Shown here: positions 1 through 64,000 of the stretch, piece by piece
Layout: each line of letters begins with the position of its first letter
Position numbering within the stretch: the first letter of the stretch is position 1
Assembly: GCF_002835935.1 (NCBI RefSeq)
Contig: NZ_PJCF01000004.1
Span: forward strand, 310,001 to 374,000
DNA length: 64,000 nt
Source: Paraglaciecola sp. MB-3u-78
Lineage (GTDB): Bacteria; Pseudomonadota; Gammaproteobacteria; Enterobacterales; Alteromonadaceae
Direction: 5' to 3'
Position numbers and translations under genes: made by a program
The notes under the pieces: model-generated
What the model saw: only the letters and a program-made list of their open reading frames with translations
Databases searched by the model: none
Told to the model about the DNA's origin: nothing

Positions 1-2435
1 ATATTGACCACACGTTTATGGTCAACATGACCTATACGTGCGTAGTCTCTGTATTCCTCTATGGTTGCGACACTCACCAATGGAATGCTTTGTCCGGTTT
101 TGGAAAAAATAATCATATCGTCAAAATCAGCAAGGGCATTTTCAAGACTGCTGTCTAATTTAACGTTAATTTCGTAAGCTTCTCGATTTTTGTAAATATC
201 GTTAACTTTTGCTCCTTGATACGCTGAGCGTAACTGAGCCGAAACCATTTTCGCATTGACTCCGGCTGCAAGTGCGCCGGGCAATAAGGTCACTTTGTAT
301 TGGGGTTTTCCTGGGCGTAGATCATCTAGAATATTGGACACACCGTCATAACCGAGTAACCAGTTTTGTATTTCATAAGACGCCTTAGATAATTCACTAA
401 GGTCATTACCTCTTAGTTGGATTTCAATAGCGCGTCCAGCGGGGCCAAATGACGGCTCTTTAAATTGTAGGCTGATGATGCCTGGTATTGAACCTGTATT
501 TTTACGCCAAGCGGGAGTGAAATCTGCCAGTGATGTATGACGTAATTCAGTATCTAAAATATCTAGATTGACGGTTGCTAAGTGGGCTCCCGATTCGCTG
601 GAATCACCATTTTCACTATATGCGACTTGGATATTTTTAATTAATGGTGCTGACTCATTTTTCTGAAATTGGTCCTGTGTTTTACGTGCTGCAGCGATGA
701 GTTTTTCAACCAAGGCTTCGGTCTTCGCCAGAGGTGTTCCTTGTGGATAGAGAATACGGGCTTCAAGCCTATTTCCCTCAAGATCAGGAAACGCTTTGAA
801 TTTAATCGTACCTGTTGCCAGCATACCGATAGACAGTATGAACAAAGCAAAAGCAATGCCTACAGTAATATAGCGATAGGTAATAGCTGTTTGGGCAAAC
901 GATGTAAAGCGGTCACGAAGTTTTAAGAAGTTAGCATCGAAAACATTGCGCCATTGTGGTTTCTTCTTTTCATGAGAATGCTCTAATGAATGTTTTAAGT
1001 GATGGGGTAAAATAAGGAATGCTTCGAGTAAACTAAAGGTCAAAACAGCCAATAATACAACGGGCAGAACCCCCATGACTTGACCCATGTCTCCTTTCAT
1101 AAATAACAAACTGCCAAACAATAAGGCGGATGTGATAAATGACGAAAATACACCGCGGGCTACTTTTTGTGTGCCTGAAATAGCCGCTTCCATGGGGCTT
1201 TTACCTTGATTATATTCATGAGAGATACTTTCGGAGAGCACAATGGCATCATCCATTAAAATACCAATTGCCATTAACAGGGCAACCATAGAGATCATAT
1301 TGATGCTTATACCTAGAGTACTCATAACCGCTAAACCACCCAGAAAAGAGACAGGTAATCCTAGTGCTATCCAAAAGGTATAGCGGTAATTGAAGAATAA
1401 AAGCAGCGCCAATGTTGCCAGCAACAGACCTTGCCATGCATTTTTTAAGATCAACTGCAGACGATCTTTAACGATACTCGCAGCATCTTGAGTCAGTGTG
1501 AGTTTGGTGCCATCGGGTAAACGTGCATTTTCTTGGTCAACAAATTCTTGTACGCTATCGAAAATGGTGATGGTGTCATCGCTGGTATTTTTAGTTACTT
1601 TGAGCAGTGCAGCCTGCTTGCCATCAAGCTCTACACGCTCTTCTAAATTTTCGAATTGATCTTCAATGGTGGCAATATCACCTAAACGTATTTCACCCCC
1701 TTTGTCAGTGTTAATAATCACCAAAGAAGCCAGTTCAGCTGCTGTTTTGCGGGCATTATCAAAGCGAATTTGGTAAGACGTATCTTTGGATTTGAGGATA
1801 CCTACAGGCAGTTCCAGCGCCTGTGATTTAATTAAATCGGCAATATCTTGAATGCTCAAATCGAATTGCAGCATTGCGTCTGATTTGACCAAAACATTCA
1901 ATTGATGGGTAGAAAAACCGGAAACGGTAACAATGGAGACTTGTGGTAAAGCCAGCAAGCGATCGCGGTAATATTCAGCTAACGTTTTGAGTTCGGGTGA
2001 TGATAGGTTTTTTGCGGTTATTGCAACCGTGACAACGGGTTCAGTTCGACCTAATTCTTTAATTACGGGGTCTTCGGTATTTTCCGGGAATTGTGTTATG
2101 GCATCTACCGCAGATTTGATGTCATCAATAAATTGGCGTATCTCTCCGTTTTCCTGCATTTCCATGGTGAGCATGCCAAAGTTATCCCGTGCTTCACAAC
2201 GCTGCTCTTTGGTGAAGCTAATCCCATCTGTGGCATCTTCTAGAGGGTTGCAAATTCCTTCTTCAACATCAGAAGGGGAGGCGCCTGGATAAGCAACAGT
2301 GACCTGTACCTGATTGAGATCTATCTTAGGGAAAGTTTCTTTATTTAAGCTAGGTAGGGCGACTAACCCAAGGGCGATAATCGCCAACATTAAGATGTTG
2401 GCGGCCGTTGGATGGGAGACGAAATAGCGGATCAT
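1..2435 (-). CDS. RND efflux transporter, inner-membrane subunit (partial)
   Basis: The C-terminal part lies beyond the window start; about 811 codons are visible. The protein opens with a short cytoplasmic segment and a first membrane helix (MLAIIALGLVALP), followed by a periplasmic porter region with phrases typical of AcrB/MexF-type pumps (VTVAYPGASPSDVEEGI, PEVIKELGRTEP-like). A cluster of membrane helices follows, with the paired aspartates of the proton relay (GILMDDAIVLSES) near residue 395. RND pumps are proton-driven exporters in the inner membrane that act with a periplasmic adaptor and an outer-membrane channel. The start ATG overlaps the stop of the upstream adaptor gene by one base (TAATG), so the two are translationally coupled. 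No outer-membrane channel gene is in view. The substrate cannot be told from the sequence. Confidence 0.93.
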   Translation of the reverse strand, partial: MIRYFVSHPTAANILMLAIIALGLVALPSLNKETFPKIDLNQVQVTVAYPGASPSDVEEGICNPLEDATDGISFTKEQRCEARDNFGMLTMEMQENGEIRQFIDDIKSAVDAITQFPENTEDPVIKELGRTEPVVTVAITAKNLSSPELKTLAEYYRDRLLALPQVSIVTVSGFSTHQLNVLVKSDAMLQFDLSIQDIADLIKSQALELPVGILKSKDTSYQIRFDNARKTAAELASLVIINTDKGGEIRLGDIATIEDQFENLEERVELDGKQAALLKVTKNTSDDTITIFDSVQEFVDQENARLPDGTKLTLTQDAASIVKDRLQLILKNAWQGLLLATLALLLFFNYRYTFWIALGLPVSFLGGLAVMSTLGISINMISMVALLMAIGILMDDAIVLSESISHEYNQGKSPMEAAISGTQKVARGVFSSFITSALLFGSLLFMKGDMGQVMGVLPVVLLAVLTFSLLEAFLILPHHLKHSLEHSHEKKKPQWRNVFDANFLKLRDRFTSFAQTAITYRYITVGIAFALFILSIGMLATGTIKFKAFPDLEGNRLEARILYPQGTPLAKTEALVEKLIAAARKTQDQFQKNESAPLIKNIQVAYSENGDSSESGAHLATVNLDILDTELRHTSLADFTPAWRKNTGSIPGIISLQFKEPSFGPAGRAIEIQLRGNDLSELSKASYEIQNWLLGYDGVSNILDDLRPGKPQYKVTLLPGALAAGVNAKMVSAQLRSAYQGAKVNDIYKNREAYEINVKLDSSLENALADFDDMIIFSKTGQSIPLVSVATIEEYRDYARIGHVDHKRVVN

Positions 2436-3805
2436 TATTTTGTGCCTAAGGCGAGTGCTGTAATTTCTTTTTGGAATTCATCAGATTCGATTAGCCTAAG
2501 TTTTATGCCTTCAATAACAGGTACCAGATCACTGGTGATAATTTTGTCACCTTCCTTAAGTCCATCTTTAATCACCACTAACTGTCCTTGGGAATAACTA
2601 ATTTGAACAGGACGAATTGATAACGTATTTTTTTCACTGACCACATAAACACGATCCTCATGGAGTGCCATACGAGGAATAACTAGCATATCTCTAGGTT
2701 GAGATAAGAATTCAACCGAGGCATACATACCTTTTAGCAAGGGTGGACGTACTCCTGGGATAACGCCTTCATAAGGCTTGTCAACGGCAACAACCATGCC
2801 CAAAGTGTCCCGCGTAGGGTCGACCGACTCACTGATCCTAAGTAACACGCCATCCCATACAGTGTTTAGATCACCTCCCACAATTCGAACTTTTGCGTCA
2901 AGGTTCCACTGTGAGACCGCTTTTTGCAAATTCTCACTACCCTGCAAGTTGGCTAACTGCGTGTTATCGTTACCATTCATAGTCGTCGCCAGAGGGCGCA
3001 CATGTTTGATGGGTAATTGTGCATTAATTTCTACCGCTTCAATTCCCAATGCTTCAAATAGCTGACTACCTGCAGCCACAAATTCACCTACATCTACCGA
3101 AACAGTTCCTATTCGGGCATCAAAAGGGAGTATGAACTCGGTACGTATTAGGGAATCTTCACTCTGCTCAACCTGGCTTTTTGATTGTTTGATTTGGGCG
3201 CGTATCGAAGCTTTGCGGCTTGCGTATGTATCAACATTACCTTGTAAAGTTTGTACGGTAGAACTGAGTTGTAGCACTTTTTGTTCTTCAATATTTAGCT
3301 GGTTTCGAGCAAGAGTTCGCGCCTTAACAAGTACTTTAACTCTTTCAAGTTCTGCTAATTCTAAATTTAAATTCTCTTGGGCAATTTGTAATGAACGTTT
3401 TGCACTTTTCTCTTCGGCTTCAATTTGTTGCAACGACGACTGGCTGCTTGCCAAGCCCGCTTTACTGGAATCGAGTGAAATCTCAAAGGTGGTGGTTTCT
3501 ATTTTTAGAACCGTAGTGCCTTTTGGTAAACTCCCCCCTTGTTTGAGCTCAGGGTGTATATAGCTAATTTTGCCGTTTACTTCTGATTTAGCCTTTAGCA
3601 CAGTTGCTGGCTCTACATTGCCATAGGCCACAGCACGAGTGCGAAAGGGAATTTTTTTAACGGTTAACACTTCAACCGTCTTTACAGGAAACTCAACATT
3701 CTGGTGCTCTATGGCTTGTTTGGATTTGATCTGTATAAACACAAAAGCCAATGCAGCAGCAATAATGAGGGGAAGAAATATAAAGTTTTTCAGTGTTTTT
3801 TTCAT
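2435..3805 (-). CDS. RND efflux membrane fusion protein (HlyD/AcrA family adaptor)
   Basis: A 456-residue periplasmic adaptor that bridges the RND pump and an outer-membrane channel. An N-terminal signal-anchor (residues about 8-26, FIFLPLIIAAALAFVFI) is followed by a first barrel/lipoyl half, a long heptad-rich alpha-hairpin (about 110-215), the second lipoyl half (RTEFILPFDARIGTVSVDVGEFV) and a beta-barrel to membrane-proximal region ending near residue 440. There is no lipobox cysteine, so it is held by the N-terminal helix rather than by lipid. It lies directly upstream of the pump gene with a one-base overlap, so the two form one operon. The preceding 330 bases on this strand should hold the promoter. 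Confidence 0.92.
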   Translation of the reverse strand: MKKTLKNFIFLPLIIAAALAFVFIQIKSKQAIEHQNVEFPVKTVEVLTVKKIPFRTRAVAYGNVEPATVLKAKSEVNGKISYIHPELKQGGSLPKGTTVLKIETTTFEISLDSSKAGLASSQSSLQQIEAEEKSAKRSLQIAQENLNLELAELERVKVLVKARTLARNQLNIEEQKVLQLSSTVQTLQGNVDTYASRKASIRAQIKQSKSQVEQSEDSLIRTEFILPFDARIGTVSVDVGEFVAAGSQLFEALGIEAVEINAQLPIKHVRPLATTMNGNDNTQLANLQGSENLQKAVSQWNLDAKVRIVGGDLNTVWDGVLLRISESVDPTRDTLGMVVAVDKPYEGVIPGVRPPLLKGMYASVEFLSQPRDMLVIPRMALHEDRVYVVSEKNTLSIRPVQISYSQGQLVVIKDGLKEGDKIITSDLVPVIEGIKLRLIESDEFQKEITALALGTK

Positions 3806-3997
3806 GATTGACTTGTTTTACGGAAATTATTTCGGTTAAGGCTAGCTAAAAACAATTTTTTCTTGATTGGCTTATCATCAGAGTCTTGTAAAGATACATA
3901 TGTGTTAATCATCAATAATCACCTTTATTTTAGTAGCACTAAACCCTAGTTATGCATACATTGATATAAACAAAAGACAGCTTAATAGATTCTAGCA

Positions 3998-4030
3998 AAT
4001 TAGTGTTGATGGAAATCAATTAGTGTCGAT
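3998..4030. repeat. 20-bp-spaced direct repeat upstream of the efflux operon
   Basis: Two copies of AATTAGTGTYGAT begin at 3998 and 4018, exactly 20 bases apart, in the gap 3806-4137 between the efflux operon and the nucleotidyltransferase remnant. Spacing of about two helical turns suits a regulator bound on one face of DNA, but no regulator gene sits beside it. Nothing else was recognised in this gap. Confidence 0.25.
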
Positions 4031-4137
4031 TTTATAAATATTAGGGGGGATGTTTATAGGGTTCAGGGGATAGCAGAAGAATAAGCGACACTTCATCTAT
4101 ACCCAAAGCTTTGATTTTGTTGGGTTGATGTTTACTG

Positions 4138-4617
4138 ATGCCAATAATACCCACCCTCACGTCGCTACTGACCCACTCACACCAGCATTTGCTGAACCTG
4201 AACCTCCAACATGATGAATTATCAGAAATGTTTACGTATGCAGCACAACAACATAAAGACGGGTTGGCCGCTAATTTCCTAGAGAAAGATGTATGGGTCA
4301 CAGAAATTCTCCGCTTACTTTATGATGAGAAGTTATTGGGAAATTGCTCTGTAGCTTTTAAAGGCGGAACAGCATTAAGTAAATGTTGGTCGGCAATTGA
4401 ACGCTTTTCTGAAGATATAGATTTATCGATTCACTGGGCTGACCTATCAGGCCTATCAGAAGAAGATGAGCAGGCTTCTTGGATTCAAAGTACAAAAAAC
4501 CCAAGCCAGAGCAAGAAGTTCATAAAGCAGCAACGAGAACGACTAATTGAATGGAGTACTCGTTTGGTTGAGGCTCTGATGCGTAATAATATGAAACCGA
4601 TCGGTCAACAACATTGA
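4138..4617 (+). pseudogene. Truncated AbiEii/AbiGii-type nucleotidyltransferase
   Basis: The reading frame encodes the N-terminal half of a toxin-type nucleotidyltransferase: LEKDVWVTEILRLL, then FKGGTALSK and RFSEDIDLSI, the G-G-T-x-L-S and D-x-D signatures of the AbiEii family. Family members are usually about 250-320 residues and work with an AbiEi-type antitoxin in type IV toxin-antitoxin or phage-defence pairs. Here the frame enters an IS21-derived relic at 4580 and stops 12 codons later. No continuation was seen beyond the relic, and no antitoxin gene was recognised upstream. The true start may be the ATG at 4228 (MFTYAAQQ), since the first 30 residues look unlike the family. The gene is very probably inactive. 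Confidence 0.7.
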
Positions 4618-4693
4618 AGACGATCACTTTTTTGTCTTCCAGTAGAGCTCAGTAAAATCTAACTTGTGTGATTGGCCTGGATGTTAATATGCA
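4580..4693. mobile_element. 114-bp internally deleted IS21-family relic (MITE-like)
   Basis: Positions 4580-4667 match the first 88 bases of the complete IS21 element at 10096 with three mismatches. Positions 4668-4693 match its last 26 bases. The junction falls in an octamer, GTGATYGG, that occurs 88 bases from the left end of the full element and 26 bases from its right end. The relic therefore looks like an IS that lost everything between two short direct repeats, keeping both termini and no transposase. No clear target duplication flanks it, so flanking sequence was probably also rearranged. It truncates the AbiEii-like gene. Confidence 0.85.
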
Positions 4694-4802
4694 GTGCTTA
4701 GGCCAAAAGACTGAGAAGACGGAAGGCTTAGAGCGATTGGCCGTCAGTCGCTCTTGATTAATTGCAGAGGTGAATAGAGTAAATGGGGGTGATTGAAATA
4801 GC

Positions 4803-4826
4803 TGGGGGATAGCAAGCCATCCCCCA
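4803..4826 (-). terminator. Hairpin downstream of pckA
   Basis: An 8-bp perfect stem (TGGGGGAT / ATCCCCCA) with an 8-base loop lies just 10 bases after the pckA stop codon. On the minus strand it is followed by a short T-rich stretch (GCTATTTC), so it is a plausible intrinsic terminator with a weak U-tract. Confidence 0.6.
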
Positions 4827-4835
4827 ACTAAACGA

Positions 4836-6470
4836 CTAAAGTTGTGGTCCAGCAGCAACCAGTTTACTGCCATCATCTGTGTCAGTAAATTTCACAAAAT
4901 TGTCTACAAACAACGCAGCTAGTTTGTTTGCCTTAGTATCCCACATTTGCTCTTCCTGATAGGTCTTGCGAGGGTCAAGTATCTCAGTATTTACACCTTT
5001 TACCGCAGTGGGGATCTGAAGATTGAATATAGGCAGGGTATTGGTTTGAACCTCATCCATAGAGCCATCCAAGATACTGTCTATGATAGCGCGAGTGGCT
5101 TTAATAGAGATACGTTTACCTGTTCCATTCCAACCCGTGTTAACCAGATAGGCTTGGGCACCTACGGTCTGCATTCTGTTTTTTAACACTTCAGCATATT
5201 GTGTAGGGTGCAATGTTAAAAAGGCTGCGCCAAAGCAACTGGAAAAGGCCGGGGTGGGTTCGGTTATACCGCGCTCTGTGCCCGCTAACTTAGCGGTAAA
5301 TCCAGATAAGAAGTAATATTCAGCTTGTTCCTGAGTAAGTTTGGATACAGCAGGTAAGACCCCAAAAGCATCAGCTGTCAAAAAGATAACCTTGTTGGCA
5401 TGTCCCGCTCTGGATACCGGTTTTACGATGTTATCGATGTGGTAAATGGGGTACGACACACGGGTATTTTCGGTCTTGCTGCCATCGTTAAAATCTATCT
5501 TGCCAGCAGTGTCTACAGCAACATTTTCTAACAGGGCGTCACGACGAATGGCATTGTAGATATCTGGTTCGTGTTCCTTGCTCAACTGAATCGTTTTAGC
5601 GTAGCAACCCCCTTCAAAATTGAAGATACCATTATCATCCCAACCGTGTTCATCATCACCAATCAGCTTTCTATTGGGATCGGTAGACAGGGTTGTTTTG
5701 CCGGTTCCCGACAAACCAAAGAATATTGCTACTTCACCGTCTTTGCCAACATTCGCACTGCAGTGCATAGAGGCTATACCTTGTAAGGGCAGGAGATAGT
5801 TCATTACTGAGAACATACCTTTTTTCATCTCACCGCCGTACCAAGTGCCACCAATAAGTTGAATTTTTTCAGTTAAATTAAAGGCCACAAAGTTTTCGGA
5901 ATTTAATCCTTGTTGCTGCCATTGAGGATTAGTGGTTTTCGCGCCATTCATCACCACAAAATCTGCTTCAAAATCTACAAGCTCAGCATCGGAGGGGCGA
6001 ATAAACATATTTTTAACAAAGTGAGCCTGCCAAGCAACTTCTGTGATAAAACGCACTTTTAATCGCGTTTCTGGGTCTGCTCCACAATAAGTGTCCATCA
6101 CAAACAGACGTTTAGCAGAGAGTTGCTTAGTCACTAAGGTCTTTAAGTGCGACCAGATTTCTTGGGAGATAGCTTTGTTATCATTTTTGCCTTGATCCGA
6201 CCACCACACTGTATCTTTTGTGGTGTCGTCTCGAACAATGTATTTGTCTTTTGGAGAGCGACCAGTAAATACACCAGTGTCAACAGAGACTGCACCTAAC
6301 TCAGTGGTAAAGGCTTTTTCATATCCCGCTAATTGCGACTTAGTTGTCTCAGAAAACAACATGTCATAAGAAGGGTTATGGAGTACTTCAGTTACATCAG
6401 ATATACCGTATTGAGACAAATCCACAGTGGGTACGCTCATTAAATCTACTCCCATTTTTAACACACCCAT
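4836..6470 (-). CDS. pckA: Phosphoenolpyruvate carboxykinase (ATP)
   Basis: Converts oxaloacetate plus ATP to phosphoenolpyruvate, CO2 and ADP at the entry to gluconeogenesis, in the cytoplasm. The 544-residue length fits the ATP-dependent family. Visible signatures are [13 protein letters not shown] near the N-terminus, the substrate/metal region [12 protein letters not shown], the P-loop [11 protein letters not shown], the metal-binding [22 protein letters not shown] region (read in short pieces) and [12 protein letters not shown] near the C-terminus. Three in-frame starts compete (6470, 6455, 6440). The first has AGGAG at a good distance, the third has GGGAG, and family N-termini favour a start close to 6440. 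It is monocistronic, with a long AT-rich leader region upstream and a hairpin downstream. Confidence 0.97.
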
Positions 6471-7048
6471 AAATTTTGCTCCTGTTGTTCACTGTCAAAA
6501 ACATTGCTGTTTTCAACTTTAATTAGTTCTGTTAGAAGCAAGTAAAGTTGATATTTCTAGCAACAATATAAATTTTCTTAAAACTGGCTGTATTTTTACA
6601 TTTTTCACATCCTAAGTTAAGAGTTGTTTGGTAATAATGTAGGTTGGCTTACATTCTGGAGTTGTAATAATACGAAACTAAAAGCAGGGTTTTATGAGTA
6701 ATTGAAATTGAGATGTAATAAATAAATTACAATAAAAACAGTTGTTTGTGGTTTTTTTTGTTTTATTTAATCACTTAATCTAACTTTGAAATTAATTAAT
6801 ATGTTGAAACTTACAATAAAAATGTACTAATTCGATCATAAATAACGGTCGGTATTATTAGGTTGAATAACAAAATATTTTTAAATTGAAGCCGGTTTGT
6901 TGGCTTATTCCGCACCTTAGCGGTTAATTTCCTTGCTTTTTCATATGCTTCAATTGAAATTGGCTTATTTCTAACCATTATTACAAGAATGATAACAAGG
7001 CTGCATCTTATCTTTGAATGCTAGTAGACTGAGTTAATTAACAAAGAT
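6471..7048. other. AT-rich gap upstream of pckA
   Basis: About 580 bases without a supported gene. The half next to pckA should hold its promoter and leader. The rest is AT-rich with many TTAAT/AATAA stretches, and no conserved RNA or repeat could be recognised by eye. Confidence 0.4.
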
Positions 7049-7652
7049 AAGAATGGATGTCACTTACTGGACGTTGGTTGGGATTAGGTGGGGCTGCATG
7101 ATATGTGGCATCAGAATACCAACCATTGTTGCAGACATTGACTTAACTCCTGAATACATAGAAACCGGTAATACCTTATGTCACTGGTTGGATCTTGATA
7201 GTCATGTATCTCTTGTTTAGGGAAGTGCATTGTCTATGCCTTATAATGATAATTCATTTGATGGCGGTTATATGCTTCATGTGGGTATGAATATTGACGA
7301 TAAAGTTTCGCTATTTGCCGAAATATTTAGAGTATTAAAGCCTGGGGCTGTTTTTGGTGTGTATGACATTATGCGTCAAAAAGATGGAGTGTTAACTTAT
7401 CCAGTTCTATGGGCGACAGATAGTAGTACCAGTAAATTATCGACTCCTGGTCACTATACAGAAGCTCTAGAGCAGGCTGGTTTTGAAATTTCCCAAGAAA
7501 ATAATTGTCGTGACTTTTCAGTGGATTCCTTTAAGAAAATGCGAGAAAAAGCAGAAACTAATCAAGGCTTGCCACCTCTAGACCTGCATATTCTGATGCA
7601 GCAAAGTGCTGCTAAAAAGATCGGCAATATGCTCGAGTATGATCGCTATTAG
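7049..7652 (+). pseudogene. Decayed class I SAM-dependent methyltransferase
   Basis: Reading across frames recovers a methyltransferase core: HLLDVG, then GLGGAA*YVASEYQ, then IVADIDLTPEYIETGNTLCHW and VSLV*GSALSMPYNDNSFDGG, continuing as an open frame from 7230 to 7652. It has an in-frame TGA at 7099 (expected Arg, CGA), an in-frame TAG at 7218 (expected Gln, CAG), a lost base in the glycine-rich loop near 7079 and another near 7117. The N-terminal segment normally found ahead of the SAM loop is missing. Both stops are explained by C-to-T changes. The C-terminal 140 codons remain open but lack the cofactor loop, so a functional product is unlikely. Confidence 0.8.
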
Positions 7653-7670
7653 CGATACCGACTATCAGAT

Positions 7671-8288
7671 TTAGTGGCAACCAATATTTATTTTTTGCAT
7701 ATATTTGGCAAGAGCTAAGTCATTTGAATTACCTGAGCTGCTAAGTGTTTTGTAAACGCCAGCTTGATCATCCTTGCTTCTATGTTGTCCCAACTTTAAT
7801 TTCCCTTGTAGTTTTCTTAATTCGATTTTAAACCCCACTATACCCGCCAACATTTTGTGTTTGATTGTATCGGTCACTATGTCACGGTCAACGAGTAGTT
7901 GAGGTTCGTATTTTTCTACCACTTGATCAACCGTTTTTAGGGTATCTTGTGGGTTTAGCAAAGAGGCAACACCATAAGCGTGAACCGCCGTATAGTTCCA
8001 AGTAGGTACTGCAGGTTTAGTGTTATACCAACTAGGAGAAATGTATGCATGTGGTCCAGTAAATATGACCAGTACATTCTGGCCTTCAATACTTTTCCAA
8101 AGAGGATTGGCTTTGGCACAGTGGGCATATAATACACCTTGTTCACCTTCATTGGATTGTAATACAAAGGGCAGGTGTGTCGCTGATAGGCCATTCACAT
8201 TTGATACTATTACCCCAAAACCAAACTCATGGATAAACTGTTGTTGTTCAGATAGGTCAATCATTTTAAATTTATTTGGAGTGAACAT
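7671..8288 (-). CDS. PaiB-like FMN-binding split-barrel protein
   Basis: A 205-residue protein of the PaiB family (FMN-binding negative transcriptional regulators, first described in Bacillus next to the acetyltransferase PaiA). Family features are the opening MFTPNKFKM, the ATHLPFVL strand, YAHCAKANPLWK, VIFTGPHAYISPSWY and PTWNYTAVHAYG. The fold is a flavin-reductase-like split barrel. It follows a GNAT acetyltransferase gene on the same strand with an 8-base gap, and a MocR regulator diverges on the other side. That arrangement fits a small regulated polyamine- or pyridoxal-linked unit. The biochemical role in this organism is not shown by sequence. Confidence 0.88.
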   Translation of the reverse strand: MFTPNKFKMIDLSEQQQFIHEFGFGVIVSNVNGLSATHLPFVLQSNEGEQGVLYAHCAKANPLWKSIEGQNVLVIFTGPHAYISPSWYNTKPAVPTWNYTAVHAYGVASLLNPQDTLKTVDQVVEKYEPQLLVDRDIVTDTIKHKMLAGIVGFKIELRKLQGKLKLGQHRSKDDQAGVYKTLSSSGNSNDLALAKYMQKINIGCH

Positions 8289-8295
8289 ATAACGT

Positions 8296-8907
8296 CTATA
8301 CCTTCATTTGACATATAGCTGGCGGGGTTATTTTTGCTGATAGTTGAGCTTTGATTTGTGGCCATTCAGGTTTGATAATGCTGTAAAACGCGCTGCTGCG
8401 AACGCTGCCATTTTGTTGAATACGGCAATCCCGCTGAATACCTTCAAAAGTTGCACCTATGGCTAAAATAGCTGTTCTCGAAGGTTGGTTTTTTTCATGT
8501 GTTTGTAAAGTCACTCTGTTAAGTTTGAGTGTTTCAAATGCATGGGTTAGCAACAACAATTTGCAGCGACGGTTAACATAACTTCTTTGGGAACTGGGGT
8601 TTAAAAAGGTAAAACCGATTTCAATGGCTTTGTGCTCTAGATAAATATTCAGGTAGCTGGTTGAGCCAACAATTTTATGCTGGGTTTTATCCACGATAAC
8701 AAAAGGTCGCAGCAGGTTTAAGTGGGACTTTTCAAGGCAAGACTCCACCCATTGTTTGGTGATGTTTAGGGTTTGACAATAGTTTGCTGTGGTCCATTCC
8801 CAAATTGAAAGATCTTTACCTGCGCGGTACAAATCTTCTATATGGCTAGTTTGCATAGGTTTAAGCGCCACATATTGGTCTTCCAATGTCATTGTTTCTA
8901 GCACCAT
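8296..8907 (-). CDS. GNAT family N-acetyltransferase (RimJ/RimL-like)
   Basis: A 203-residue acetyl-CoA-dependent acetyltransferase. It carries the RimJ-like pattern: an N-terminal LxPMQTSHIEDLYRAG segment, the strand IVGSTSYLNIYLEHKAIEIGFTFL, an acetyl-CoA loop in degenerate form (SQRSYVNRRCKLLLLTHAFE in place of Q/RxxGxG/A), then LNRVTLQTHEKNQPSRTAILAIGATFEGIQRD. The Q-R-S-Y-V-N variant is common in members annotated for protein N-terminus or small-amine acetylation. It heads a two-gene operon with the PaiB-like gene. The target is unknown. Confidence 0.85.
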   Translation of the reverse strand: MVLETMTLEDQYVALKPMQTSHIEDLYRAGKDLSIWEWTTANYCQTLNITKQWVESCLEKSHLNLLRPFVIVDKTQHKIVGSTSYLNIYLEHKAIEIGFTFLNPSSQRSYVNRRCKLLLLTHAFETLKLNRVTLQTHEKNQPSRTAILAIGATFEGIQRDCRIQQNGSVRSSAFYSIIKPEWPQIKAQLSAKITPPAICQMKV

Positions 8908-10089
8908 TATTTGCGTCCTGTTTGTTAAGAATAGCTATTATTGCTGTATTTTGGTCTAATTAAATCAACCAGTTATTTTTTTTTTGCTAGACCAATGAAG
9001 ATATTTAAACTACACAATGTGAGCAGCTCCCAAGCCAAGTATTTGCAACTCGCAGAAACCGTTAGGCTTGCCATCAGGCAAGGTCAGTTGGCCGTGGGTG
9101 ACAAGTTGCCATCGGTCAAGTCCATAAGCGAAGATTTAGGCTTAAACAGACATACTGTGATGAAGTCTTTAGCTGAATTAGTTGCCGAAGGTTGGATAGA
9201 ATCAGTTCAAAGGGTAGGGTATAAAGTGGTGCCTAATTTGCCTATTGAGAAGAGCAAGGGCAACAGCCAGCGCCAAGTTTTATCTAATGTAATAGATAGT
9301 CTTAGCCCTATCGACTTTCGCTTTGTGCGCTCGGGTAGTCAATTACCTACTTATCCTGCTAATGATTTCGAGTACAATTTTTCGGGTGGCCAGCCTGATT
9401 TAGCGTTGTTCCCTTTTGATGAATTTAAGCGATGTATGTCGAATGTTTTGTCTAGGCCTGACGAGGCTAAAATGAGCTATGGGCAAAGTGCCGGCACACC
9501 TGAATTGATAGACCAAGTGAAGATTTACCTGCGCAAGTCCAGAGCGATTACCGATCGAGAAATTGTGATCACCAATGGTTCACAAGAAGCTTTGTTTATC
9601 GTGGCACAATTGTTATTACAAACGGGTGATAAAGTGGCAGTTGAGGAGTTGGGTTATCCCCCAGCCATGTCGGCGTTTAGGAATACTGGTGCCGAGTTGG
9701 TGGGGGTTAAGCAAGATGCTCTGGGGATGTGCCCTAATGATTTAGAAGCACAAATACTAAAAGGTAACATTAGGTTGATATACCTCACACCGTTGCATCA
9801 ATACCCAACAACGGTGACGTTAACTGTGAGTCGTAGAATGGCTATCTATCAACTTGCGGCACAACATAAAATCCCAATTATTGAAGATGATTACGACCAT
9901 GAGTTTCATTATCGCTGTCAACCTCTTGCGCCCATGGCAACAGACGATCCAGCACAATTGATTATTTACCTTTCGACTTTTTCAAAAATCATGTTTCCCG
10001 GTGCCAGAATTGGCATAATGGCTGTCAGTAAAGCGATGGTAAAAGCAGTAACCGAATATCGATTAATGATTTGCCATAAAAGTAATGTA

Positions 10090-10095
10090 TTAATG
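10090..10095. repeat. Left target-site duplication TTAATG
   Basis: TTAATG at 10090-10095 is repeated at 12721-12726, immediately outside the two ends of the IS21-family element. Six bases lies within the range reported for the family. Confidence 0.9.
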
Positions 10096-10174
10096 TGCGT
10101 AATAACATGAAACCGATCGGTCAATAACATTGAAGACGATCACTTTTTTGTCTTCCAGTAGAACTCAGTAAAAT

Positions 10175-10939
10175 CTAACTTGTGTGATCGGCTTCAGTCA
10201 AGGAATTTAGTTTTTTTCGCATGGATTCGCCTTTTAATTCTAACTTAATTGCCCCGTGAACAAGCCGATCTAGGATCGCATCTGCATGCGTGGATTCCCC
10301 GATCATATCGTACCAATTTTCTATCGGTAATTGACTCGCAATCAGTGTCGATTTTGTGTCATACCTCGCATCTATTAACTCAAGTAAATCACTGCGTTGT
10401 TGCCCCGTTAATGGCTCTAATCCCCAATCGTCTAAGATCAGTAAGTTCGCTGATGTGAGTTTGTTAATAAACTTTCGATAACTGCCATCCGCTTGTGCCA
10501 TAAACATCTTTTCAAGCAATTCTTTGAGCCTAAAGTAGTAAACGTTTTCTCCCTGCTGGCAGTGGTTATGGCCCAACGCACAAGCAAGGTAGGTTTTACC
10601 GCAACCTGTTGCTCCTGTGATCAGTATGTTTTGGTGAAGACGAAGCCATTCACCTTGCGCTAATGAGCGGATCTGCGTTTTGTTTAACTGCCTCGACGCA
10701 CCATAATCCAACTGTGCTAATGTCCCGTTCACTCTAAATTTGGCTTGGCGGGTCAGTCGGTCAATTTTACGTTGATCTCGCTGGGTTATTTCATGGTCAA
10801 GCAATAAACATAACCGCTCTTCGAAGCTTTGTTCGACGTATAGATTGGGTTGTTCACTTTGTTGTGATAACGCATCACGTATGCCGCTTAGCTTTAGCAT
10901 GACTAATTGAGTATTGATTTGTTGCGTCACTGATTGCAT
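10175..10939 (-). CDS. istB: IS21 helper ATPase IstB
   Basis: A 254-residue AAA+ ATPase of DnaC/IstB type, the transposition helper that remodels target DNA for IstA. The Walker A motif is GATGCGKT, Walker B is LLILDDWG, and the family N-terminus (LKLSGIRDALSQQ) and the LDYGASRQL segment are present. It starts 19 bases after istA on the same strand. Its last codons (EADHTS) run into the GATCAC/GTGATC motif used in the IS termini, which is where the deleted relic was joined. Confidence 0.95.
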   Translation of the reverse strand: MQSVTQQINTQLVMLKLSGIRDALSQQSEQPNLYVEQSFEERLCLLLDHEITQRDQRKIDRLTRQAKFRVNGTLAQLDYGASRQLNKTQIRSLAQGEWLRLHQNILITGATGCGKTYLACALGHNHCQQGENVYYFRLKELLEKMFMAQADGSYRKFINKLTSANLLILDDWGLEPLTGQQRSDLLELIDARYDTKSTLIASQLPIENWYDMIGESTHADAILDRLVHGAIKLELKGESMRKKLNSLTEADHTS

Positions 10940-10958
10940 GTTGTTTCCTTAGGTTTTA

Positions 10959-12521
10959 TTAGTGGTAATAATGATTGCCACGGATATTTTGATGGTCTAT
11001 CTCACTTAAAAGATCCAGCTGTTTTTCCGGTAGAGGTTGGCTATCTAACCCTTTCTCTAAGATAGCTTTCACTTGGTTTACTCGCGTAACACCTGTTGCT
11101 AACGCTCGGTAGCAGGCGGCTTCAAGTCGTTTGTCTGTGAACTTTTTTCCTAAACTCAATATGCCCATACAGGCACGGTAACTTTGCTCGGGGTGTTTTT
11201 TGGTTTGCATGAGTTGAATGACAAATTGCTCGGTTGATTTTCCGAATTTTCTGGCCCAACTTTCAAATCGTTCGGGGGTCCATTGCTGCTGTTTTTGATG
11301 GGCGATGGGCATATGGATATCCAGGGTGCTGTGACCTCCCACGCGGTATGATCTTGGATGAACGGCCACTTGTACCCCTTGATGATAAAGTGTGACCAGT
11401 TGCCCCGTAGCATGTGCTTCTAGCTTTTTCTTGATCAAGGCGTGTGGCACCGAGTAGTAATGTTTTTCAATCTCGATGTGATAATCAATATGCACTTTGA
11501 CCTGTTTCACTAAGGTGTAGCGATAAGGTTGTGACGGCAAAGGTTTCAGTGCGGGTTTATCTATCGCTTCAAATTGGGATAGCCTTGAGCCTGGATGCTT
11601 TTTCATTTGCCTTTGATTCAAATCGGTTAAAAGTGTCTGTATTTTTAGATTTAACTGTCGCAAGCTAAAAAAGCTTTCCTTGCGAAGTCGCGCCATTATC
11701 CAACGTTCAACGATTTGAACACCCACCTCAGCTTTCGATTTATCCTTGGGTTTATAAGGTCTGGCAGGCACGATAACGGTATCGTAATGGGCGGCGAGTT
11801 GTTGGTAGGTTGGGTTCAGATCCGGCTCGTAACGACACGCTTTTGTCACGGCACTTTTTAAGTTATCTGGGATGACCAATTCAGGTACGCCACCCAGAAA
11901 TTCAAAGCATCGTGCATGACTCATCACCCAGTCTTCGAGTTTTTGGCTAAACGTAGCCTCTGCAAAGGTGTAGTTAGATGCGCCCATGACTGCCACAAAA
12001 ACCTGTGCTGTGCGGCATTCACCCGTTGTTGAGTCCACAATATTCATAGTGGGTCCACAATAATCAACAAACAGTTTTTCACCTGCTTTATGGTTTTGAC
12101 GCATGGACGGTTTTTGACATGTTAGCCATGTTTTATATAGACGACAGAAGTGGTTGTAGCTGTAAAAACCTTCTGGATACCGCTCACCATATTCTTCCCA
12201 CAATAACTGCAATGTCATCGTTTTCGGCCTCAGCTCTTGCTGGACGACAGACCAATTAGGGATGATGTAGCCCTTGCTCTTAGGTTTGGTTTTGAAGAAT
12301 GCTCGTTGAAGCGTCTCATCATTCCATTTTTCATCAAGCGGCCAACTAGTGATCCCAAGAGAGGTGGCACGAATGGCATAAATAGACACGATTGACGCTG
12401 AAACAGATAAGCTTTTGGCTATTTTTCGATGGCTGAGCAAACAGCCGTATTTGAGTCTTAAAATCTCTTTTAACTTACGCATTGAAATAGGTGCCATTGG
12501 CATAGTTATTCTCACCATCAA
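10959..12521 (-). CDS. istA: IS21 transposase IstA
   Basis: A 520-residue DDE transposase. An N-terminal helix-turn-helix (MRKLKEILRLKYGCLLSHRKIAKSLSVS region) is followed by the rve-type catalytic core: KLFVDYCGPTM (first Asp), VIPDNLKSAV (second Asp) and KDKSKAEVGVQIVERWI (Glu). A beta-barrel C-terminal domain typical of IstA lies after residue 330. The length and the istA-istB order are standard for the family. No frameshift or stop was found. Confidence 0.95.
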   Translation of the reverse strand: MMVRITMPMAPISMRKLKEILRLKYGCLLSHRKIAKSLSVSASIVSIYAIRATSLGITSWPLDEKWNDETLQRAFFKTKPKSKGYIIPNWSVVQQELRPKTMTLQLLWEEYGERYPEGFYSYNHFCRLYKTWLTCQKPSMRQNHKAGEKLFVDYCGPTMNIVDSTTGECRTAQVFVAVMGASNYTFAEATFSQKLEDWVMSHARCFEFLGGVPELVIPDNLKSAVTKACRYEPDLNPTYQQLAAHYDTVIVPARPYKPKDKSKAEVGVQIVERWIMARLRKESFFSLRQLNLKIQTLLTDLNQRQMKKHPGSRLSQFEAIDKPALKPLPSQPYRYTLVKQVKVHIDYHIEIEKHYYSVPHALIKKKLEAHATGQLVTLYHQGVQVAVHPRSYRVGGHSTLDIHMPIAHQKQQQWTPERFESWARKFGKSTEQFVIQLMQTKKHPEQSYRACMGILSLGKKFTDKRLEAACYRALATGVTRVNQVKAILEKGLDSQPLPEKQLDLLSEIDHQNIRGNHYYH

Positions 12522-12625
12522 AAATGAAAAGAATAACGGTTAAAAACACCTACTGGACAGACAAAAAAGAGTAAAAGTTGGGCAATAACATTAAGCCGGT
12601 CACTGAATAACATTTTAACCAAAAA

Positions 12626-12720
12626 GTGATCGGCTTCGATGTTATTGAGTGATCGGGATGGATGTTATTAGGTGATCGGCATCAATGTTATTAGGTGATC
12701 GGGTTGGATGTTAATATGCA
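12626..12720. repeat. Four 23-bp-spaced transposase-binding repeats at the IS right end
   Basis: The octamer GTGATCGG starts at 12626, 12649, 12672 and 12695, each exactly 23 bases apart, followed by variants of GGATGTTATTAG. Oppositely oriented copies (AATAACATTAAGCCGGTC, GAATAACATTTTAACC) lie just before at about 12584-12620. Multiple terminal repeats are a known feature of IS21-family ends and are taken as IstA binding sites. The most distal copy donated the joining point for the relic at 4580-4693. Confidence 0.85.
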
Positions 12721-12726
12721 TTAATG
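12721..12726. repeat. Right target-site duplication TTAATG
   Basis: Second copy of the 6-bp duplication. It also encodes the Leu-Met pair at which the mocR reading frame resumes. Confidence 0.9.
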
Positions 12727-13115
12727 CAAGCTGCATTAGCTAAATGGATGACAGACGGTGGTTTTGAACGGCATTTAAGGCGAACAACTCGGGTCAATCT
12801 GCAGCGCAGAGACCATGCTGTTTTGGTACTAAAACAATACCCCTGTTTTGAATTTGATATTCCTGATGGCGGTATGGCTCTTTGGGTGAAGTTGAATCAT
12901 AGCTCGGATAATATTATAGGTACCCCCAGCGCTGAGTGGTTAGCCAATAAGTGTCAAGCACTGGGTATCTATATCCAACACGAAAAGCAGTTCTGCTTCG
13001 ATAAGAATAACGACCGAGATGGTTTTATACGTTTGGGATTTGCAGGAATGAATGAAAATAAGTTTGCTGAAGGAATAGAGTTGTTAGTCAATAGTTTAAA
13101 CATTAAACATTAAAC

Positions 13116-13268
13116 ATTAGGTATCTAGGCCTGCGCATTGTTGTAGGGAAACATAGAGATGATATGCCTGAACGAATTACCTATGAAATATTGAGATTAA
13201 ACAGCGCTTTTGTATCTGTGGAAATAGTGGATAGTCATCGCGCGAGTTTTGAGAACTTTGTTTATTAA
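13116..13268 (+). other. Stop-free fragment, possible gene tail
   Basis: A 50-codon open stretch reads IRYLGLRIVVGKHRDDMPER and then continues to ENFVY with a TAA at 13266. It has ordinary amino-acid composition, but no start codon at a suitable place and no recognised family. It begins at the mocR stop, so it may be the last part of a gene whose beginning was lost. It could also be chance. Confidence 0.25.
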
Positions 13269-13283
13269 TTTCCATCCTAAATA

Positions 13284-14282
13284 TTAGCAGGCCTTCATTA
13301 GGCCTGTTTCAGCTAGCAACTGTACGCTTTTTAGGCGTGCTTGCATATTATGTATTGGCATTGACACTATGACTTCGTCTACGTTTGTGGCTTCAATGAA
13401 TTTGCTTAGTTTATCGGTGACTGTCTGTTTTGAGCCCACCATGGCGTAACGTAAGATATTCGACAACATTGCCTGGTCTGCTGGAGTACATATAGTCGAT
13501 ATATCATCTACTGGTCTGGTAAAAGGGCGATTTGCCCCTTTACGCATGTTCATAAATTGCTGTTGTACTGAGGTAAATAGATATTTGGCTTCTTCGTCAG
13601 TATCGGCAACCACCGCCATCAGTCCAGCCATCATATAAGGCTTTTGAGATTGTTCTGATGCTTGAAAACTCGAGCGATAAAGGCTGATTGCGTCGAACAG
13701 TTGATCCGGAGCAAAGTGAGAAGCAAAAGAGTAGGGCAGTCCAAATTGACCCGCTAGTTTGGCACTGTACAAACTTGATCCTAACAACCAAATGGGGATG
13801 TGTGTATTCGCACCAGGTACGGCTACTATATTTTGCCCAGCTTGCGGTGCGGCTAAATAATGTTGTAGTTCGCGGATCTCTTCAGGGTAATTATCGACAT
13901 CAGAACTAAGATTACGCCTTAAAGCTCTAGCCGTTGCCATATCTGTTCCAGGCGCACGCCCTAAACCTAAGTCCACTCTATCCGGAAACAAGGTCGCAAG
14001 AGTGCCAAATTGTTCTGCAATCACTAAAGGAGAATGGTTTGGTAACATCACGCCACCGGAACCAATTCTAATTTTAGATGTGGCGGCGGCAATATGCCCC
14101 AACACCACGGCTGTTGCAGAGCTAGCCACGCCAAACATGCCATGATGCTCTGCTAACCAAACTCGGTTGTAACCAGATTGTTCTGCCTGTATCGCCAGAT
14201 TACGGGAGTTCTCAAGTGCGTCGGCAATACTTGAACCTTCAGCAATAGGTGCTAGGTCAAGCAGTGAAAATGGTAATGGCAT
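13284..14282 (-). CDS. LLM-class flavin-dependent oxidoreductase (luciferase-like)
   Basis: A 332-residue TIM-barrel flavoprotein of the bacterial luciferase-like family, close to the YhbW type. Visible signatures are [10 protein letters not shown], the [46 protein letters not shown] segment (in short pieces), and ELQHYLA with [17 protein letters not shown]. Such proteins use reduced FMN or F420; FMN is expected in this lineage. The substrate is unknown. It is transcribed alone and points in the same direction as the homogentisate genes, 156 bases beyond maiA, so it may or may not be co-transcribed with them. Confidence 0.9.
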
Positions 14283-14438
14283 AGTTAACCTGATGGATAT
14301 AATGTAATTAAATTAACATTATCATAAGTGCATCAGGCGAGCTGTTCTTTTCATATTTTTGATGATCACTTAATTGTCATCTAGAACCAAAATAGAGCTT
14401 TCTGCGAAATTTTATCAACTCAATAAAGGGTTGGTTTG

Positions 14439-15068
14439 TTAGATTGCGTCTTGCTGATTTTCTGGCTTGGCTATCATGAATGCGTCCAGTTGATTACAGT
14501 TTTGGTAGGCATTCATGATTTTTGGATATGACGTCATATCAACCTCAAATCGCAGCGCGTTGTAGACCTGAGGGATTAAATAAACATCTGCGAGGGTAGG
14601 CTGTTCGCCAAAACAGTATTGTGTTTTATCTAATAGGGTTTCCAATGCTTCAAACCCTATGACTATCCAGTGTCGATACCAAATTAATTTTTGCTCGCTA
14701 TCCACTTTCAGTTCTTCGGTAAGATAATTGAGTATCCGTAAATTACAGATAGGGTGGATGTCACAAGCAATCATATCCACAAAACTTTGCATTTTTGCTG
14801 CCTGAAAGGGATCAGGCAGTATTAATGTAGAGTTAGGATATAAAGCATCTAAGTAACTCAAAATAGCACCTGATTGAGCTAAAAATTGCCCTGTATCGGT
14901 TTCTAAACATGGCACTAACCCTTGTGGTTGTTTCGTTAAGTATTCAGTGCTTTTATGTTCTTTTTTTAGCAGATTGACCGGTTCGATACTATGCTCAATC
15001 TGCTTTAGGTTTAAGGCTATTCTGACTCGGTAAGCGGCAGATGAGCGATAGTAACTGTATAATTTCAT
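14439..15068 (-). CDS. maiA: Maleylacetoacetate isomerase (zeta-class GST)
   Basis: Glutathione-dependent cis-trans isomerisation of maleylacetoacetate to fumarylacetoacetate in tyrosine/homogentisate degradation, in the cytoplasm. The 209-residue protein has the zeta-class signature SSAAYRVRIALN near residue 9-20, the glutathione-binding TKQPQGLVPCLETD and the Q-S-G-A-I-L-SYLD turn, and the C-terminal helical domain with FGEQPTLADVYLIPQVYNA. It starts 9 bases after the fahA stop, so the two are one transcription unit. Confidence 0.96.
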   Translation of the reverse strand: MKLYSYYRSSAAYRVRIALNLKQIEHSIEPVNLLKKEHKSTEYLTKQPQGLVPCLETDTGQFLAQSGAILSYLDALYPNSTLILPDPFQAAKMQSFVDMIACDIHPICNLRILNYLTEELKVDSEQKLIWYRHWIVIGFEALETLLDKTQYCFGEQPTLADVYLIPQVYNALRFEVDMTSYPKIMNAYQNCNQLDAFMIAKPENQQDAI

Positions 15069-15077
15069 GGTTAGGGC

Positions 15078-16391
15078 CTATACATTAACAGGCAAAACGG
15101 TTGCCACTACTTCTCCAAAACCAATTCTAGCAGCGCCTTGTTTACTGCATGATGCACGCATAATAATACTGTCACCATCTTCTAAGAATGTGCGTTTTTC
15201 GCCATTGGGTAGGTCGACAGGTGATTTGCCACCTTTACTTAATTCAAGTAACGAACCGGCCTCTGCAAATGTTGGTCCTGACTGAGTGCCTGAACCTAAT
15301 AAATCACCAGAACGCATGGCACAACCATTGCTCGCGTGATGAGTTATCAATTGCGCCGGGGTCCAATAAGAATATTTAAAGTTGGACGCTGATAGTTGTG
15401 TCATTGGTTGCTTGTTATCACGCATAGCTTGGGTCTGAATAAAACAGCTTAGGTCGATATCTAGGCCTCCATATTGACTATTCTGTTCGCTACTTAAGTG
15501 AGGCAAAGGCTGTGGATCTGTTTCTGGTCGAGTAAAATCAGTGCGATAGGGGGCTAAGGCTTCCATGGTGACTATCCACGGTGAAATAGTCGAGGCAAAA
15601 CTTTTAGCTAAAAATGGCCCTAATGGCTGGTATTCCCACGCTTGAATATCCCGGGCAGACCAGTCATTAAAAATACACACTCCAAACAGATGTTTCTCGG
15701 CGTTTTCGATGTTTATAAGTTCGCCCATTTGGGTGCTTTTACCTACAAACAAGCCCATTTCTAATTCGTAATCTAAACGTTTACAGGGTCCAAAACTAGG
15801 CTCTGTGGCATCAGGTCCCTTGGTTTGCCCTACTGGACGGTGAAACTTTTGGCCAGAGATGCCAATGGTAGAAGAACGGCCATGATAACCAATCGGTATC
15901 CATTTATAGTTAGGTAATAATGGGTTATCTGGGCGGAACAATTTTCCTATAGCAGTAGCGTGATAAATGGATGTATAAAAATCAGTGTAATCGCCAATAT
16001 GGCAAGGCATACCCAATTCTATTTCTTGTTGGCTAATCAGGGCCGCAGTTAATTCGCTTTGCAGTTCTGAATCGCTTCGTAATGCTTTTGATAAAGCTAA
16101 CCTCAGGGCTGAATTAGTGTGAGCACCCAAGTCCATTAACGCGTTTAAGGTTGATTGACTGGCAGCTTGTAATGCCAACTGAACACTACCAGAAAAAATA
16201 TTGGCATTAGCCAAAGCGGCTAAATCAAGTACCTGATCGCCAATCGCTACGCCACCTCTAAAAGCCTCACTCTGTCCTTTGCGTTTAAATATGGCAAAAG
16301 GTAAGTTCTGAATAGGAAAATCACTATTGGTATTCGCACTAGTCACCCAACTGGTGAGTTTGACATCGTGTGTTTCATTGATCATTAACAT
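15078..16391 (-). CDS. fahA: Fumarylacetoacetase
   Basis: Hydrolyses fumarylacetoacetate to fumarate and acetoacetate, the last step of homogentisate breakdown. The 437-residue length is typical of the full eukaryote-like enzyme. Visible features are HIGDYTDFYTSIYHATAIG (catalytic His and metal-binding Asp), WIPIGYHGRSSTI, the metal ligands in CKRLDYELEMGLFVG, NDWSARDIQAWEYQPLGPF and the C-terminal GSGTQSGPTFAEAGSLLELS. The start at 16391 has a second ATG two codons later (16385). It lies between hmgA and maiA. A heptanucleotide repeat fills most of the gap to hmgA. Confidence 0.97.
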   Translation of the reverse strand: MLMINETHDVKLTSWVTSANTNSDFPIQNLPFAIFKRKGQSEAFRGGVAIGDQVLDLAALANANIFSGSVQLALQAASQSTLNALMDLGAHTNSALRLALSKALRSDSELQSELTAALISQQEIELGMPCHIGDYTDFYTSIYHATAIGKLFRPDNPLLPNYKWIPIGYHGRSSTIGISGQKFHRPVGQTKGPDATEPSFGPCKRLDYELEMGLFVGKSTQMGELINIENAEKHLFGVCIFNDWSARDIQAWEYQPLGPFLAKSFASTISPWIVTMEALAPYRTDFTRPETDPQPLPHLSSEQNSQYGGLDIDLSCFIQTQAMRDNKQPMTQLSASNFKYSYWTPAQLITHHASNGCAMRSGDLLGSGTQSGPTFAEAGSLLELSKGGKSPVDLPNGEKRTFLEDGDSIIMRASCSKQGAARIGFGEVVATVLPVNV

Positions 16392-16413
16392 ATTTTTTCT
16401 CTCAATTATTTTA

Positions 16414-16549
16414 GTTTCGAGCTACGAGCTACGAGCTACGAGCTACGAGCTACGAACTTCGAGCTTTGAGCTTCGAGTTTCGAGCTTTGAGCTTCGAGAT
16501 TCGAGCGTTTTTAGCTCCTAGCTTCTAGCTCGCAGCTCGTGGCTTTAGG
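16414..16549. repeat. Degenerate 7-bp tandem repeat (GAGCTAC/GAGCTTC)
   Basis: Between hmgA and fahA a heptanucleotide is repeated in tandem: about five near-perfect CGAGCTA units (16417-16456) grade into GAGCTTC, GAGCTTT and GAGTTTC variants, and then into TTCTAGCTCGCAGCTCG. A period of seven gives a seven-residue repeat in translation, which is an artefact. The tract nearly fills the 164-base intergenic gap. It could form slipped structures and affect read-through between the two genes. Confidence 0.9.
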
Positions 16550-16555
16550 CTGCTC

Positions 16556-17860
16556 TTAAGCCTTGCCGTCAAAATATTTTTGTAGATTACCCCAACACCC
16601 AAGATAATCTTTTTGTCTTGTGGTTGAGTTTAACGCATATTCTGTGGGCGCAATCACATACCTAGACTCAAACATAAACGCCAAAGTATTCTCATATTTT
16701 TGTGGAGTCAGTTCACCACTTGAGGCTTTTTCAAATACCCCTGCTTCGGGCCCATGAGGTGTCATGCAGTTATGCAAACTCATACCGCCAGGATCAAAGC
16801 CTTTTTCTTTTGCGTCATAGACACCACGAATCAACCCCATAAATTCACTCATCACATTACGATGATACCAAGGTGGCCTAAAGGTGTTTTCAGCCACCAT
16901 CCACCGTGGAGGAAAAATAACAAAGTCCATATTGGCGGTACCTTGGGTATCTGATGGAGATGTAAGTACCGTAAATATGGAGGGGTCTGGATGATCAAAA
17001 CTCACCGTATTGATGACATTAAAACGGGACAAATCGTACTTGTAGGGAGCACTATTACCCACCCACGCCACCACATCCAGTGGGCTGTGACCTAAATCTG
17101 CTTGATACAACTCACCACAGAATTTCGTGACTAAAGAACTGGCTTGTTCTTTGTCTTCAAACCAAGCCGTTGGATACTGAAAGTCACGTTGATTAGCAAA
17201 TCCGTTAGCTCCCACAGGCCCTCTTTCTGGCAAGGTAAAAGGTGCACCGTAGTTTTCACAGAGATAGCCAAGGATGGGTTCATCCATAGGTTCTATTTGA
17301 AACTTTATGCCACGAGGAATAACCATTATCTCACCAGGTTTTACTTTGAGTAATCCTAACTCTGTGCGGGCGACTAATTCACCTTGCTGTGGCACAAACA
17401 TTAACTCGCCATCTGCATTGCAAAAATAACGATTTTCCATCCCCTTATTCGCTGAATAAAGATGGATGCCTATGCCTATATGGGTTTTTGCATCACCATT
17501 GGCGGCGACAGTGGTGAGTCCATCAATAAAATCAGCAGGCGTTTCTGAAATAGGCTGTGCGTCCCAGCGCATAACATTGGGTGGGCAAGGGGGGCCGCTC
17601 AAGGGAGCTGTGCGTAGCAAACCTTTATCAAAAGGTGAATAGTCGCCCATGCTGATGGATGGTCGAATACGATACATCCATGTGCGGCGATTTTCATGTC
17701 TAGGGGCAGTAAAGGCTGTTGTACTAAATTGTTCCGCATACAAGCCGTAAGTACACTTTTGTGGATTAAACTGGCCAATAGGCAAGGCGCCGATCAAGGC
17801 TTCAGATTCATGTTCATTATTAAACCCATTGGAATAACAAATATCATTTGGCTTAGTCAT
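16556..17860 (-). CDS. hmgA: Homogentisate 1,2-dioxygenase
   Basis: Non-haem Fe(II) enzyme that opens the homogentisate ring to maleylacetoacetate. At 434 residues it is full length. Signatures are the N-terminal NGFNNEHESEAL and QFSTTAFTAPRHENRRTW, the iron-ligand region FRPPWYHRNVMSEFMGLI (His and Glu), and NCMTPHGPEAG with the third ligand His. Loss of this gene typically gives brown pyomelanin pigment. It is the first gene of the hmgA-fahA-maiA set and diverges from a MarR regulator. No 4-hydroxyphenylpyruvate dioxygenase gene is in view. Confidence 0.97.
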   Translation of the reverse strand: MTKPNDICYSNGFNNEHESEALIGALPIGQFNPQKCTYGLYAEQFSTTAFTAPRHENRRTWMYRIRPSISMGDYSPFDKGLLRTAPLSGPPCPPNVMRWDAQPISETPADFIDGLTTVAANGDAKTHIGIGIHLYSANKGMENRYFCNADGELMFVPQQGELVARTELGLLKVKPGEIMVIPRGIKFQIEPMDEPILGYLCENYGAPFTLPERGPVGANGFANQRDFQYPTAWFEDKEQASSLVTKFCGELYQADLGHSPLDVVAWVGNSAPYKYDLSRFNVINTVSFDHPDPSIFTVLTSPSDTQGTANMDFVIFPPRWMVAENTFRPPWYHRNVMSEFMGLIRGVYDAKEKGFDPGGMSLHNCMTPHGPEAGVFEKASSGELTPQKYENTLAFMFESRYVIAPTEYALNSTTRQKDYLGCWGNLQKYFDGKA

Positions 17861-17989
17861 TGGCTTACTCCGTTTAATGTATTTTTATATATACTCTCAC
17901 ATGAAACTATATTGCTGTTATTATCAACCTTTATTCAGTTTGACTGTGCTGTATTTTATTCTTTACGCGGCACAGGTTGGAGACAAGAT
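17861..17989. promoter_or_regulatory. Divergent hmgA / marR promoter region
   Basis: A 129-base gap between divergent start codons, AT-rich with runs such as TTTATATATAC, which can serve as promoter elements toward hmgA. Both genes must be controlled from here. No perfect operator palindrome could be picked out by eye. Confidence 0.4.
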
Positions 17990-18451
17990 ATGAAAGAGGT
18001 AAACGTAGCTGCTGTGCAACTTAATCAGTTTGTTCCCTACAGAATGGTTCATTTGGCGGCAAATATAAGCTTGGCATTATCAAAAATATATAAACAAGAA
18101 TTTGATATCACTATTCCAGAATGGCGAGTATTGGCCCAGTTAGCGCAGCAAAATAAACTATATGCCAAGGATATTGGGGACCTTACTTCTATGGATAAAT
18201 CTAAAGTATCGAGGGCTGTGAAAACCTTAGAAACCAAACATTATTTAATAAGACAAACCGACAAAAAAGATAACCGCGCCGCTTACCTATCGTTAACTAG
18301 TCAAGGCAAGGCGCTGTATCAAAAAATTGCACCTAAAGCGCTGCAATGGGAAAGGCAACTTATTGGTGTATTGGACGCGAGTGAACACCGAGAATTAATG
18401 AATGTGTTGGATAAGTTAGATAAACAAGTTTTGTTGATTGGTGAAGATTAA
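17990..18451 (+). CDS. MarR-family regulator, probable control of homogentisate genes
   Basis: A 153-residue winged-helix regulator. The core shows IPEWRVLAQLAQQ, AKDIGDLTSMDKSKVSRAVKTLE (recognition helix) and the wing RQTDKKDNRAAYLSLTSQG, all typical of MarR. The ATG at 17990 is chosen because GGAGACAAGAT lies just upstream and because family members begin here; the open frame extends far upstream into hmgA. Divergence from hmgA suggests local repression relieved by a pathway intermediate, as for HmgR-like regulators. This is inferred from position only. Confidence 0.88.
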   Translation: MKEVNVAAVQLNQFVPYRMVHLAANISLALSKIYKQEFDITIPEWRVLAQLAQQNKLYAKDIGDLTSMDKSKVSRAVKTLETKHYLIRQTDKKDNRAAYLSLTSQGKALYQKIAPKALQWERQLIGVLDASEHRELMNVLDKLDKQVLLIGED

Positions 18452-18775
18452 GTTGAGGTATAAGCGCATATTCGTTCTTAAACCCAGTTGCTTTAAGATG
18501 TAACCAGAGTAAAGTCATCTGTAGTAGGTTACATTCGATCTTACAGTTTTTGGGATAAGCTTCGGCTTAATCTGACAGTCGTCTTGAGCTCAGGCTGTGA
18601 AAACAGTTGATTAATAGACGAAAATAGCCGACGTTCACTCCCTCAAGGATATAAAAGACAGGTAAATACGGAAAATATGAGGCATCATTTATCTAACGCC
18701 TGATATTTACACATTAGCCAGCCCAAACGGTGACTATTCTTGCAATGCCAAGTCAATGTTTAATTGGGAATTTTA
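18452..18775. other. Gap between marR and the PhnD-like gene
   Basis: No gene supported. It contains CAGGCTGTGAAAAC near 18595 and GCCCAAACGGTGA near 18721. Both resemble short motifs seen in the gaps at 24992, 25140 and 53940, possibly leftovers of a dispersed repeat. The last 50 bases should hold the promoter and ribosome site of the next operon. Confidence 0.3.
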
Positions 18776-19684
18776 ATGAATAACTTTTTTCTGTTCCTTA
18801 TAATAGTAATATTGTCCTCGTGTGGTCAGACTGACGACAATACGGGTACCGAGCCTCAATTTACTTCACAACCCCCTCTGATTGAAAAAGAATACATCTT
18901 TGCTATTCATCCACTACATAACCCCCAGCGTCTATTTATTATCTATGGTCCGTTGATTGATTATCTTGACCGTAATATTCCTGCTGCCACATTACGTCTT
19001 GAAGCTTCTCGTAATTATGGTGAATTTGATAAGAAGTTGTATGCACGAGTCCCCGATTTTGCTTTGCCGAATCCCTACCAAACATTGAACTCCTTGCAAT
19101 ATGGTTATCATGTCATTGCTAAGATGGGAGATGATCACAAGTTTACGGGCATTATTTTGGTTCGACGTGATAGTGATATTAAACAAGTGAGTGATCTTAA
19201 AGGTAAGAAGATATCGTACCCAGCACGCACAGCATTAGCAGCCACCATTATGCCGCAATATTATTTATATACCCATGGTCTAGATGTGAAACATGACATC
19301 GAGAATGTGTATGTTGGATCACAGGAATCATCTATTATGAATGTTTATTTAGGTGATGTTGCTGCCGGCGCGACCTGGCCTTTGCCATGGGAGATATTCC
19401 AACAGGAACAGCCTGATAAGGCAGGTGAGTTGGAAGTGAAATGGGAAACTGAACCAATGTTGAATAATGGGGTTGTAGTTAGAGACGATGTGCCAGAAGA
19501 AGTTGCTCAGCGTGTAGCGGAACTACTCAATACGCTTCATACTACTGAAGAAGGGCGACTTATACTTGATCGTATGCCGCTATCTCGCTTTGAATTAGCG
19601 AATGAGCAGCGTTATCAGATCATTGGTAATTTTTTGCAGATGTTCGATAAGACGGTTCGACATTTGGATGAAATACAAAAGTGA
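18776..19684 (+). CDS. PhnD-like substrate-binding lipoprotein
   Basis: A 302-residue periplasmic binding protein of the phosphate/phosphite/phosphonate class (PhnD, periplasmic-binding fold type II). The N-terminus is a lipoprotein signal ending at a lipobox (VILSSCG, Cys about residue 17). Family features include FAIHPLHNPQRLFIIYGPLIDYL, the ligand-region VPDFALPNPYQTL, the conserved DLKGKKISYPARTALAAT and an SSIMNVYLGDVAAG hinge. The ATG at 18776 is preferred over an upstream TTG at 18764 because GGGAA sits in place. No permease or ATPase gene is nearby. The gene overlaps the following GGDEF-EAL gene by four bases (GTGA), so it probably acts as a sensory partner, not as a transporter subunit. 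Confidence 0.85.
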   Translation: MNNFFLFLIIVILSSCGQTDDNTGTEPQFTSQPPLIEKEYIFAIHPLHNPQRLFIIYGPLIDYLDRNIPAATLRLEASRNYGEFDKKLYARVPDFALPNPYQTLNSLQYGYHVIAKMGDDHKFTGIILVRRDSDIKQVSDLKGKKISYPARTALAATIMPQYYLYTHGLDVKHDIENVYVGSQESSIMNVYLGDVAAGATWPLPWEIFQQEQPDKAGELEVKWETEPMLNNGVVVRDDVPEEVAQRVAELLNTLHTTEEGRLILDRMPLSRFELANEQRYQIIGNFLQMFDKTVRHLDEIQK

Positions 19685-22503
19685 AGATTTTCTCATCTAA
19701 GAACCCAATACATTGGTCATTAAAAGGGCAGATTGTATTGACCTTTGTGTTTGGTTTCTCTTTGTTGATTGCTAGCTTTGCCCTCTATATTAGCCTAGCT
19801 GAACGAAATTCTCTTTATGGTAATAGTCTCAAAAACACGACTAGCTTGGCTAAAACGCTCGCAGTAGGTTCACGCTCTTGGGTGCTGGCGAATGATGTTA
19901 TCGGGTTGCAAGAAGTCGTACGCTCGTTACAAAGTCATTCTGCATTGCAATATGCCATAATTATTTCTCCGAAAGGTAGAGTGCTGGCGCATACTGATCC
20001 AAATAAAGTTGGATTGTATATGGCCGATGACGCGAGCCTTTCTTTGCTTAATACTTCAAATAAAGTAGTGATCATGAGAGAGAACTCTTCTCTTGTTGAT
20101 ATTGCCGTTCCCGTCAGGTTTGGTGATCGGGTAATTGGTTGGGCTAGGGTCTCACAGTCACGTATTCAAGAAAATGCCGATTTACGTAGTGTAATATGGC
20201 GTAACATCAGCTTTGTTTTATTTGCTTTTGTAGCATCATTATTTGCTGCATTACTGATCGCTAGGCGATTGAGCTCTGGGATGAAGATGCTTGTCGGTGT
20301 GGCAGATCAGATACAGGCAGGAAATACTGTTGCTCGTGCCAATGTATTAGTGGGAGCCGATGAAATTCTCACGCTGGGAAATAGCATGAATAAAATGCTA
20401 AATTCACTAGCGTTAGCAGAGCAACAAGTCCGCGATAATGAGAAAAAATACCGCACCATTCTTGATGGTGTTGATGCCTTTATTTATCTTAAAGACATGG
20501 ATGGACATTATCTATTCGCCAATCGTCCCATCTGTGAATTGTGGCAGGTCAAAATGGAAGATATTATTGGTTCTGGCGATGAGAAATTTTTTGATGTTGC
20601 TACGGTTGATAATCTTCGCCGCAATGATCGTAAAGTATTACAAGACGGTGAAATATTAAAAACAGAAGAAACCAATAAGGCCGTAGAAACAGGGCAGACA
20701 ACAATATTTGAATCGACAAAACTGCCACTGCATAATGAGGACGGCACAATTTATGGCCTATGCGGTATCTCTGTCGACATCACAGAGCGTAAACGCATTG
20801 AGGATAAGCTGCAATTATCTGCTGACATTATCACTCATGCTCGTGAAGGCGTCATAATTACCGATATTTCTGCCAATATCATAGAAGTGAATGATGCTGT
20901 CACTCGAATGACCGGCTATTCACGCGAAGAATTAATAGGACAAAATCCACGAATACTGCAATCAGGTATGCAGTCGCCAGAGTTCTATGCTGACATGTGG
21001 CGTGACTTGACTATAAAAGGTTATTGGTCAGGGGAGCTCTGGAATCGCCATAAAAATGGTGAAATTATTGCCGAGATGAAAACGATAAGTGCTGTTTTGA
21101 ATAATAACGGCGTTATTCAAAACTATGTTGCCTTGTCTACCGATATCACTGTAATGAAAAAACACCAAGGACAACTAGAGCATATCGCTCATTATGACAT
21201 GCTTACTGGACTGCCAAATCGTGTATTACTTGCAGATCGTCTTGCTAAAGCAATATCACAGAGTAAACGACGCAAGCAATCATTAGCCGTTGCTTTCCTA
21301 GATTTGGACGGGTTTAAAGACGTAAATGATACCCATGGTCATAAGGTAGGTGATGAATTGCTTATAAGTATTTCCCATGAGATGAGTAAAGCCCTACGTG
21401 ATGGTGATACCTTGGCGCGAATTGGCGGCGATGAATTTGTTGTACTATTAACGGATCTAGAAGATGACAATGATTGTGAAATTATAATGGCGCGCCTATT
21501 AGAATTAGCATCGAATCCTATCAATGTGAATAATATTATACTGCAAGTCTCTGTCAGCATTGGCATCACACTCTATCCAAAAGATTTCTCTGATGCTGAT
21601 CAGCTTGTGCGCCATGCTGATCAAGCCATGTATGCTGCTAAGCAAGCAGGAAGAAATTGCTATCATTGGTTTGATGTTGAATATGATGTGGCCCTTAAAA
21701 CTAAACATGAAAATATAGAGCAGATTCGCAAGGCACTGAATAAAGATCAGTTTGTGCTTTATTATCAACCAAAAGTGAATATGAAAACAGGTGTAGTAAT
21801 AGGCACTGAAGCCCTCATTCGCTGGCAAGATCCACAACGTGGTTTAGTTCCACCGGGGGTGTTTTTGCCTGTTATAGAGAATAATTCGCTGAGTATAGAA
21901 ATAGGTAATTGGGTAATCAAGACCGCATTGTCACAAATAAGTAGCTGGCAAGTTACAGGGCTTAGTTTGCCGGTGAGTATCAATATAGGTGCACTACAAT
22001 TACAACAGGATGATTTTGTGGTCCGTTTATCAGAACATCTTGCGGATCATCCAGACGTTTCTCCTGAAATGCTAGAATTGGAGATTTTGGAAACCAGTGC
22101 GTTAGAAGATATTATTAAAACGTCCGAACGTATGCTCGCCTGTCAACGATTAGGTGTCCATTTTGCTTTAGATGATTTTGGTACGGGTTATTCATCGCTC
22201 ACCTATCTTAAACGGCTACCCGCTCATATTTTAAAGATCGATCAAAGCTTTGTGTGCGATATGCTGGATGACCCAGATGATCTAGCTATTGTAGAAGGCG
22301 TTATTGGATTAGCAAAAGCCTTCCAACGTCAAGTGATTGCTGAAGGTGTCGAAACCATTGCTCATGGTGAGCTTTTGCTGAAATTAGGCTGCGAACAGGC
22401 TCAAGGGTATGGTATCGCTAGACCGATGCCCGCGGAAAACATTCCAGAATGGGTGGCGACTTGGCATCCAGATGCTTCTTGGAAGTGTATATCTGATGGT
22501 TGA
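19681..22503 (+). CDS. Membrane PAS-GGDEF-EAL cyclic-di-GMP enzyme
   Basis: A 940-residue bifunctional-type c-di-GMP protein. Order: TM1 about 17-37, a periplasmic sensor of about 135 residues, TM2 about 175-197, HAMP-like linker, two PAS domains (about 255-380 and 381-500), GGDEF (about 505-665), EAL (about 680-930). The cyclase motif GGDEF (about 582-586) is intact, with an RxxD inhibitory site five residues ahead (RDGD-TLARI-GGDEF). The phosphodiesterase keeps EALIRW, SINIGALQLQ, LELEILETS, DDFGTGYSSL and VIAEGVE. Both activities are therefore possible. The start is a GTG inside the stop of the PhnD-like lipoprotein, so the two are translationally coupled and the binding protein is a likely ligand partner for the periplasmic domain. 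Confidence 0.93.
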   Translation: MKIFSSKNPIHWSLKGQIVLTFVFGFSLLIASFALYISLAERNSLYGNSLKNTTSLAKTLAVGSRSWVLANDVIGLQEVVRSLQSHSALQYAIIISPKGRVLAHTDPNKVGLYMADDASLSLLNTSNKVVIMRENSSLVDIAVPVRFGDRVIGWARVSQSRIQENADLRSVIWRNISFVLFAFVASLFAALLIARRLSSGMKMLVGVADQIQAGNTVARANVLVGADEILTLGNSMNKMLNSLALAEQQVRDNEKKYRTILDGVDAFIYLKDMDGHYLFANRPICELWQVKMEDIIGSGDEKFFDVATVDNLRRNDRKVLQDGEILKTEETNKAVETGQTTIFESTKLPLHNEDGTIYGLCGISVDITERKRIEDKLQLSADIITHAREGVIITDISANIIEVNDAVTRMTGYSREELIGQNPRILQSGMQSPEFYADMWRDLTIKGYWSGELWNRHKNGEIIAEMKTISAVLNNNGVIQNYVALSTDITVMKKHQGQLEHIAHYDMLTGLPNRVLLADRLAKAISQSKRRKQSLAVAFLDLDGFKDVNDTHGHKVGDELLISISHEMSKALRDGDTLARIGGDEFVVLLTDLEDDNDCEIIMARLLELASNPINVNNIILQVSVSIGITLYPKDFSDADQLVRHADQAMYAAKQAGRNCYHWFDVEYDVALKTKHENIEQIRKALNKDQFVLYYQPKVNMKTGVVIGTEALIRWQDPQRGLVPPGVFLPVIENNSLSIEIGNWVIKTALSQISSWQVTGLSLPVSINIGALQLQQDDFVVRLSEHLADHPDVSPEMLELEILETSALEDIIKTSERMLACQRLGVHFALDDFGTGYSSLTYLKRLPAHILKIDQSFVCDMLDDPDDLAIVEGVIGLAKAFQRQVIAEGVETIAHGELLLKLGCEQAQGYGIARPMPAENIPEWVATWHPDASWKCISDG

Positions 22504-22544
22504 TTGCTTGTAAAAAAACTAAAAGTACGGTTTGTGAAGTAACT

Positions 22545-23110
22545 CGTTTGGAATATGGCTTTTTGCGAGTACGTTGTGAAGATTGTCATCATGAGCACCT
22601 GGTTGCATTCAGTTGGCCGCTCCTGCGCATCCATGCGCCCGCGGCATTAGTGCATCCTACACGTCATCACGCAGAGGATTTTAGTCGTGGTCTGCCAGAC
22701 CCAACTGCGGTGCGCGGCGAATGGCAGAAAGCGCCGTCTTGCTAGTTGATGATGTGTTGCCCCATGAGCCCATTAGGCAATGGGTATTGAGCTTCCCTTT
22801 TCAACTTAGATTTTTGTTTGCCAGCTATCCTCAGATCATGGGAAAAGTACTGAGTATTGTCTATCGCACACTTGCCACACATATCACTAAAAAGCAGGCT
22901 ATAACAAACAGTCGACACCGCGTGACAATAACGCCGGCAAAACGAAATAAGGCTAAACAAGCATTGCCGGCAGAGCAGGAAAAAACACAGGCACACAAAC
23001 ACCAATCGATGACCTGGGCGCAAAGACTTAAACGGGTTGTCGCACTTTGGGATAGAAATAGAAACCTGTGAGCAATGCGTGGTGCGAGGTTATAGCGAGC
23101 ATAGACAAAT
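22545..23110 (+). pseudogene. IS91-family transposase remnant
   Basis: Three frames carry pieces of an IS91-type (Y2, zinc-binding) transposase: LEYGFLRVRCEDCHHEHLVAFS at about 22548, then CGARRMAESAVLLVDDVLPHE and RQWVLSFPFQLRFLFASYP at 22700-22830, then TWAQRLKRV with FGIEIETCEQC in a shifted frame at about 23010-23075. The catalytic middle, including the tyrosine pair, is missing. The gene therefore has at least two frameshifts and a large internal deletion. It begins almost at the stop of the GGDEF-EAL gene. Base composition is GC-richer than its neighbours. Confidence 0.75.
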
Positions 23111-23129
23111 CGGCAGGAAAGCCGATTTG
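23106..23129. repeat. 9-bp-stem hairpin at the end of the IS91 remnant
   Basis: A perfect inverted repeat, CAAATCGGC / GCCGATTTG with loop AGGAAA, lies about 30 bases beyond the transposase tail. IS91-like elements carry hairpins near their replication ends, so it may mark the old element boundary. It has no T-run and is unlikely to be a terminator. Confidence 0.4.
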
Positions 23130-23358
23130 CACAGCGCATGCTGCCCGAAGGGATAGACACAGCGATGTGTCTAATGAACATCCGTTGGTGATCCAAAAGA
23201 TACGTAGTCATCTGAATACAAAAAATGACTAAGTCGTCGAATTATTGCCCTAATAAACTCGATAAAAGTCCGTTACAACGTAAATGACTTGTTTAGATCA
23301 CCCCAAGTTAGCTTTAATCAAAGACTCGATTACCGATTAGGATTATGGAAACTAAATT

Positions 23359-23886
23359 ATGAAAGTAATTTCTTTTATCACCAAGATATTAATACTGACA
23401 GGCTCATTGCTACTAATTCAATTCCAAGCAATGGCACAGAATGCAGCGCCTGAACTAAACCCTTGTATCTCGAAGGACCCTGCTCTAGGAGATTCCGCAT
23501 ATTGGGCTAATACTTCTATTGAACTATATACTGAAAAAAAATACAAAGAAGCTATAAAAACAGTTGATGCTTGTTTTAACCAATGGGCTTCAGGAGCAGT
23601 TAAGCTTCAAAGTACCTTTAATAATAAAAAAGTAAAAGCGCCACCCTTGGGGAAATTTACTGAAAGTGAAAAAAAGGAAATACATGACAACTATTTATTA
23701 AATGATGTTTCACTAGCGCTTTGGGTTAAGGCTCGTTCCTTAGAAGAAACTAATGAAATTGAGTTAGCAAAAAAAATGTATTCGAATTGTATATTTTTAA
23801 CCCATGGCCGCGCGTGGGATCCTAAAGGTTGGTTTTGGAATCCTTCAGCTGACTGCATCAAAAGAGGTCGTAAACTTTTAAAATAA
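23359..23886 (+). CDS. Secreted protein with TPR-like helices, unknown function
   Basis: A 175-residue protein with a clear signal peptide (residues about 1-26, cleavage after QAMA). The mature part has helical pairs resembling a tetratricopeptide unit (YWANTSIELYTEKKYKEAI, LALWVKARSLEETNEIELAK) and a C-terminal block CIFLTHGRAWDPKGWFWNPS with four tryptophans nearby. That block recurs in a family of small exported proteins of unknown role, sometimes labelled beta-glucanase precursor. I do not assign a function. The ATG at 23359 follows a usable purine-rich stretch. A short hairpin follows the stop. Confidence 0.75.
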   Translation: MKVISFITKILILTGSLLLIQFQAMAQNAAPELNPCISKDPALGDSAYWANTSIELYTEKKYKEAIKTVDACFNQWASGAVKLQSTFNNKKVKAPPLGKFTESEKKEIHDNYLLNDVSLALWVKARSLEETNEIELAKKMYSNCIFLTHGRAWDPKGWFWNPSADCIKRGRKLLK

Positions 23887-23900
23887 GTTCTTAGGAAGAA

Positions 23901-23920
23901 AGCCCGCTTAAAAACGGGCT
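23901..23920 (+). terminator. Hairpin after the secreted protein gene
   Basis: AGCCCG / CGGGCT with an 8-base loop starts 15 bases after the stop, followed by GTTTATT. Short stem and weak T-tract; plausible intrinsic terminator. Confidence 0.5.
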
Positions 23921-24058
23921 GTTTATTGCGTTTATTCTGTCTTAATATTTATTACTCACCTCAATTCGCCCGTGTACGGTAGATACTTCGACGGTTCCCG
24001 TTGGGTTTTCTGTACTAAACTTCAACGAACGTCTTGGGCCATATTTTGCTTTGGTTTG

Positions 24059-24689
24059 TTCTTTATCCGTATCTTATGCGAAACAACCAAAGCATCACGT
24101 GTCACCGTTCGCAAAGCTATCGATCAACTCATCATGGAGGGGTTATTATTTCGCAAGCAATGTTCAGGTACTTTTATCAGCGAGCGCATCGAGCATAAAG
24201 GAGAAGACCTATCAGGTTTTACCGATGAAATGCGTACCTTGGGTGTTTATCCTAGCTCTATTTGGCTGATTAAAATGATTGCACAAGCCACATCAGAAGA
24301 AGCATCTGCTCTAAAGTTATCAACCGGCTCTCAAGTATGTCGTTTATCTCGGGTACGCCTGTCTAACGATATGCCCATGGGTATCGAAAATACGATTATA
24401 CCTGCCCAATTTTTACCTGATTTAGACACCTTAACGGATTCACTTTATCATGCTCTGCAAACCAACCATTGTTCCCCTAATCATGGTGACCAAAAGGTAA
24501 CGGCTTCCATTGCCTCACTCACTGAAGCGGGGTTACTATCAATCAAAGAAGGCGGTCCTGTGCTGCGTATTGAGCGTTACACCTTTTTACCTGACAATAC
24601 CCCCCCCTCTTGAATATACTCGAAGCGTGTATCGAGGCGACAAGTATGTGTTCACTTCAAAGCTTCAGCCCTTTAGTCAGGGGTGGTAA
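24059..24689 (+). pseudogene. GntR/UTRA-family regulator, frameshifted and 5'-truncated
   Basis: The frame contains the second half of a GntR winged helix (TTKASRVTVRKAIDQLIMEG, QCSGTFI) and a UTRA ligand domain (SGFTDEMRTLGVYPSS, CRLSRVRLSNDMPMGIENT, VLRIERYTFLPDNTP). At 24600-24607 there are eight cytosines. With seven, the frame continues as PLEYTRSVYRGDKYVFTSKLQ to a TAA at 24687, which is the expected family C-terminus. With eight, it stops at 24613. The first part of the DNA-binding domain is unrecognisable, and the stretch at 23980-24040 (RWVFCTKLQ) oddly resembles the gene's own C-terminus. Most likely a decayed regulator. Confidence 0.75.
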
Positions 24690-25439
24690 GCTCTAGCGAC
24701 TTGGTATGGTTTTTTTGATTAAATATTAACGTAAGCTTTGATTGGTATATTTTATTATAAAAGAATTATTAGTAGCCGTAAAAATCTCTTACCTATTGAA
24801 TTAAAAGTTAAACATGTCAAAAAGATACTAAAGGGTAGCAACCAAATTAAGTGGCAAAGATGCCAATAACCACCACAGCTTTTAACTTCAATGAAATCTG
24901 TTTTCACTACTAAATTATCACTCTGGTTCACAGGTGCAATGGCAAGAATGAGCATAGAATAGACTTTTTACTCTATTCTAAAAAAGGCAACTAACGGCCC
25001 AAACTGTGAAAACTATTTTTAAACCATCATTTGAATAAAATTTCATGTGAATATGTGCTCTACATTAAAATCTGACCAAGTTTTCTAACCAAACCAGACT
25101 TACATTTCACGCAGCAGTACAGGATTAATTTGGCCGTTGGAGTTTTCACACAGCCTAGGCACATAGCTCTCTGTCAAATTTGGTTAAGCTCTATTCTTAA
25201 TGGTTGTCAGAGTGCTGACTATTCAAAGTCATCCTATTTAATTTAAGCGACGACCCCTGCCTTTTTTAGCAGAAGCAAACCTAATCGATGCAACTGATAT
25301 GTTCAAAAAACAGTGATGGGGTCAATTTGAAGCATTCCTAGGTATTAATCTGCATACTTTGTTGCGCCAACACTACTATTTAAGTGTATATCACTGCTAT
25401 ATTCTGATACTTGTTGTTAGTTTATAAGGAAAGTGTGCA
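24690..25439. other. Gene-poor gap with relic sequence
   Basis: About 750 bases with no intact gene. It holds a possible IS1595-type transposase scrap (24838-24960), an inverted 8-bp pair at 24956-24979, and an imperfect inverted pair, GGCCCAAACTGTGAAAACT (about 24990) and AGTTTTCACACAGCC (about 25142), that could be termini of a lost insertion. The last 100 bases should hold the promoter of the large PAS protein. Confidence 0.4.
24838..24960 (+). pseudogene. Possible IS1595-family transposase scrap
   Basis: Translation of this stretch reads IKWQRCQ*PPQ and then SVFTTKLSLWFTGAMARMS. This resembles the zinc-ribbon to core transition of IS1595-type transposases, where a cysteine-rich segment leads into a G-T-x-F-x-x-T-K-L-S-L-x-x-W-F pattern. 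Only about 40 codons remain, with a stop inside. The similarity is from memory of the family, so the call is tentative. Confidence 0.35.
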
Positions 25440-28400
25440 ATGACTCCCCGTGTTTGGAACAGTATGTTTTTAAAGGTTTTATGCATTATTTCAGTATTAG
25501 TCAGTCCTGGGTGTTTTGCATTTAGCCAAAAAGTACTCGATCTAATACTTGAACAAAGCCCTGACACCATGAAAATTGGATTAATGGCGTTAGCTGCTGT
25601 GTTTGTTTTTTTATTATTGTTTGTTATTTTCATAAAATTGCAACTGGGTCGCTCCCGTAAAGAACAAAACAAACACCACACTGAATTAGCAGACAAACAA
25701 TCCTTACTCAACGACTTCAAAGTTGGCATGTTGCATATCAATCAGGCCGGTGAGATTATTTTTGCAAATCGAGTCGCTGCATTTTTTCTGGGTAGTAAAG
25801 AAGAAAAGTTAATGAATAGACCTCTTATTGAGATGTTTGATAATGAGGTGCAAGAATCAATAAGCGCGGCTTTAACCTCTAATCAATATGTGCCACTGCA
25901 AACTTATGTGTCAGCTAGTAAACGTCATTTACAATTAGGATTCAGTAAACAGTCCGATATCAATCATGGTATAGCCAGTGTCATTTCTCTTGCTGATGTG
26001 AGCAATTATCAGCATCAAATAAATCAGCAGTCTTCACACTTAAACAGCTTAAATCAAGGATTACAACAAAGCGGCTTAGCTCAGCTCAGTATCAACTTTG
26101 ATGACAATACTTTTACCTCAGATCAGCTATTTGCCGATTTGTTGTTAGCCACTGCACCTTTGAGCGGAGAGCTCAATCAATTAAAAAAAATGCTTAACAA
26201 CAAAGCGGTGTTTGAGTGGGAGCAGGCCCTAGAAACAAGTAAGAAACAGCATCAAATGGATAGCTGTTTTGAGTTTTTACAATTAAATAAAAACCACACA
26301 GAGAGTCAAGGCAGTGAGCCCAAAGAAGCCCAAGACCGGAACACTATTCCCTTAAAATTTATTGGGCTAAGTAGGAAAAAAAATGCGAATGGCGAAACCA
26401 CGTGTTTAGATTTTTTTGTTCAAAACCTGTCAGAGCTGGAGCAGCAAAAAAGTCTTCTACTGGTTAGCCAGCAAAAAGTTAAAACTTTGTTAGCCACCAG
26501 TCCTAGTCCAGTTTATTTGCTGGATACACAGGGTAAATTTGTTGATTGTAACTCAGCTTTTGAGACGATGTTTAAACAAAAACTGTCAAAAATAGAGCAC
26601 AAAAGTATACAAGAATTAGACCTATTGCCAGCTGAACTCAGTCGACTGCATGTAGAAAATAGTGCCAATTTTAGTTCTGTGAATGCCGGTCACGATAAAG
26701 AGTTCGAGCTGCAGCTTGCTGATGAGGTGATACACACACTTAAATTAAAGTTAAAGTTTTTTGCAGATAAAAATAAAAAACGCGCCGGTGTAGTCGGTGT
26801 CATTCAAGATGTGACTGAGCTTAAACATACCAAACAACAGCTTGAACTAGAGCGAAAACATTTTATTACTATTTTGGACTTAGCACCTATAGCCGTAGCG
26901 ACTATTGATGCCGAAGACCGCATCATTAGAGCCAATATCGCTATGACTGACAGATTAGGTTTAAGTGAAAGAGAGTTGAAAAAAGACACTTTTTATCAGT
27001 TGTTTAACGACTCGAGTAATGCAGGTAAGGCAGCTAAACAAATTCATCAGACCGGAAGATTGCGCGGTTTTGCGGCACACTTAAAAGGTAAAAATGACGA
27101 ATTACATCCCAGTGAGTTACACGTCGATTTATTAAATAAAGAAAAACAAGAATACTTGTGCTGGATTTCAGACCGCACTAAAGAGCAGTTCCATCAAGAT
27201 AAGTTTGACGGGTTGTTGCAACATAGCAGTATGCCAATGGCTATTTTGAGTGAAACTGGCTTTAGCAAATTGAACCCCGCCGCTTGCGCATTTTTTAATG
27301 TAGAAGATGAGCATGAGTTATTTGGTAGTACCCCTTTTGCTCCTGAGTTAAACCTAGACCAACAAGCATCCGAAGAACTGGAAAGACATTTAACCAAAGT
27401 TAAATTGGATGGACAGGCCAAATCATTACAATGGGAGCATAAAGTGGGGCAGGTCTCTTTACCCTGCCAAGCGACTTATGTGCCTATGTATAAAGGCCAA
27501 GATTTCGATTCAATCCTATGTATTTGGACTGATTTTAGAGATTTACAATTAGCGGATGAAGCACGTGTTGAGGCGATGAATTTACATCAAGCTGCCGAGA
27601 AAGAAGTCGCAGAAAAACAACAACTTTTACAAAGTAGCCAAGATCAGCTGGCCACTAAAGTGAAAAATTTAGCCGACACAGAAACAAGATTACAAGCTGC
27701 TCAAGACGATTTATCTGAAAAACAAAGTGAATTCAGCGATTTACAACAGGCTCATCAAAGTGTCACTGATAATCTACAAGAGCTTCAAGAGGATTATAAT
27801 CAGAGTCGTTCTCAGCTAAGTGAGGCGCAAAATGTTAACAGTGAATTAAGCACTCAATTAGAAGAGTCCACGGCTAAAGTGACGGGGTTACAGGCCCAGC
27901 GAAATCAAATTTCAGATGCGCTACAACACAGTGAGAAAAAATATAAAACGGCTCAACAAGAGCTAATTAAAAGTGAACGTAATGCTGAGAATTTAAAACA
28001 GGAACAACACAGCCAACAAACAAAAATGGATGATTTTGTGGCAGAAATTGATGGGCTTAAACAGTCCATTGATCAAAAAGATCTGCAGATTAATGAAGTG
28101 GGCGGACAAATCAATTCACTTCAGTCTGAGTTGACGAGTTCTGGCAATACCAGTGAAAAACTTCGTCAGTTATTGGTGAATCAACGTAAGGCGAGTGAAC
28201 AAGCGGAGGAACAGCGCAGAAACCTTGAGCAGACTTATAAAATAGCCGAGTCAGAGTTATCCAATAAAATGCGTCATGTTGAGCATTTGCAAAATGAAAT
28301 GCAAAAAATTGAAGAAATGTCGAATCAACAAAAAGGCGATATGCAGCAACAACAAAGCCAGTTGGTGCAAGAGTTAGAGGCCAAACAGCAACAGTTGCAA

Positions 28401-30455
28401 GAAACTCAACAAGCTTTAGATGAAACTAAACAAGCCGCAGAACAAGAGAAGGTGGCTAAAGAGCAACAGCAAAATCAATTAGAAGTATTGCAACAAGAAC
28501 TGTCTGAGATGGAACATCATAGCCAGCAACAACAGCAGAAAATGACAGAAACTGAACATGAGTGGCAAGCACAACAACAACAAATTCAACAAGAATTAGC
28601 CGCTAAACAGCAGCAATTGCAAGACACCGAACGCACCTTACAACAAGCTAAAGAACAAAGTGAAACGGAAAAAGCGGATAAAGAGCAACAACTAGCCCAG
28701 TTCGAAAAATTACAATTAGAACTCTCTGAAGTGGAGCAGCGCAATACACAACAGCAACAGCAAATAGCCCTAAGAGATGGCGAATATCAGCAACAACAAG
28801 AAAACATGCAACAAGAGCTCAAAGCCAAACAACAGCAGCTTCAGGAAACGGAGCAGAACTTAAGCCAAGCCAAAGAGCAAACCGAAGCAGAGAAAAAACA
28901 ACAACACACCTTGTTCGAAAAATTACAACATGAGCTAAGTGAAATGGAATCTCGCAATGTTCAGCAGCAACAGCAAATGGCAAAAAGTGATGAAGAATGG
29001 CAATTACAGCAGCAGAAAGTGCAACAAGAGTTAATTGCTAAACAAGAACAGTTGCAACAAACCGAGCAATTATTGTCACAGACTAAACAGCAAACCGAAG
29101 CAGAAAAGGCAGCAGAAAGAGCGGAGAAAGAACAACAACTAGCCTTGTTCGAAAAACTGCAAAATGAGCTTGCAGAAATGGAGCAACAAAGTACACAGCA
29201 GCAACAGAAAATAGCCCAAAGCGACCAAGATTGGCAAAAACAACAACAAGCATTGCAAGACGAAGTCGAAGCTAAGCGTCAGCAATTACAAAATACCCAA
29301 GGTAATTTGGATGACATTAAGCGCCAAGCCGATGCTGAAAAACTTGCTCACCTAGAACAACAACAGAAACTTGAACAATTGACTGTTGAGCTCACCGATG
29401 TAGAAAGCCGAGCGGTGAAACAAAAAGAAATGATCGAAGGCAGTGATGAACAATGGCGTAAACATCATGCAGAAATTGAACAACAAAAAGTACAATTACA
29501 ACAGGCCTTGATTGAAGCTGAAAAGCAAAATATTCAAATGCAACAGAAGCTTGAAGGGAACTTAGAACAACTTCAACAAGCAGAGTCACAAGTATCAGTA
29601 ACCCAATCGGGCGAACAAAAGCTGCAAAATGAACTCAATCAAGCCCGTGACCAAGCACAGCAGTTACAACAACGTATCCAACAACAAGAAGAGCATGAAC
29701 GTAAACTACAAGAGCAGCTCGAACAGCAACAGCAAAGTTTGCAGGGTAGTGAGCAGAGTATTCATTCTTTAGAGGAAAAGCAGGCTCAATTAACCGAGCA
29801 ATTACAAGCAGTACAACAAGAATACTCCAACAGTAAAGAAAGTTTGAGTGACCAACATAGTGATCATGCGGATTTAGCACAGCAGTTACAAAAATTAGAA
29901 CAGGATTTACACAACAGTCAATCACAGTTAAATGATAAAGAAAGTGCTCTTCAGGAAGCGAAACAAGAGTTGGAGTCGAATCAGGCGAAACTAGCTGAAC
30001 AAGAGAACGCTTTACTGACGGCACATAAAGAAGAACTGCAACAAGCCATAGAGCAGCAAACCGTGCAAGAAAATAAAGCGCCATCTGAAATCGCAAAAAT
30101 AGTCATGCCAGATAACCCAGCAGTTTGGTTCGATTTATTGCCCTATTTACAAAATCAAAATGTGACTAAACCTTTACCTGTTGCCTTAAATGAGCTGATG
30201 GATGAATTGGAAAACGTCATTAAAGAAACGGATAATGCCGTGGATGAAGACGATGTGACTTCTATTTTACGGGGCGCCCGTAAGTTGGTACTCGTGGCTA
30301 ATAAAGTGAATTCTGAGGCCTTGACTGATGTGGTGACAAGATTAGAAGCTGACTGTCGACAAGGCCTTGTTGATAACATTTCAATCTCATGGCCGACGGT
30401 TCAACGTTCGTTAAACAATACGTTACGGGTGATTTATTCTCATTTGAATAACTGA
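25440..30455 (+). CDS. Giant PAS / coiled-coil membrane protein with HPt-like end
   Basis: A 1,671-residue protein. Order: signal-like hydrophobic segment 1-28; membrane helix about 45-68; PAS-like domains about 88-195, 345-470, 470-590 and 590-715; a heptad-rich, glutamine-rich coiled coil about 715-1545 with a roughly 74-residue tandem repeat in its centre; and a C-terminal four-helix-type domain about 1560-1671. The last domain matches HPt spacing (ILRGARKLVLVANKVNSEAL), but the position of the phosphorylated histidine is arginine. No kinase, receiver, GGDEF or methyl-accepting signature is present, so output must be through protein contact. A coiled coil of over 800 residues could reach about 120 nm. 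It is transcribed alone. Function unknown; a role in sensing plus scaffolding at the membrane is inferred. Confidence 0.85.
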   Translation: MTPRVWNSMFLKVLCIISVLVSPGCFAFSQKVLDLILEQSPDTMKIGLMALAAVFVFLLLFVIFIKLQLGRSRKEQNKHHTELADKQSLLNDFKVGMLHINQAGEIIFANRVAAFFLGSKEEKLMNRPLIEMFDNEVQESISAALTSNQYVPLQTYVSASKRHLQLGFSKQSDINHGIASVISLADVSNYQHQINQQSSHLNSLNQGLQQSGLAQLSINFDDNTFTSDQLFADLLLATAPLSGELNQLKKMLNNKAVFEWEQALETSKKQHQMDSCFEFLQLNKNHTESQGSEPKEAQDRNTIPLKFIGLSRKKNANGETTCLDFFVQNLSELEQQKSLLLVSQQKVKTLLATSPSPVYLLDTQGKFVDCNSAFETMFKQKLSKIEHKSIQELDLLPAELSRLHVENSANFSSVNAGHDKEFELQLADEVIHTLKLKLKFFADKNKKRAGVVGVIQDVTELKHTKQQLELERKHFITILDLAPIAVATIDAEDRIIRANIAMTDRLGLSERELKKDTFYQLFNDSSNAGKAAKQIHQTGRLRGFAAHLKGKNDELHPSELHVDLLNKEKQEYLCWISDRTKEQFHQDKFDGLLQHSSMPMAILSETGFSKLNPAACAFFNVEDEHELFGSTPFAPELNLDQQASEELERHLTKVKLDGQAKSLQWEHKVGQVSLPCQATYVPMYKGQDFDSILCIWTDFRDLQLADEARVEAMNLHQAAEKEVAEKQQLLQSSQDQLATKVKNLADTETRLQAAQDDLSEKQSEFSDLQQAHQSVTDNLQELQEDYNQSRSQLSEAQNVNSELSTQLEESTAKVTGLQAQRNQISDALQHSEKKYKTAQQELIKSERNAENLKQEQHSQQTKMDDFVAEIDGLKQSIDQKDLQINEVGGQINSLQSELTSSGNTSEKLRQLLVNQRKASEQAEEQRRNLEQTYKIAESELSNKMRHVEHLQNEMQKIEEMSNQQKGDMQQQQSQLVQELEAKQQQLQETQQALDETKQAAEQEKVAKEQQQNQLEVLQQELSEMEHHSQQQQQKMTETEHEWQAQQQQIQQELAAKQQQLQDTERTLQQAKEQSETEKADKEQQLAQFEKLQLELSEVEQRNTQQQQQIALRDGEYQQQQENMQQELKAKQQQLQETEQNLSQAKEQTEAEKKQQHTLFEKLQHELSEMESRNVQQQQQMAKSDEEWQLQQQKVQQELIAKQEQLQQTEQLLSQTKQQTEAEKAAERAEKEQQLALFEKLQNELAEMEQQSTQQQQKIAQSDQDWQKQQQALQDEVEAKRQQLQNTQGNLDDIKRQADAEKLAHLEQQQKLEQLTVELTDVESRAVKQKEMIEGSDEQWRKHHAEIEQQKVQLQQALIEAEKQNIQMQQKLEGNLEQLQQAESQVSVTQSGEQKLQNELNQARDQAQQLQQRIQQQEEHERKLQEQLEQQQQSLQGSEQSIHSLEEKQAQLTEQLQAVQQEYSNSKESLSDQHSDHADLAQQLQKLEQDLHNSQSQLNDKESALQEAKQELESNQAKLAEQENALLTAHKEELQQAIEQQTVQENKAPSEIAKIVMPDNPAVWFDLLPYLQNQNVTKPLPVALNELMDELENVIKETDNAVDEDDVTSILRGARKLVLVANKVNSEALTDVVTRLEADCRQGLVDNISISWPTVQRSLNNTLRVIYSHLNN
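28341..29465 (+). repeat. About five tandem ~222-bp repeats coding for Q-rich coiled coil
   Basis: Units begin near 28350, 28576, 28801, 29017 and 29248. Each encodes a diverged version of QQELxAKQQQLQETExxLxQ followed by LFEKLQxELSEMExR and a run of four or five glutamines. Spacing varies from 216 to 231 bases by whole codons. The repeats differ enough to be old duplications. Confidence 0.75.
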
Positions 30456-30588
30456 TAATGGATGAAAACTGTTTTGAAGCTTTATTGGAGAGTTGAAAAA
30501 TATTCATATGAATTTCATTAAACAGCATCGGTATCAGTCATATGGTTTTAAACTCTAAGCCCAGCGCAAAGATTATATTTAGATGGTT

Positions 30589-32418
30589 TTAAGAGTGTTT
30601 TAGACCAAATCCATAAGGAAATAACGGGTTGTAGTCTTTATCGCCCTTATTCACTTTAGGTTGTGATAATTGAGGCCAGCTAAAGGACAGTTTGCCAGTA
30701 AAATCATAATCACCGAATAACACATCACTGATACCTTGACCTTCAGAACCGGGTAGCCATGCTGCTATAAAAGCACTCGATGTGGCTAGTTCTTGTTCAA
30801 TAATAAGCGGTCTGCCAGAGACTAAAATAGCGATCACAGGCACACCTTTGTCGGTGATGTTTTTAATAGTCTGTAAGTCTTCTGGATACAACTTGTTGAG
30901 TTCAAGAGAGTGACCACTAGCCGGCAATATTTTCACTTGCCCATTAATTTGAGAACCTGCTTCTGTAATGATTTTATCGTCGACTCGAATATCGCCAATG
31001 CCCTCAGCATACGGTTTTTCGCCAATTACCACTATGGCAACATCATGCATATCAGATGTTGCTTCTAAGCCATCACCATTGACACTGAGCTGCGTATTAG
31101 TGGCGACTTGTTTAATGCCTTGCCAAATTGATGTGGCGCCTATTATTTCTTCATTACCAGTCACCCCTTGCCAAGTGATCGTAAAACCACCGCATTGATG
31201 GCCAATATTATGGGCATTCTTTCCTGCGACTAAAATCCGGGTATGTTTTTTAAGCGGTAGGATCTTATTGGTGTTTTTTAATAAGACTAAGGATTTTCTG
31301 ACCGCTTTACGCGCCACTTGGCGATGTTTATCGCTGCCAAATGAAGGGTGATTTGACCATTTCCTGAGGGTAGGGCGGGGCTTCTCAAATAAACCAAACG
31401 CGCACTTCACCGATAAAATACGACGCACTGCGTCATCAATTCTGCTTATAGGCACTGTGCCTAACTCAATATGGCTGAGCAAATGTTCAATAAAAAACGG
31501 CCAGTTTCTTGGGACCATAAACATATCAATGCCAGCGTTAACACCTTGCGCTACAGCTAGATAAAAATCGTCTTCTAGGTAATCAATGCCCTGCATATCT
31601 GAGATCAAAATTCCTTCAAATCCCATTTTTTCTTTTAAAGTGTCTACCAATAATAATTTATGGCCGTGACACTTGTCACCATTCACACTACTAAAAGATA
31701 CCATCACACTTAATACACCGGCTTTGATGGCGGCTTCGAATGGTTGGATATGCAAAGAGTGCAGTGCTTCAAAGCTTAATCGTGTATCACCATGGTCAAT
31801 ACCATGATGCGTGCCCCCGTCGCCTACAAAATGTTTTGCGCAAGCCATGACATTGGCCTCGGATAAGACGCCTTGCAATCCTTGTACTATCTTGGTGGCG
31901 AAGTTACTTATTTTCGCGGGGTCTTCAGAAAAACTTTCGTAATTTCTGCCCCAGTGGTAATCACGAGCCACGGCTAGGTTGGGTGCGAATGTCCAGTCAA
32001 CGCCTGTGGCAAGCACTTCTTTTGCTGTGACTTGGGCAATTTTTTTAATGAGTTGAGTATCATTAGCTGCGCCTAAACCGATATTGTGTGGGAATACTGT
32101 TGCGCCTTTGACATTGTTGTTCCCATGTACGGCATCTAGTCCATAGAGGATAGGAATACCCAAATGGTCATCGTCTTTTTCGGTTGATGCTCTCCAATAG
32201 GCGTCATTCATTTCTACCCAGTCTTGCAATTGGTTGTTACCAGGACAAGAGCCTGCACTGCTTAATATTGAACCAATATGAAATTGTTTCGCCTGCTCTG
32301 GTGAACAGGTCGTCCGTTCAGCCTGGGTCATTTGACCCACCTTTTGTTCAAGTGTCATGATGCTTAATAAAGTGTTTACTCTATTGTCTAGTGCAGTCTC
32401 TTTGCGCTTTTTAATCAT
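30589..32418 (-). CDS. Glycoside hydrolase family 3 (beta-glucosidase-like), short form
   Basis: A 609-residue two-domain GH3 enzyme that would release glucose from beta-linked oligosaccharides. The TIM-barrel domain (about 15-345) shows MTLEQKVGQMTQ, YGLDAVHGNNNVKGATVFPHNIGLGA, WTFAPNLAVARDYHWGRNYESFSEDP and AKHFVGDGGTHHGIDHGDT. The nucleophile region is GILISDMQGIDYL, with methionine where many relatives have tryptophan. The sandwich domain (about 375-600) shows VLLKNTNKILPL and LPGSEGQGISDVLFGDYDFTGKLSFSWP (in pieces). It lacks the C-terminal fibronectin-like domain of its neighbour and has no signal peptide. Its start overlaps the upstream GH3 stop by eight bases. Confidence 0.92.
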   Translation of the reverse strand: MIKKRKETALDNRVNTLLSIMTLEQKVGQMTQAERTTCSPEQAKQFHIGSILSSAGSCPGNNQLQDWVEMNDAYWRASTEKDDDHLGIPILYGLDAVHGNNNVKGATVFPHNIGLGAANDTQLIKKIAQVTAKEVLATGVDWTFAPNLAVARDYHWGRNYESFSEDPAKISNFATKIVQGLQGVLSEANVMACAKHFVGDGGTHHGIDHGDTRLSFEALHSLHIQPFEAAIKAGVLSVMVSFSSVNGDKCHGHKLLLVDTLKEKMGFEGILISDMQGIDYLEDDFYLAVAQGVNAGIDMFMVPRNWPFFIEHLLSHIELGTVPISRIDDAVRRILSVKCAFGLFEKPRPTLRKWSNHPSFGSDKHRQVARKAVRKSLVLLKNTNKILPLKKHTRILVAGKNAHNIGHQCGGFTITWQGVTGNEEIIGATSIWQGIKQVATNTQLSVNGDGLEATSDMHDVAIVVIGEKPYAEGIGDIRVDDKIITEAGSQINGQVKILPASGHSLELNKLYPEDLQTIKNITDKGVPVIAILVSGRPLIIEQELATSSAFIAAWLPGSEGQGISDVLFGDYDFTGKLSFSWPQLSQPKVNKGDKDYNPLFPYGFGLKHS

Positions 32419-34687
32419 CAGTTATCTCAAACTCACCCTGCATCCCACTTTGTGAACAGCCCCCTAACCAAAGATGAAATTGACCTGTTTCTGTTTTGAG
32501 TTGCATATTCCTGTCATAAAATGCAAGTTTATCCGTACTCAGTTCAAATGTGACCCATTTACTTGTACCCGCAGCCAGCTTTATACGCTTAAAATCTTTT
32601 AACTCTTTGACTGGGCGAGTCACACTACCCACAAGATCGCGAATATACAATTGTGCTATTTCTTCGCCGTCTGTGTCGCCGGTGTTAGTCAACAACACGC
32701 GAACCGTTAATGTCTCGCCTATATGTAATGTTGTGTGACTAAGCTCAAGATTTCGGTAACTAAATTGGGTGTATGCAAGGCCAAATCCAAATGGAAATAA
32801 GGGACTAAAGTGAGTGTCTAAATGAGTGGCTGCCATACCGAGTGATGTTTGTGGTGAATGCACCGGTATATCATCCATATGTACAAAAGCCGCTTCTGTG
32901 GCTGGCTTACCAGAATGTTTTTGTGCGTAGTAAATAGGGACCTGTCCTATTTTTCTGGGGAAAGTAACGGGCAATTTTCCAGAGGGGAAGGCTTTGCCAA
33001 ATAATAAGTCCGAGATGGCTGGTCCGCCCATTGTGCCTGGATGCCAAGCAAACAAAACCGCTGCCACCTTAGGCAAGACCGTTTCTATTGTTAAAGGTCT
33101 ACCGGCCATGATCACTAACACAATAGGTGTACCTGTTGCTGCAATCCGGTCGATTAACTGCTCTTGGCAACCGGGCAAACCAATTTCAGCCCGGCAATGG
33201 GCCTCGCCTGATAAGATAGACTCTTCACCTAAAATCAACAGGGCTACATCCGCCGCCGCAGCCGACTCAACTGCCTGTTTAAAATTAGTCTGATCGTAGC
33301 TGCGAGATGTTTCCATAGTCTTCACATAGTTAATATTGGCCTTACCTGACAATTCTTGTTCAATCGCGGTTAAACAGGTTTGACTATGCTGGGAGTCACC
33401 ATCAAATATCCAAGTACCAAGTTGTTCATAAGGATCATCAGCCAAAGGTCCAATAATGGCGACACAGTGCAATGATTCTGTTGACAGTGGCAGTATGTTT
33501 TTATCATTTTTGAGTAATACACAGCTTTTGATTGCGGCGTCTTTAGCGATCTGTAAATGTTGTGAGTTAAGAGGCGTGGGTAACAAGCTTGCATCTGTAT
33601 AAGGAGAATCGAATAAGCCGAGTTGCCATTTTAGCTGCAATATTTTGTTGACTGCAGAGTCTATTTGTTGAATGTCTATGCGGCCTTCTGCTATAAGTTC
33701 TGGCAAGTGATCAAGATATGTGGAGCTGACCATTTCCATGTCAATCCCGGAATTTGAAGCCTCGTAAGCTGCATTTTTGTTATCTTTACTGAAGCCGTGA
33801 GTCGTTAACTGTTGGATTGACTCCCAATCGCTGACCACAAAACCTTTGTAATCCCATTCTTCTCGCAATATCTCAGTCATTAGCCACTTATTACCTGACG
33901 CAGGCACACCATTCAGATCACTAAAGGCTGACATGAAAGTGGCAACACCCGCGTCAGCGGCTGCTTTAAAAGGGGGGAGATAGACGTTACGCAGTTCATT
34001 TTCTGGAATATTGGTGGTGCTGTAGTCACGACCACTTTCACCTGCACCGTATCCAGCAAAATGTTTTGCGCAGGCGGCAATGCTGCCATTTTTGCGTAAT
34101 TCGTCACCTTGAAAACCTTGCAACATGGCAACGCCTAAGACTGAACATAGATAAGGATCTTCACCTAAACTTTCCGCAATTCTACCCCAACGAGGGTCGC
34201 GGCTAATATCGATCATCGGAGCAAAGGTCCAATTGACACCCGCAGTGGCAGCCTCTAATGCACTGATATGGGCACATTGTTTAACGGTTTCAGCACACCA
34301 GCTAGCTGCTTGTCCTAATGGAATAGGAAATATGGTGTTAAAACCATGTATTACATCACGACCGATCAAGAGGGGAATGCCTAGTCTACTTTCTTCCACC
34401 GCCAGACGTTGCAATTCATTCACAGTGTGCAGTCTGACTTCATTGATAACTGAGCCCACTCGGCCTTGGCGAATTGACTGAACCAGATGTTCCGATATAG
34501 GCTCCCCATGGCCAAAATACTGACTCATTTGGCCAATTTTTTCTTCCATTGTCATACGAGCCAAGATGCTGATTAACATGTCTGGTTTTGCGGATGTTGC
34601 TGTGGGAGAGTTCATCTCACTTGGTGCTTCATTGGAAATATTTGATGGCATTAAAAACCTGTGGTTACCCGTATCTGCCAAAGTCAT
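32411..34687 (-). CDS. Glycoside hydrolase family 3 beta-glucosidase, BglX-like
   Basis: A 758-residue three-domain GH3. The barrel shows MTMEEKIGQMSQYF, GRDVIHGFNTIFPIPLGQAASW, WTFAPMIDISRDPRWGRIAESLGEDPYL (in pieces) and AKHFAGYGAGESGRDY; the nucleophile Asp is in GFVVSDWESIQQL. The second domain ends near LFGKAFPSGKLPVTFPR. A fibronectin type III-like domain (about 665-750) follows, with LLTNTGDTDGEEIAQLYIRD. BglX of E. coli is exported, but here no signal peptide is visible, so a cytoplasmic enzyme is inferred. Internal starts at 34651 or 34615 would remove the odd first residues. First gene of a two-gene unit, divergent from a GPH symporter. Confidence 0.94.
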   Translation of the reverse strand: MTLADTGNHRFLMPSNISNEAPSEMNSPTATSAKPDMLISILARMTMEEKIGQMSQYFGHGEPISEHLVQSIRQGRVGSVINEVRLHTVNELQRLAVEESRLGIPLLIGRDVIHGFNTIFPIPLGQAASWCAETVKQCAHISALEAATAGVNWTFAPMIDISRDPRWGRIAESLGEDPYLCSVLGVAMLQGFQGDELRKNGSIAACAKHFAGYGAGESGRDYSTTNIPENELRNVYLPPFKAAADAGVATFMSAFSDLNGVPASGNKWLMTEILREEWDYKGFVVSDWESIQQLTTHGFSKDNKNAAYEASNSGIDMEMVSSTYLDHLPELIAEGRIDIQQIDSAVNKILQLKWQLGLFDSPYTDASLLPTPLNSQHLQIAKDAAIKSCVLLKNDKNILPLSTESLHCVAIIGPLADDPYEQLGTWIFDGDSQHSQTCLTAIEQELSGKANINYVKTMETSRSYDQTNFKQAVESAAAADVALLILGEESILSGEAHCRAEIGLPGCQEQLIDRIAATGTPIVLVIMAGRPLTIETVLPKVAAVLFAWHPGTMGGPAISDLLFGKAFPSGKLPVTFPRKIGQVPIYYAQKHSGKPATEAAFVHMDDIPVHSPQTSLGMAATHLDTHFSPLFPFGFGLAYTQFSYRNLELSHTTLHIGETLTVRVLLTNTGDTDGEEIAQLYIRDLVGSVTRPVKELKDFKRIKLAAGTSKWVTFELSTDKLAFYDRNMQLKTETGQFHLWLGGCSQSGMQGEFEITDD

Positions 34688-35027
34688 GGCTGAGCTGTGT
34701 TTTTTGTTAACAAAATGTTTACTTATGGGCTAACAATATTTCACTGAGGGATTTACACAATCTAAACAAGCTAGGATGGACTTGATGAGAGGTAGGTTGG
34801 ATAGGGTATTTGGTTGTAAAAAATAATGATGTTCATTGTGTTGGTATTATGTAAAAAAAACCGCTTCAACTTGTTAAGTTTACCCTCTTGTCGTTTTAGT
34901 ATTGTTGATTATTGTATTCTGTGTAGTGTCGCCGATAATCAAGTCGTGTGTGTCGAGATTCACTGGGGTTATCTACCCTGTAATCGTCTCTTTTCATACG
35001 ACCTAACTCAGTGATGGAAAAACGTAT
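34688..35027. promoter_or_regulatory. Divergent promoter region, GH3 pair / symporter
   Basis: A 340-base gap between the GH3 operon and the symporter gene, which start in opposite directions. It must hold both promoters. No LacI-type or other clear palindromic operator was seen. Confidence 0.45.
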
Positions 35028-36497
35028 ATGAGCGCCCAGCAACATTTCGAAACAGCACCCGAAGACAAAATATCACTTTCCAAAAAACTTATTTATGGCT
35101 TAGGCGCATTTGTTAACAATATTTTAGCTGCCGCAATAGGCGGTATGGTTATCGTGCTTAATTTAGGCTTGGGCATGAATCCCGCATTAGTCGGTTTACT
35201 CAGCGCTTTACCCCGCCTGACCGATGCGATTACCGATCCGCTGATGGGTTATATTTCAGACCAAACTAAGTCCAAGTGGGGCCGGCGTAGACCATATATT
35301 TTTTGTGGTGCCATAGCCGTAGGTATAATTTATGCCTTAATGTGGCAGTTGCCCCTTGGGCAAAGTGAAAATTTCTATTTTTGGTTCTTCCTCGCCGGTT
35401 CGTTTGTTTTTTATCTTGCCTATACTGTTTTTGCCACTCCATGGGTAGCCCTAGGTTATGAATTAACGCCCGATTATCACGAACGTACCCGTTTGATGGC
35501 CGTGCAAAACTCTATGGGTTACGTGGCTTATCTCATTTCACCTTGGTTTTTATGGTTTATGCAAAGTGATGTGTTATTCGACGATATGGTGGAAGGAGCC
35601 AGTTGGTTGGCCATTATTATCGGTGCGGCTGTAATCGTTATTGGCGTTATACCTGCCATCTTCTTGAAAGAACGTTTTAATAAGGCCAACACAGAAGAGC
35701 GTTCTGTGGCTGCAACCGAAGAAAAACCTCTTAAAATAAACAACGTGGAAGAATTCCCTACTGGTTTCAAAGGCTTTATACGTGGCTTCGTTATTACTTT
35801 AAAATTCAAGCCCTTTTTAAGCCTCTGTGGTGCCACCTTTTTGGTGTTTAATGGCTTTATGCTGGTTTCATCGTTCCAGATATATGTGATCATTTATTAT
35901 GTATTTGAAGGTAATCAATCCTTAGGGGCAGAATATTCAGGCTGGGCAGGCACATTATCTGCGGCCTCTACGTTTTTTGTTATTTTCTTTGTTTCTTGGT
36001 TATCCACTAAAATAGGCAAGAAAAAAGCATTTTATGTGGCGACTGTTGTATCTATTGTAGGTTATGGATTGAAGTGGGTTTGTTACCATCCCGATTATCC
36101 GTTACTGACCTTAGTACCCGCTCCTTTTATGGCTTTTGGCTTGGGTGCACTCTTTACCTTGATGGGTTCAATGATTGCCGACGTATGTGATATGGATGAG
36201 TTAGCGACGGGGGAACGACGTGAAGGTATGTTTGGTTCTATTTATTGGTGGGTAGTAAAGTTAGGTATGGCTGTCGCATTAGCTGCAGGCGGATTTTTGC
36301 TTAATATCACAGGTTTTGATGTTGCCTTGGGTGGCGCGCAAACTGCCGAGACGATTCATATGATGAGATTATTTGATGTGGTTATTCCTATAGTGGCTTC
36401 TGCCATCGCAATATGGATGGTGTATACCTATCCGATTACCGAACAAAAAGCCCATGAAATCCGCGAAGAGTTAGAACAGAGAAGACAAGCGGCGTAG
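35028..36497 (+). CDS. GPH-family sugar:cation symporter (MFS)
   Basis: A 489-residue inner-membrane carrier of the glycoside-pentoside-hexuronide:cation family, with about 12 hydrophobic helices. Family signatures are KLIYGLGAFVNNILAA at the start, LPRLTDAITDPLMGYISDQTKSKWGRRRPYI (in pieces), TPWVALGYELTPDYHERTRLM and, late, LMGSMIADVCDMDELATGERREGMFGS. The context (two GH3 beta-glucosidases divergent, a TonB receptor downstream) suggests import of glucose oligosaccharides or disaccharides from the periplasm. It is followed by a 20-bp perfect hairpin. Confidence 0.93.
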   Translation: MSAQQHFETAPEDKISLSKKLIYGLGAFVNNILAAAIGGMVIVLNLGLGMNPALVGLLSALPRLTDAITDPLMGYISDQTKSKWGRRRPYIFCGAIAVGIIYALMWQLPLGQSENFYFWFFLAGSFVFYLAYTVFATPWVALGYELTPDYHERTRLMAVQNSMGYVAYLISPWFLWFMQSDVLFDDMVEGASWLAIIIGAAVIVIGVIPAIFLKERFNKANTEERSVAATEEKPLKINNVEEFPTGFKGFIRGFVITLKFKPFLSLCGATFLVFNGFMLVSSFQIYVIIYYVFEGNQSLGAEYSGWAGTLSAASTFFVIFFVSWLSTKIGKKKAFYVATVVSIVGYGLKWVCYHPDYPLLTLVPAPFMAFGLGALFTLMGSMIADVCDMDELATGERREGMFGSIYWWVVKLGMAVALAAGGFLLNITGFDVALGGAQTAETIHMMRLFDVVIPIVASAIAIWMVYTYPITEQKAHEIREELEQRRQAA

Positions 36498-36499
36498 AC

Positions 36500-36540
36500 G
36501 TCATAAGAGCATGAAATCAATGATTTCATGCTCTTATGAC
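36500..36540. terminator. Perfect 20-bp inverted repeat after the symporter gene
   Basis: Arms at 36500-36519 and 36521-36540 (GTCATAAGAG... / ...CTCTTATGAC) are perfectly complementary with one central base. It starts three bases after the symporter stop codon. There is no T-run on either strand, so a simple intrinsic terminator is not certain; mRNA 3' end protection or a protein-binding palindrome are alternatives. It also separates the symporter from the convergent halogenase operon. Confidence 0.65.
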
Positions 36541-36563
36541 AAAACATCAAGAGACACGCGTTT

Positions 36564-36713
36564 TTATACACGGTTGAATACCCGATATTTATTTGGTTTA
36601 TTCACCCAAGACGCACGCGACTTAGGGGCTGACTGTTCGTCAATAGGGTTCAACACCCCTCTTTTATCTTCTGGAATGTAGCTATGATTTTTGGGTGTAA
36701 ATAGTGTAAAAGG
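36564..36713 (-). other. In-frame open extension beyond the halogenase stop
   Basis: After the TAG of the downstream halogenase the same frame stays open for 49 codons to a TAA at 36564. The translation (PFTLFTPKNHSYIPEDKRGV ... PNKYRVFNRV) has the composition of a real protein. It could be a fossil C-terminus, a small gene using an internal GTG/TTG, or a readthrough tail. No family was recognised. Confidence 0.3.
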
Positions 36714-38213
36714 CTATGTATTCACGCTCGACGGGCAATAGTGTTTGATAAAGTCATTGTGATCTGGCCAGCTTTGTACTTTCTTTTTCACCCCAGACTT
36801 AATTGTATTTAAAAAATTACGCAGTTCTTCATCACCCATCATATCGACAATAGGATGATATTGCTCTGGCATTAGTCCCTGTCCCAACATTACCTGCACC
36901 CATGATGTTTCACCAAATAACTCCTCATCTTTTTGAAATGCTTGGGCGCTTTCTTTGAATAAGGCCATCCGATGTTTTAGGGATTCGGGCACATCCATCG
37001 TTTTGCAATATCGCCAAAAGGGTGTGTCTTTGCGATCGGTCAAGTGATAATGAAGAATAATAAAGTCTTTTATGTTTTCTGCTTCTTCTCTTGTTTGATC
37101 ATTATACTCTTCTACATCTGACTGTTTGATGCCTTGCGATGGAAACATAAGCAATAAGCGTAAAATGGCTTTTTGAAATAGATGTATGCCAGTGGACTCT
37201 AAAGGTTCAATAAATCCAGACGAGAGCCCCATTGCTATACAGTTTTTGTTCCAACGTTTCCTGCGTTGACCTGTTTTAAATTTTATGACACGAGGCTCGT
37301 TTAAGCGCTCGCCTTCAATATTATTCAGCAGTATCTTAGTCGCTTCGGCGTCTGACAGATACTTGCTACAGAATACAAAACCATTACCGGTTCGATTTTG
37401 CAAGGGGATACGCCATTGCCAGCCCGCGTCTCTTGCAATGGCGCGCGTGTAAGGTATTGGCTTACTAACCGTTTTAGTTTGCACGGCTATTGCACTATCA
37501 CAGGGTAATACATGGCTCCAATCGTCGTAACCAGTGTGCAATGCTTCTTCAATTAACAAACCTCTAAAACCAGTACAATCAATGAATAAGTCTCCTTCGA
37601 TAAGCTGACCCGAGTCTAGGGTGAGTGAATCGATGTAACCCGAGTCATCGTCCAAGCTGACCTTATCAATCTTGCCTTCAATACGTATACATCTATTTTT
37701 TTCAGCAATTTTTCTCAAAAACTTGGCGTATAGGCCGGCGTCGAGGTGATAGGCATGGTTTAGTTCTTGGCCAGCCATGACGCCAAATCTTCCTTCTCTG
37801 GCACCTAAATGTTCTGGAACATAGTCACCAATGTCCGAGACTATGCCGCGCTTTTGTCCTTTTAGCCAAAAGTGCTGAAAATCAGCCGCCCAGCAACCTT
37901 GTCCTAAAAAACCAAAAGAGTGAAGGTAGTCTTTATTAACGTCGCGCCAGTTTTCAAAATTAATACCCAGTTTGAATGTTGCGTTAGTGGCGGCCATAAA
38001 TTCTTGTTCATTAATTTTCAATAACTGATGAAAAGTATGTAGCGAGGGAATCGTCGCTTCTCCTACACCTACTGTTGGTATTTCATCTGACTCCACTAAC
38101 ACTACTTCGAGATTTTTACCAATTAATTTCGATAGTGCGGCCGCGGCCATCCAACCTGCAGTGCCTCCGCCGGCAATAACCACTTTGTTAATTTTTCTGT
38201 CTTGTTTTTTCAA
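36714..38213 (-). CDS. Flavin-dependent tryptophan halogenase-like protein (first)
   Basis: A 499-residue FAD protein of the tryptophan 7-halogenase family. It shows the dinucleotide loop GGGTAGW (residues 15-21), the catalytic lysine of the PrnA/RebH family (NATFKLGINF, K81), the halogenase signature WQWRIP (265-270) and the conserved glutamate of FIEPLES (about E339). With all key residues present, a halogenating activity is possible. Such genes recur beside TonB receptors together with SapC and cupin-like genes. No substrate or partner reductase is known from sequence here. It is the last gene of a four-gene run (halogenase, SapC, cupin-like, halogenase). Confidence 0.9.
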   Translation of the reverse strand: MKKQDRKINKVVIAGGGTAGWMAAAALSKLIGKNLEVVLVESDEIPTVGVGEATIPSLHTFHQLLKINEQEFMAATNATFKLGINFENWRDVNKDYLHSFGFLGQGCWAADFQHFWLKGQKRGIVSDIGDYVPEHLGAREGRFGVMAGQELNHAYHLDAGLYAKFLRKIAEKNRCIRIEGKIDKVSLDDDSGYIDSLTLDSGQLIEGDLFIDCTGFRGLLIEEALHTGYDDWSHVLPCDSAIAVQTKTVSKPIPYTRAIARDAGWQWRIPLQNRTGNGFVFCSKYLSDAEATKILLNNIEGERLNEPRVIKFKTGQRRKRWNKNCIAMGLSSGFIEPLESTGIHLFQKAILRLLLMFPSQGIKQSDVEEYNDQTREEAENIKDFIILHYHLTDRKDTPFWRYCKTMDVPESLKHRMALFKESAQAFQKDEELFGETSWVQVMLGQGLMPEQYHPIVDMMGDEELRNFLNTIKSGVKKKVQSWPDHNDFIKHYCPSSVNT

Positions 38214-38278
38214 AATACTACCTTAGTAAGTAATCTTTATCTGTAATCTGAGTAATGAAAAAGGCTAGGGCGATGCGT

Positions 38279-39295
38279 TTATTGTTTTAATTTGTTTAAT
38301 AGATAGGCTCTTAATTTTCTTGCCGCTAACTCATTCAGGGGTTTTGACAACATCCCTTTAGCTTGCTCGGGAATATGATCCATATTGTCGTCGTCGTGAT
38401 CAAAAACATAGTGCTCAAAATGTGCTTTCCAGGCCTGTCGTTGTGCCAGTGGTAAATCACGTAAACTCAGCATGGCTAACATTAATGCGTTATCGGGACG
38501 GCCCATAAAAGCGGGACTGTCACGCCACCAGTGGCTGACCAACACATTAAAGGCATCTAAACTTTGGACATGATGCCACCACATGCTAGGAAGAAAAAGT
38601 GCATCTCCTGCTTCTAAATCGGCTATTTGGGCTGCAGCCATTGCCTGTTTGAATTTTGGGTATTTAACAAGGTCGGGTTCATCAAAATCTACCACGCTTA
38701 TATCCTGCCCACCAGGCGCGAAGCCCATTGGTCCAACATATAAATTAGCAATTTGTTCCGGTGGAAATAAGGTGAATTTGCGTCGTCCCACCACACAACA
38801 AGCTAAATTGTTTGGAAAATCGTAATGCGCCGCTATTTTACTGCGATTACCGATCCATACACTGATTAATGGGTGAAGATGGTCTATCGACGCATTATTG
38901 TGTTCATTGAACCCTGGTAAACAGCTATTGATTTCAGTTGAGCCTACATAGATGGTAGGAGGATTAGAATCGTTTGTATGTGCCAGTAACTTATCGAGAA
39001 CTTGATTCAGGTTTGCTTTTGACCCGGTAAAATTAAACCCGGTCATTTTGTCATCGTAAAAAATACGTCCTTTATATTCTGCTTCGATATAGTTGGTGTT
39101 TACTGGTTTATCAGAATAAAAACTACGCAAATAATCTGCCGCCTTCTCAGGCGACTCTTTACCTGTAATCACTACCGGCCATTTGTCGGCAAAGCCTTTC
39201 AGAATTAAAGGCTGGGTTGAGGCTAAGACAAAATCAGGAATATCACCGGGCTGGCAATGATTAATTTCTTTCACTTTGTTATTTATCGTTAGCAC
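38279..39295 (-). CDS. Cupin-like (cupin_8 / JmjC-type) oxygenase-like protein
   Basis: A 338-residue protein of the cupin-like family related to JmjC hydroxylases. The iron ligands are visible as the HxD pair in SKIAAHYDFPNN and a distal histidine in LFLPSMWWHHVQSLD, with CCVVGRRKFTLFPPEQ between them as in JmjC oxygenases. This points to an Fe(II)/2-oxoglutarate dioxygenase fold acting on a protein or sugar side chain; the target is unknown. It sits 32 bases after the SapC gene and 65 bases before the halogenase, on the same strand. Confidence 0.88.
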   Translation of the reverse strand: MLTINNKVKEINHCQPGDIPDFVLASTQPLILKGFADKWPVVITGKESPEKAADYLRSFYSDKPVNTNYIEAEYKGRIFYDDKMTGFNFTGSKANLNQVLDKLLAHTNDSNPPTIYVGSTEINSCLPGFNEHNNASIDHLHPLISVWIGNRSKIAAHYDFPNNLACCVVGRRKFTLFPPEQIANLYVGPMGFAPGGQDISVVDFDEPDLVKYPKFKQAMAAAQIADLEAGDALFLPSMWWHHVQSLDAFNVLVSHWWRDSPAFMGRPDNALMLAMLSLRDLPLAQRQAWKAHFEHYVFDHDDDNMDHIPEQAKGMLSKPLNELAARKLRAYLLNKLKQ

Positions 39296-39327
39296 CCAAA
39301 TCCCCCTTATATCATGAGCTTGTAATA

Positions 39328-40056
39328 TTACAGACCAAGTTTTCTGTTTTTACGATTTAATAGTCCACGTATATTAGATTGCGACGCGATAGCCATATAA
39401 ATGGCTTGTAGATAGCCTCTGGCGTGCAATTTTGCCAAGGTTTCGGTATTAAGTTCACTTAACTTTTCTTCATTAATCGTATAAAAACCTACCATTTGGT
39501 GTTTGCTGTTGTCGTTTAATTCAAGGTCTAAAGTAAAAGTCTCTAACAATTCATGTTCAATTAACAGGTCTATAAATATTTTACTGTCCACAATACCATG
39601 ATGAATGGCTTCCAGCATATCGGCGACCGTATCTAAGTAAGGTGTATTGCCTCCAAATTCTAAAAATAACGCTTTGCCGTGCTCCTGGTTGACCCTGGGA
39701 TGGTCCATATCAATATGCAATACCCTTTGCTCTTTGTCTTCGCCATCCTCATTGGTTTTTTGCAGGCCAATCAAAAAAGGTTGTCTGGCAATGCTTAGTG
39801 GAAGATATGGCGCTTCCCAACTATTATCTGTCAAAAACAGATTTTCCTGATCTTGAAAACCAAACAGTGCCACTGCAAAGAATTGTCCGGTATTAGCATC
39901 TTTGTTAAAAAATATTGGGTAATAAGCTTGCACACTTCTAAATTCTGCTGGAAAAGTAAGGCTATACCACACATTATCACCGTACTTTTGAGAACGTTCA
40001 GTGACTACTTTTACATCTTTATGATCGATACTATTGAGTAATACATTGTTTGCCAT
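39328..40056 (-). CDS. SapC family protein
   Basis: A 242-residue protein of the SapC family, named after a Campylobacter S-layer-associated protein but widespread next to TonB receptors. Typical phrases are NVLLNSIDHKDVKV, the FRSVQAYYPIFFNKD segment, ENLFLTDNSWEAPYLPLSIARQPF (in pieces) and a late YTINEEKLSELNTETLAKLHARGYLQAIYM region. There is no signal peptide, so it is probably cytoplasmic. Biochemical function is not established. It lies between halogenase 2 and the cupin-like gene. Confidence 0.88.
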   Translation of the reverse strand: MANNVLLNSIDHKDVKVVTERSQKYGDNVWYSLTFPAEFRSVQAYYPIFFNKDANTGQFFAVALFGFQDQENLFLTDNSWEAPYLPLSIARQPFLIGLQKTNEDGEDKEQRVLHIDMDHPRVNQEHGKALFLEFGGNTPYLDTVADMLEAIHHGIVDSKIFIDLLIEHELLETFTLDLELNDNSKHQMVGFYTINEEKLSELNTETLAKLHARGYLQAIYMAIASQSNIRGLLNRKNRKLGL

Positions 40057-40116
40057 TTTTCTTCCAAATTCTTTTGTTTATCAAACTTATAGTTATTTAT
40101 TAAAATAATTTTGTGG

Positions 40117-41682
40117 CTATATTTTTGGTAAGCCGTATTGCTTGATTTTATTAATTAATTCACGGTTTTTAGGTAAGGTCGATAATAGATGTTTAGTGTG
40201 TTTGAGATTTTCACTAAACAAGTTATCTGCTTTTTTCGATGAATCTAGCCTTTTTTCAAGAGGCGGGTCGGTAACAAATCCCATACCGTATAAGATATAT
40301 TGATAACTGGCTGAAGGAAACATTTCTTCTGTGTGTGTAGCATCATAATGGTAGGGGGGCTGGGTTTTCCAGAGTAACAGTTGCTCTTGCAAGGTGTCGG
40401 GACATTGTTTGTGATCACTGATTTCGCGCCAATAGTCTGAATCCGTTCTTTGACTCAAGACGTAATGTAACTTGAGAAAATCAACTATGTTTTGCCAGCG
40501 ATGTAAAAATTTAGTGTTAAAGCGTTTGGCCACAATATCCATTGTTTGCCGATTTGCGGGTAACTGCTCGCTGATCATTTTGGCAGACAGCTCTATTAAG
40601 GCCAAAGCAGTGGCTTCTAATGGCTCAATAAAGCCCGCTGACAAACCTACGGCTATACAGTTTTTATGCCAGAATTTTTCTCTATGTCCAGGACTAAAGC
40701 TTATCTTTCGTATGTTTATAGACTCCGCGGCACTTGCACCCATTATAGGGGTGATATAGTCACGTAACTCTTTTTCTGCTTTATCGTCGGTGATATGCGA
40801 ACTTGAATAGGTATAGCCCACACCTCTACGAGAAGGCAATGCTATATCCCATATCCAACCAGCCGTTTGTGCCGTAGAGCAGGTAAAAGAAGCAATAGGG
40901 CTGTCTGGACGCTGATGGGGCACATGCACCGCTAAGGCAGAATCGTTAAATAATATATGCTTTTTACTCACAAAAGGGATGCCGTAGTGTTTACCCAGCA
41001 AAAGGGATGAGGTGCCTGTGCAGTCTATAAATAAGTCCCCTGAAATTTCCCCATGGTTTTTGCTGGTGATGGAGGCGATATCTCCGGTTTCTGAGGGATT
41101 AACCTGAGTCACATGATCGATTATGTGCTTAACGCCTAAGTTTTTTGTGCAATGTTTTTGTAAGAATATGGCAAACTTACTCGCATCTAAGTGGTAACCA
41201 TAATTGGCATTAAAGTCGTATTCAGCGGTAGAAATCTGTTTAGGTGCCAAACCATGTTCACCTAGTTGGCTTTGGGTACATACCGCATCGGCAAAGCTGA
41301 TCTTATCCCGAAAGGGTTGCCAAAATGGTGCCAGGTTGGTGTCGTTAAAGCCATGGGGTAAGGTATAAGGATGATAATAATGTTCGTTGGTATTGGTGTG
41401 CCAATTACTAAACTTTGAACCTTGTTTAAAACTAGCATCACACTCCAATAAAAAATCTGTTTCTGAAATGCCCATTTTCTTCAAAGTACTGCGCATAGAG
41501 GGCCATGTACCTTCACCCACGCCAATAGGGGCTATATCTGGCGATTCAATAAGGGTTACTTCGAGGCCTGTAGCAGAATCTGTTGCATGGTCTATAGCAT
41601 GTTCGGCCGCTATGATACCCGCGCTTAACCAACCTGCAGATCCCCCCCCTACTATGACAATTTTTTTTAAAGGTTTATGCAT
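40117..41682 (-). CDS. Flavin-dependent tryptophan halogenase-like protein (second)
   Basis: A 521-residue relative of the first halogenase. It has GGGSAGW (residues 12-18), the catalytic lysine (DASFKQGSKF, K86) and FIEPLEA, but the halogenase signature is WIWDIA (276-281), with alanine where WxWxIP requires proline. That change could alter activity or specificity. It is the first gene of the halogenase-SapC-cupin-halogenase run and lies 275 bases after the TonB receptor gene, beyond a strong terminator, so it probably has its own promoter at 41683-41880. Confidence 0.9.
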   Translation of the reverse strand: MHKPLKKIVIVGGGSAGWLSAGIIAAEHAIDHATDSATGLEVTLIESPDIAPIGVGEGTWPSMRSTLKKMGISETDFLLECDASFKQGSKFSNWHTNTNEHYYHPYTLPHGFNDTNLAPFWQPFRDKISFADAVCTQSQLGEHGLAPKQISTAEYDFNANYGYHLDASKFAIFLQKHCTKNLGVKHIIDHVTQVNPSETGDIASITSKNHGEISGDLFIDCTGTSSLLLGKHYGIPFVSKKHILFNDSALAVHVPHQRPDSPIASFTCSTAQTAGWIWDIALPSRRGVGYTYSSSHITDDKAEKELRDYITPIMGASAAESINIRKISFSPGHREKFWHKNCIAVGLSAGFIEPLEATALALIELSAKMISEQLPANRQTMDIVAKRFNTKFLHRWQNIVDFLKLHYVLSQRTDSDYWREISDHKQCPDTLQEQLLLWKTQPPYHYDATHTEEMFPSASYQYILYGMGFVTDPPLEKRLDSSKKADNLFSENLKHTKHLLSTLPKNRELINKIKQYGLPKI

Positions 41683-41888
41683 TGGCTCACCCGAGATTAA
41701 ATACGTTTCAAAAAGACCCGAGCCGAAACTGCTGACATTAGCATTAAGCTTATTCTTAGGATCCTATATATTATTTCTTAAACGGCAGAACATAGTGTAT
41801 GGATCTTAGAATAAAGGCAAGTTTAGTTAAACAGCGTGCCTTGTCTAGACTCTTTTGGAAAAACATTCTATTTATTGGACATAAAAAA

Positions 41889-41922
41889 GCCGCATCAATT
41901 GATTATCATTAATTGATGCGGC
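41889..41922 (-). terminator. Rho-independent terminator after the TonB receptor gene
   Basis: A 12-bp perfect stem (GCCGCATCAATT / AATTGATGCGGC) with a 10-base loop is followed on the minus strand by TTTTTTA. This is a classic intrinsic terminator, 36 bases beyond the receptor stop. Confidence 0.92.
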
Positions 41923-41957
41923 CAACATTACCTAGCTAACACATTATTAAGTGCTGA

Positions 41958-44951
41958 CTAGAAACTATAACGGGCACCGACAGACCAGCGGGCGCCTTGT
42001 TGAATAGCAGAAATAACCTGATTTCCGTTACGTCCGACCTTCGTCGTATTTTCTTCTGTTATGTTTATTCCGTTAAGGTAAACACTTAATCCTTCAACCT
42101 GAGGTACCTCGTAACTGGCTGTTATGTCTAATTGTGCATATTCTTCAATATAAGCCGGTCCAGGTCCTGCTGAGCCATCTTGTACTAATTGCACTATATA
42201 CTTACCACGCCAGTTGTAAGCGCCCCGAATAGAGAAGCCATCTTTTTCATAGAAGGCCACTATGTTAGCTGAATCACTAATACCAATTTCAGCCAATTGG
42301 GAGGCTAACGAAAAGTCATCGTGCTCGTTATCGGTGTCCGTTTTGGTATAGTTGATTATGCCGCCAAAGCCACTGTCGCCGAACAAGTGTTGTATCGCAA
42401 ACTCGAAACCGGAATAACCCGTGGTACCATCAACATTCAGTGGTGTCTGAATTTTGAAGTTCAATAACTGATCGGTAGTGGGGTTACCGGCAATAACAAT
42501 GTTGCCTCCAGCCATGTAAACATTAGGGTCGGTTGCACCGTAGGTAGCAAATATATATTCACGCTGTTTCGTACGATTATCACCGATAAGCTCTCCATCT
42601 TCATCTAGGGCAGCCATAGCTTCCTCTACATAAGGGCCGAGAGCCGGGTTATATATTCCGGCGGAGAAATCTAATGGCAATACCAATATATCATTCTCAA
42701 CATCTTTAGTGAAATAGCCAAAAGATACATAACTGCCTTCGTCGTAATACCATTCAGCGGATAAGTCAATATTGGTCGACTCAAGAGGTTTTAAAGCTGG
42801 ATTACCCGTAACCCCTGTACCGCCATCAACACGCGCTCCTTGGTCTACGGTGAGACCACCGATCATTTGACCGTATAGAGGTCGTCCTATGGTTTCACTG
42901 TAAGCTGCTCGCAGCACAATGTCATCGGTAGCATTTAAGTTAAAGTTAATGCTGGGTAACGTATGGTTATAGCTACCTTCTCTGGTACCAGAGGTTCTAT
43001 TACCGCTACCTTGAAGCGAAACTTCAGTCGCGCCAACCCAAAGAGCTGGTATTAGAAATTCAGGTACGGAAGATGTTGCCGTTACATCGGTTTCTTCATA
43101 ACGCACACCGACATGCACATCATAATACATGTCGCCAATATCACCTTCGTAATTATATTGTACGTAAATAGAGGCCATTTCTTCTTTGGTATATTGGTCT
43201 TTATCTGAGGCATAATCTGTAGATGGGCAGAATGAGTTGCCGCAATCGCCGATTCCTTGAACACTCAAATTTAGGGCGGCAATGTCTCTTACCCCTTCAA
43301 AATCAAATTCAAAGTAGCTCTCTAAAATCTCAACAGGATTGTTAGCAGCAAAGTCTCCTGTAGTAAAATTACCGCCACTCATGTTGTCAAAGCGACTACC
43401 TACACTGACCCGGGTGAATAAGTCGTCAGTGAAGTAACCAGTGGGGCCTTCCCCCCCCCAGTTATCTCGCCTTATTTGTTTACTTCGGGAACGGTTTTGT
43501 GAGTGGGTTAGGGCTATACCGAAGTCAATACTGCCTGCATCTTCTAGAATATACTCACCGTGAAATTGGCTTTGTGATACGTGAGATTTATTCTTGTTGT
43601 TGGTAAAAACACTGCCGGTAATCTGAAAATCTTCGGCTGATGCGGTGCTCGCACCTACGATTGATAGAGTGGGCCTTTCACCGGTAAAGTCAGTAGCAGT
43701 ATACTCACGTACTAAAGCCCGGAGCTGAATTTCGTTAGCTGAACCCAATGGACTATTGGGGTTAGCGTAAGCACTAGACTCATGATGATCAAAGTTAAGG
43801 GTTAAGTTGTCCGTGGCTTGATATTCTAAGTTCAAGCCTAAAGACTTGCTGCCATCTTTAACGCTGAAAGAAGAGGCACCTATCGCCATGTCTGCAGCGT
43901 CAAGGGCTGCAGCGGTACCATCATGGATCTCAGAATAGATTAGAGGTGAAACATTTGGACCGTCTGACCAAATATTAACTGTATCTCCATAAGTATACCA
44001 AGCAGAGATAATGTTATTTTGGGTGTCGTTTTCTTTTTGAACGTAGGTGTAATCTACCGTAGCGGTAAGATTATCCATGGGTCTATATTGTAGCGTTAAC
44101 TGGGCATTGGTTCTTTTACGCTGCTGCTCTTCAAACTTATAAGAGGTATTTTGCGGTACCGAGAAAATATCATCGTCACCGTAGCGGTTAATTTGTGTCA
44201 CAGGATCAACAGGTACGCTGGGGCCGGCATCTGATGTACCTGCAAACGTACGGAAAAAATTCACATTAGCTTGCTGACTACCACTTTCCCGCTCTGAATA
44301 ACTCGCTGAGAGTGAAACACCAAACTTTCCGTCGTCACTCGTGTTTGAATAAAGCCCAGAAAACTGCGGTGTCACACCGCCTTTTTGGGTGGTAGCATCG
44401 TCTAAAGCTTCTATAGCGAAGGTGGCCTTTTGACCGGGGCTATTGAGTGGCTTGTGGGTTAAAATATTAATGGTGGCACCAATACCACCGGTGGGCACAT
44501 CTGCTTTAGATGTTTTATACACTTCTACGCCGCTGACACCTTCAGCCGCTAAGTTAGAAAAATCAAAATTACGCTCACCTGTGGTAGTCGGCATTTGACG
44601 ACCATTTAAGGTAACTAAGTTACGATCTGGACCAAAACCACGGGCACTGACCTTGGCACCTTCGCCGTTTGAGCGTTCAATGGATATACCTGTTATCCGC
44701 TGCAACGATTCTGCCAGGTTACTATCAGGAAATTTACCAATATCTTCAGCACTGATCGCATCAACAATACCACTTGATGAACGTTTAATGTCCATTGACT
44801 GGATCATACTGCCGCGAATACCTTTGACCTGAATCACTTCAGTTTCATCATCTGCCGCTTCTTGTGCAAAAGCAGGTGCCATCATACTGGCGCCTAGTAT
44901 GATAGAGAGACTGGCCGCTAAGGGGGTTTTATTAAATCTTTTTGTGTTCAT
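41958..44951 (-). CDS. TonB-dependent receptor
   Basis: A 997-residue outer-membrane receptor for active uptake powered by TonB. A signal peptide (about 1-29, cleavage after AFA) precedes a TonB-box-like segment (ETEVIQVKG), the plug domain (SAEDIGKFPDSNLAESLQRITGI, in pieces, then GFGPDRNLVTLNGRQMP and VYKTSKADVPTGGIGATINI), and a 22-strand-type barrel ending in GARYSF with the terminal phenylalanine. This is the Caulobacter/Alteromonas-type receptor that commonly imports glycan oligosaccharides. It follows the CBM lipoprotein gene by 95 bases on the same strand, so the two probably form the outer-membrane import pair, with beta-glucan fragments as the inferred cargo. Confidence 0.95.
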   Translation of the reverse strand: MNTKRFNKTPLAASLSIILGASMMAPAFAQEAADDETEVIQVKGIRGSMIQSMDIKRSSSGIVDAISAEDIGKFPDSNLAESLQRITGISIERSNGEGAKVSARGFGPDRNLVTLNGRQMPTTTGERNFDFSNLAAEGVSGVEVYKTSKADVPTGGIGATINILTHKPLNSPGQKATFAIEALDDATTQKGGVTPQFSGLYSNTSDDGKFGVSLSASYSERESGSQQANVNFFRTFAGTSDAGPSVPVDPVTQINRYGDDDIFSVPQNTSYKFEEQQRKRTNAQLTLQYRPMDNLTATVDYTYVQKENDTQNNIISAWYTYGDTVNIWSDGPNVSPLIYSEIHDGTAAALDAADMAIGASSFSVKDGSKSLGLNLEYQATDNLTLNFDHHESSAYANPNSPLGSANEIQLRALVREYTATDFTGERPTLSIVGASTASAEDFQITGSVFTNNKNKSHVSQSQFHGEYILEDAGSIDFGIALTHSQNRSRSKQIRRDNWGGEGPTGYFTDDLFTRVSVGSRFDNMSGGNFTTGDFAANNPVEILESYFEFDFEGVRDIAALNLSVQGIGDCGNSFCPSTDYASDKDQYTKEEMASIYVQYNYEGDIGDMYYDVHVGVRYEETDVTATSSVPEFLIPALWVGATEVSLQGSGNRTSGTREGSYNHTLPSINFNLNATDDIVLRAAYSETIGRPLYGQMIGGLTVDQGARVDGGTGVTGNPALKPLESTNIDLSAEWYYDEGSYVSFGYFTKDVENDILVLPLDFSAGIYNPALGPYVEEAMAALDEDGELIGDNRTKQREYIFATYGATDPNVYMAGGNIVIAGNPTTDQLLNFKIQTPLNVDGTTGYSGFEFAIQHLFGDSGFGGIINYTKTDTDNEHDDFSLASQLAEIGISDSANIVAFYEKDGFSIRGAYNWRGKYIVQLVQDGSAGPGPAYIEEYAQLDITASYEVPQVEGLSVYLNGINITEENTTKVGRNGNQVISAIQQGARWSVGARYSF

Positions 44952-45046
44952 GTTTGTCCTTAATGCTCTTAATTTGTGTGATATTTTTAAACTGTATAAA
45001 GGGATTAACGATCAATTCGAAAACCCCTTCAGCCAATTATTTTTAA

Positions 45047-47620
45047 TTACTCAGCGGCAAGTAAAATAACACTGACGTCGTCAATGTTAATAGTACCCGT
45101 GAAAAGACCCATGTCGAAGAATACGCGGCTGCCGACTCCGCCAATACCTGTGGCAACAATGTCTGTGGTAAAGGTTTGCCATTCAGTCGTCAATTCAATG
45201 GTTTCAGCTATACTATTAAAAGTACCACTATTAAGACCTAGGCCGGCAATCATAGTGCGCTCTAAAGACGCTTTAGCTCTAAAAGAAAAGGTATAGGTTG
45301 CGCCTTCAATAATATCGAACACTTGAGTCTGATTAACGTCATAAACGAAAGTCGAGGCAGTTTCTATGACGGCTTCGAATATCATATTGTCGCCATCTGC
45401 TACGACTTCACCTACATTATCTTTCCAACTGGCAAGGCCATTCTCAAAATCGCCATTGGTTAAAGCTTCATCACCAATTTCAAGGACGACAGGGTCAACA
45501 ACAGGGTCACCCCCGTCTTTCACCTGTACACTGACGTCGTCAATGTTAATAGTACCCGTGAAAAGACCCATGTCGAAGAATACGCGGCTGCCGACTCCGC
45601 CAATACCTGTGGCAACAATGTCTGTGGTAAAGGTTTGCCATTCAGTCGTCAATTCAATGGTTTCAGCTATACTATTAAAAGTACCACTATTAAGACCTAG
45701 GCCGGCAATCATAGTGCGCTCTAAAGACGCTTTAGCTCTAAAAGAAAAGGTATAGGTTGCGCCTTCAATAATATCGAACACTTGAGTCTGATTAACGTCA
45801 TAAACGAAAGTCGAGGCAGTTTCTATGACGGCTTCGAATATCATATTGTCGCCATCAGCAACGACTGCACCTACATCGTCTTTCCAACTAGTAAGACCGT
45901 CTTCAAAATCGCCATTTGTTAACGCTTCATTGACAACAACATCACCGCCGGTATCGCCGCCAGTATCGCCGCCATCTTTGACCTTAAGACTCACATCATC
46001 AATGGATACCATGCCAACTTCGGCTCCCATATCAAATAAGATACGGCTGTTGTCATCACCAAAGGGAGTACCATCAGCATCGTTCACAGTGGTTATAGTA
46101 TAAGTAAAAGTCTGCCAGTCTGTCGTGAGTTGTGGGTTTTCAACTGCGCTGTGCCATGGATCTGCATTCAAACCAGGGCCAGCAATCATGGAGCGTTCTA
46201 CCGATGCCTTCGCTTTAAAGGAAAATACGTAGGTTGTGTTGGGAATTAAGGTCATCACTTGACTTAAATTAACGTCCCATGGATTACCGGCAGCAGTAAC
46301 ATCGACTTCAAAGAAACTATTGGCACCGTCTGCAACAATATTAGTATCTCCAGCCGTCCAGCCTGTAGTGCCACCTTCGAAATTACCATTAGTTAGCAAC
46401 TCCGGGCCATTAGGATCAACAGCATCAACGCCGCCAACAACACTGACTATCTTGACGTTATCAACAAGGTACACGGCACCCTCGCCTGGTCCATAGGCAG
46501 GAAATATCATGAATATGGTAATTTCGCTGGGGTTCAAACCTCGAGGCGTCAAGTCAGCTAAATCGAAGGTGTAGGTCTGCCATTCACCGGTGACTGGGGC
46601 CAAACCTTCATTGCTGCTGGTCAACTGAATATCCACAAAACCAGGAAGAGTAGTACTAGAGCCATCGGCAGCTTCTAGTTTTAGAAACCATGGCGTCGCT
46701 TCGCCTGCCGTTGGAGCAGTAACCACTTTCATCTCAAAACTGAATTGGCCATTGCTTGCGAATTCAGAGGCATCAAACGGTGTACCCGCGTCTCTGGAGT
46801 CGAAACCGGCTACGGTTGCGCCTGTAATGGTAAATTGGGCAACCTGATCATGTTCTAAATCATCGGTAACCACGTCGGTTTCTGCCGCAGCATCACCCCA
46901 CAGTGCCCATTCAGGCAGCTCAAAAGTTTCAAATACGACAAGCTCTGTGGTCACTACGGCAGGCCCAGTAATCAAAATATTAAAGCTTTGACTTATATCT
47001 AAGGTGCCATCAGTGACCGTTAATTCTACGGGGTAGCTACCGGGTATCTCTGGCTGACCCGATAAGGTATTCGTAGTCATATCAAAGGTCGCCCAGTCGG
47101 GTAAAGTCGGTGCGGTGAACGTCAAGTCATCAAAGTTTGCGTCAGCCGCAGTCACTGCGTATGAATAAGCAGTCTCTATATCGCCCATTACGACTGGGTC
47201 GCTAGTAAATTCGGGGGCGACATTATCAAGTGGCAATGCTTGCACAGCAATAGTAAATTCCTGAGTAGCTGAATCCGTACCATCTGTAACAGTGATGGTA
47301 ACAACAATATCACCCACATCTGCAAGTGTCGGTGTTCCAGACAACAGTCCTGTAGCAGTATCGATGGTTAACCATGATGAATCTGATGAGGAATAAGTGA
47401 GTGAATCTGCGTCCGCATCTGTTGCTGTTAAAGCATAAGCGTAAGGCTGGCCTTCATTTGACACAGTAACGGCGTCGCTGATTATTACTGGCACACTGTT
47501 AATACGAGGCGGAGGAGGAGGCGGCGCTAAATCATCAGTGTTACATGCCGTCATACCGAAAACGAGTCCGGTGATCAGCACCAGTCTTTTTAATTTGAAT
47601 TGTTGTGTAATAACTTTCAT
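45047..47620 (-). CDS. Surface-type lipoprotein with Ig-like and repeated carbohydrate-binding domains
   Basis: An 857-residue lipoprotein: signal ending at GMTAC (Cys about 26), a run of six prolines, two Ig/cadherin-like putative domains (about 40-125 and 133-218, each with SGTP/SGQP turns and VTDGT), a beta-sandwich of about 180 residues, then three CBM4/9-like domains each opening with LTNGDFE/LTNGNFEGG and ending DIDDVS-type strands. Domains 2 and 3 of this set are nearly identical. Family 4-type CBMs often bind beta-1,3-glucan. There is no catalytic domain. Beside a TonB receptor in a lineage without SusD, it most likely serves as the glycan-binding partner. Its start overlaps the stop of a 36-codon upstream frame. 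Confidence 0.85.
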   Translation of the reverse strand: MKVITQQFKLKRLVLITGLVFGMTACNTDDLAPPPPPPRINSVPVIISDAVTVSNEGQPYAYALTATDADADSLTYSSSDSSWLTIDTATGLLSGTPTLADVGDIVVTITVTDGTDSATQEFTIAVQALPLDNVAPEFTSDPVVMGDIETAYSYAVTAADANFDDLTFTAPTLPDWATFDMTTNTLSGQPEIPGSYPVELTVTDGTLDISQSFNILITGPAVVTTELVVFETFELPEWALWGDAAAETDVVTDDLEHDQVAQFTITGATVAGFDSRDAGTPFDASEFASNGQFSFEMKVVTAPTAGEATPWFLKLEAADGSSTTLPGFVDIQLTSSNEGLAPVTGEWQTYTFDLADLTPRGLNPSEITIFMIFPAYGPGEGAVYLVDNVKIVSVVGGVDAVDPNGPELLTNGNFEGGTTGWTAGDTNIVADGANSFFEVDVTAAGNPWDVNLSQVMTLIPNTTYVFSFKAKASVERSMIAGPGLNADPWHSAVENPQLTTDWQTFTYTITTVNDADGTPFGDDNSRILFDMGAEVGMVSIDDVSLKVKDGGDTGGDTGGDVVVNEALTNGDFEDGLTSWKDDVGAVVADGDNMIFEAVIETASTFVYDVNQTQVFDIIEGATYTFSFRAKASLERTMIAGLGLNSGTFNSIAETIELTTEWQTFTTDIVATGIGGVGSRVFFDMGLFTGTINIDDVSVQVKDGGDPVVDPVVLEIGDEALTNGDFENGLASWKDNVGEVVADGDNMIFEAVIETASTFVYDVNQTQVFDIIEGATYTFSFRAKASLERTMIAGLGLNSGTFNSIAETIELTTEWQTFTTDIVATGIGGVGSRVFFDMGLFTGTINIDDVSVILLAAE
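45069..45397. repeat. 329-bp exact direct repeat, copy 1
   Basis: Identical to 45528-45856 at every base compared; the offset is 459 bases (153 codons). Similarity continues with scattered changes beyond the exact block. It encodes a carbohydrate-binding domain of the lipoprotein. The lack of synonymous differences shows a very recent duplication or gene conversion. Confidence 0.95.
45528..45856. repeat. 329-bp exact direct repeat, copy 2
   Basis: Second copy of the exact repeat in the lipoprotein gene. Unequal recombination between the two copies would add or remove one 153-residue binding domain without breaking the frame. Confidence 0.95.
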
Positions 47621-47727
47621 TGTGCATCCCTATAAAATTTTTCTGGTCTTTTAATACCGACTTCGACTGTGACTGCAACGATTAACGGCATGCTGCTCGC
47701 TACTCGCGTGTAATAAAATGTTTTCAT
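47617..47727 (-). CDS. Putative 36-residue leader peptide coupled to the CBM lipoprotein
   Basis: An ATG at 47727 lies nine bases after AAAGGA and opens a 36-codon frame (MKTFYYTRVASSMPLIVAVT ... YRDAQ) whose TGA overlaps the lipoprotein ATG (ATGA). The ribosome site is good and the overlap is the kind used for translational coupling. The peptide has a weakly hydrophobic middle. No family is recognised. It may be a true small protein, a leader that tunes translation of the lipoprotein, or chance. Confidence 0.45.
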   Translation of the reverse strand: MKTFYYTRVASSMPLIVAVTVEVGIKRPEKFYRDAQ

Positions 47728-48511
47728 TGGTGTATGTCCTTTATTGCTATGTTTTAACTAATATTGCTACTTTTCGAGTAAAGAGCTTGCACGTAATAAC
47801 TGATGTTTTTGTTTTTATGTCAGCAATGTATGCAGGTTAAAGCCATTACAGTGCGCCCACTCGTCGCGCTGCACTGGCTTCAGTCATCTACAGAGCTACC
47901 GCCGCTAGAGTGCTATTAGTAACCTTGGTGATCTCCGAGATGTGGCATCCAAGATTTACAATACCCCCCATTACTTCAGGTCACTGAAAGCACCTTTGGT
48001 TTTAAGGTTTACTATTTTCAAGAAATTTAATGTTTATAACAAAACAATTATGTAACACAAAGGTTAATAGCGACGAATTGAAATGCGTTGAGACGGTACA
48101 AACAAAAGGTGGAATGGACGTATTGAGTTGCTATGCCGCCTAAATGGTTTACATTGCTTAACATTTCTTTAACTCCGTTCATAACAAAAAGTTAACCGCA
48201 GCAACGAGTTTAATCAAGATGAAGTTAAGTCAAAAGCAGCGGTGTTTTTTATCGCAAGTTAAGTCCCTCTGGACGTATTTATATTGCGTTAGATTTTGCT
48301 TAACCTATTGTCTCACGAATTTTGAGAGCGCTAATCTTATTTTTGTTTCAGGTTATTTAAGGTGCAGGGCGAAAACTGTGCATGTTTATAACGCTTAGTT
48401 GAATTTAGGGTTTGGCGTTTAGAAGAGTAATATTATGAGTTGGGACTTGGTTTATCGGCTTTAAGAGCGCTACCTTCCCGAGTTTTATCGATCCAAGAAA
48501 GTTGAATTAAT
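47728..48511. promoter_or_regulatory. Divergent control region of the glucan-uptake and phosphorylase operons
   Basis: A gap of about 780 bases between the lipoprotein/receptor unit and the phosphorylase/GH17 unit, which point away from each other. It is the natural place for substrate-responsive control of both. No regulator gene and no clear palindromic operator were found; several AT-rich stretches could be promoters. Confidence 0.45.
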
Positions 48512-51500
48512 ATGAATATTGAAAAATCGCACAGTAGTGCAGTGTCAGGTGACTTTACGACTATTGGCGGCGAACGCTTTTACGCTATACACAACGTTGA
48601 CAAAATGGCACCCTTTTTTGTTAGTTTGATTTCTGATAGTGACCACTGGTTATTTGTTTCCTCAACTGGAGGATTGACCGCCGGCAGAGTGTCGCCAGAA
48701 ACTGCTTTGTTTCCCTATGCGCCAGTGGATAAGATCCATGAGAGTGTCAGTAATACAGGTTGTAAGACCCTGTTACAGGTCACTAAAAACGGCCAAACCT
48801 ATAAGTGGGATGCCTTTAACAAAGTTTTTAACCACCCATATCAAATTAGCCAAAATTTATATAAAAATACCTTGGGTGATAAAATTTGTTTTGAAGAAAT
48901 TAATCATGATCTGGAATTGGTATTTCGTTACACCTGGACCACCAGCGATGAGTTTGGTTTTTGTCGTCAGTGTGAATTACAGAATTTGGCTGAACAAGAT
49001 GTTTCGGTAAAAATGATTGATGGTTTGCAGAATATATTACCGGCTGGGACACCACGTTTTACTCAAACAGTTTCAAGTAATCTAGTCGATGCCTATAAAT
49101 GGAGTGAGCTTGAAAAAACGACTGGCTTGGCTATGTTCACGGTTTATTCTGGTATCACCGATCGCGCAGAGCCTAGTGAATCTTTAAAGGCTAACACCGT
49201 ATTTTCTCTGGGTTTTGATGCACCTAAAATATTGCTTTGTAACGCACAATTAGAAAGCTTTTGGCATAATGCAGAAATTGAAACTGAGGCTACAAAACGC
49301 GGAATTCGTGGGGCGTATTTTTTGAACGTAGAGTTCGAATTACCTGCACAGCAGAGAAAAAAATGGCAGTTGGTGGCTAATCTAGAACAAAATCAGTCTC
49401 AGGTCAGCGCCTTAATTCAATCACTAGGCAACCAAGATAAAGTGGTCGCTGACTTATCTGCTTCTATAATTGAAGGTTCAGATGTTCTAGCGCGTATCAT
49501 GGCCGCGTCTGATGGATTTCAGATGACCAGCGAAGAAAATGTGTCAGTTCATCATTATGCTAATACGCTGTTTAATAATTTAAGAGGGGGAGTGTTTGAC
49601 AATCAATATTCCTTATCAACAAGAGATTTTATTGCCACCTTAAAAACTTTTAATATCGATATTTACGATAGACATCTACAAGCTTTGTGTAAATTGCCGG
49701 AGCAGATCAGCTTACAGCACTTTTCCAGCACCATCACCTCTCTTAATGACCCACAGTTAGAACGATTGGCTGCTGAATATTTGCCTATCACTTTTGGTCG
49801 CAGACATGGCGACCCTAGTCGTCCATGGAACCAATTTGAAATCAAATTGAAGGATGATGCCGGACATCGTTTGTTGTCTTATCAAGGTAACTGGCGAGAT
49901 ATTTTTCAAAACTGGGAAGCATTAACCTTTAGTTATCCGGAATTTATAGAGTGTGTTATCGCTAAATTTGTTAACGCATCAACCATAGATGGTTATAACC
50001 CTTATCGCATTACCAAGGGTGGAATAGACTGGGAAGTGGAAGAGCCCGATGACCCTTGGAGCTACATTGGTTATTGGGGTGATCATCAGATCATCTATTT
50101 ACTAAAAATGTTGGAACTGTCTAAACAATTTCATCCAGCGTTGTTAGCACAATTACTCAAAAAATCGATTTTCAGTTATGCCAATGTGCCTTATCGAATC
50201 AAGTCATTTGACGAGATGTTGAATAATGCAAAAAGCACAGTGACTTATGATGAGGATTCTGCAGAGCGTATTTCTGAAAAAGTCGCACAGTTTGGTGCTG
50301 ACGGTAAGTTAATACTGGATGAAAATGGTGACGTTTATCAAGTTAATCTATTAGAAAAACTATTGGTGCCTTTGTTGTGTAAATTGGGCAACTTGGTCGT
50401 CGACGGTGGTATTTGGTTAAACGCCCAGAGACCAGAGTGGAATGACGCGAACAATGCCTTAGTGGGTCAAGGCTTGTCGATGGTGACACTGAATTATCTG
50501 AGACGTTACATATGTTTTTTCCAAGATTTAATGAAGGATCAGTCTGAAACCACTGAATTATCTTATGAAGTAGCATTGTGGCTCAAAGAAACAGCCAAAA
50601 TATTACAAAATTTAAGTCCGAAATTAGAGGGTGTACCGGTATCTAACACATTGCGGTTTACTGTGTTACAGGATCTAGGCCAAGCAGCGTGGCGTTACCG
50701 TCAGGCCGTGTATAACACGCAGAGCTTTAGTCACAAAGAAAATTGCTCGGTTGAAGTGGTTAATCTATTACTCAGCAATGCACTACTTGTGATTGATCAT
50801 ACGATTCAAACCAGTGTCGGTGATGATGGTTTGTATCAATCCTATAACTTGTTGGGTTTTCATGGCGAGCAAGCTTCGGTAGAAAATCTTTATCCCATGC
50901 TTGAAGGGCAAGTGGCTGCTATCAGTTCTGGTGCGATCAACCCCGAGCAAGCTGCAGATGTATTGGATGCGTTGTTTGTCAGTGATGTTTATCGTGACGA
51001 CCAAAAAACCTTTATGTTGTATCCAGACCGCATTCAAACACCATTTTTATCTAAAAATGTGATCACTTCTGCAGCGTTTGCTGAGGTACCCGTATTTGCG
51101 CAAATGCTGGCTGCATCTGATAAACGTATCGTCATGCATGACGTGAAAGGTTGTTATCGTTTCAATCCTAATTTAAAAAATAGCGGTGAATTGACGATTC
51201 AACTTAATCAACTTAGTGCAGATTACCCTGCATTGGATAAAACAATGGTGTCTAAAATTGAAGGTCTGTATGAAGAAGTATTTAATCATCAATCTTTTAC
51301 CGGTAGATCGGGCGGCATGTTTGGTTTTGAAGGGCTAGGTAGCGTGTATTGGCACATGGTGTCAAAACTGTTATTAGCATTAAAAGAGAATTTCTATGCT
51401 GCCGTTGCAGAAGATGCCAAACCTGAACTCATCCAACGTTTAGGCGCTCTTTATTACCGGGTGCGTGGCGGTATTGGTTTTAACAAATCACCTCAAGAAT

Positions 51501-51958
51501 ATGGTGCATTTCCTTGTGACCCATACTCCCATACGCCTAAACATGCTGGGGCGCAACAACCTGGAATGACAGGGCAAGTCAAAGAAGAAATTCTGAGCCG
51601 TTTTGGTGAATTGGGTATTCATGTATTTCAAGGTGAGGTCGAATTTAAACCAACACTGCTTCGTTGTCGTGAATTTGTAACTACACAACAGACTTTGCGT
51701 TACCTTGATGTTAAAAATGATTGGCAGGAAACCACAGTTCCCAAAGACGGTATCGGCTTTACTTGGTGCCAAGTACCTGTTGTATATGAATTGAGCACCG
51801 GTTCACCCGCACTTACGTTAACCTTGTCTGATGGAAAACAAATTACAAACAGCGACTTGACGTTGGGTGGTGAATATAGTCATGCATTATTTAACCGAAC
51901 GGGTTTTATTAAACAAATACACATTACCTTAAACGCCACTCAGCTGCTTGGTGAGTAA
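48512..51958 (+). CDS. Large beta-1,3-glucan phosphorylase-like enzyme (GH149/GH161 group)
   Basis: A 1,148-residue cytoplasmic protein built like an inverting disaccharide/oligoglucan phosphorylase: an N-terminal beta-sandwich (about 1-320) with ERFYAIHNVDKMAPFFVSL and DHWLFVSSTGGLTAGR, then an (alpha/alpha)6 barrel region with RHGDPSRPWNQFEI, YQGNWRDIFQNWEAL, NPYRITKGGIDWEVEEP and DPWSYIGYWGDHQIIYLLK; the general acid is probably an aspartate in the IDWEVEEPDDPW region. Such enzymes split beta-1,3-glucan oligosaccharides with phosphate to give glucose 1-phosphate, saving ATP. The length and lineage favour GH149; GH161 is the alternative. No signal peptide. First gene of a run with two GH17 genes, which supports a beta-1,3-glucan substrate. 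Confidence 0.72.
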   Translation: MNIEKSHSSAVSGDFTTIGGERFYAIHNVDKMAPFFVSLISDSDHWLFVSSTGGLTAGRVSPETALFPYAPVDKIHESVSNTGCKTLLQVTKNGQTYKWDAFNKVFNHPYQISQNLYKNTLGDKICFEEINHDLELVFRYTWTTSDEFGFCRQCELQNLAEQDVSVKMIDGLQNILPAGTPRFTQTVSSNLVDAYKWSELEKTTGLAMFTVYSGITDRAEPSESLKANTVFSLGFDAPKILLCNAQLESFWHNAEIETEATKRGIRGAYFLNVEFELPAQQRKKWQLVANLEQNQSQVSALIQSLGNQDKVVADLSASIIEGSDVLARIMAASDGFQMTSEENVSVHHYANTLFNNLRGGVFDNQYSLSTRDFIATLKTFNIDIYDRHLQALCKLPEQISLQHFSSTITSLNDPQLERLAAEYLPITFGRRHGDPSRPWNQFEIKLKDDAGHRLLSYQGNWRDIFQNWEALTFSYPEFIECVIAKFVNASTIDGYNPYRITKGGIDWEVEEPDDPWSYIGYWGDHQIIYLLKMLELSKQFHPALLAQLLKKSIFSYANVPYRIKSFDEMLNNAKSTVTYDEDSAERISEKVAQFGADGKLILDENGDVYQVNLLEKLLVPLLCKLGNLVVDGGIWLNAQRPEWNDANNALVGQGLSMVTLNYLRRYICFFQDLMKDQSETTELSYEVALWLKETAKILQNLSPKLEGVPVSNTLRFTVLQDLGQAAWRYRQAVYNTQSFSHKENCSVEVVNLLLSNALLVIDHTIQTSVGDDGLYQSYNLLGFHGEQASVENLYPMLEGQVAAISSGAINPEQAADVLDALFVSDVYRDDQKTFMLYPDRIQTPFLSKNVITSAAFAEVPVFAQMLAASDKRIVMHDVKGCYRFNPNLKNSGELTIQLNQLSADYPALDKTMVSKIEGLYEEVFNHQSFTGRSGGMFGFEGLGSVYWHMVSKLLLALKENFYAAVAEDAKPELIQRLGALYYRVRGGIGFNKSPQEYGAFPCDPYSHTPKHAGAQQPGMTGQVKEEILSRFGELGIHVFQGEVEFKPTLLRCREFVTTQQTLRYLDVKNDWQETTVPKDGIGFTWCQVPVVYELSTGSPALTLTLSDGKQITNSDLTLGGEYSHALFNRTGFIKQIHITLNATQLLGE

Positions 51959-51997
51959 AATACCCACTTTGTTGTAATAAATTAAATAGAGGTCATT

Positions 51998-52885
51998 ATG
52001 TCTGGAAATTTTTATAGAAACCGCGCCAATTTACTTCACGCTGGTAAGTTGTCGATAACAGAGTTACAAGCTGAGGTCAGTCGATTGTTGGCTGACAAGA
52101 TCCATGGTTTGTCTTTTAGCCCTTATATTACAGGGCAGGGGCCCGGCACCCAGATTACCGAAGAACAAATTCATCAGCGTTTGCAACTTATTGCGCCCTA
52201 TGTGAAATGGGTTAGAACCTTTTCCTGTACTGAAGGCAATGAGTTAATCCCAAAAATAGCCGCTGAATATAGTTTGAAAACCTTAGTGGGGGTATGGCTA
52301 GAAGGCGATCTTGAGAACAACGAAAAAGAGCTCGCCAATGCTATTAAATTGGCACAAGCGGGACACGCCGATTTACTCGCTGTGGGCAACGAAGTGCTGC
52401 TTCGGGAAGAAATGTCTCAGGATCAATTAATAGATTATATTCAGCGTGCTAAACAAGGTGCGCCTGGAGTACCCGTAGGCTACGTGGATGCGTATTTCTT
52501 ATTTGAAGACAATCAGAAAGTGACAGATGCCTGTGATGTGATTTTTGCTAATTGTTATCCGTTTTGGGAAGGTTACCCCGCAGAACATGCGCTGGTATAC
52601 ATGAAAGATATGTACCACAGAGCGCAAAGAGTCGCGCCGGGCAAACAGGTAATTATCAGTGAAACTGGCTGGCCAGACCAAGGCAGTGCAGAGAGAGCCT
52701 CGGTCCCATCTTATGAAAATGCGCTCCGTTATTTTGTAGACTCTCACCACTGGGCACAAGAAGAGGGCATTGACTTGTTTTATTTTTCCTCATTTGATGA
52801 AGATTGGAAAGTGGCAGATGAAGGTGATGTTGGAGCGTATTGGGGAATTTTAGATAAAGATGGTAACCACAAATATGCAAAATAA
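51998..52885 (+). CDS. Glycoside hydrolase family 17 (first)
   Basis: A 295-residue TIM-barrel enzyme of GH17, the family of beta-1,3-glucanases and beta-1,3-glucanosyltransferases. The acid/base glutamate is in LLAVGNEVLLR (E132) and the nucleophile in VIISETGWPDQ (E222). Further features are GLSFSPYITGQGPG, ANCYPFWEG and the C-terminal FYFSSFDEDWK. There is no signal peptide, so it acts in the cytoplasm, as a hydrolase or as a glucan-transferring enzyme. It starts 39 bases after the phosphorylase gene and overlaps the next GH17 gene. Confidence 0.92.
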   Translation: MSGNFYRNRANLLHAGKLSITELQAEVSRLLADKIHGLSFSPYITGQGPGTQITEEQIHQRLQLIAPYVKWVRTFSCTEGNELIPKIAAEYSLKTLVGVWLEGDLENNEKELANAIKLAQAGHADLLAVGNEVLLREEMSQDQLIDYIQRAKQGAPGVPVGYVDAYFLFEDNQKVTDACDVIFANCYPFWEGYPAEHALVYMKDMYHRAQRVAPGKQVIISETGWPDQGSAERASVPSYENALRYFVDSHHWAQEEGIDLFYFSSFDEDWKVADEGDVGAYWGILDKDGNHKYAK

Positions 52886-53828
52886 TGTCAAATATCAATC
52901 TGCCATCGAAAAAATGACAGGCCTTAAACATGGCAATAGCATTTGTTATTCAGGGTACAGAGATGGACAAGATCCTCGGTTAGGGATTTTCCCAAGTTAT
53001 GGGCAAGTGAAAGAAGATTTACTTTTATTGGCTGATAATTGGTCCTTCTTACGTCTGTATGATTGCAGCAAACACGCTGAAACTGTACTTAATGTAATTG
53101 AAACAGAAAAATTAGACTTTCATATTATGCTGGGTGTGGATATGGCTGCAGAAGTCAGTAATCCTAATTGTCCTTGGGGAGCGCATTTTGACGATGAAAA
53201 ACTCGCGGAAAATAAACGTCACAACAGTGATGAAATTGACCGCCTTATTGCATTAGCTGCCCAATATCCAAAATCCGTGTTTTCTGTGTCTGTGGGTAAT
53301 GAAGCCAGTGTGGAATGGACCGATCATATGGTACCGGTAGACAGTCTGGTGAATTACGTGCAACGTATCAAAGCCAATATTGCACAACCTGTGACTTTTT
53401 GTGAAAACTATGTACCTTGGACTAACAAATTAACACCTTTAGTTGAGGAATTAGATTTTATTTCAATCCATACTTATCCAGTTTGGGAATTTCAAAATAT
53501 TGACAATGCCCTTGAATATACTAAAAATAATTACCATCAGGTGTTGGCTTGTCATCCAGATAAACCTATTGTCATTACCGAAGCGGGATGGACTACCCAA
53601 TCAAATGGCCAAGGTATTGAATCATGGAATGCATCAGAAGTATTACAAACTGCTTATTATGCTCAGTTGTTACAATGGACCACAAAAGAACGCATACTAA
53701 CCTTCGTATTTGAAGCATTTGACGAGCCTTGGAAAGGTTCAGATGATCCACAAGAGCCAGAGAAACACTGGGGATTATTTAAGGTTGACCGTAAACCTAA
53801 ACAAGTTATGCAGGGTGCTTACAGCTAG
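52875..53828 (+). CDS. Glycoside hydrolase family 17 (second)
   Basis: A GH17 relative with acid/base SVSVGNEASVEW (about E143 from this start) and nucleophile IVITEAGWTT (about E236); also ISIHTYPVWEF and FVFEAFDEPWKGS. The open frame also has an ATG at 52860, five codons earlier; both overlap the preceding gene's end, and 52875 gives the smaller overlap (11 bases). Neither has a strong ribosome site, which suggests translational coupling. No signal peptide. The sequence is clearly different from the first GH17, so the pair probably have distinct specificities, for example linear versus branched or transfer versus hydrolysis. Confidence 0.9.
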   Translation: MQNNVKYQSAIEKMTGLKHGNSICYSGYRDGQDPRLGIFPSYGQVKEDLLLLADNWSFLRLYDCSKHAETVLNVIETEKLDFHIMLGVDMAAEVSNPNCPWGAHFDDEKLAENKRHNSDEIDRLIALAAQYPKSVFSVSVGNEASVEWTDHMVPVDSLVNYVQRIKANIAQPVTFCENYVPWTNKLTPLVEELDFISIHTYPVWEFQNIDNALEYTKNNYHQVLACHPDKPIVITEAGWTTQSNGQGIESWNASEVLQTAYYAQLLQWTTKERILTFVFEAFDEPWKGSDDPQEPEKHWGLFKVDRKPKQVMQGAYS

Positions 53829-54144
53829 TCCAACTAGAACACAGGATCGATGCGAATTGATAGACAACACTGGCTGGTATCCGGGATGATAAAACAGGGC
53901 ACATAGAGCACAGCCATAGCCCTATATTGGAGCGCCTAGGCCTAAACTGTGAACAATTGCTCACTCTTACGACATAATTTGAAAAACACTTTTGTTATGT
54001 TGCAGGTACCGAGCAGATGATGAATAGTTTTACAGTACACCAACGAATGCTGGGTATGAGGCAGTGCAAACATCTGCTTGGTCATAGTGGGTGACTTCAA
54101 TCCTATTCAATTTGCATAGTGAAGTTTTACCTAATAGAAACAAC
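53829..54144. other. Gap between GH17 and the sugar porter
   Basis: About 315 bases with no gene. It contains GCCTAGGCCTAAACTGTGAAC near 53935 (given in part), similar to motifs in the gaps at 18590 and 24990, possibly a remnant of a dispersed element. Nothing else recognised. Confidence 0.3.
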
Positions 54145-54186
54145 AACTAGGTACTAATTGGTTTACTCTTCAATCAATACCTAGTT
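54145..54186. terminator. Terminator-like hairpin between convergent genes
   Basis: AACTAGGTA (54145-54153) pairs with TACCTAGTT (54178-54186); the loop contains a further AATTG/CAAT pairing. It is followed by TTCC on the plus strand and lies 11 bases past the sugar-porter stop. It could end transcription from both sides. Confidence 0.55.
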
Positions 54187-54197
54187 TTCCAATTATG

Positions 54198-55769
54198 TTA
54201 TTTAATTAATATTGCTTCCAATTCTTCCAAGGTTTTACCTTTAGTTTCAGGTAAAAACTTAAGAACAATGATCAGACCAATAAAGGCGAATCCGCCATAA
54301 ATCGCAAAAGTAAAAGTCGCGCCTAAGTTTGCCAATTCCCATGGAAATATAAGCTGCACTAAGAAACTTACGCCCGAGTTGATTAACCCCACAAATGAGA
54401 TCGCGATACCGCGAATTCGGTTTGGGAACAGTTCTGAAAACAGTACCCACATGACTGGACCCAAAGACACCGCAAAGCAGGCTACAAAACCTAATATACT
54501 CACTAGGATCATCGTGCCATTCATTTGAATGGCTGCTGACACCAATGTGGATTCAAATTGCACTGCTTGTGTTGCGCCTAGCAAGCCGCTTATTGCTGAT
54601 TTGAATGCTAAGTCACTGCTAAAAGTCATGCCAATGATAGGTTGCAACGCTTGAATATCTATTTCTGCTGACAAGCTACTAATAGCTTGAGCGGTTAACG
54701 TGTAAGTTGCAGCATTGAACTGGTAAGCCAAACTAAACATGCACACAATAATTCCAGAGACACCGGCTACTAATAATGATTTACGGCCTATTTTATCAAT
54801 CAGTGCGATGGCAATTAAGGTAAATACCACATTAGTAACCCCCACTAATATCGCTTGCATAAATGAGGCGTCAGTACCTAAACCGGTTTGTTCAAAAATC
54901 ATTGGAGCATAGAAGAACACAGCGTTGATACCAGTAATTTGCTGCAATATGGCAATGGATATACCAACAATCATCACCAAGCGCATTGAGGGCTTAAGTA
55001 AGTCTATAAATGCCCCTTTAGCTTTGTTTTGTTCAAGATTGATACTATTGTTGATTTGCTGAATTTCTTGTTGCGCATTTTGTTCACCTAAGGCCCGCTT
55101 TAGTATTACGGTTGCTTCTTGAATACGGCCTTTCATCATCAACCAGCGTGGGCTCTCTGGCACTATGGATAAGCACAAAAAATATACTAGGGCTGGGATC
55201 GCTTCAATACCTAACATCCAGCGCCAATTCCACTGAGCAAAACCTAAGGTTTGCACCCATTGAGAGTCCGAGTTAGCGGATTGTAAAATCAAATAGTTGG
55301 TAAAAAACGCTACTGATATACCCAGAACAATATTCAGTTGGTTAAGAGACACCATTCGGCCACGATATTTAGCTGGACCAATTTCTGCAATATACATAGG
55401 GGCAATAATCAAAGCGGCCCCTACTCCTAAGCCTCCTAACATTCTAGCCATCACCAGCATTAAAAAACTGGGTGCAAAGGCTGAGGCAATAGCGGACACA
55501 AAAAATAACGCTGCGGCTATTTTTAATATGACTTTTCTACCAAATTTGTCACTTAGCGGTCCAGCTGTAATCATGGCGAACGTTGCTGTGAGTGATAGTG
55601 AAGCCACGGCCCAGCCTAATTGAATTTTAGTTAAATTAAATTCTGGTTCAATAAATTTCACCACACCTGAAATAACAGATGCGTCAAAGCCCATTAGGAA
55701 TCCTCCCAATGCCACTATGATAGATACATAAAACACGTAGAAAATGGATTGAGGCTGGTTGTTTTTCAT
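54198..55769 (-). CDS. MFS sugar porter (SP family)
   Basis: A 523-residue inner-membrane transporter with 12 helices and the sugar-porter signatures: GFLMGFDASVISGV in helix 1, GPLSDKFGRKV, PMYIAEIGPAKYRGRMVSLNQLNI (in pieces), PESPRWLMMKGR, QQITGINAVFFYAPMIFEQTG and the C-terminal PETKGKTLEELE. Relatives carry glucose, xylose or galactose with protons or by facilitation. An unusual stretch of about 60 residues between helices 9 and 10 (ISSLSAEIDIQALQPIIG) lengthens the protein. Within this locus, glucose import or export is the likely job. It diverges from the two-component system. Confidence 0.93.
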   Translation of the reverse strand: MKNNQPQSIFYVFYVSIIVALGGFLMGFDASVISGVVKFIEPEFNLTKIQLGWAVASLSLTATFAMITAGPLSDKFGRKVILKIAAALFFVSAIASAFAPSFLMLVMARMLGGLGVGAALIIAPMYIAEIGPAKYRGRMVSLNQLNIVLGISVAFFTNYLILQSANSDSQWVQTLGFAQWNWRWMLGIEAIPALVYFLCLSIVPESPRWLMMKGRIQEATVILKRALGEQNAQQEIQQINNSINLEQNKAKGAFIDLLKPSMRLVMIVGISIAILQQITGINAVFFYAPMIFEQTGLGTDASFMQAILVGVTNVVFTLIAIALIDKIGRKSLLVAGVSGIIVCMFSLAYQFNAATYTLTAQAISSLSAEIDIQALQPIIGMTFSSDLAFKSAISGLLGATQAVQFESTLVSAAIQMNGTMILVSILGFVACFAVSLGPVMWVLFSELFPNRIRGIAISFVGLINSGVSFLVQLIFPWELANLGATFTFAIYGGFAFIGLIIVLKFLPETKGKTLEELEAILIK

Positions 55770-55975
55770 TCTTATTGCCTATAAATTAGTTTATTAGTAA
55801 ATACTATTCACATAGAGCTTGCCAAGCTAGACTATTGCTCTTAAAAATATATTAAATTGCGATAGAGCGGTCATCGTTAGCGATAGTACGGACTGAATTG
55901 CTGGCGAGCAACCTATACTCTGTGTAAACTAAAATTTGCAGTTAATGCTAACGTTGTTGGCTTAATAGGACAGCC
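55770..55975. promoter_or_regulatory. Divergent promoter region, sugar porter / sensor kinase
   Basis: A 206-base gap between divergent genes. Divergence from a LytTR-type system makes it a candidate binding region for that regulator. No exact LytTR-type direct repeat could be assigned by eye. Confidence 0.35.
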
Positions 55976-57169
55976 ATGTTGACATCATTTTTTGAACATC
56001 ACCCCACTATGATCGACCGTTATAAAGTCTACCAATTTGGCTTATTGCACTTAGGGTTTTGGGCATTTGTCAGTACTATCAGCTTTTTTTCTTTAACGCT
56101 GTGGTATGGACCTTACGATTGGAGTCACATTGTACATATTATTCTTCAGGCGATACTAGGGCTGATCCTTACTTTGTTTTTATATCTGGGTTTTATGCGT
56201 ATATGGCACAGGCCTTTTATTTATCGCGCCACTATGGGATTTATAATGGTGTTGGTGGTATCGCTGATTTGGACTCTGTTTAGAATTGAAGCCTTTATTC
56301 GTTTAACTGAGATCAGTACTGAATGGAGCGAATTCGGAGGTTGGCAATTTGCCAGCTTGTTTATATTTTTATGTTGGACCGGTCTATTCCATGGCATGCG
56401 TTATAACGACCTGTTACAAACTGAACACCGGATCATGCTAAAAGTGGAGGCTGAAGCCCGTGAAGAGCAGATGAAGCGTATGCATGCACAAACTATTGCC
56501 AGAGACGCTCAAATAAAAATGTTACGTTACCAGTTGAACCCTCATTTCCTGTGCAACACCCTAAATGCGATTAGTTCACTGGTAGAAGTGAATGAATCAG
56601 AAAAAGCACAAAGTATGACTGTGCAATTGAGCCGGTTTTTACGCCACTCTCTGGATAATAATCCAGATACCAAACTGTCATTGGCAAATGAAGTGAAGGC
56701 ACTTAATTTATACTTGGAAATCGAAAAGACACGATTCGGTGATAGATTGAATTTGGACTTTCAGATTGATCAGCAGGCTAAATTAGCTATGGTACCCAGC
56801 CTTTTGTTACAGCCAATTATTGAGAATTCCATGAAACATGCGATTGCCCAAAATGAATTAGGTGGCACTATTTCAATCCAGGCTAAAGTGGTGCAGCAAC
56901 GCCTGATCATGCAGTTAAGTGACACAGGTAGTGGCAGTAAAATAGGTAAAAGCAAAATTGAAAGTTCTAAGGGGCGGGGGGTTGGTTTACGTAACACCAA
57001 TGAACGACTAAAAGCACTGTATGAAAACGACTTTACGGTGAACATTGATCTTTTACCGTCGGGTGGCTTAAGAACCACTATAGAGATCCCCTGTGAATAT
57101 AACAGCACGGGAAGTGGTTATCCGGTGAGTAGCCAAGAACGCTTGTCAGAAAATGAGTATAAAGTATGA
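55976..57169 (+). CDS. LytS/YehU-type sensor histidine kinase
   Basis: A 397-residue membrane kinase. Four hydrophobic helices occupy about residues 20-140. A short coiled linker precedes the His_kinase motif YQLNPHFLCNTLNAIS with the phosphorylated H190. The ATPase part shows PSLLLQPIIENSMKHAI (N box) and GRGVGLRNTNERLK (G box). Such kinases pair with LytTR regulators and often sense sugars or other small carbon compounds through the membrane domain. Its stop overlaps the next gene's start by four bases (ATGA). Confidence 0.95.
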   Translation: MLTSFFEHHPTMIDRYKVYQFGLLHLGFWAFVSTISFFSLTLWYGPYDWSHIVHIILQAILGLILTLFLYLGFMRIWHRPFIYRATMGFIMVLVVSLIWTLFRIEAFIRLTEISTEWSEFGGWQFASLFIFLCWTGLFHGMRYNDLLQTEHRIMLKVEAEAREEQMKRMHAQTIARDAQIKMLRYQLNPHFLCNTLNAISSLVEVNESEKAQSMTVQLSRFLRHSLDNNPDTKLSLANEVKALNLYLEIEKTRFGDRLNLDFQIDQQAKLAMVPSLLLQPIIENSMKHAIAQNELGGTISIQAKVVQQRLIMQLSDTGSGSKIGKSKIESSKGRGVGLRNTNERLKALYENDFTVNIDLLPSGGLRTTIEIPCEYNSTGSGYPVSSQERLSENEYKV

Positions 57170-57987
57170 TCAAATTAAAAACGCTGATAGTTGATGATGA
57201 ACCATTGGCGCTAAAATTGCTCCGCGCCAAATTAAATAAAATCGCTAACATTGAGATTGTAGGTGAATGCAAAAATGGCCGTGAAGCCATAGCTGCAACT
57301 TTAGACCTAGCTCCCGATTTAATTTTTCTAGATATTCAAATGCCGGGTTTAGATGGCTTTGACGTAGTTAAAGGTTTGCAAAGTGATATTTTACCCCTTA
57401 TTGTTTTTACCACCGCTTATGAACAATATGCACTAGATGCGTTCGACGTTCACGCGGTCGATTATATTTTGAAACCCATTGATGATGAGCGGATTGTGCG
57501 TGCGGTACAAAGAGCCCAAGAACGATTGGAAGGCGTTGACACTCAAGAAGACAAACCGCGAATTTTGGGAGCGATCGATAGCATTAATCAAAGAAAAAAC
57601 TCTGAATCAAGCAACGGTAGAAATCTACCCGGTTTATCTCCCACTAATACCTTTGTAGATAAAAAAATAGTGATTAAAGACCGTGATGAAATCACTATCT
57701 TAAAACAAACGGATATTGAATGGGTCGACGCTGCTGGCGATTATGTGTGTTTACATTCCCAAGGAGAAACCCACATCAAGCGCAGTACCTTAAAAGAGTT
57801 ATTATCTGAATTGGATGACAATATTTTTAAGCGAGTTCATCGCTCTACCATAGTCAATTTGAACTTTATCGATAAGGTTATTCCCCACACCAAAGGAGAA
57901 TTTTTCTTGTTATTGGGCGAGTTTGAGAAAATAAAAGTTAGCCGTAACTACAAAGATGCAATTAAGCATTTTTTATTGGGAGAGTGA
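57166..57987 (+). CDS. LytTR-family response regulator
   Basis: A 273-residue regulator: receiver domain 1-120 with DDE at 10-12, phosphorylated D56 (LIFLDIQMPGLDG), TAYEQYALDAFDVHAVDYILKP with the conserved lysine; and a LytTR DNA-binding domain about 165-270 (IEWVDAAGDYVCLHS, KRVHRSTIVNLNFIDKV, VSRNYKDAIK). It works with the overlapping kinase gene. Position at the edge of the glucan locus and divergence from the sugar porter suggest that it controls the porter or the locus. Confidence 0.96.
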   Translation: MIKLKTLIVDDEPLALKLLRAKLNKIANIEIVGECKNGREAIAATLDLAPDLIFLDIQMPGLDGFDVVKGLQSDILPLIVFTTAYEQYALDAFDVHAVDYILKPIDDERIVRAVQRAQERLEGVDTQEDKPRILGAIDSINQRKNSESSNGRNLPGLSPTNTFVDKKIVIKDRDEITILKQTDIEWVDAAGDYVCLHSQGETHIKRSTLKELLSELDDNIFKRVHRSTIVNLNFIDKVIPHTKGEFFLLLGEFEKIKVSRNYKDAIKHFLLGE

Positions 57988-58328
57988 AATTGAGTTAGTT
58001 GGGGGTAACTTGCTCCATAGGCTCTAGACTGCTAGAAACGAAAAGCACACTTCGCGCCAGTGATTTTTTTAACAATAAAAAAGAGTCACCATAAAATATC
58101 GCAGGTTACTTAATTCCTTCAATAAAAAACCGAATGAACGGCTAAAATAACCTGACTTTGGATGGTTTATCTAGGTAAATAAGAGCAACCAGATAGTTAT
58201 GAAGCAAACAAGATGGATTTCTTACTTAGCTTGTTTGCAACAATACGTCTATCCTACAGATACTTTACTGGGGTGAAAGGCTGTTTCACCAATAATATAC
58301 AGTATTAAAAAAGACTTAGAGTTATAGC
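57988..58328. other. Gap between lytTR and cheD
   Basis: A 341-base gap with no gene. Near 58065 there are facing T and A runs that would pair weakly (GTGATTTTTTT / AAAAAAGAGTCAC) and might end the two-component transcript. Nothing else recognised. Confidence 0.35.
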
Positions 58329-58877
58329 ATGAAGATGATTGGCACAAAAAATAAGAGCAGTTCTCCAGATGGAACCCACAGCCGCTTTCTTCTTCCCGGA
58401 GAGTTTTTTTTTGGTGGACCTAAATGTCAAATTAATACCTTACTAGGTTCGTGTATTGCCATTACACTTTGGCATCCTAAGCTTAAAATAGGTGGGATGT
58501 GCCACTTTGTTCTTCCATCTAGAAGAAATTCAAAGGCGTTACTTCCTTCTGATTACGATTATAATGGTAGTTATTGCGATGAAGTGATGGTGCTTTTTGA
58601 AAGAGAGGCCTTGCAACGAGGTACCAATCTTAAGGACTATGTAGCGAAGATATTCGGCGGTAGTAATATGCTGGCAAACTCAACGCTAGATGAAAACGAT
58701 TTGATTGGCACCAAAAATACTGAGGCTGCAGTTAATCATCTAGCTGAAAAAGGTATCTCCCTTTTGATAGCACATGTTGGCGAGAAGGGACATCGTCGCA
58801 TAGCATTTGATATAGAGACCGGTGATGTTTGGGTTAAACATGTAGCATTGCAGAAATTCATCCCAGATAACCTTTAG
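58329..58877 (+). CDS. cheD: CheD-like receptor glutamine deamidase
   Basis: A 182-residue protein of the CheD family, which deamidates specific glutamines of chemoreceptors. The catalytic triad is visible: Thr and Cys in INTLLGSCIAITLWHP and His in GGMCHFVLPSR. Other family features are AKIFGGSNML and IGTKNTEAAVNHLAEKGI. It stands alone, with no che or receptor genes in view, so it is an orphan that would act on receptors encoded elsewhere. The ATG at 58329 has a second ATG two codons later (58335). Confidence 0.93.
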   Translation: MKMIGTKNKSSSPDGTHSRFLLPGEFFFGGPKCQINTLLGSCIAITLWHPKLKIGGMCHFVLPSRRNSKALLPSDYDYNGSYCDEVMVLFEREALQRGTNLKDYVAKIFGGSNMLANSTLDENDLIGTKNTEAAVNHLAEKGISLLIAHVGEKGHRRIAFDIETGDVWVKHVALQKFIPDNL

Positions 58878-59064
58878 TTCATTCGAGTAATAAAGAGGAA
58901 TAAAGAGGAATAAATCATCATCTTTTTTCAAAAAACATTACTTGGAACGTCTCAAGTTAAGAGCGTATGCGTGCCTACTGGAAGTCTAGGTGATGATAGA
59001 TTGATTTTTACATGGGCGTGATGGGTACTTTCAATCTGCGAGCCTCTATCTAAGAGGCAATATG

Positions 59065-60354
59065 TTATTTCTTACCTTTGTTAGGTTTTGAAACTCTAGC
59101 TTTTGATTTCTTTGCTTGATAGGGTGACGATTTGTCGTGACTTATTTGGGTCTCACTGGTTTTGTTACTGCGGCTATTGCGAGTGTTTTTAGCCACACTT
59201 TTTAACAAACTGATACGATTACTGACTTCAAATCCTGCTTTAACAATCCGTTTTATTTTGCTACCAATCATTTTTTCTATGCGAGCAACGGTATTTTCTT
59301 CTTCACGGCTGACGAATGAGATCGCGTAACCTTCTTTACCAGCACGGCCAGTTCGACCAATACGGTGCACATAATCTTCAGGTAGATAAGGTAGGTTATA
59401 ATTGACCACATAATCTAAACCTTGAATATCTAAGCCCCGAGCGGCTACTTCTGTCGCGATTAACACTTGTAGTTTTGCTGATTTAAAATCGGCAATAGCC
59501 CGGCGACGAGCCCCTTGGCTTTTGTCTGCATGGCACACTGCAGCGTCAATTTTGCTACGTTTTAATGCAGCCATCAGTTCATCTGCTTGTTGCTTAGTAC
59601 TGGTAAAGACCAACACCTGATACCAGTTTTGCTCTTTCAATAAGGCTTTGAATAAATCAATTTTGCGTGACTCTTCCACAGGATACATAACATGTGAAAC
59701 AGTTTCGGCAGTGGCATTAATTTTGGTTACTCTTAATACCTGATGATTGTGCAATAACTTATGGGATAATTCATTTACGGCTGGAGATGAAGTCGCGGAA
59801 AATAACAAGGTCTGGCGTTTTTTAGCGGTGAACTTCAATATGTTTTGTACATCAGCGATAAAACCCATATCTAACATACGGTCTGCTTCATCAAGTACCA
59901 CAAACTCAGCATTGGCAAGATTAACGTTACTGAGTTCTAAATGTTCAATGAGACGTCCTGGTGTTGAAATTAGAATATCCACGCCATCTTTAAGCTTATT
60001 AGCCTGACCGCCCATTTTCACGCCGCCATATAGGGCAGTTACCTTTAAAGGTAAAAATTGTGCATAGGCACTTATGGTGTTGGCGAGTTGTTCAGCTAAC
60101 TCTCTAGTCGGCGTTAAAATCAATGCGCGTGGGCTACCTGACAACCTGTCTTTAGGTTTATCCAGCATTTGCTGTAAAATAGGTAAGGCAAAGGCAGCGG
60201 TTTTACCTGTACCTGTTTGAGCATTAACCAATAGGTCTTTGCCTCTACGGGCAGGGACAATGGCTTGTTCTTGCACCGGTGTCATTTCAGTATAACCACA
60301 GACTTCGAGGGCCTGTTGGATTTCGTTGGCTAAACCTAAATTTGAAAATTTCAT
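59065..60354 (-). CDS. rhlE: DEAD-box RNA helicase, RhlE type
   Basis: A 429-residue ATP-dependent RNA helicase for ribosome assembly and RNA turnover, important in the cold. Motifs in order: Q motif (GYTEMTPVQEQAI), motif I AQTGTGKT, Ia PTRELAEQ, II VLDEADRMLDMGF, III SAT, IV VFTSTKQQADEL, V TEVAARGLDIQGLD, VI HRIGRTGRAGK. The C-terminal tail is basic (KSKARVSKPNKGKK). The start at 60354 is chosen over 60375 because AGGA sits five bases ahead and RhlE proteins begin close to MKFSxLGL. A hairpin with a T-run lies about 140 bases upstream in the leader. Confidence 0.94.
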   Translation of the reverse strand: MKFSNLGLANEIQQALEVCGYTEMTPVQEQAIVPARRGKDLLVNAQTGTGKTAAFALPILQQMLDKPKDRLSGSPRALILTPTRELAEQLANTISAYAQFLPLKVTALYGGVKMGGQANKLKDGVDILISTPGRLIEHLELSNVNLANAEFVVLDEADRMLDMGFIADVQNILKFTAKKRQTLLFSATSSPAVNELSHKLLHNHQVLRVTKINATAETVSHVMYPVEESRKIDLFKALLKEQNWYQVLVFTSTKQQADELMAALKRSKIDAAVCHADKSQGARRRAIADFKSAKLQVLIATEVAARGLDIQGLDYVVNYNLPYLPEDYVHRIGRTGRAGKEGYAISFVSREEENTVARIEKMIGSKIKRIVKAGFEVSNRISLLKSVAKNTRNSRSNKTSETQISHDKSSPYQAKKSKARVSKPNKGKK

Positions 60355-60497
60355 ACTGATCCTGAGCAAGGGCAAAAAGCGAGGCGGGAATATACAGCAT
60401 TTTAAGCAACAAAGTGCGACTGTTTGCGGTTTTTATAAGCACTAGCGCATTCTTTTTTATTGCTAAGTCATTTGAAGGCTTTGATAGACAGTAAAAA

Positions 60498-60527
60498 GCC
60501 GCTAGCATGATATTCACGCTAAGCGGC
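60498..60527 (-). terminator. Terminator-like hairpin in the rhlE leader
   Basis: On the minus strand GCCGCTTAGC and GCTAGCGGC pair with one bulge and are followed by TTTTTACTG. It has the form of an intrinsic terminator, but the only minus-strand gene nearby is rhlE, whose start codon is about 145 bases further on. It may be an attenuator in the rhlE 5' leader. If the rhlE promoter lies inside 60355-60490, it would have no transcript to end. Confidence 0.55.
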
Positions 60528-60644
60528 CCAGGGAGGTGGCAGTTCACTAGGCTGCCAATAGTAAGTCGTCAAATTAGGGTAAAAAGTTCAATACTAATTG
60601 AAAAATAGTCATTTGAAATTAACAGATAGGATTAGAGATACGAG

Positions 60645-61124
60645 ATGAAAACTTTATATGTATTTTTGGGGATCACTTTGTTGTTAGTTGGTTGTGATAA
60701 AAACGAAGTGGGTGATATTTCACTGGGTGCGTTTACCACTAAGGATATTAAATTAAATACTTTGGTTGATCCCATTGTCACGGGTGTGACCTGCCATGTT
60801 GCGAGTATTGAAGCAGATCTCAGCTTGTCCGATCCTTCAGATAGTTCAATATCTTGCAGACAAACGGGAGAAATCAGTGCTGCGATGATAGCGGCGATTG
60901 ATAAGTCAAAATCCGGTGATGTGGTATTTAAAAAATCAAAAAGTATCTTTTTTAAGAGTATGAAAATCCGCCGTGTATTTGATCAACAAAGTCAAACATT
61001 GATGTATGTGTCTTACTCCACCAAAGAAACATCAGGCAGTTTTAAACATAGTCTCTCGACTGTGCCATTGTGGGGCACTAAAGCGTATCAGACGCCTGTC
61101 AAACTTCCTTTAACTTCAGATTGA
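60645..61124 (+). CDS. creA: CreA family protein
   Basis: A 159-residue exported protein of the CreA family, unknown function. The N-terminus looks like a lipoprotein signal (LLLVGC, Cys about 17), unlike E. coli CreA, which has an ordinary signal. Family features are VGDISLGAFTTKDIKLNTLVDPIVTGVTCHV (in pieces), SDPSDSSISCRQTG and the C-terminal SLSTVPLWGTKAYQTP. Two cysteines (C64 and C86 by count, approximate) may form a disulphide. The next gene follows within 40 bases. Confidence 0.92.
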   Translation: MKTLYVFLGITLLLVGCDKNEVGDISLGAFTTKDIKLNTLVDPIVTGVTCHVASIEADLSLSDPSDSSISCRQTGEISAAMIAAIDKSKSGDVVFKKSKSIFFKSMKIRRVFDQQSQTLMYVSYSTKETSGSFKHSLSTVPLWGTKAYQTPVKLPLTSD

Positions 61125-61156
61125 TCGATCATTATCAGAGATCAGGAATAGACAGT

Positions 61157-61681
61157 ATGAAAAAAGGACTGAATAGGTTGTTTTGTTTATTGATGCTAAT
61201 GGTCGGATCCGTTATGGGAGTTACAGTGCGGGCAAATAATTTAAACAACGCAGTTGATGATATGCTCAAAGGTTCAATACCTGTAATACACACTGCTGAA
61301 TTAGACACTCAATTGGCCGAAAATGACGAACTAGTGTTGTTAGATGCCCGTGAGAAAGCTGAATATGAACTCAGCCATTTACCTAATGCTCAATGGATTG
61401 GGTATGATGAGTTTTCACTAAAATCTGTCGCAGATGCTAACAAAGACAAAACCATAGTGGTGTATTGTTCCATCGGGGTGCGTAGTGAACGTATAGCCGA
61501 GAAACTCAAATTAAATGGGTTTAAAACTGTTTTGAATTTATATGGTGGGATTTTTGCCTGGGCAAATGAAGGCAGAATACTGTTGGATAAAAATCAATTG
61601 CCTACGCAAAGTGTACATGGCTATAACAAAAAGTGGGCTCAGTTACTGGAACCTCATGTGCACCGCCCTCAAGCACAATAA
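61157..61681 (+). CDS. Exported rhodanese-like domain protein
   Basis: A 174-residue protein with a signal peptide (RLFCLLMLMVGSVMGVTVRAN). The rhodanese domain shows LLDAREKAEYELSHLPNAQWIGYDEF (in pieces), the active-site loop VYCSIGVRSERIAEKL with the catalytic cysteine, and VLNLYGGIFAWANEGR. It would handle sulfane sulfur or act in redox chemistry in the periplasm. The start at 61157 is chosen because AGGAATAGACAGT precedes it and the signal peptide begins there; the open frame extends 12 codons upstream. Probably co-transcribed with creA. Confidence 0.9.
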   Translation: MKKGLNRLFCLLMLMVGSVMGVTVRANNLNNAVDDMLKGSIPVIHTAELDTQLAENDELVLLDAREKAEYELSHLPNAQWIGYDEFSLKSVADANKDKTIVVYCSIGVRSERIAEKLKLNGFKTVLNLYGGIFAWANEGRILLDKNQLPTQSVHGYNKKWAQLLEPHVHRPQAQ

Positions 61682-61691
61682 TCATCTATTT

Positions 61692-61922
61692 AACCTGAAC
61701 TCTGGTTAAGACGTGCCGCTTCCCTTAAATTAATTGCAATAATAACAGTTAGTTAGAGAATAATAGTTGCATTGAGAATACATTGTACACATCCAGTGCT
61801 GCTATTATTGTGTTTATCGAGGCGAACTTGTGAAGCAATAGCGCGCTATTGTAAGCAAGTTCAACGAAGATAGGCGCGATAATAGTGGTGCTGGACGGTA
61901 TGGCTTATCCAGAGTTCAGGTT
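61692..61922. mobile_element. 231-bp palindromic MITE-like element
   Basis: The ends are inverted repeats (AACCTGAACTCTGG.. at 61692 and ..CCAGAGTTCAGGTT at 61922), flanked by ATTT on both sides (61688-61691 and 61923-61926), a likely target duplication. The interior is a long imperfect palindrome centred on CAATAGCGCGCTATTG near 61843, with arms of about 55 bases (CATCCAGTGCTGCTATTATT.. / ..TAATAGTGGTGCTGGACG). About 70 bases on the left side have no partner. It has no coding capacity. It sits between the rhodanese gene and a truncated sigma factor. Confidence 0.8.
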
Positions 61923-62014
61923 ATTTAAGTTAAGCATTTTTCTGCTTGCTGTAAGCCCACCTAATAAATGCAATTTTATCGAACCCAAATTTATTTTGAT
62001 GCGACCTATACGTT

Positions 62015-62137
62015 ATGAAAAGAAATAGTGAACACATGCTTGAAATAAGTGATTTACTGGGTATCCCAACAGGAACCGTAAAGTCCCGCCTGCACCAAGC
62101 AAGAAAACTTATTCAAACTAATCTACAAGCTGATTAA
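62015..62137 (+). pseudogene. ECF sigma factor, C-terminal remnant (region 4)
   Basis: A 40-codon frame encodes ISDLLGIPTGTVKSRLHQAR, the helix-turn-helix of sigma region 4, and ends with LIQTNLQAD. Regions 2 and most of 4 are missing; upstream frames are closed. The following membrane-protein gene starts 21 bases later, the usual partner arrangement of this sigma type. The 5' part was probably lost in an event connected with the nearby palindromic element. Confidence 0.75.
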
Positions 62138-62158
62138 AAGTAACCAAAGTGGAGAAAT

Positions 62159-62536
62159 ATGATGAAAAACATCAATCAAAAAATTCTTGAAGCAATGAAA
62201 GATGACACAGCAGCCCATGAGTTTTCAGAAGAGCAAGCCAATGGATTGCAATTAATTGGGCAAAGTTTTAAAGGTACGTTTCGATTAACCTTTGTAGTGA
62301 TTGTTACTATGCAATTGATTTTTGCGGGAATGGCCATTTATTGTGCTTATCATTTGGTGAACGAGATGGATCTCGGTTTAAAAATAAATTGGCTGGCAGG
62401 TACCTTATCAACGGTTGTCGCCTTTGCTATTGCTCGTATATGGTTTTTTATGGAGCTAAACCGTTTGTCTGTAATACGTGAAATTAAACGGGTAGAGCTA
62501 CAAGTTTCTTTGTTAGCTGAAACTTATCAAAAGTAA
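62159..62536 (+). CDS. Small two-helix membrane protein linked to an ECF sigma factor
   Basis: A 125-residue protein with two membrane helices (about 45-66 and 78-97) and a short acidic N-terminus (ILEAMKDDTAAHEFSEEQ). It resembles the uncharacterised proteins (DUF6768-type) usually encoded just after an ECF sigma factor, where an anti-sigma or signalling role is suspected. Here the sigma gene is truncated, so the protein has lost its partner. The ATG at 62159 follows GTGGAGAAAT; the second ATG (62162) is equally possible. Confidence 0.7.
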   Translation: MMKNINQKILEAMKDDTAAHEFSEEQANGLQLIGQSFKGTFRLTFVVIVTMQLIFAGMAIYCAYHLVNEMDLGLKINWLAGTLSTVVAFAIARIWFFMELNRLSVIREIKRVELQVSLLAETYQK

Positions 62537-62547
62537 TAGGCTGAAGT

Positions 62548-63327
62548 ATGAAATTTAAAAAGTGGCTTGGATTAATTGTTTTATTTCTTTTTACCTTATG
62601 TGCTGAGTCAAAATCAGTACATGTTGCAGTGGCTGCAAACTTCAGCAACACTATGAAAAGTCTGGTGAAAGAATTTGAGAAAACATCTGACTATCAAATA
62701 GCCTTGTCTTTTGGTTCCTCGGGAAAATTTTACGCACAAATCAAACAAGGCGCACCTTATGAATTGTTTTTTTCTGCTGATCAGGCTAAGCCCGATGCGT
62801 TGGAAAAAGATGGACTAGTGATTGCTAATAGCCGTTTTACTTATGCTATTGGGCGCCTTGCTTTGTGGAGTGCTCGACCTGACTTTGTCAATAAAATAGA
62901 AACAAAATTAAAACAGGGAGCATTTAATAAACTGGCCCTCGCCAACCCAAAGTTAGCCCCATATGGAGCTGCTGCATTAGAGGTACTCACAAGTTTAGCG
63001 TTAATCGATACGACTCAATCCAATTGGGTGATGGGCGAAAATATTGCGCAAACCTATCAGTTTGTCAGCTCTGGCAACGCAGATTTAGGTTTTATCGCAT
63101 TGTCTCAGTTGTTAGGAAAAAATACACTACAACAAGGGTCTTATTGGTTGGTACCTAACATTATGCATCATCCAATTAAGCAAGATGTTGTGTTATTGCG
63201 TTCTGCCAAAAAAAACCAAGGAGCCAAAGCCTTTTTAGATTTTATGCAAACTAATAGGGCTCAACATATTATCGCTGAATACGGTTATCTGGCCTCAAAT
63301 AGTTTGAATGTGGAGCATGAACTATGA
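62548..63327 (+). CDS. modA: Molybdate ABC transporter, substrate-binding protein
   Basis: A 259-residue periplasmic binding protein for molybdate/tungstate. It has a signal peptide (about 1-22), VAVAANFSNTMKSLVKEFEKTSDY, ALSFGSSGKFYAQIKQGAPYELFFSAD (in pieces, with the oxyanion-binding serines), LALANPKLAPYGAAALEVL and GNADLGFIALSQL. It overlaps modB by four bases (ATGA), so the two are coupled; modC is expected just beyond the window. Confidence 0.96.
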   Translation: MKFKKWLGLIVLFLFTLCAESKSVHVAVAANFSNTMKSLVKEFEKTSDYQIALSFGSSGKFYAQIKQGAPYELFFSADQAKPDALEKDGLVIANSRFTYAIGRLALWSARPDFVNKIETKLKQGAFNKLALANPKLAPYGAAALEVLTSLALIDTTQSNWVMGENIAQTYQFVSSGNADLGFIALSQLLGKNTLQQGSYWLVPNIMHHPIKQDVVLLRSAKKNQGAKAFLDFMQTNRAQHIIAEYGYLASNSLNVEHEL

Positions 63328-64000
63328 GTCTTACTGATGGCGATATGGCGACTATTTGGTTGACGTTACGCCTTGCCACTACTGTCACTATACTATTGCT
63401 GATATTCGCCACTCCCGTTGCCTGGTGGTTGGCCACAACAAAATCTTGGTTTAAGGGCCCTATGAGCGCAATAGTGGCGTTACCTTTAGTACTTCCTCCC
63501 ACAGTGTTAGGTTTTTATTTGTTGTTAGCTATGGGGCCAAACGGTGCAATAGGGCAGTTCACCCAAGCACTCGGACTCGGCACTTTACCTTTTACCTTTT
63601 GGGGGTTAGTGGTGGCGTCTATGGTGTATTCATTGCCTTTTGTGGTGCAGCCTATTCAAAATTCGATAGAAGCTATTGGTAATCGACCTTTAGAAGCGGC
63701 CGCTACTCTTGGGGCAGGTCCTATAGATCGATTTTTTACTGTGGTGTTGCCATTAGCTAAACCAGGTTTTATGACGGCAACCATTCTTGGCTTTGCCCAT
63801 ACGGTAGGTGAGTTTGGCATTGTATTGATGATCGGTGGCAGTATCCCCGGTGAAACCCGCGTGGTATCTGTGCAAATTTACGACCATGTCGAGGCTCTGG
63901 AATATGCTCAAGCTCACGCTTTGTCTGGTGTCATGATTGTCTTTTCGTTTGTGGTGTTGTTAATGCTTTATACTTTTCAGCGCAAGCGTAAAGCGGTAGG
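63324..64000 (+). CDS. modB: Molybdate ABC transporter, permease (partial)
   Basis: The first 225 codons of the inner-membrane permease; the 3' end is cut by the window. It shows the ModB pattern: WLTLRLATTVTILLLIF helix, ALPLVLPPTVLGFYLLLAMG, SLPFVVQPIQNSIEAI, and the ABC-contact EAA loop LEAAATLGAGPIDRFFTVVLPLAKPG (in pieces), then AHTVGEFGIVLMIGGSIPGETRV. ATG overlaps the modA stop. Confidence 0.96.
   Translation, partial: MSLTDGDMATIWLTLRLATTVTILLLIFATPVAWWLATTKSWFKGPMSAIVALPLVLPPTVLGFYLLLAMGPNGAIGQFTQALGLGTLPFTFWGLVVASMVYSLPFVVQPIQNSIEAIGNRPLEAAATLGAGPIDRFFTVVLPLAKPGFMTATILGFAHTVGEFGIVLMIGGSIPGETRVVSVQIYDHVEALEYAQAHALSGVMIVFSFVVLLMLYTFQRKRKAV

Follow-up and report, generated by a model that had tools for sequence, protein, structure and literature searches.

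A recurrent cassette of halogenase, SapC and cupin_8 genes tied to TIGR01782 TonB-dependent receptors in Paraglaciecola and its relatives

A cassette of two flavin-dependent halogenase genes, a SapC gene and a gene for a JmjC/cupin-type iron oxygenase is solidly tied to TonB-dependent receptors of the family TIGR01782, in Paraglaciecola sp. MB-3u-78 and across related genomes. The most economical reading of this tie, to which we assign a probability of roughly 0.45, is that the cassette enzymes act in the cytosol and would halogenate and hydroxylate their partner receptor before its export. The window, that is, the whole stretch of 64,000 nucleotides analysed here, carries on its minus strand, in order of transcription, the TIGR01782 receptor (41958..44951, 997 aa), the halogenase HalB (40117..41682, 521 aa), a SapC family protein (PF07277; 39328..40056, 242 aa), a cupin_8 protein resembling FIH (38279..39295, 338 aa) and a second halogenase, HalA (36714..38213, 499 aa). 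The receptor and HalB genes are 275 bp apart, and the open reading frames bear out the tight four-gene run next to a TonB receptor that the initial annotation had described, with gaps of 60 (HalB-SapC), 32 (SapC-cupin_8) and 65 bp (cupin_8-HalA). All five proteins scored well above Pfam or NCBIfam cut-offs: Trp_halogenase 625 and 383 bits, Cupin_8 234 bits, SapC 240 bits (curated cut-off 28.9) and TIGR01782 603 bits (cut-off 310). Other loci hold the same genes in the same order, so this arrangement is not a product of chance. A promoter and terminator scan returned promoter-like sites in about the numbers of shuffled sequence, 22 versus 20.4.

The nutrient of the locus is very probably beta-1,3-glucan, because annotated beside the cassette are two GH3 glucosidases (30589-32418 and 32411-34687, minus strand), an adjoining GPH/MelB-type sugar symporter (35028..36497, plus strand), all three assigned by Pfam and NCBIfam, a protein with two He_PIG and three CBM_4_9 stretches and, by eye, a lipobox-like N-terminus, encoded upstream of the receptor (45047..47620, minus strand), and a GH149 1,3-beta-D-glucan phosphorylase (48512..51958, plus strand; NF058639, 1725 bits). 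These genes support the beta-glucan setting proposed earlier; as for the "glucan-type" TonB receptor, the family assignment stands, and the "glucan-type" label derives from gene context. With its receptor, glycosidases, symporter and phosphorylase the window resembles PUL and CUT loci with TonB-dependent receptors, and we know of no role for a halogenase, SapC or an FIH-like enzyme in the standard model of such loci. Flanked by a GntR/UTRA regulator and the two GH3 genes is a 1671-aa protein (25440-30455) with PAS matches at about residues 346-460 and no other Pfam match.

The genome (6.48 Mb, 87 contigs) holds six full-length PF04820 halogenases, four SapC proteins and five TIGR01782 receptors over the cut-off, plus a weak seventh PF04820 match (22.7 bits). 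Each of the six full-length halogenases is found at a TIGR01782 receptor; they are spread over four loci, which serve the use of beta-glucan, glycerol, gluconate and alpha-glucan and where the named neighbours are receptor and nutrient-use genes. The glycerol locus (SSF transporter, glycerol-3-phosphate dehydrogenase-like protein, glycerol kinase) is arranged as receptor-HalB-SapC...SapC and the gluconate locus (GntP) as receptor-SapC-cupin-HalA-HalB-DUF6445, while the alpha-glucan locus (pullulanase, amylase) has one halogenase. Both strong cupin_8 matches and the sole DUF6445 protein of the genome fall in cassettes; a third cupin_8 match (27.8 bits) is located away from them. Since these four nutrients are unrelated and non-aromatic, the common partner would be the receptor and not the nutrient. 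The glycan-linked aromatic group suggested earlier as a substrate is thus disfavoured, as cassettes or halogenases of the same genome also occur at the glycerol, gluconate and alpha-glucan loci. The alpha-glucan receptor (L003:2862-7480) is split by an IS66-type transposase gene (3334-4773), its halogenase frame being still open, and a reverse transcriptase gene (919-1914) lies upstream of it.

Co-occurrence with TonB receptors, on which the initial annotation had made its proposal depend, holds across genomes. In this genome and 20 relatives (halogenases at E <= 1e-40, TIGR01782 at E <= 1e-60), at least 110 of the 142 halogenase matches (a few of them fragments of a single gene) begin no further than 8 kb from a listed receptor, against 5.7 expected at random. 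This figure is a lower bound because it draws on 150 of 230 receptor matches, with one added, and on at most 27 scored candidates per genome. The linkage count included 59 SapC places, one of which (in G013, outside the 21 genomes) was scored as a miss. Halogenases and TIGR01782 receptors share the same 15 of the 21 genomes and, at the E-values used, the other six have neither. Of the 151 receptors listed, 72 are without any listed halogenase or SapC at up to 8 kb, and the other 79 have at least one in that range. One genome, G011, carries 23 halogenase matches, and 18 of these lie no more than 12 kb away from a receptor in the list. A set of 299 genomes of the phylum, with three receptor or five halogenase candidates scored per genome, comprised 33 with both, 3 with a halogenase alone, 16 with a receptor alone and 247 with neither (Fisher p 2e-28, relatedness ignored), lack of a halogenase being defined as no PF04820 match at E <= 1e-40. 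A receptor is present in 33 and SapC in 35 of the 36 halogenase genomes, and 16 of the 49 receptor genomes (one of these 49 below the TIGR01782 cut-off) have no halogenase match. The halogenase therefore seems to depend on the receptor, whereas the receptor does not seem to depend on the halogenase.

Gene order was scored, skipping unlabelled open reading frames, in 80 named loci, the best 80 among 112 found with close relatives of the window SapC, which hence speak for that clade. The order receptor-HalB-SapC-cupin-HalA was found in 58 of them and receptor-SapC-cupin-HalA in 12; the other 10 have a different or incomplete order, in some cases ended by contig edges. On the SapC strand, labels were assigned to SapC, cupin and receptor in 78 loci each, to HalA in 75, to HalB in 68 and to DUF6445 in 59. 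The genera represented include Glaciecola, Colwellia, Shewanella, Rheinheimera, Thalassotalea, Microbulbifer, Ferrimonas, Kordiimonas and Povalibacter. Median gaps are 250 bp between receptor and HalB, 47 between HalB and SapC, 13 between SapC and cupin, 36 between cupin and HalA, and 9 to DUF6445. Divergence of the receptor is correlated with that of HalA over 44 pairs (rho 0.34, permutation p 0.002) and also over 42 within-genome comparisons (rho 0.19, p 0.04).

Sequence comparison recovered in both halogenases the features highlighted by the initial annotation, namely the catalytic lysines (K81 in HalA, K86 in HalB) and the FIEPLE motif (FIEPLEST and FIEPLEAT, respectively), together with GGGxAG. 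The FAD motif, catalytic lysine and FxEPLE motif of PrnA/RebH-kind free-tryptophan halogenases are all present in HalA and HalB. The WxWxIP region reads WQWRIP in HalA and WIWDIA in HalB, and 74 of 83 HalB-class sequences carry WIWDIG, WVWDIG or WIWDIA in its place. In the PDB, HalA matches 6Y1W (Xcc4156, 644 bits) and 6FRL (BrvH, 456 bits) over nearly its full length, sharing the catalytic-lysine region with both, and also 9LUQ, whereas HalB matches 2PYX end to end (648 bits) and also 9LTB; 2PYX is an unpublished JCSG structure labelled "tryptophan halogenase". Full-length similarity and the WxWxIP motif thus place HalA in the Xcc4156/BrvH halogenase clade, while HalB is nearer to 2PYX. LodB, GoxB and QhpG are flavoproteins that modify (oxidise) protein-bound tryptophan. 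HalA matches the NCBIfam models of these related maturases weakly, at 35, 20 and 26 bits (E 1e-8, 4e-4 and 4e-6), far under the respective cut-offs of 400, 400 and 240, and among the neighbours noted none is a quinone-cofactor enzyme. By hydropathy, the sole stretch of HalA and HalB comparable to a signal peptide is the FAD-binding region, and SapC and cupin_8 have none, which suggests that the cassette enzymes lack a signal peptide; the receptor N-terminus is signal-peptide-like by the same measure.

The catalytic lysine is present in 231 of 242 halogenase sequences. Most of the 11 family members lacking it (L204, L213, L217, two in L218, L220, L222, L223, L225, L048 and L052) score low and are additional copies situated among, or close to, normal halogenase genes; they may have a different role. 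Two, encoded near SapC in genomes with no receptor match, are long frames (about 960-1020 aa) whose halogenase-like region is divergent (L048:13923-16811 and L052:2780-5842).

The BrvH paper reports that free tryptophan is not a substrate, that indole is brominated slowly and with such low turnover that the authors doubt it as the natural substrate, that replacement of K83 abolishes activity, and that the open active site can be likened to that of MibH (PMC5945002). Xcc4156 is similarly described as having an open site and no free-tryptophan activity, with peptide substrates regarded as possible (PMC7336383), and both enzymes reportedly lack the pocket residues and lid loops that hold free tryptophan (PMC7336383, PMC5945002). 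The BrvH gene adjoins a second halogenase gene, 42.7% identical (PMC5945002), as HalA and HalB are paired in the cassette. The main texts of these two papers, however, do not describe a link to a receptor, SapC or cupin_8, and contain neither the word TonB nor the word SapC. MibH (5UAO), stated to be 26% identical to Xcc4156 (PMC7336383) and to chlorinate tryptophan only within its peptide (cited in PMC5945002), matches HalA with 180 and HalB with 142 bits; its substrate is a small lantipeptide, whereas none such was seen in the receptor-HalB gap of the window. No description of the cassette was recognised among the open-licence PMC papers listed, judged mostly from titles and the openings of abstracts. 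Papers on Xanthomonas carbohydrate loci are said to note halogenase, SapC and cupin genes beside receptors.

The cupin-like protein was likewise found to keep the HxD...H iron ligands ascribed to it (H157, D159, H241), which are present in 107 of 108 cupins, the remaining one being a gap at this position. FIH (factor inhibiting HIF), its best solved relative, is a JmjC hydroxylase of Asn and Asp residues in proteins. The two share HxD...H and a VDFD-x-PD loop in which Q197 aligns with an FIH glutamine, but the match of this putative hydroxylase amounts to 62 bits over ~110 residues. FIH binds 2-oxoglutarate through a lysine, and this position, K173 in the window, is not conserved (R 61, T 34, K 9, V 2 and E 1 among 108 rows). 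In most named loci a DUF6445 gene, missing from the window cassette, lies directly 3' of HalA (L002:15087-15806 and 60 further loci). Of 61 DUF6445 sequences, at least 95% carry H118xD120...H210...R228, which we take to be the pattern of Fe(II)/2OG oxygenases; a PDB search with DUF6445 yielded chance-level RNA-binding matches and no supporting relative.

For SapC, neither a sequence search nor a fold comparison with its confidently predicted structure gave a PDB match. One search returned 3436 SapC relatives, and the family is common away from receptor cassettes: 47 of 60 phylum-wide loci, hand-picked among the matches listed, have no receptor or halogenase within 8 kb. The 97 immediate SapC neighbours from 50 loci (proteins >1000 aa left out) included OEP (5), HlyD_D23 (3) and ShlB (2), versus two HlyD_D23 among 99 far control genes, for which OEP and ShlB fell outside the 25 families shown and hence number at most one each. 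This enrichment of secretion genes is small and FAD-linked oxidase (9) is commoner, so that no function was assigned to SapC from its neighbours. Outside cassettes, genes for RTX giant proteins, for HlyD/OEP parts of secretion systems, for a SecA-like protein and for two-partner secretion are found in the vicinity of SapC (L036, L039, L043, L044, L047, L152 and L159). Another SapC lies near mraZ and mraW, by Pfam in L142:7894-11954 and L001:13434-18800 and by ORF length and sequence alone in L145, L148 and L158; an M19 dipeptidase is found at four of these loci.

Candidate target residues were sought in an alignment of 181 receptors, of which 140 are linked, 20 come from genomes without a halogenase match, 20 are unlinked in halogenase genomes (these, like the linked regions, hand-picked among the matches listed) and one was left out of the group comparison. 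W498, W914, R118, D388, N374 and R988 separate linked receptors from those of genomes with no halogenase match. The receptor of the window contains seven tryptophans in all, at 318, 328, 498, 638, 734, 914 and 989. W498 and W914, conserved tryptophans of the window receptor, have weighted frequencies of 0.75 (W498) and 0.77 (W914) in linked receptors, 0 and 0.07 in those of no-halogenase genomes, and 0.26 and 0.37 in unlinked ones of halogenase genomes. Among 98 receptors of <62% identity, W498 occurs in 35 of 36 with a cupin nearby versus 20 of 62 without, and W914 in 36 of 36 versus 22 of 62. In the predicted receptor structure (pLDDT 85.6, 51 sequences), W498 would lie near the end of the long strand 473-501, extracellular by topology, and W914 near the end of strand 906-915. 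Independent pairs drawn on a tree of 127 receptors gave, for linkage against W498, 10 pairs with 1.7 in the same direction, 1.3 opposite and 7.0 without difference; for SapC against W498, 5 pairs with 1.4 same and 0 opposite; and for cupin against W914, 7 pairs with 0.2 same and 0 opposite, a test that is weak either way because informative pairs are few. The W498/W914 pattern is mainly one of receptor clades; lacking support on the tree, these tryptophans were dropped as targets, and we claim no target residue. The solved relatives of the receptor are remote by sequence (26.6 bits), which would allow a modification to have gone unnoticed to date. Of the receptor-linked modification system originally envisaged, the recurrent linkage and the receptor as common partner therefore stand, but the residues tried are unsupported once phylogeny is controlled.

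TonB-dependent receptors leave the cytosol unfolded. Under receptor modification before export, the precursor would be held unfolded ahead of Sec export and bound by SapC as a client adaptor; HalA, of the open-pocket kind, and HalB would brominate or chlorinate its tryptophan (or tyrosine) side chains, the FIH-like cupin_8 enzyme would hydroxylate an Asn or Asp side chain, and DUF6445 would be a further iron oxygenase in many relatives. Modified residues would end in the extracellular part of the barrel, with protection of the receptor or an adjustment of its ligand binding as the possible benefit. What we infer here comprises the part played by SapC, the choice of the receptor as substrate, the residues modified and this benefit. 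This reading is supported because halogenases track the TIGR01782 receptor in four nutrient loci and in the 21 and 299 genomes, because HalA relatives have open sites, the cupin is FIH-like and catalytic residues are conserved, because receptor and HalA divergence are correlated, and because HalA has weak matches to LodB, GoxB and QhpG. It is weakened because W498 and W914 do not follow the cassette in independent pairs and because about half of the listed receptors have no nearby cassette and SapC is common elsewhere. We also know of no precedent for halogenation of a receptor at the unfolded pre-export stage, which counts against it. The fuller version, a receptor-specific pre-export system in which SapC would guide both flavin halogenases together with one or two iron oxygenases, often with one cassette per receptor, is rather doubtful.

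Flavin halogenases as a class act mostly on small molecules, and the enzymes might instead modify an aromatic compound, indole-like or other, that is taken up by way of the receptor or signals to it, the halogenated form serving as inducer, detoxified product or public good. BrvH does brominate free indole, if slowly and with its authors doubting that this is natural (PMC5945002). However, the location of receptor-linked halogenases at four unrelated, non-aromatic nutrient loci of one genome and the 18 of 23 halogenase matches near listed receptors in G011 fit poorly with this scenario, which leaves the FIH-like enzyme and SapC unexplained and which we regard as unlikely. The likening of the open active site to the peptide halogenase MibH (PMC5945002, PMC7336383) and the presence, at some other loci, of SapC close to RTX, TPS or secretion genes would also agree with another exported protein or peptide as the substrate, for instance the CBM_4_9 neighbour or a RiPP-like precursor encoded elsewhere, handled in the manner of MibH. 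This is still less probable, given that it is the receptor that was labelled in 78 of the 80 named loci (best 80 of 112 close SapC relatives) and that, by eye, no small ORF common to genera appears in the receptor-HalB gaps, the one in the window having no ORF of at least 20 aa on the gene strand. A hidden precursor peptide was accordingly rejected for the receptor-HalB gaps, to which the search was confined.

The many listed receptors with no linked cassette, together with the failure of the receptor-residue signal in the phylogenetic control, could be accommodated if the cassette rode along with nutrient loci as a passenger, had no specific partner and served a general purpose in redox, halide or oxygen chemistry, that of hypobromite being one example. 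Recurrence of the gene order over many genera, several halogenases per genome with most near one receptor family, and the correlated divergence of HalA and receptor make such a passenger improbable, slightly more so than another protein client. Lowest of all we rank the idea that SapC and the enzymes bind the receptor precursor to assist its assembly or quality control, with catalysis secondary: at some loci SapC does occur without halogenases or cupin and close to genes for large exported proteins, but secretion genes are little enriched over controls, and almost all halogenase and cupin sequences retain their catalytic residues.

We know of no halogenated outer-membrane receptor described before. 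If modification of the receptor before export proves true, TonB-dependent nutrient receptors would contain halogenated aromatic and hydroxylated Asn/Asp residues, and the occurrence of 23 halogenase matches in a single genome would be explained. "Indole halogenases" such as Xcc4156 and BrvH would gain a native substrate, and this group of flavin halogenases now has a testable candidate for one. Marine polysaccharide degraders would then be using halogenation to modify the proteins that serve as their nutrient receptors.
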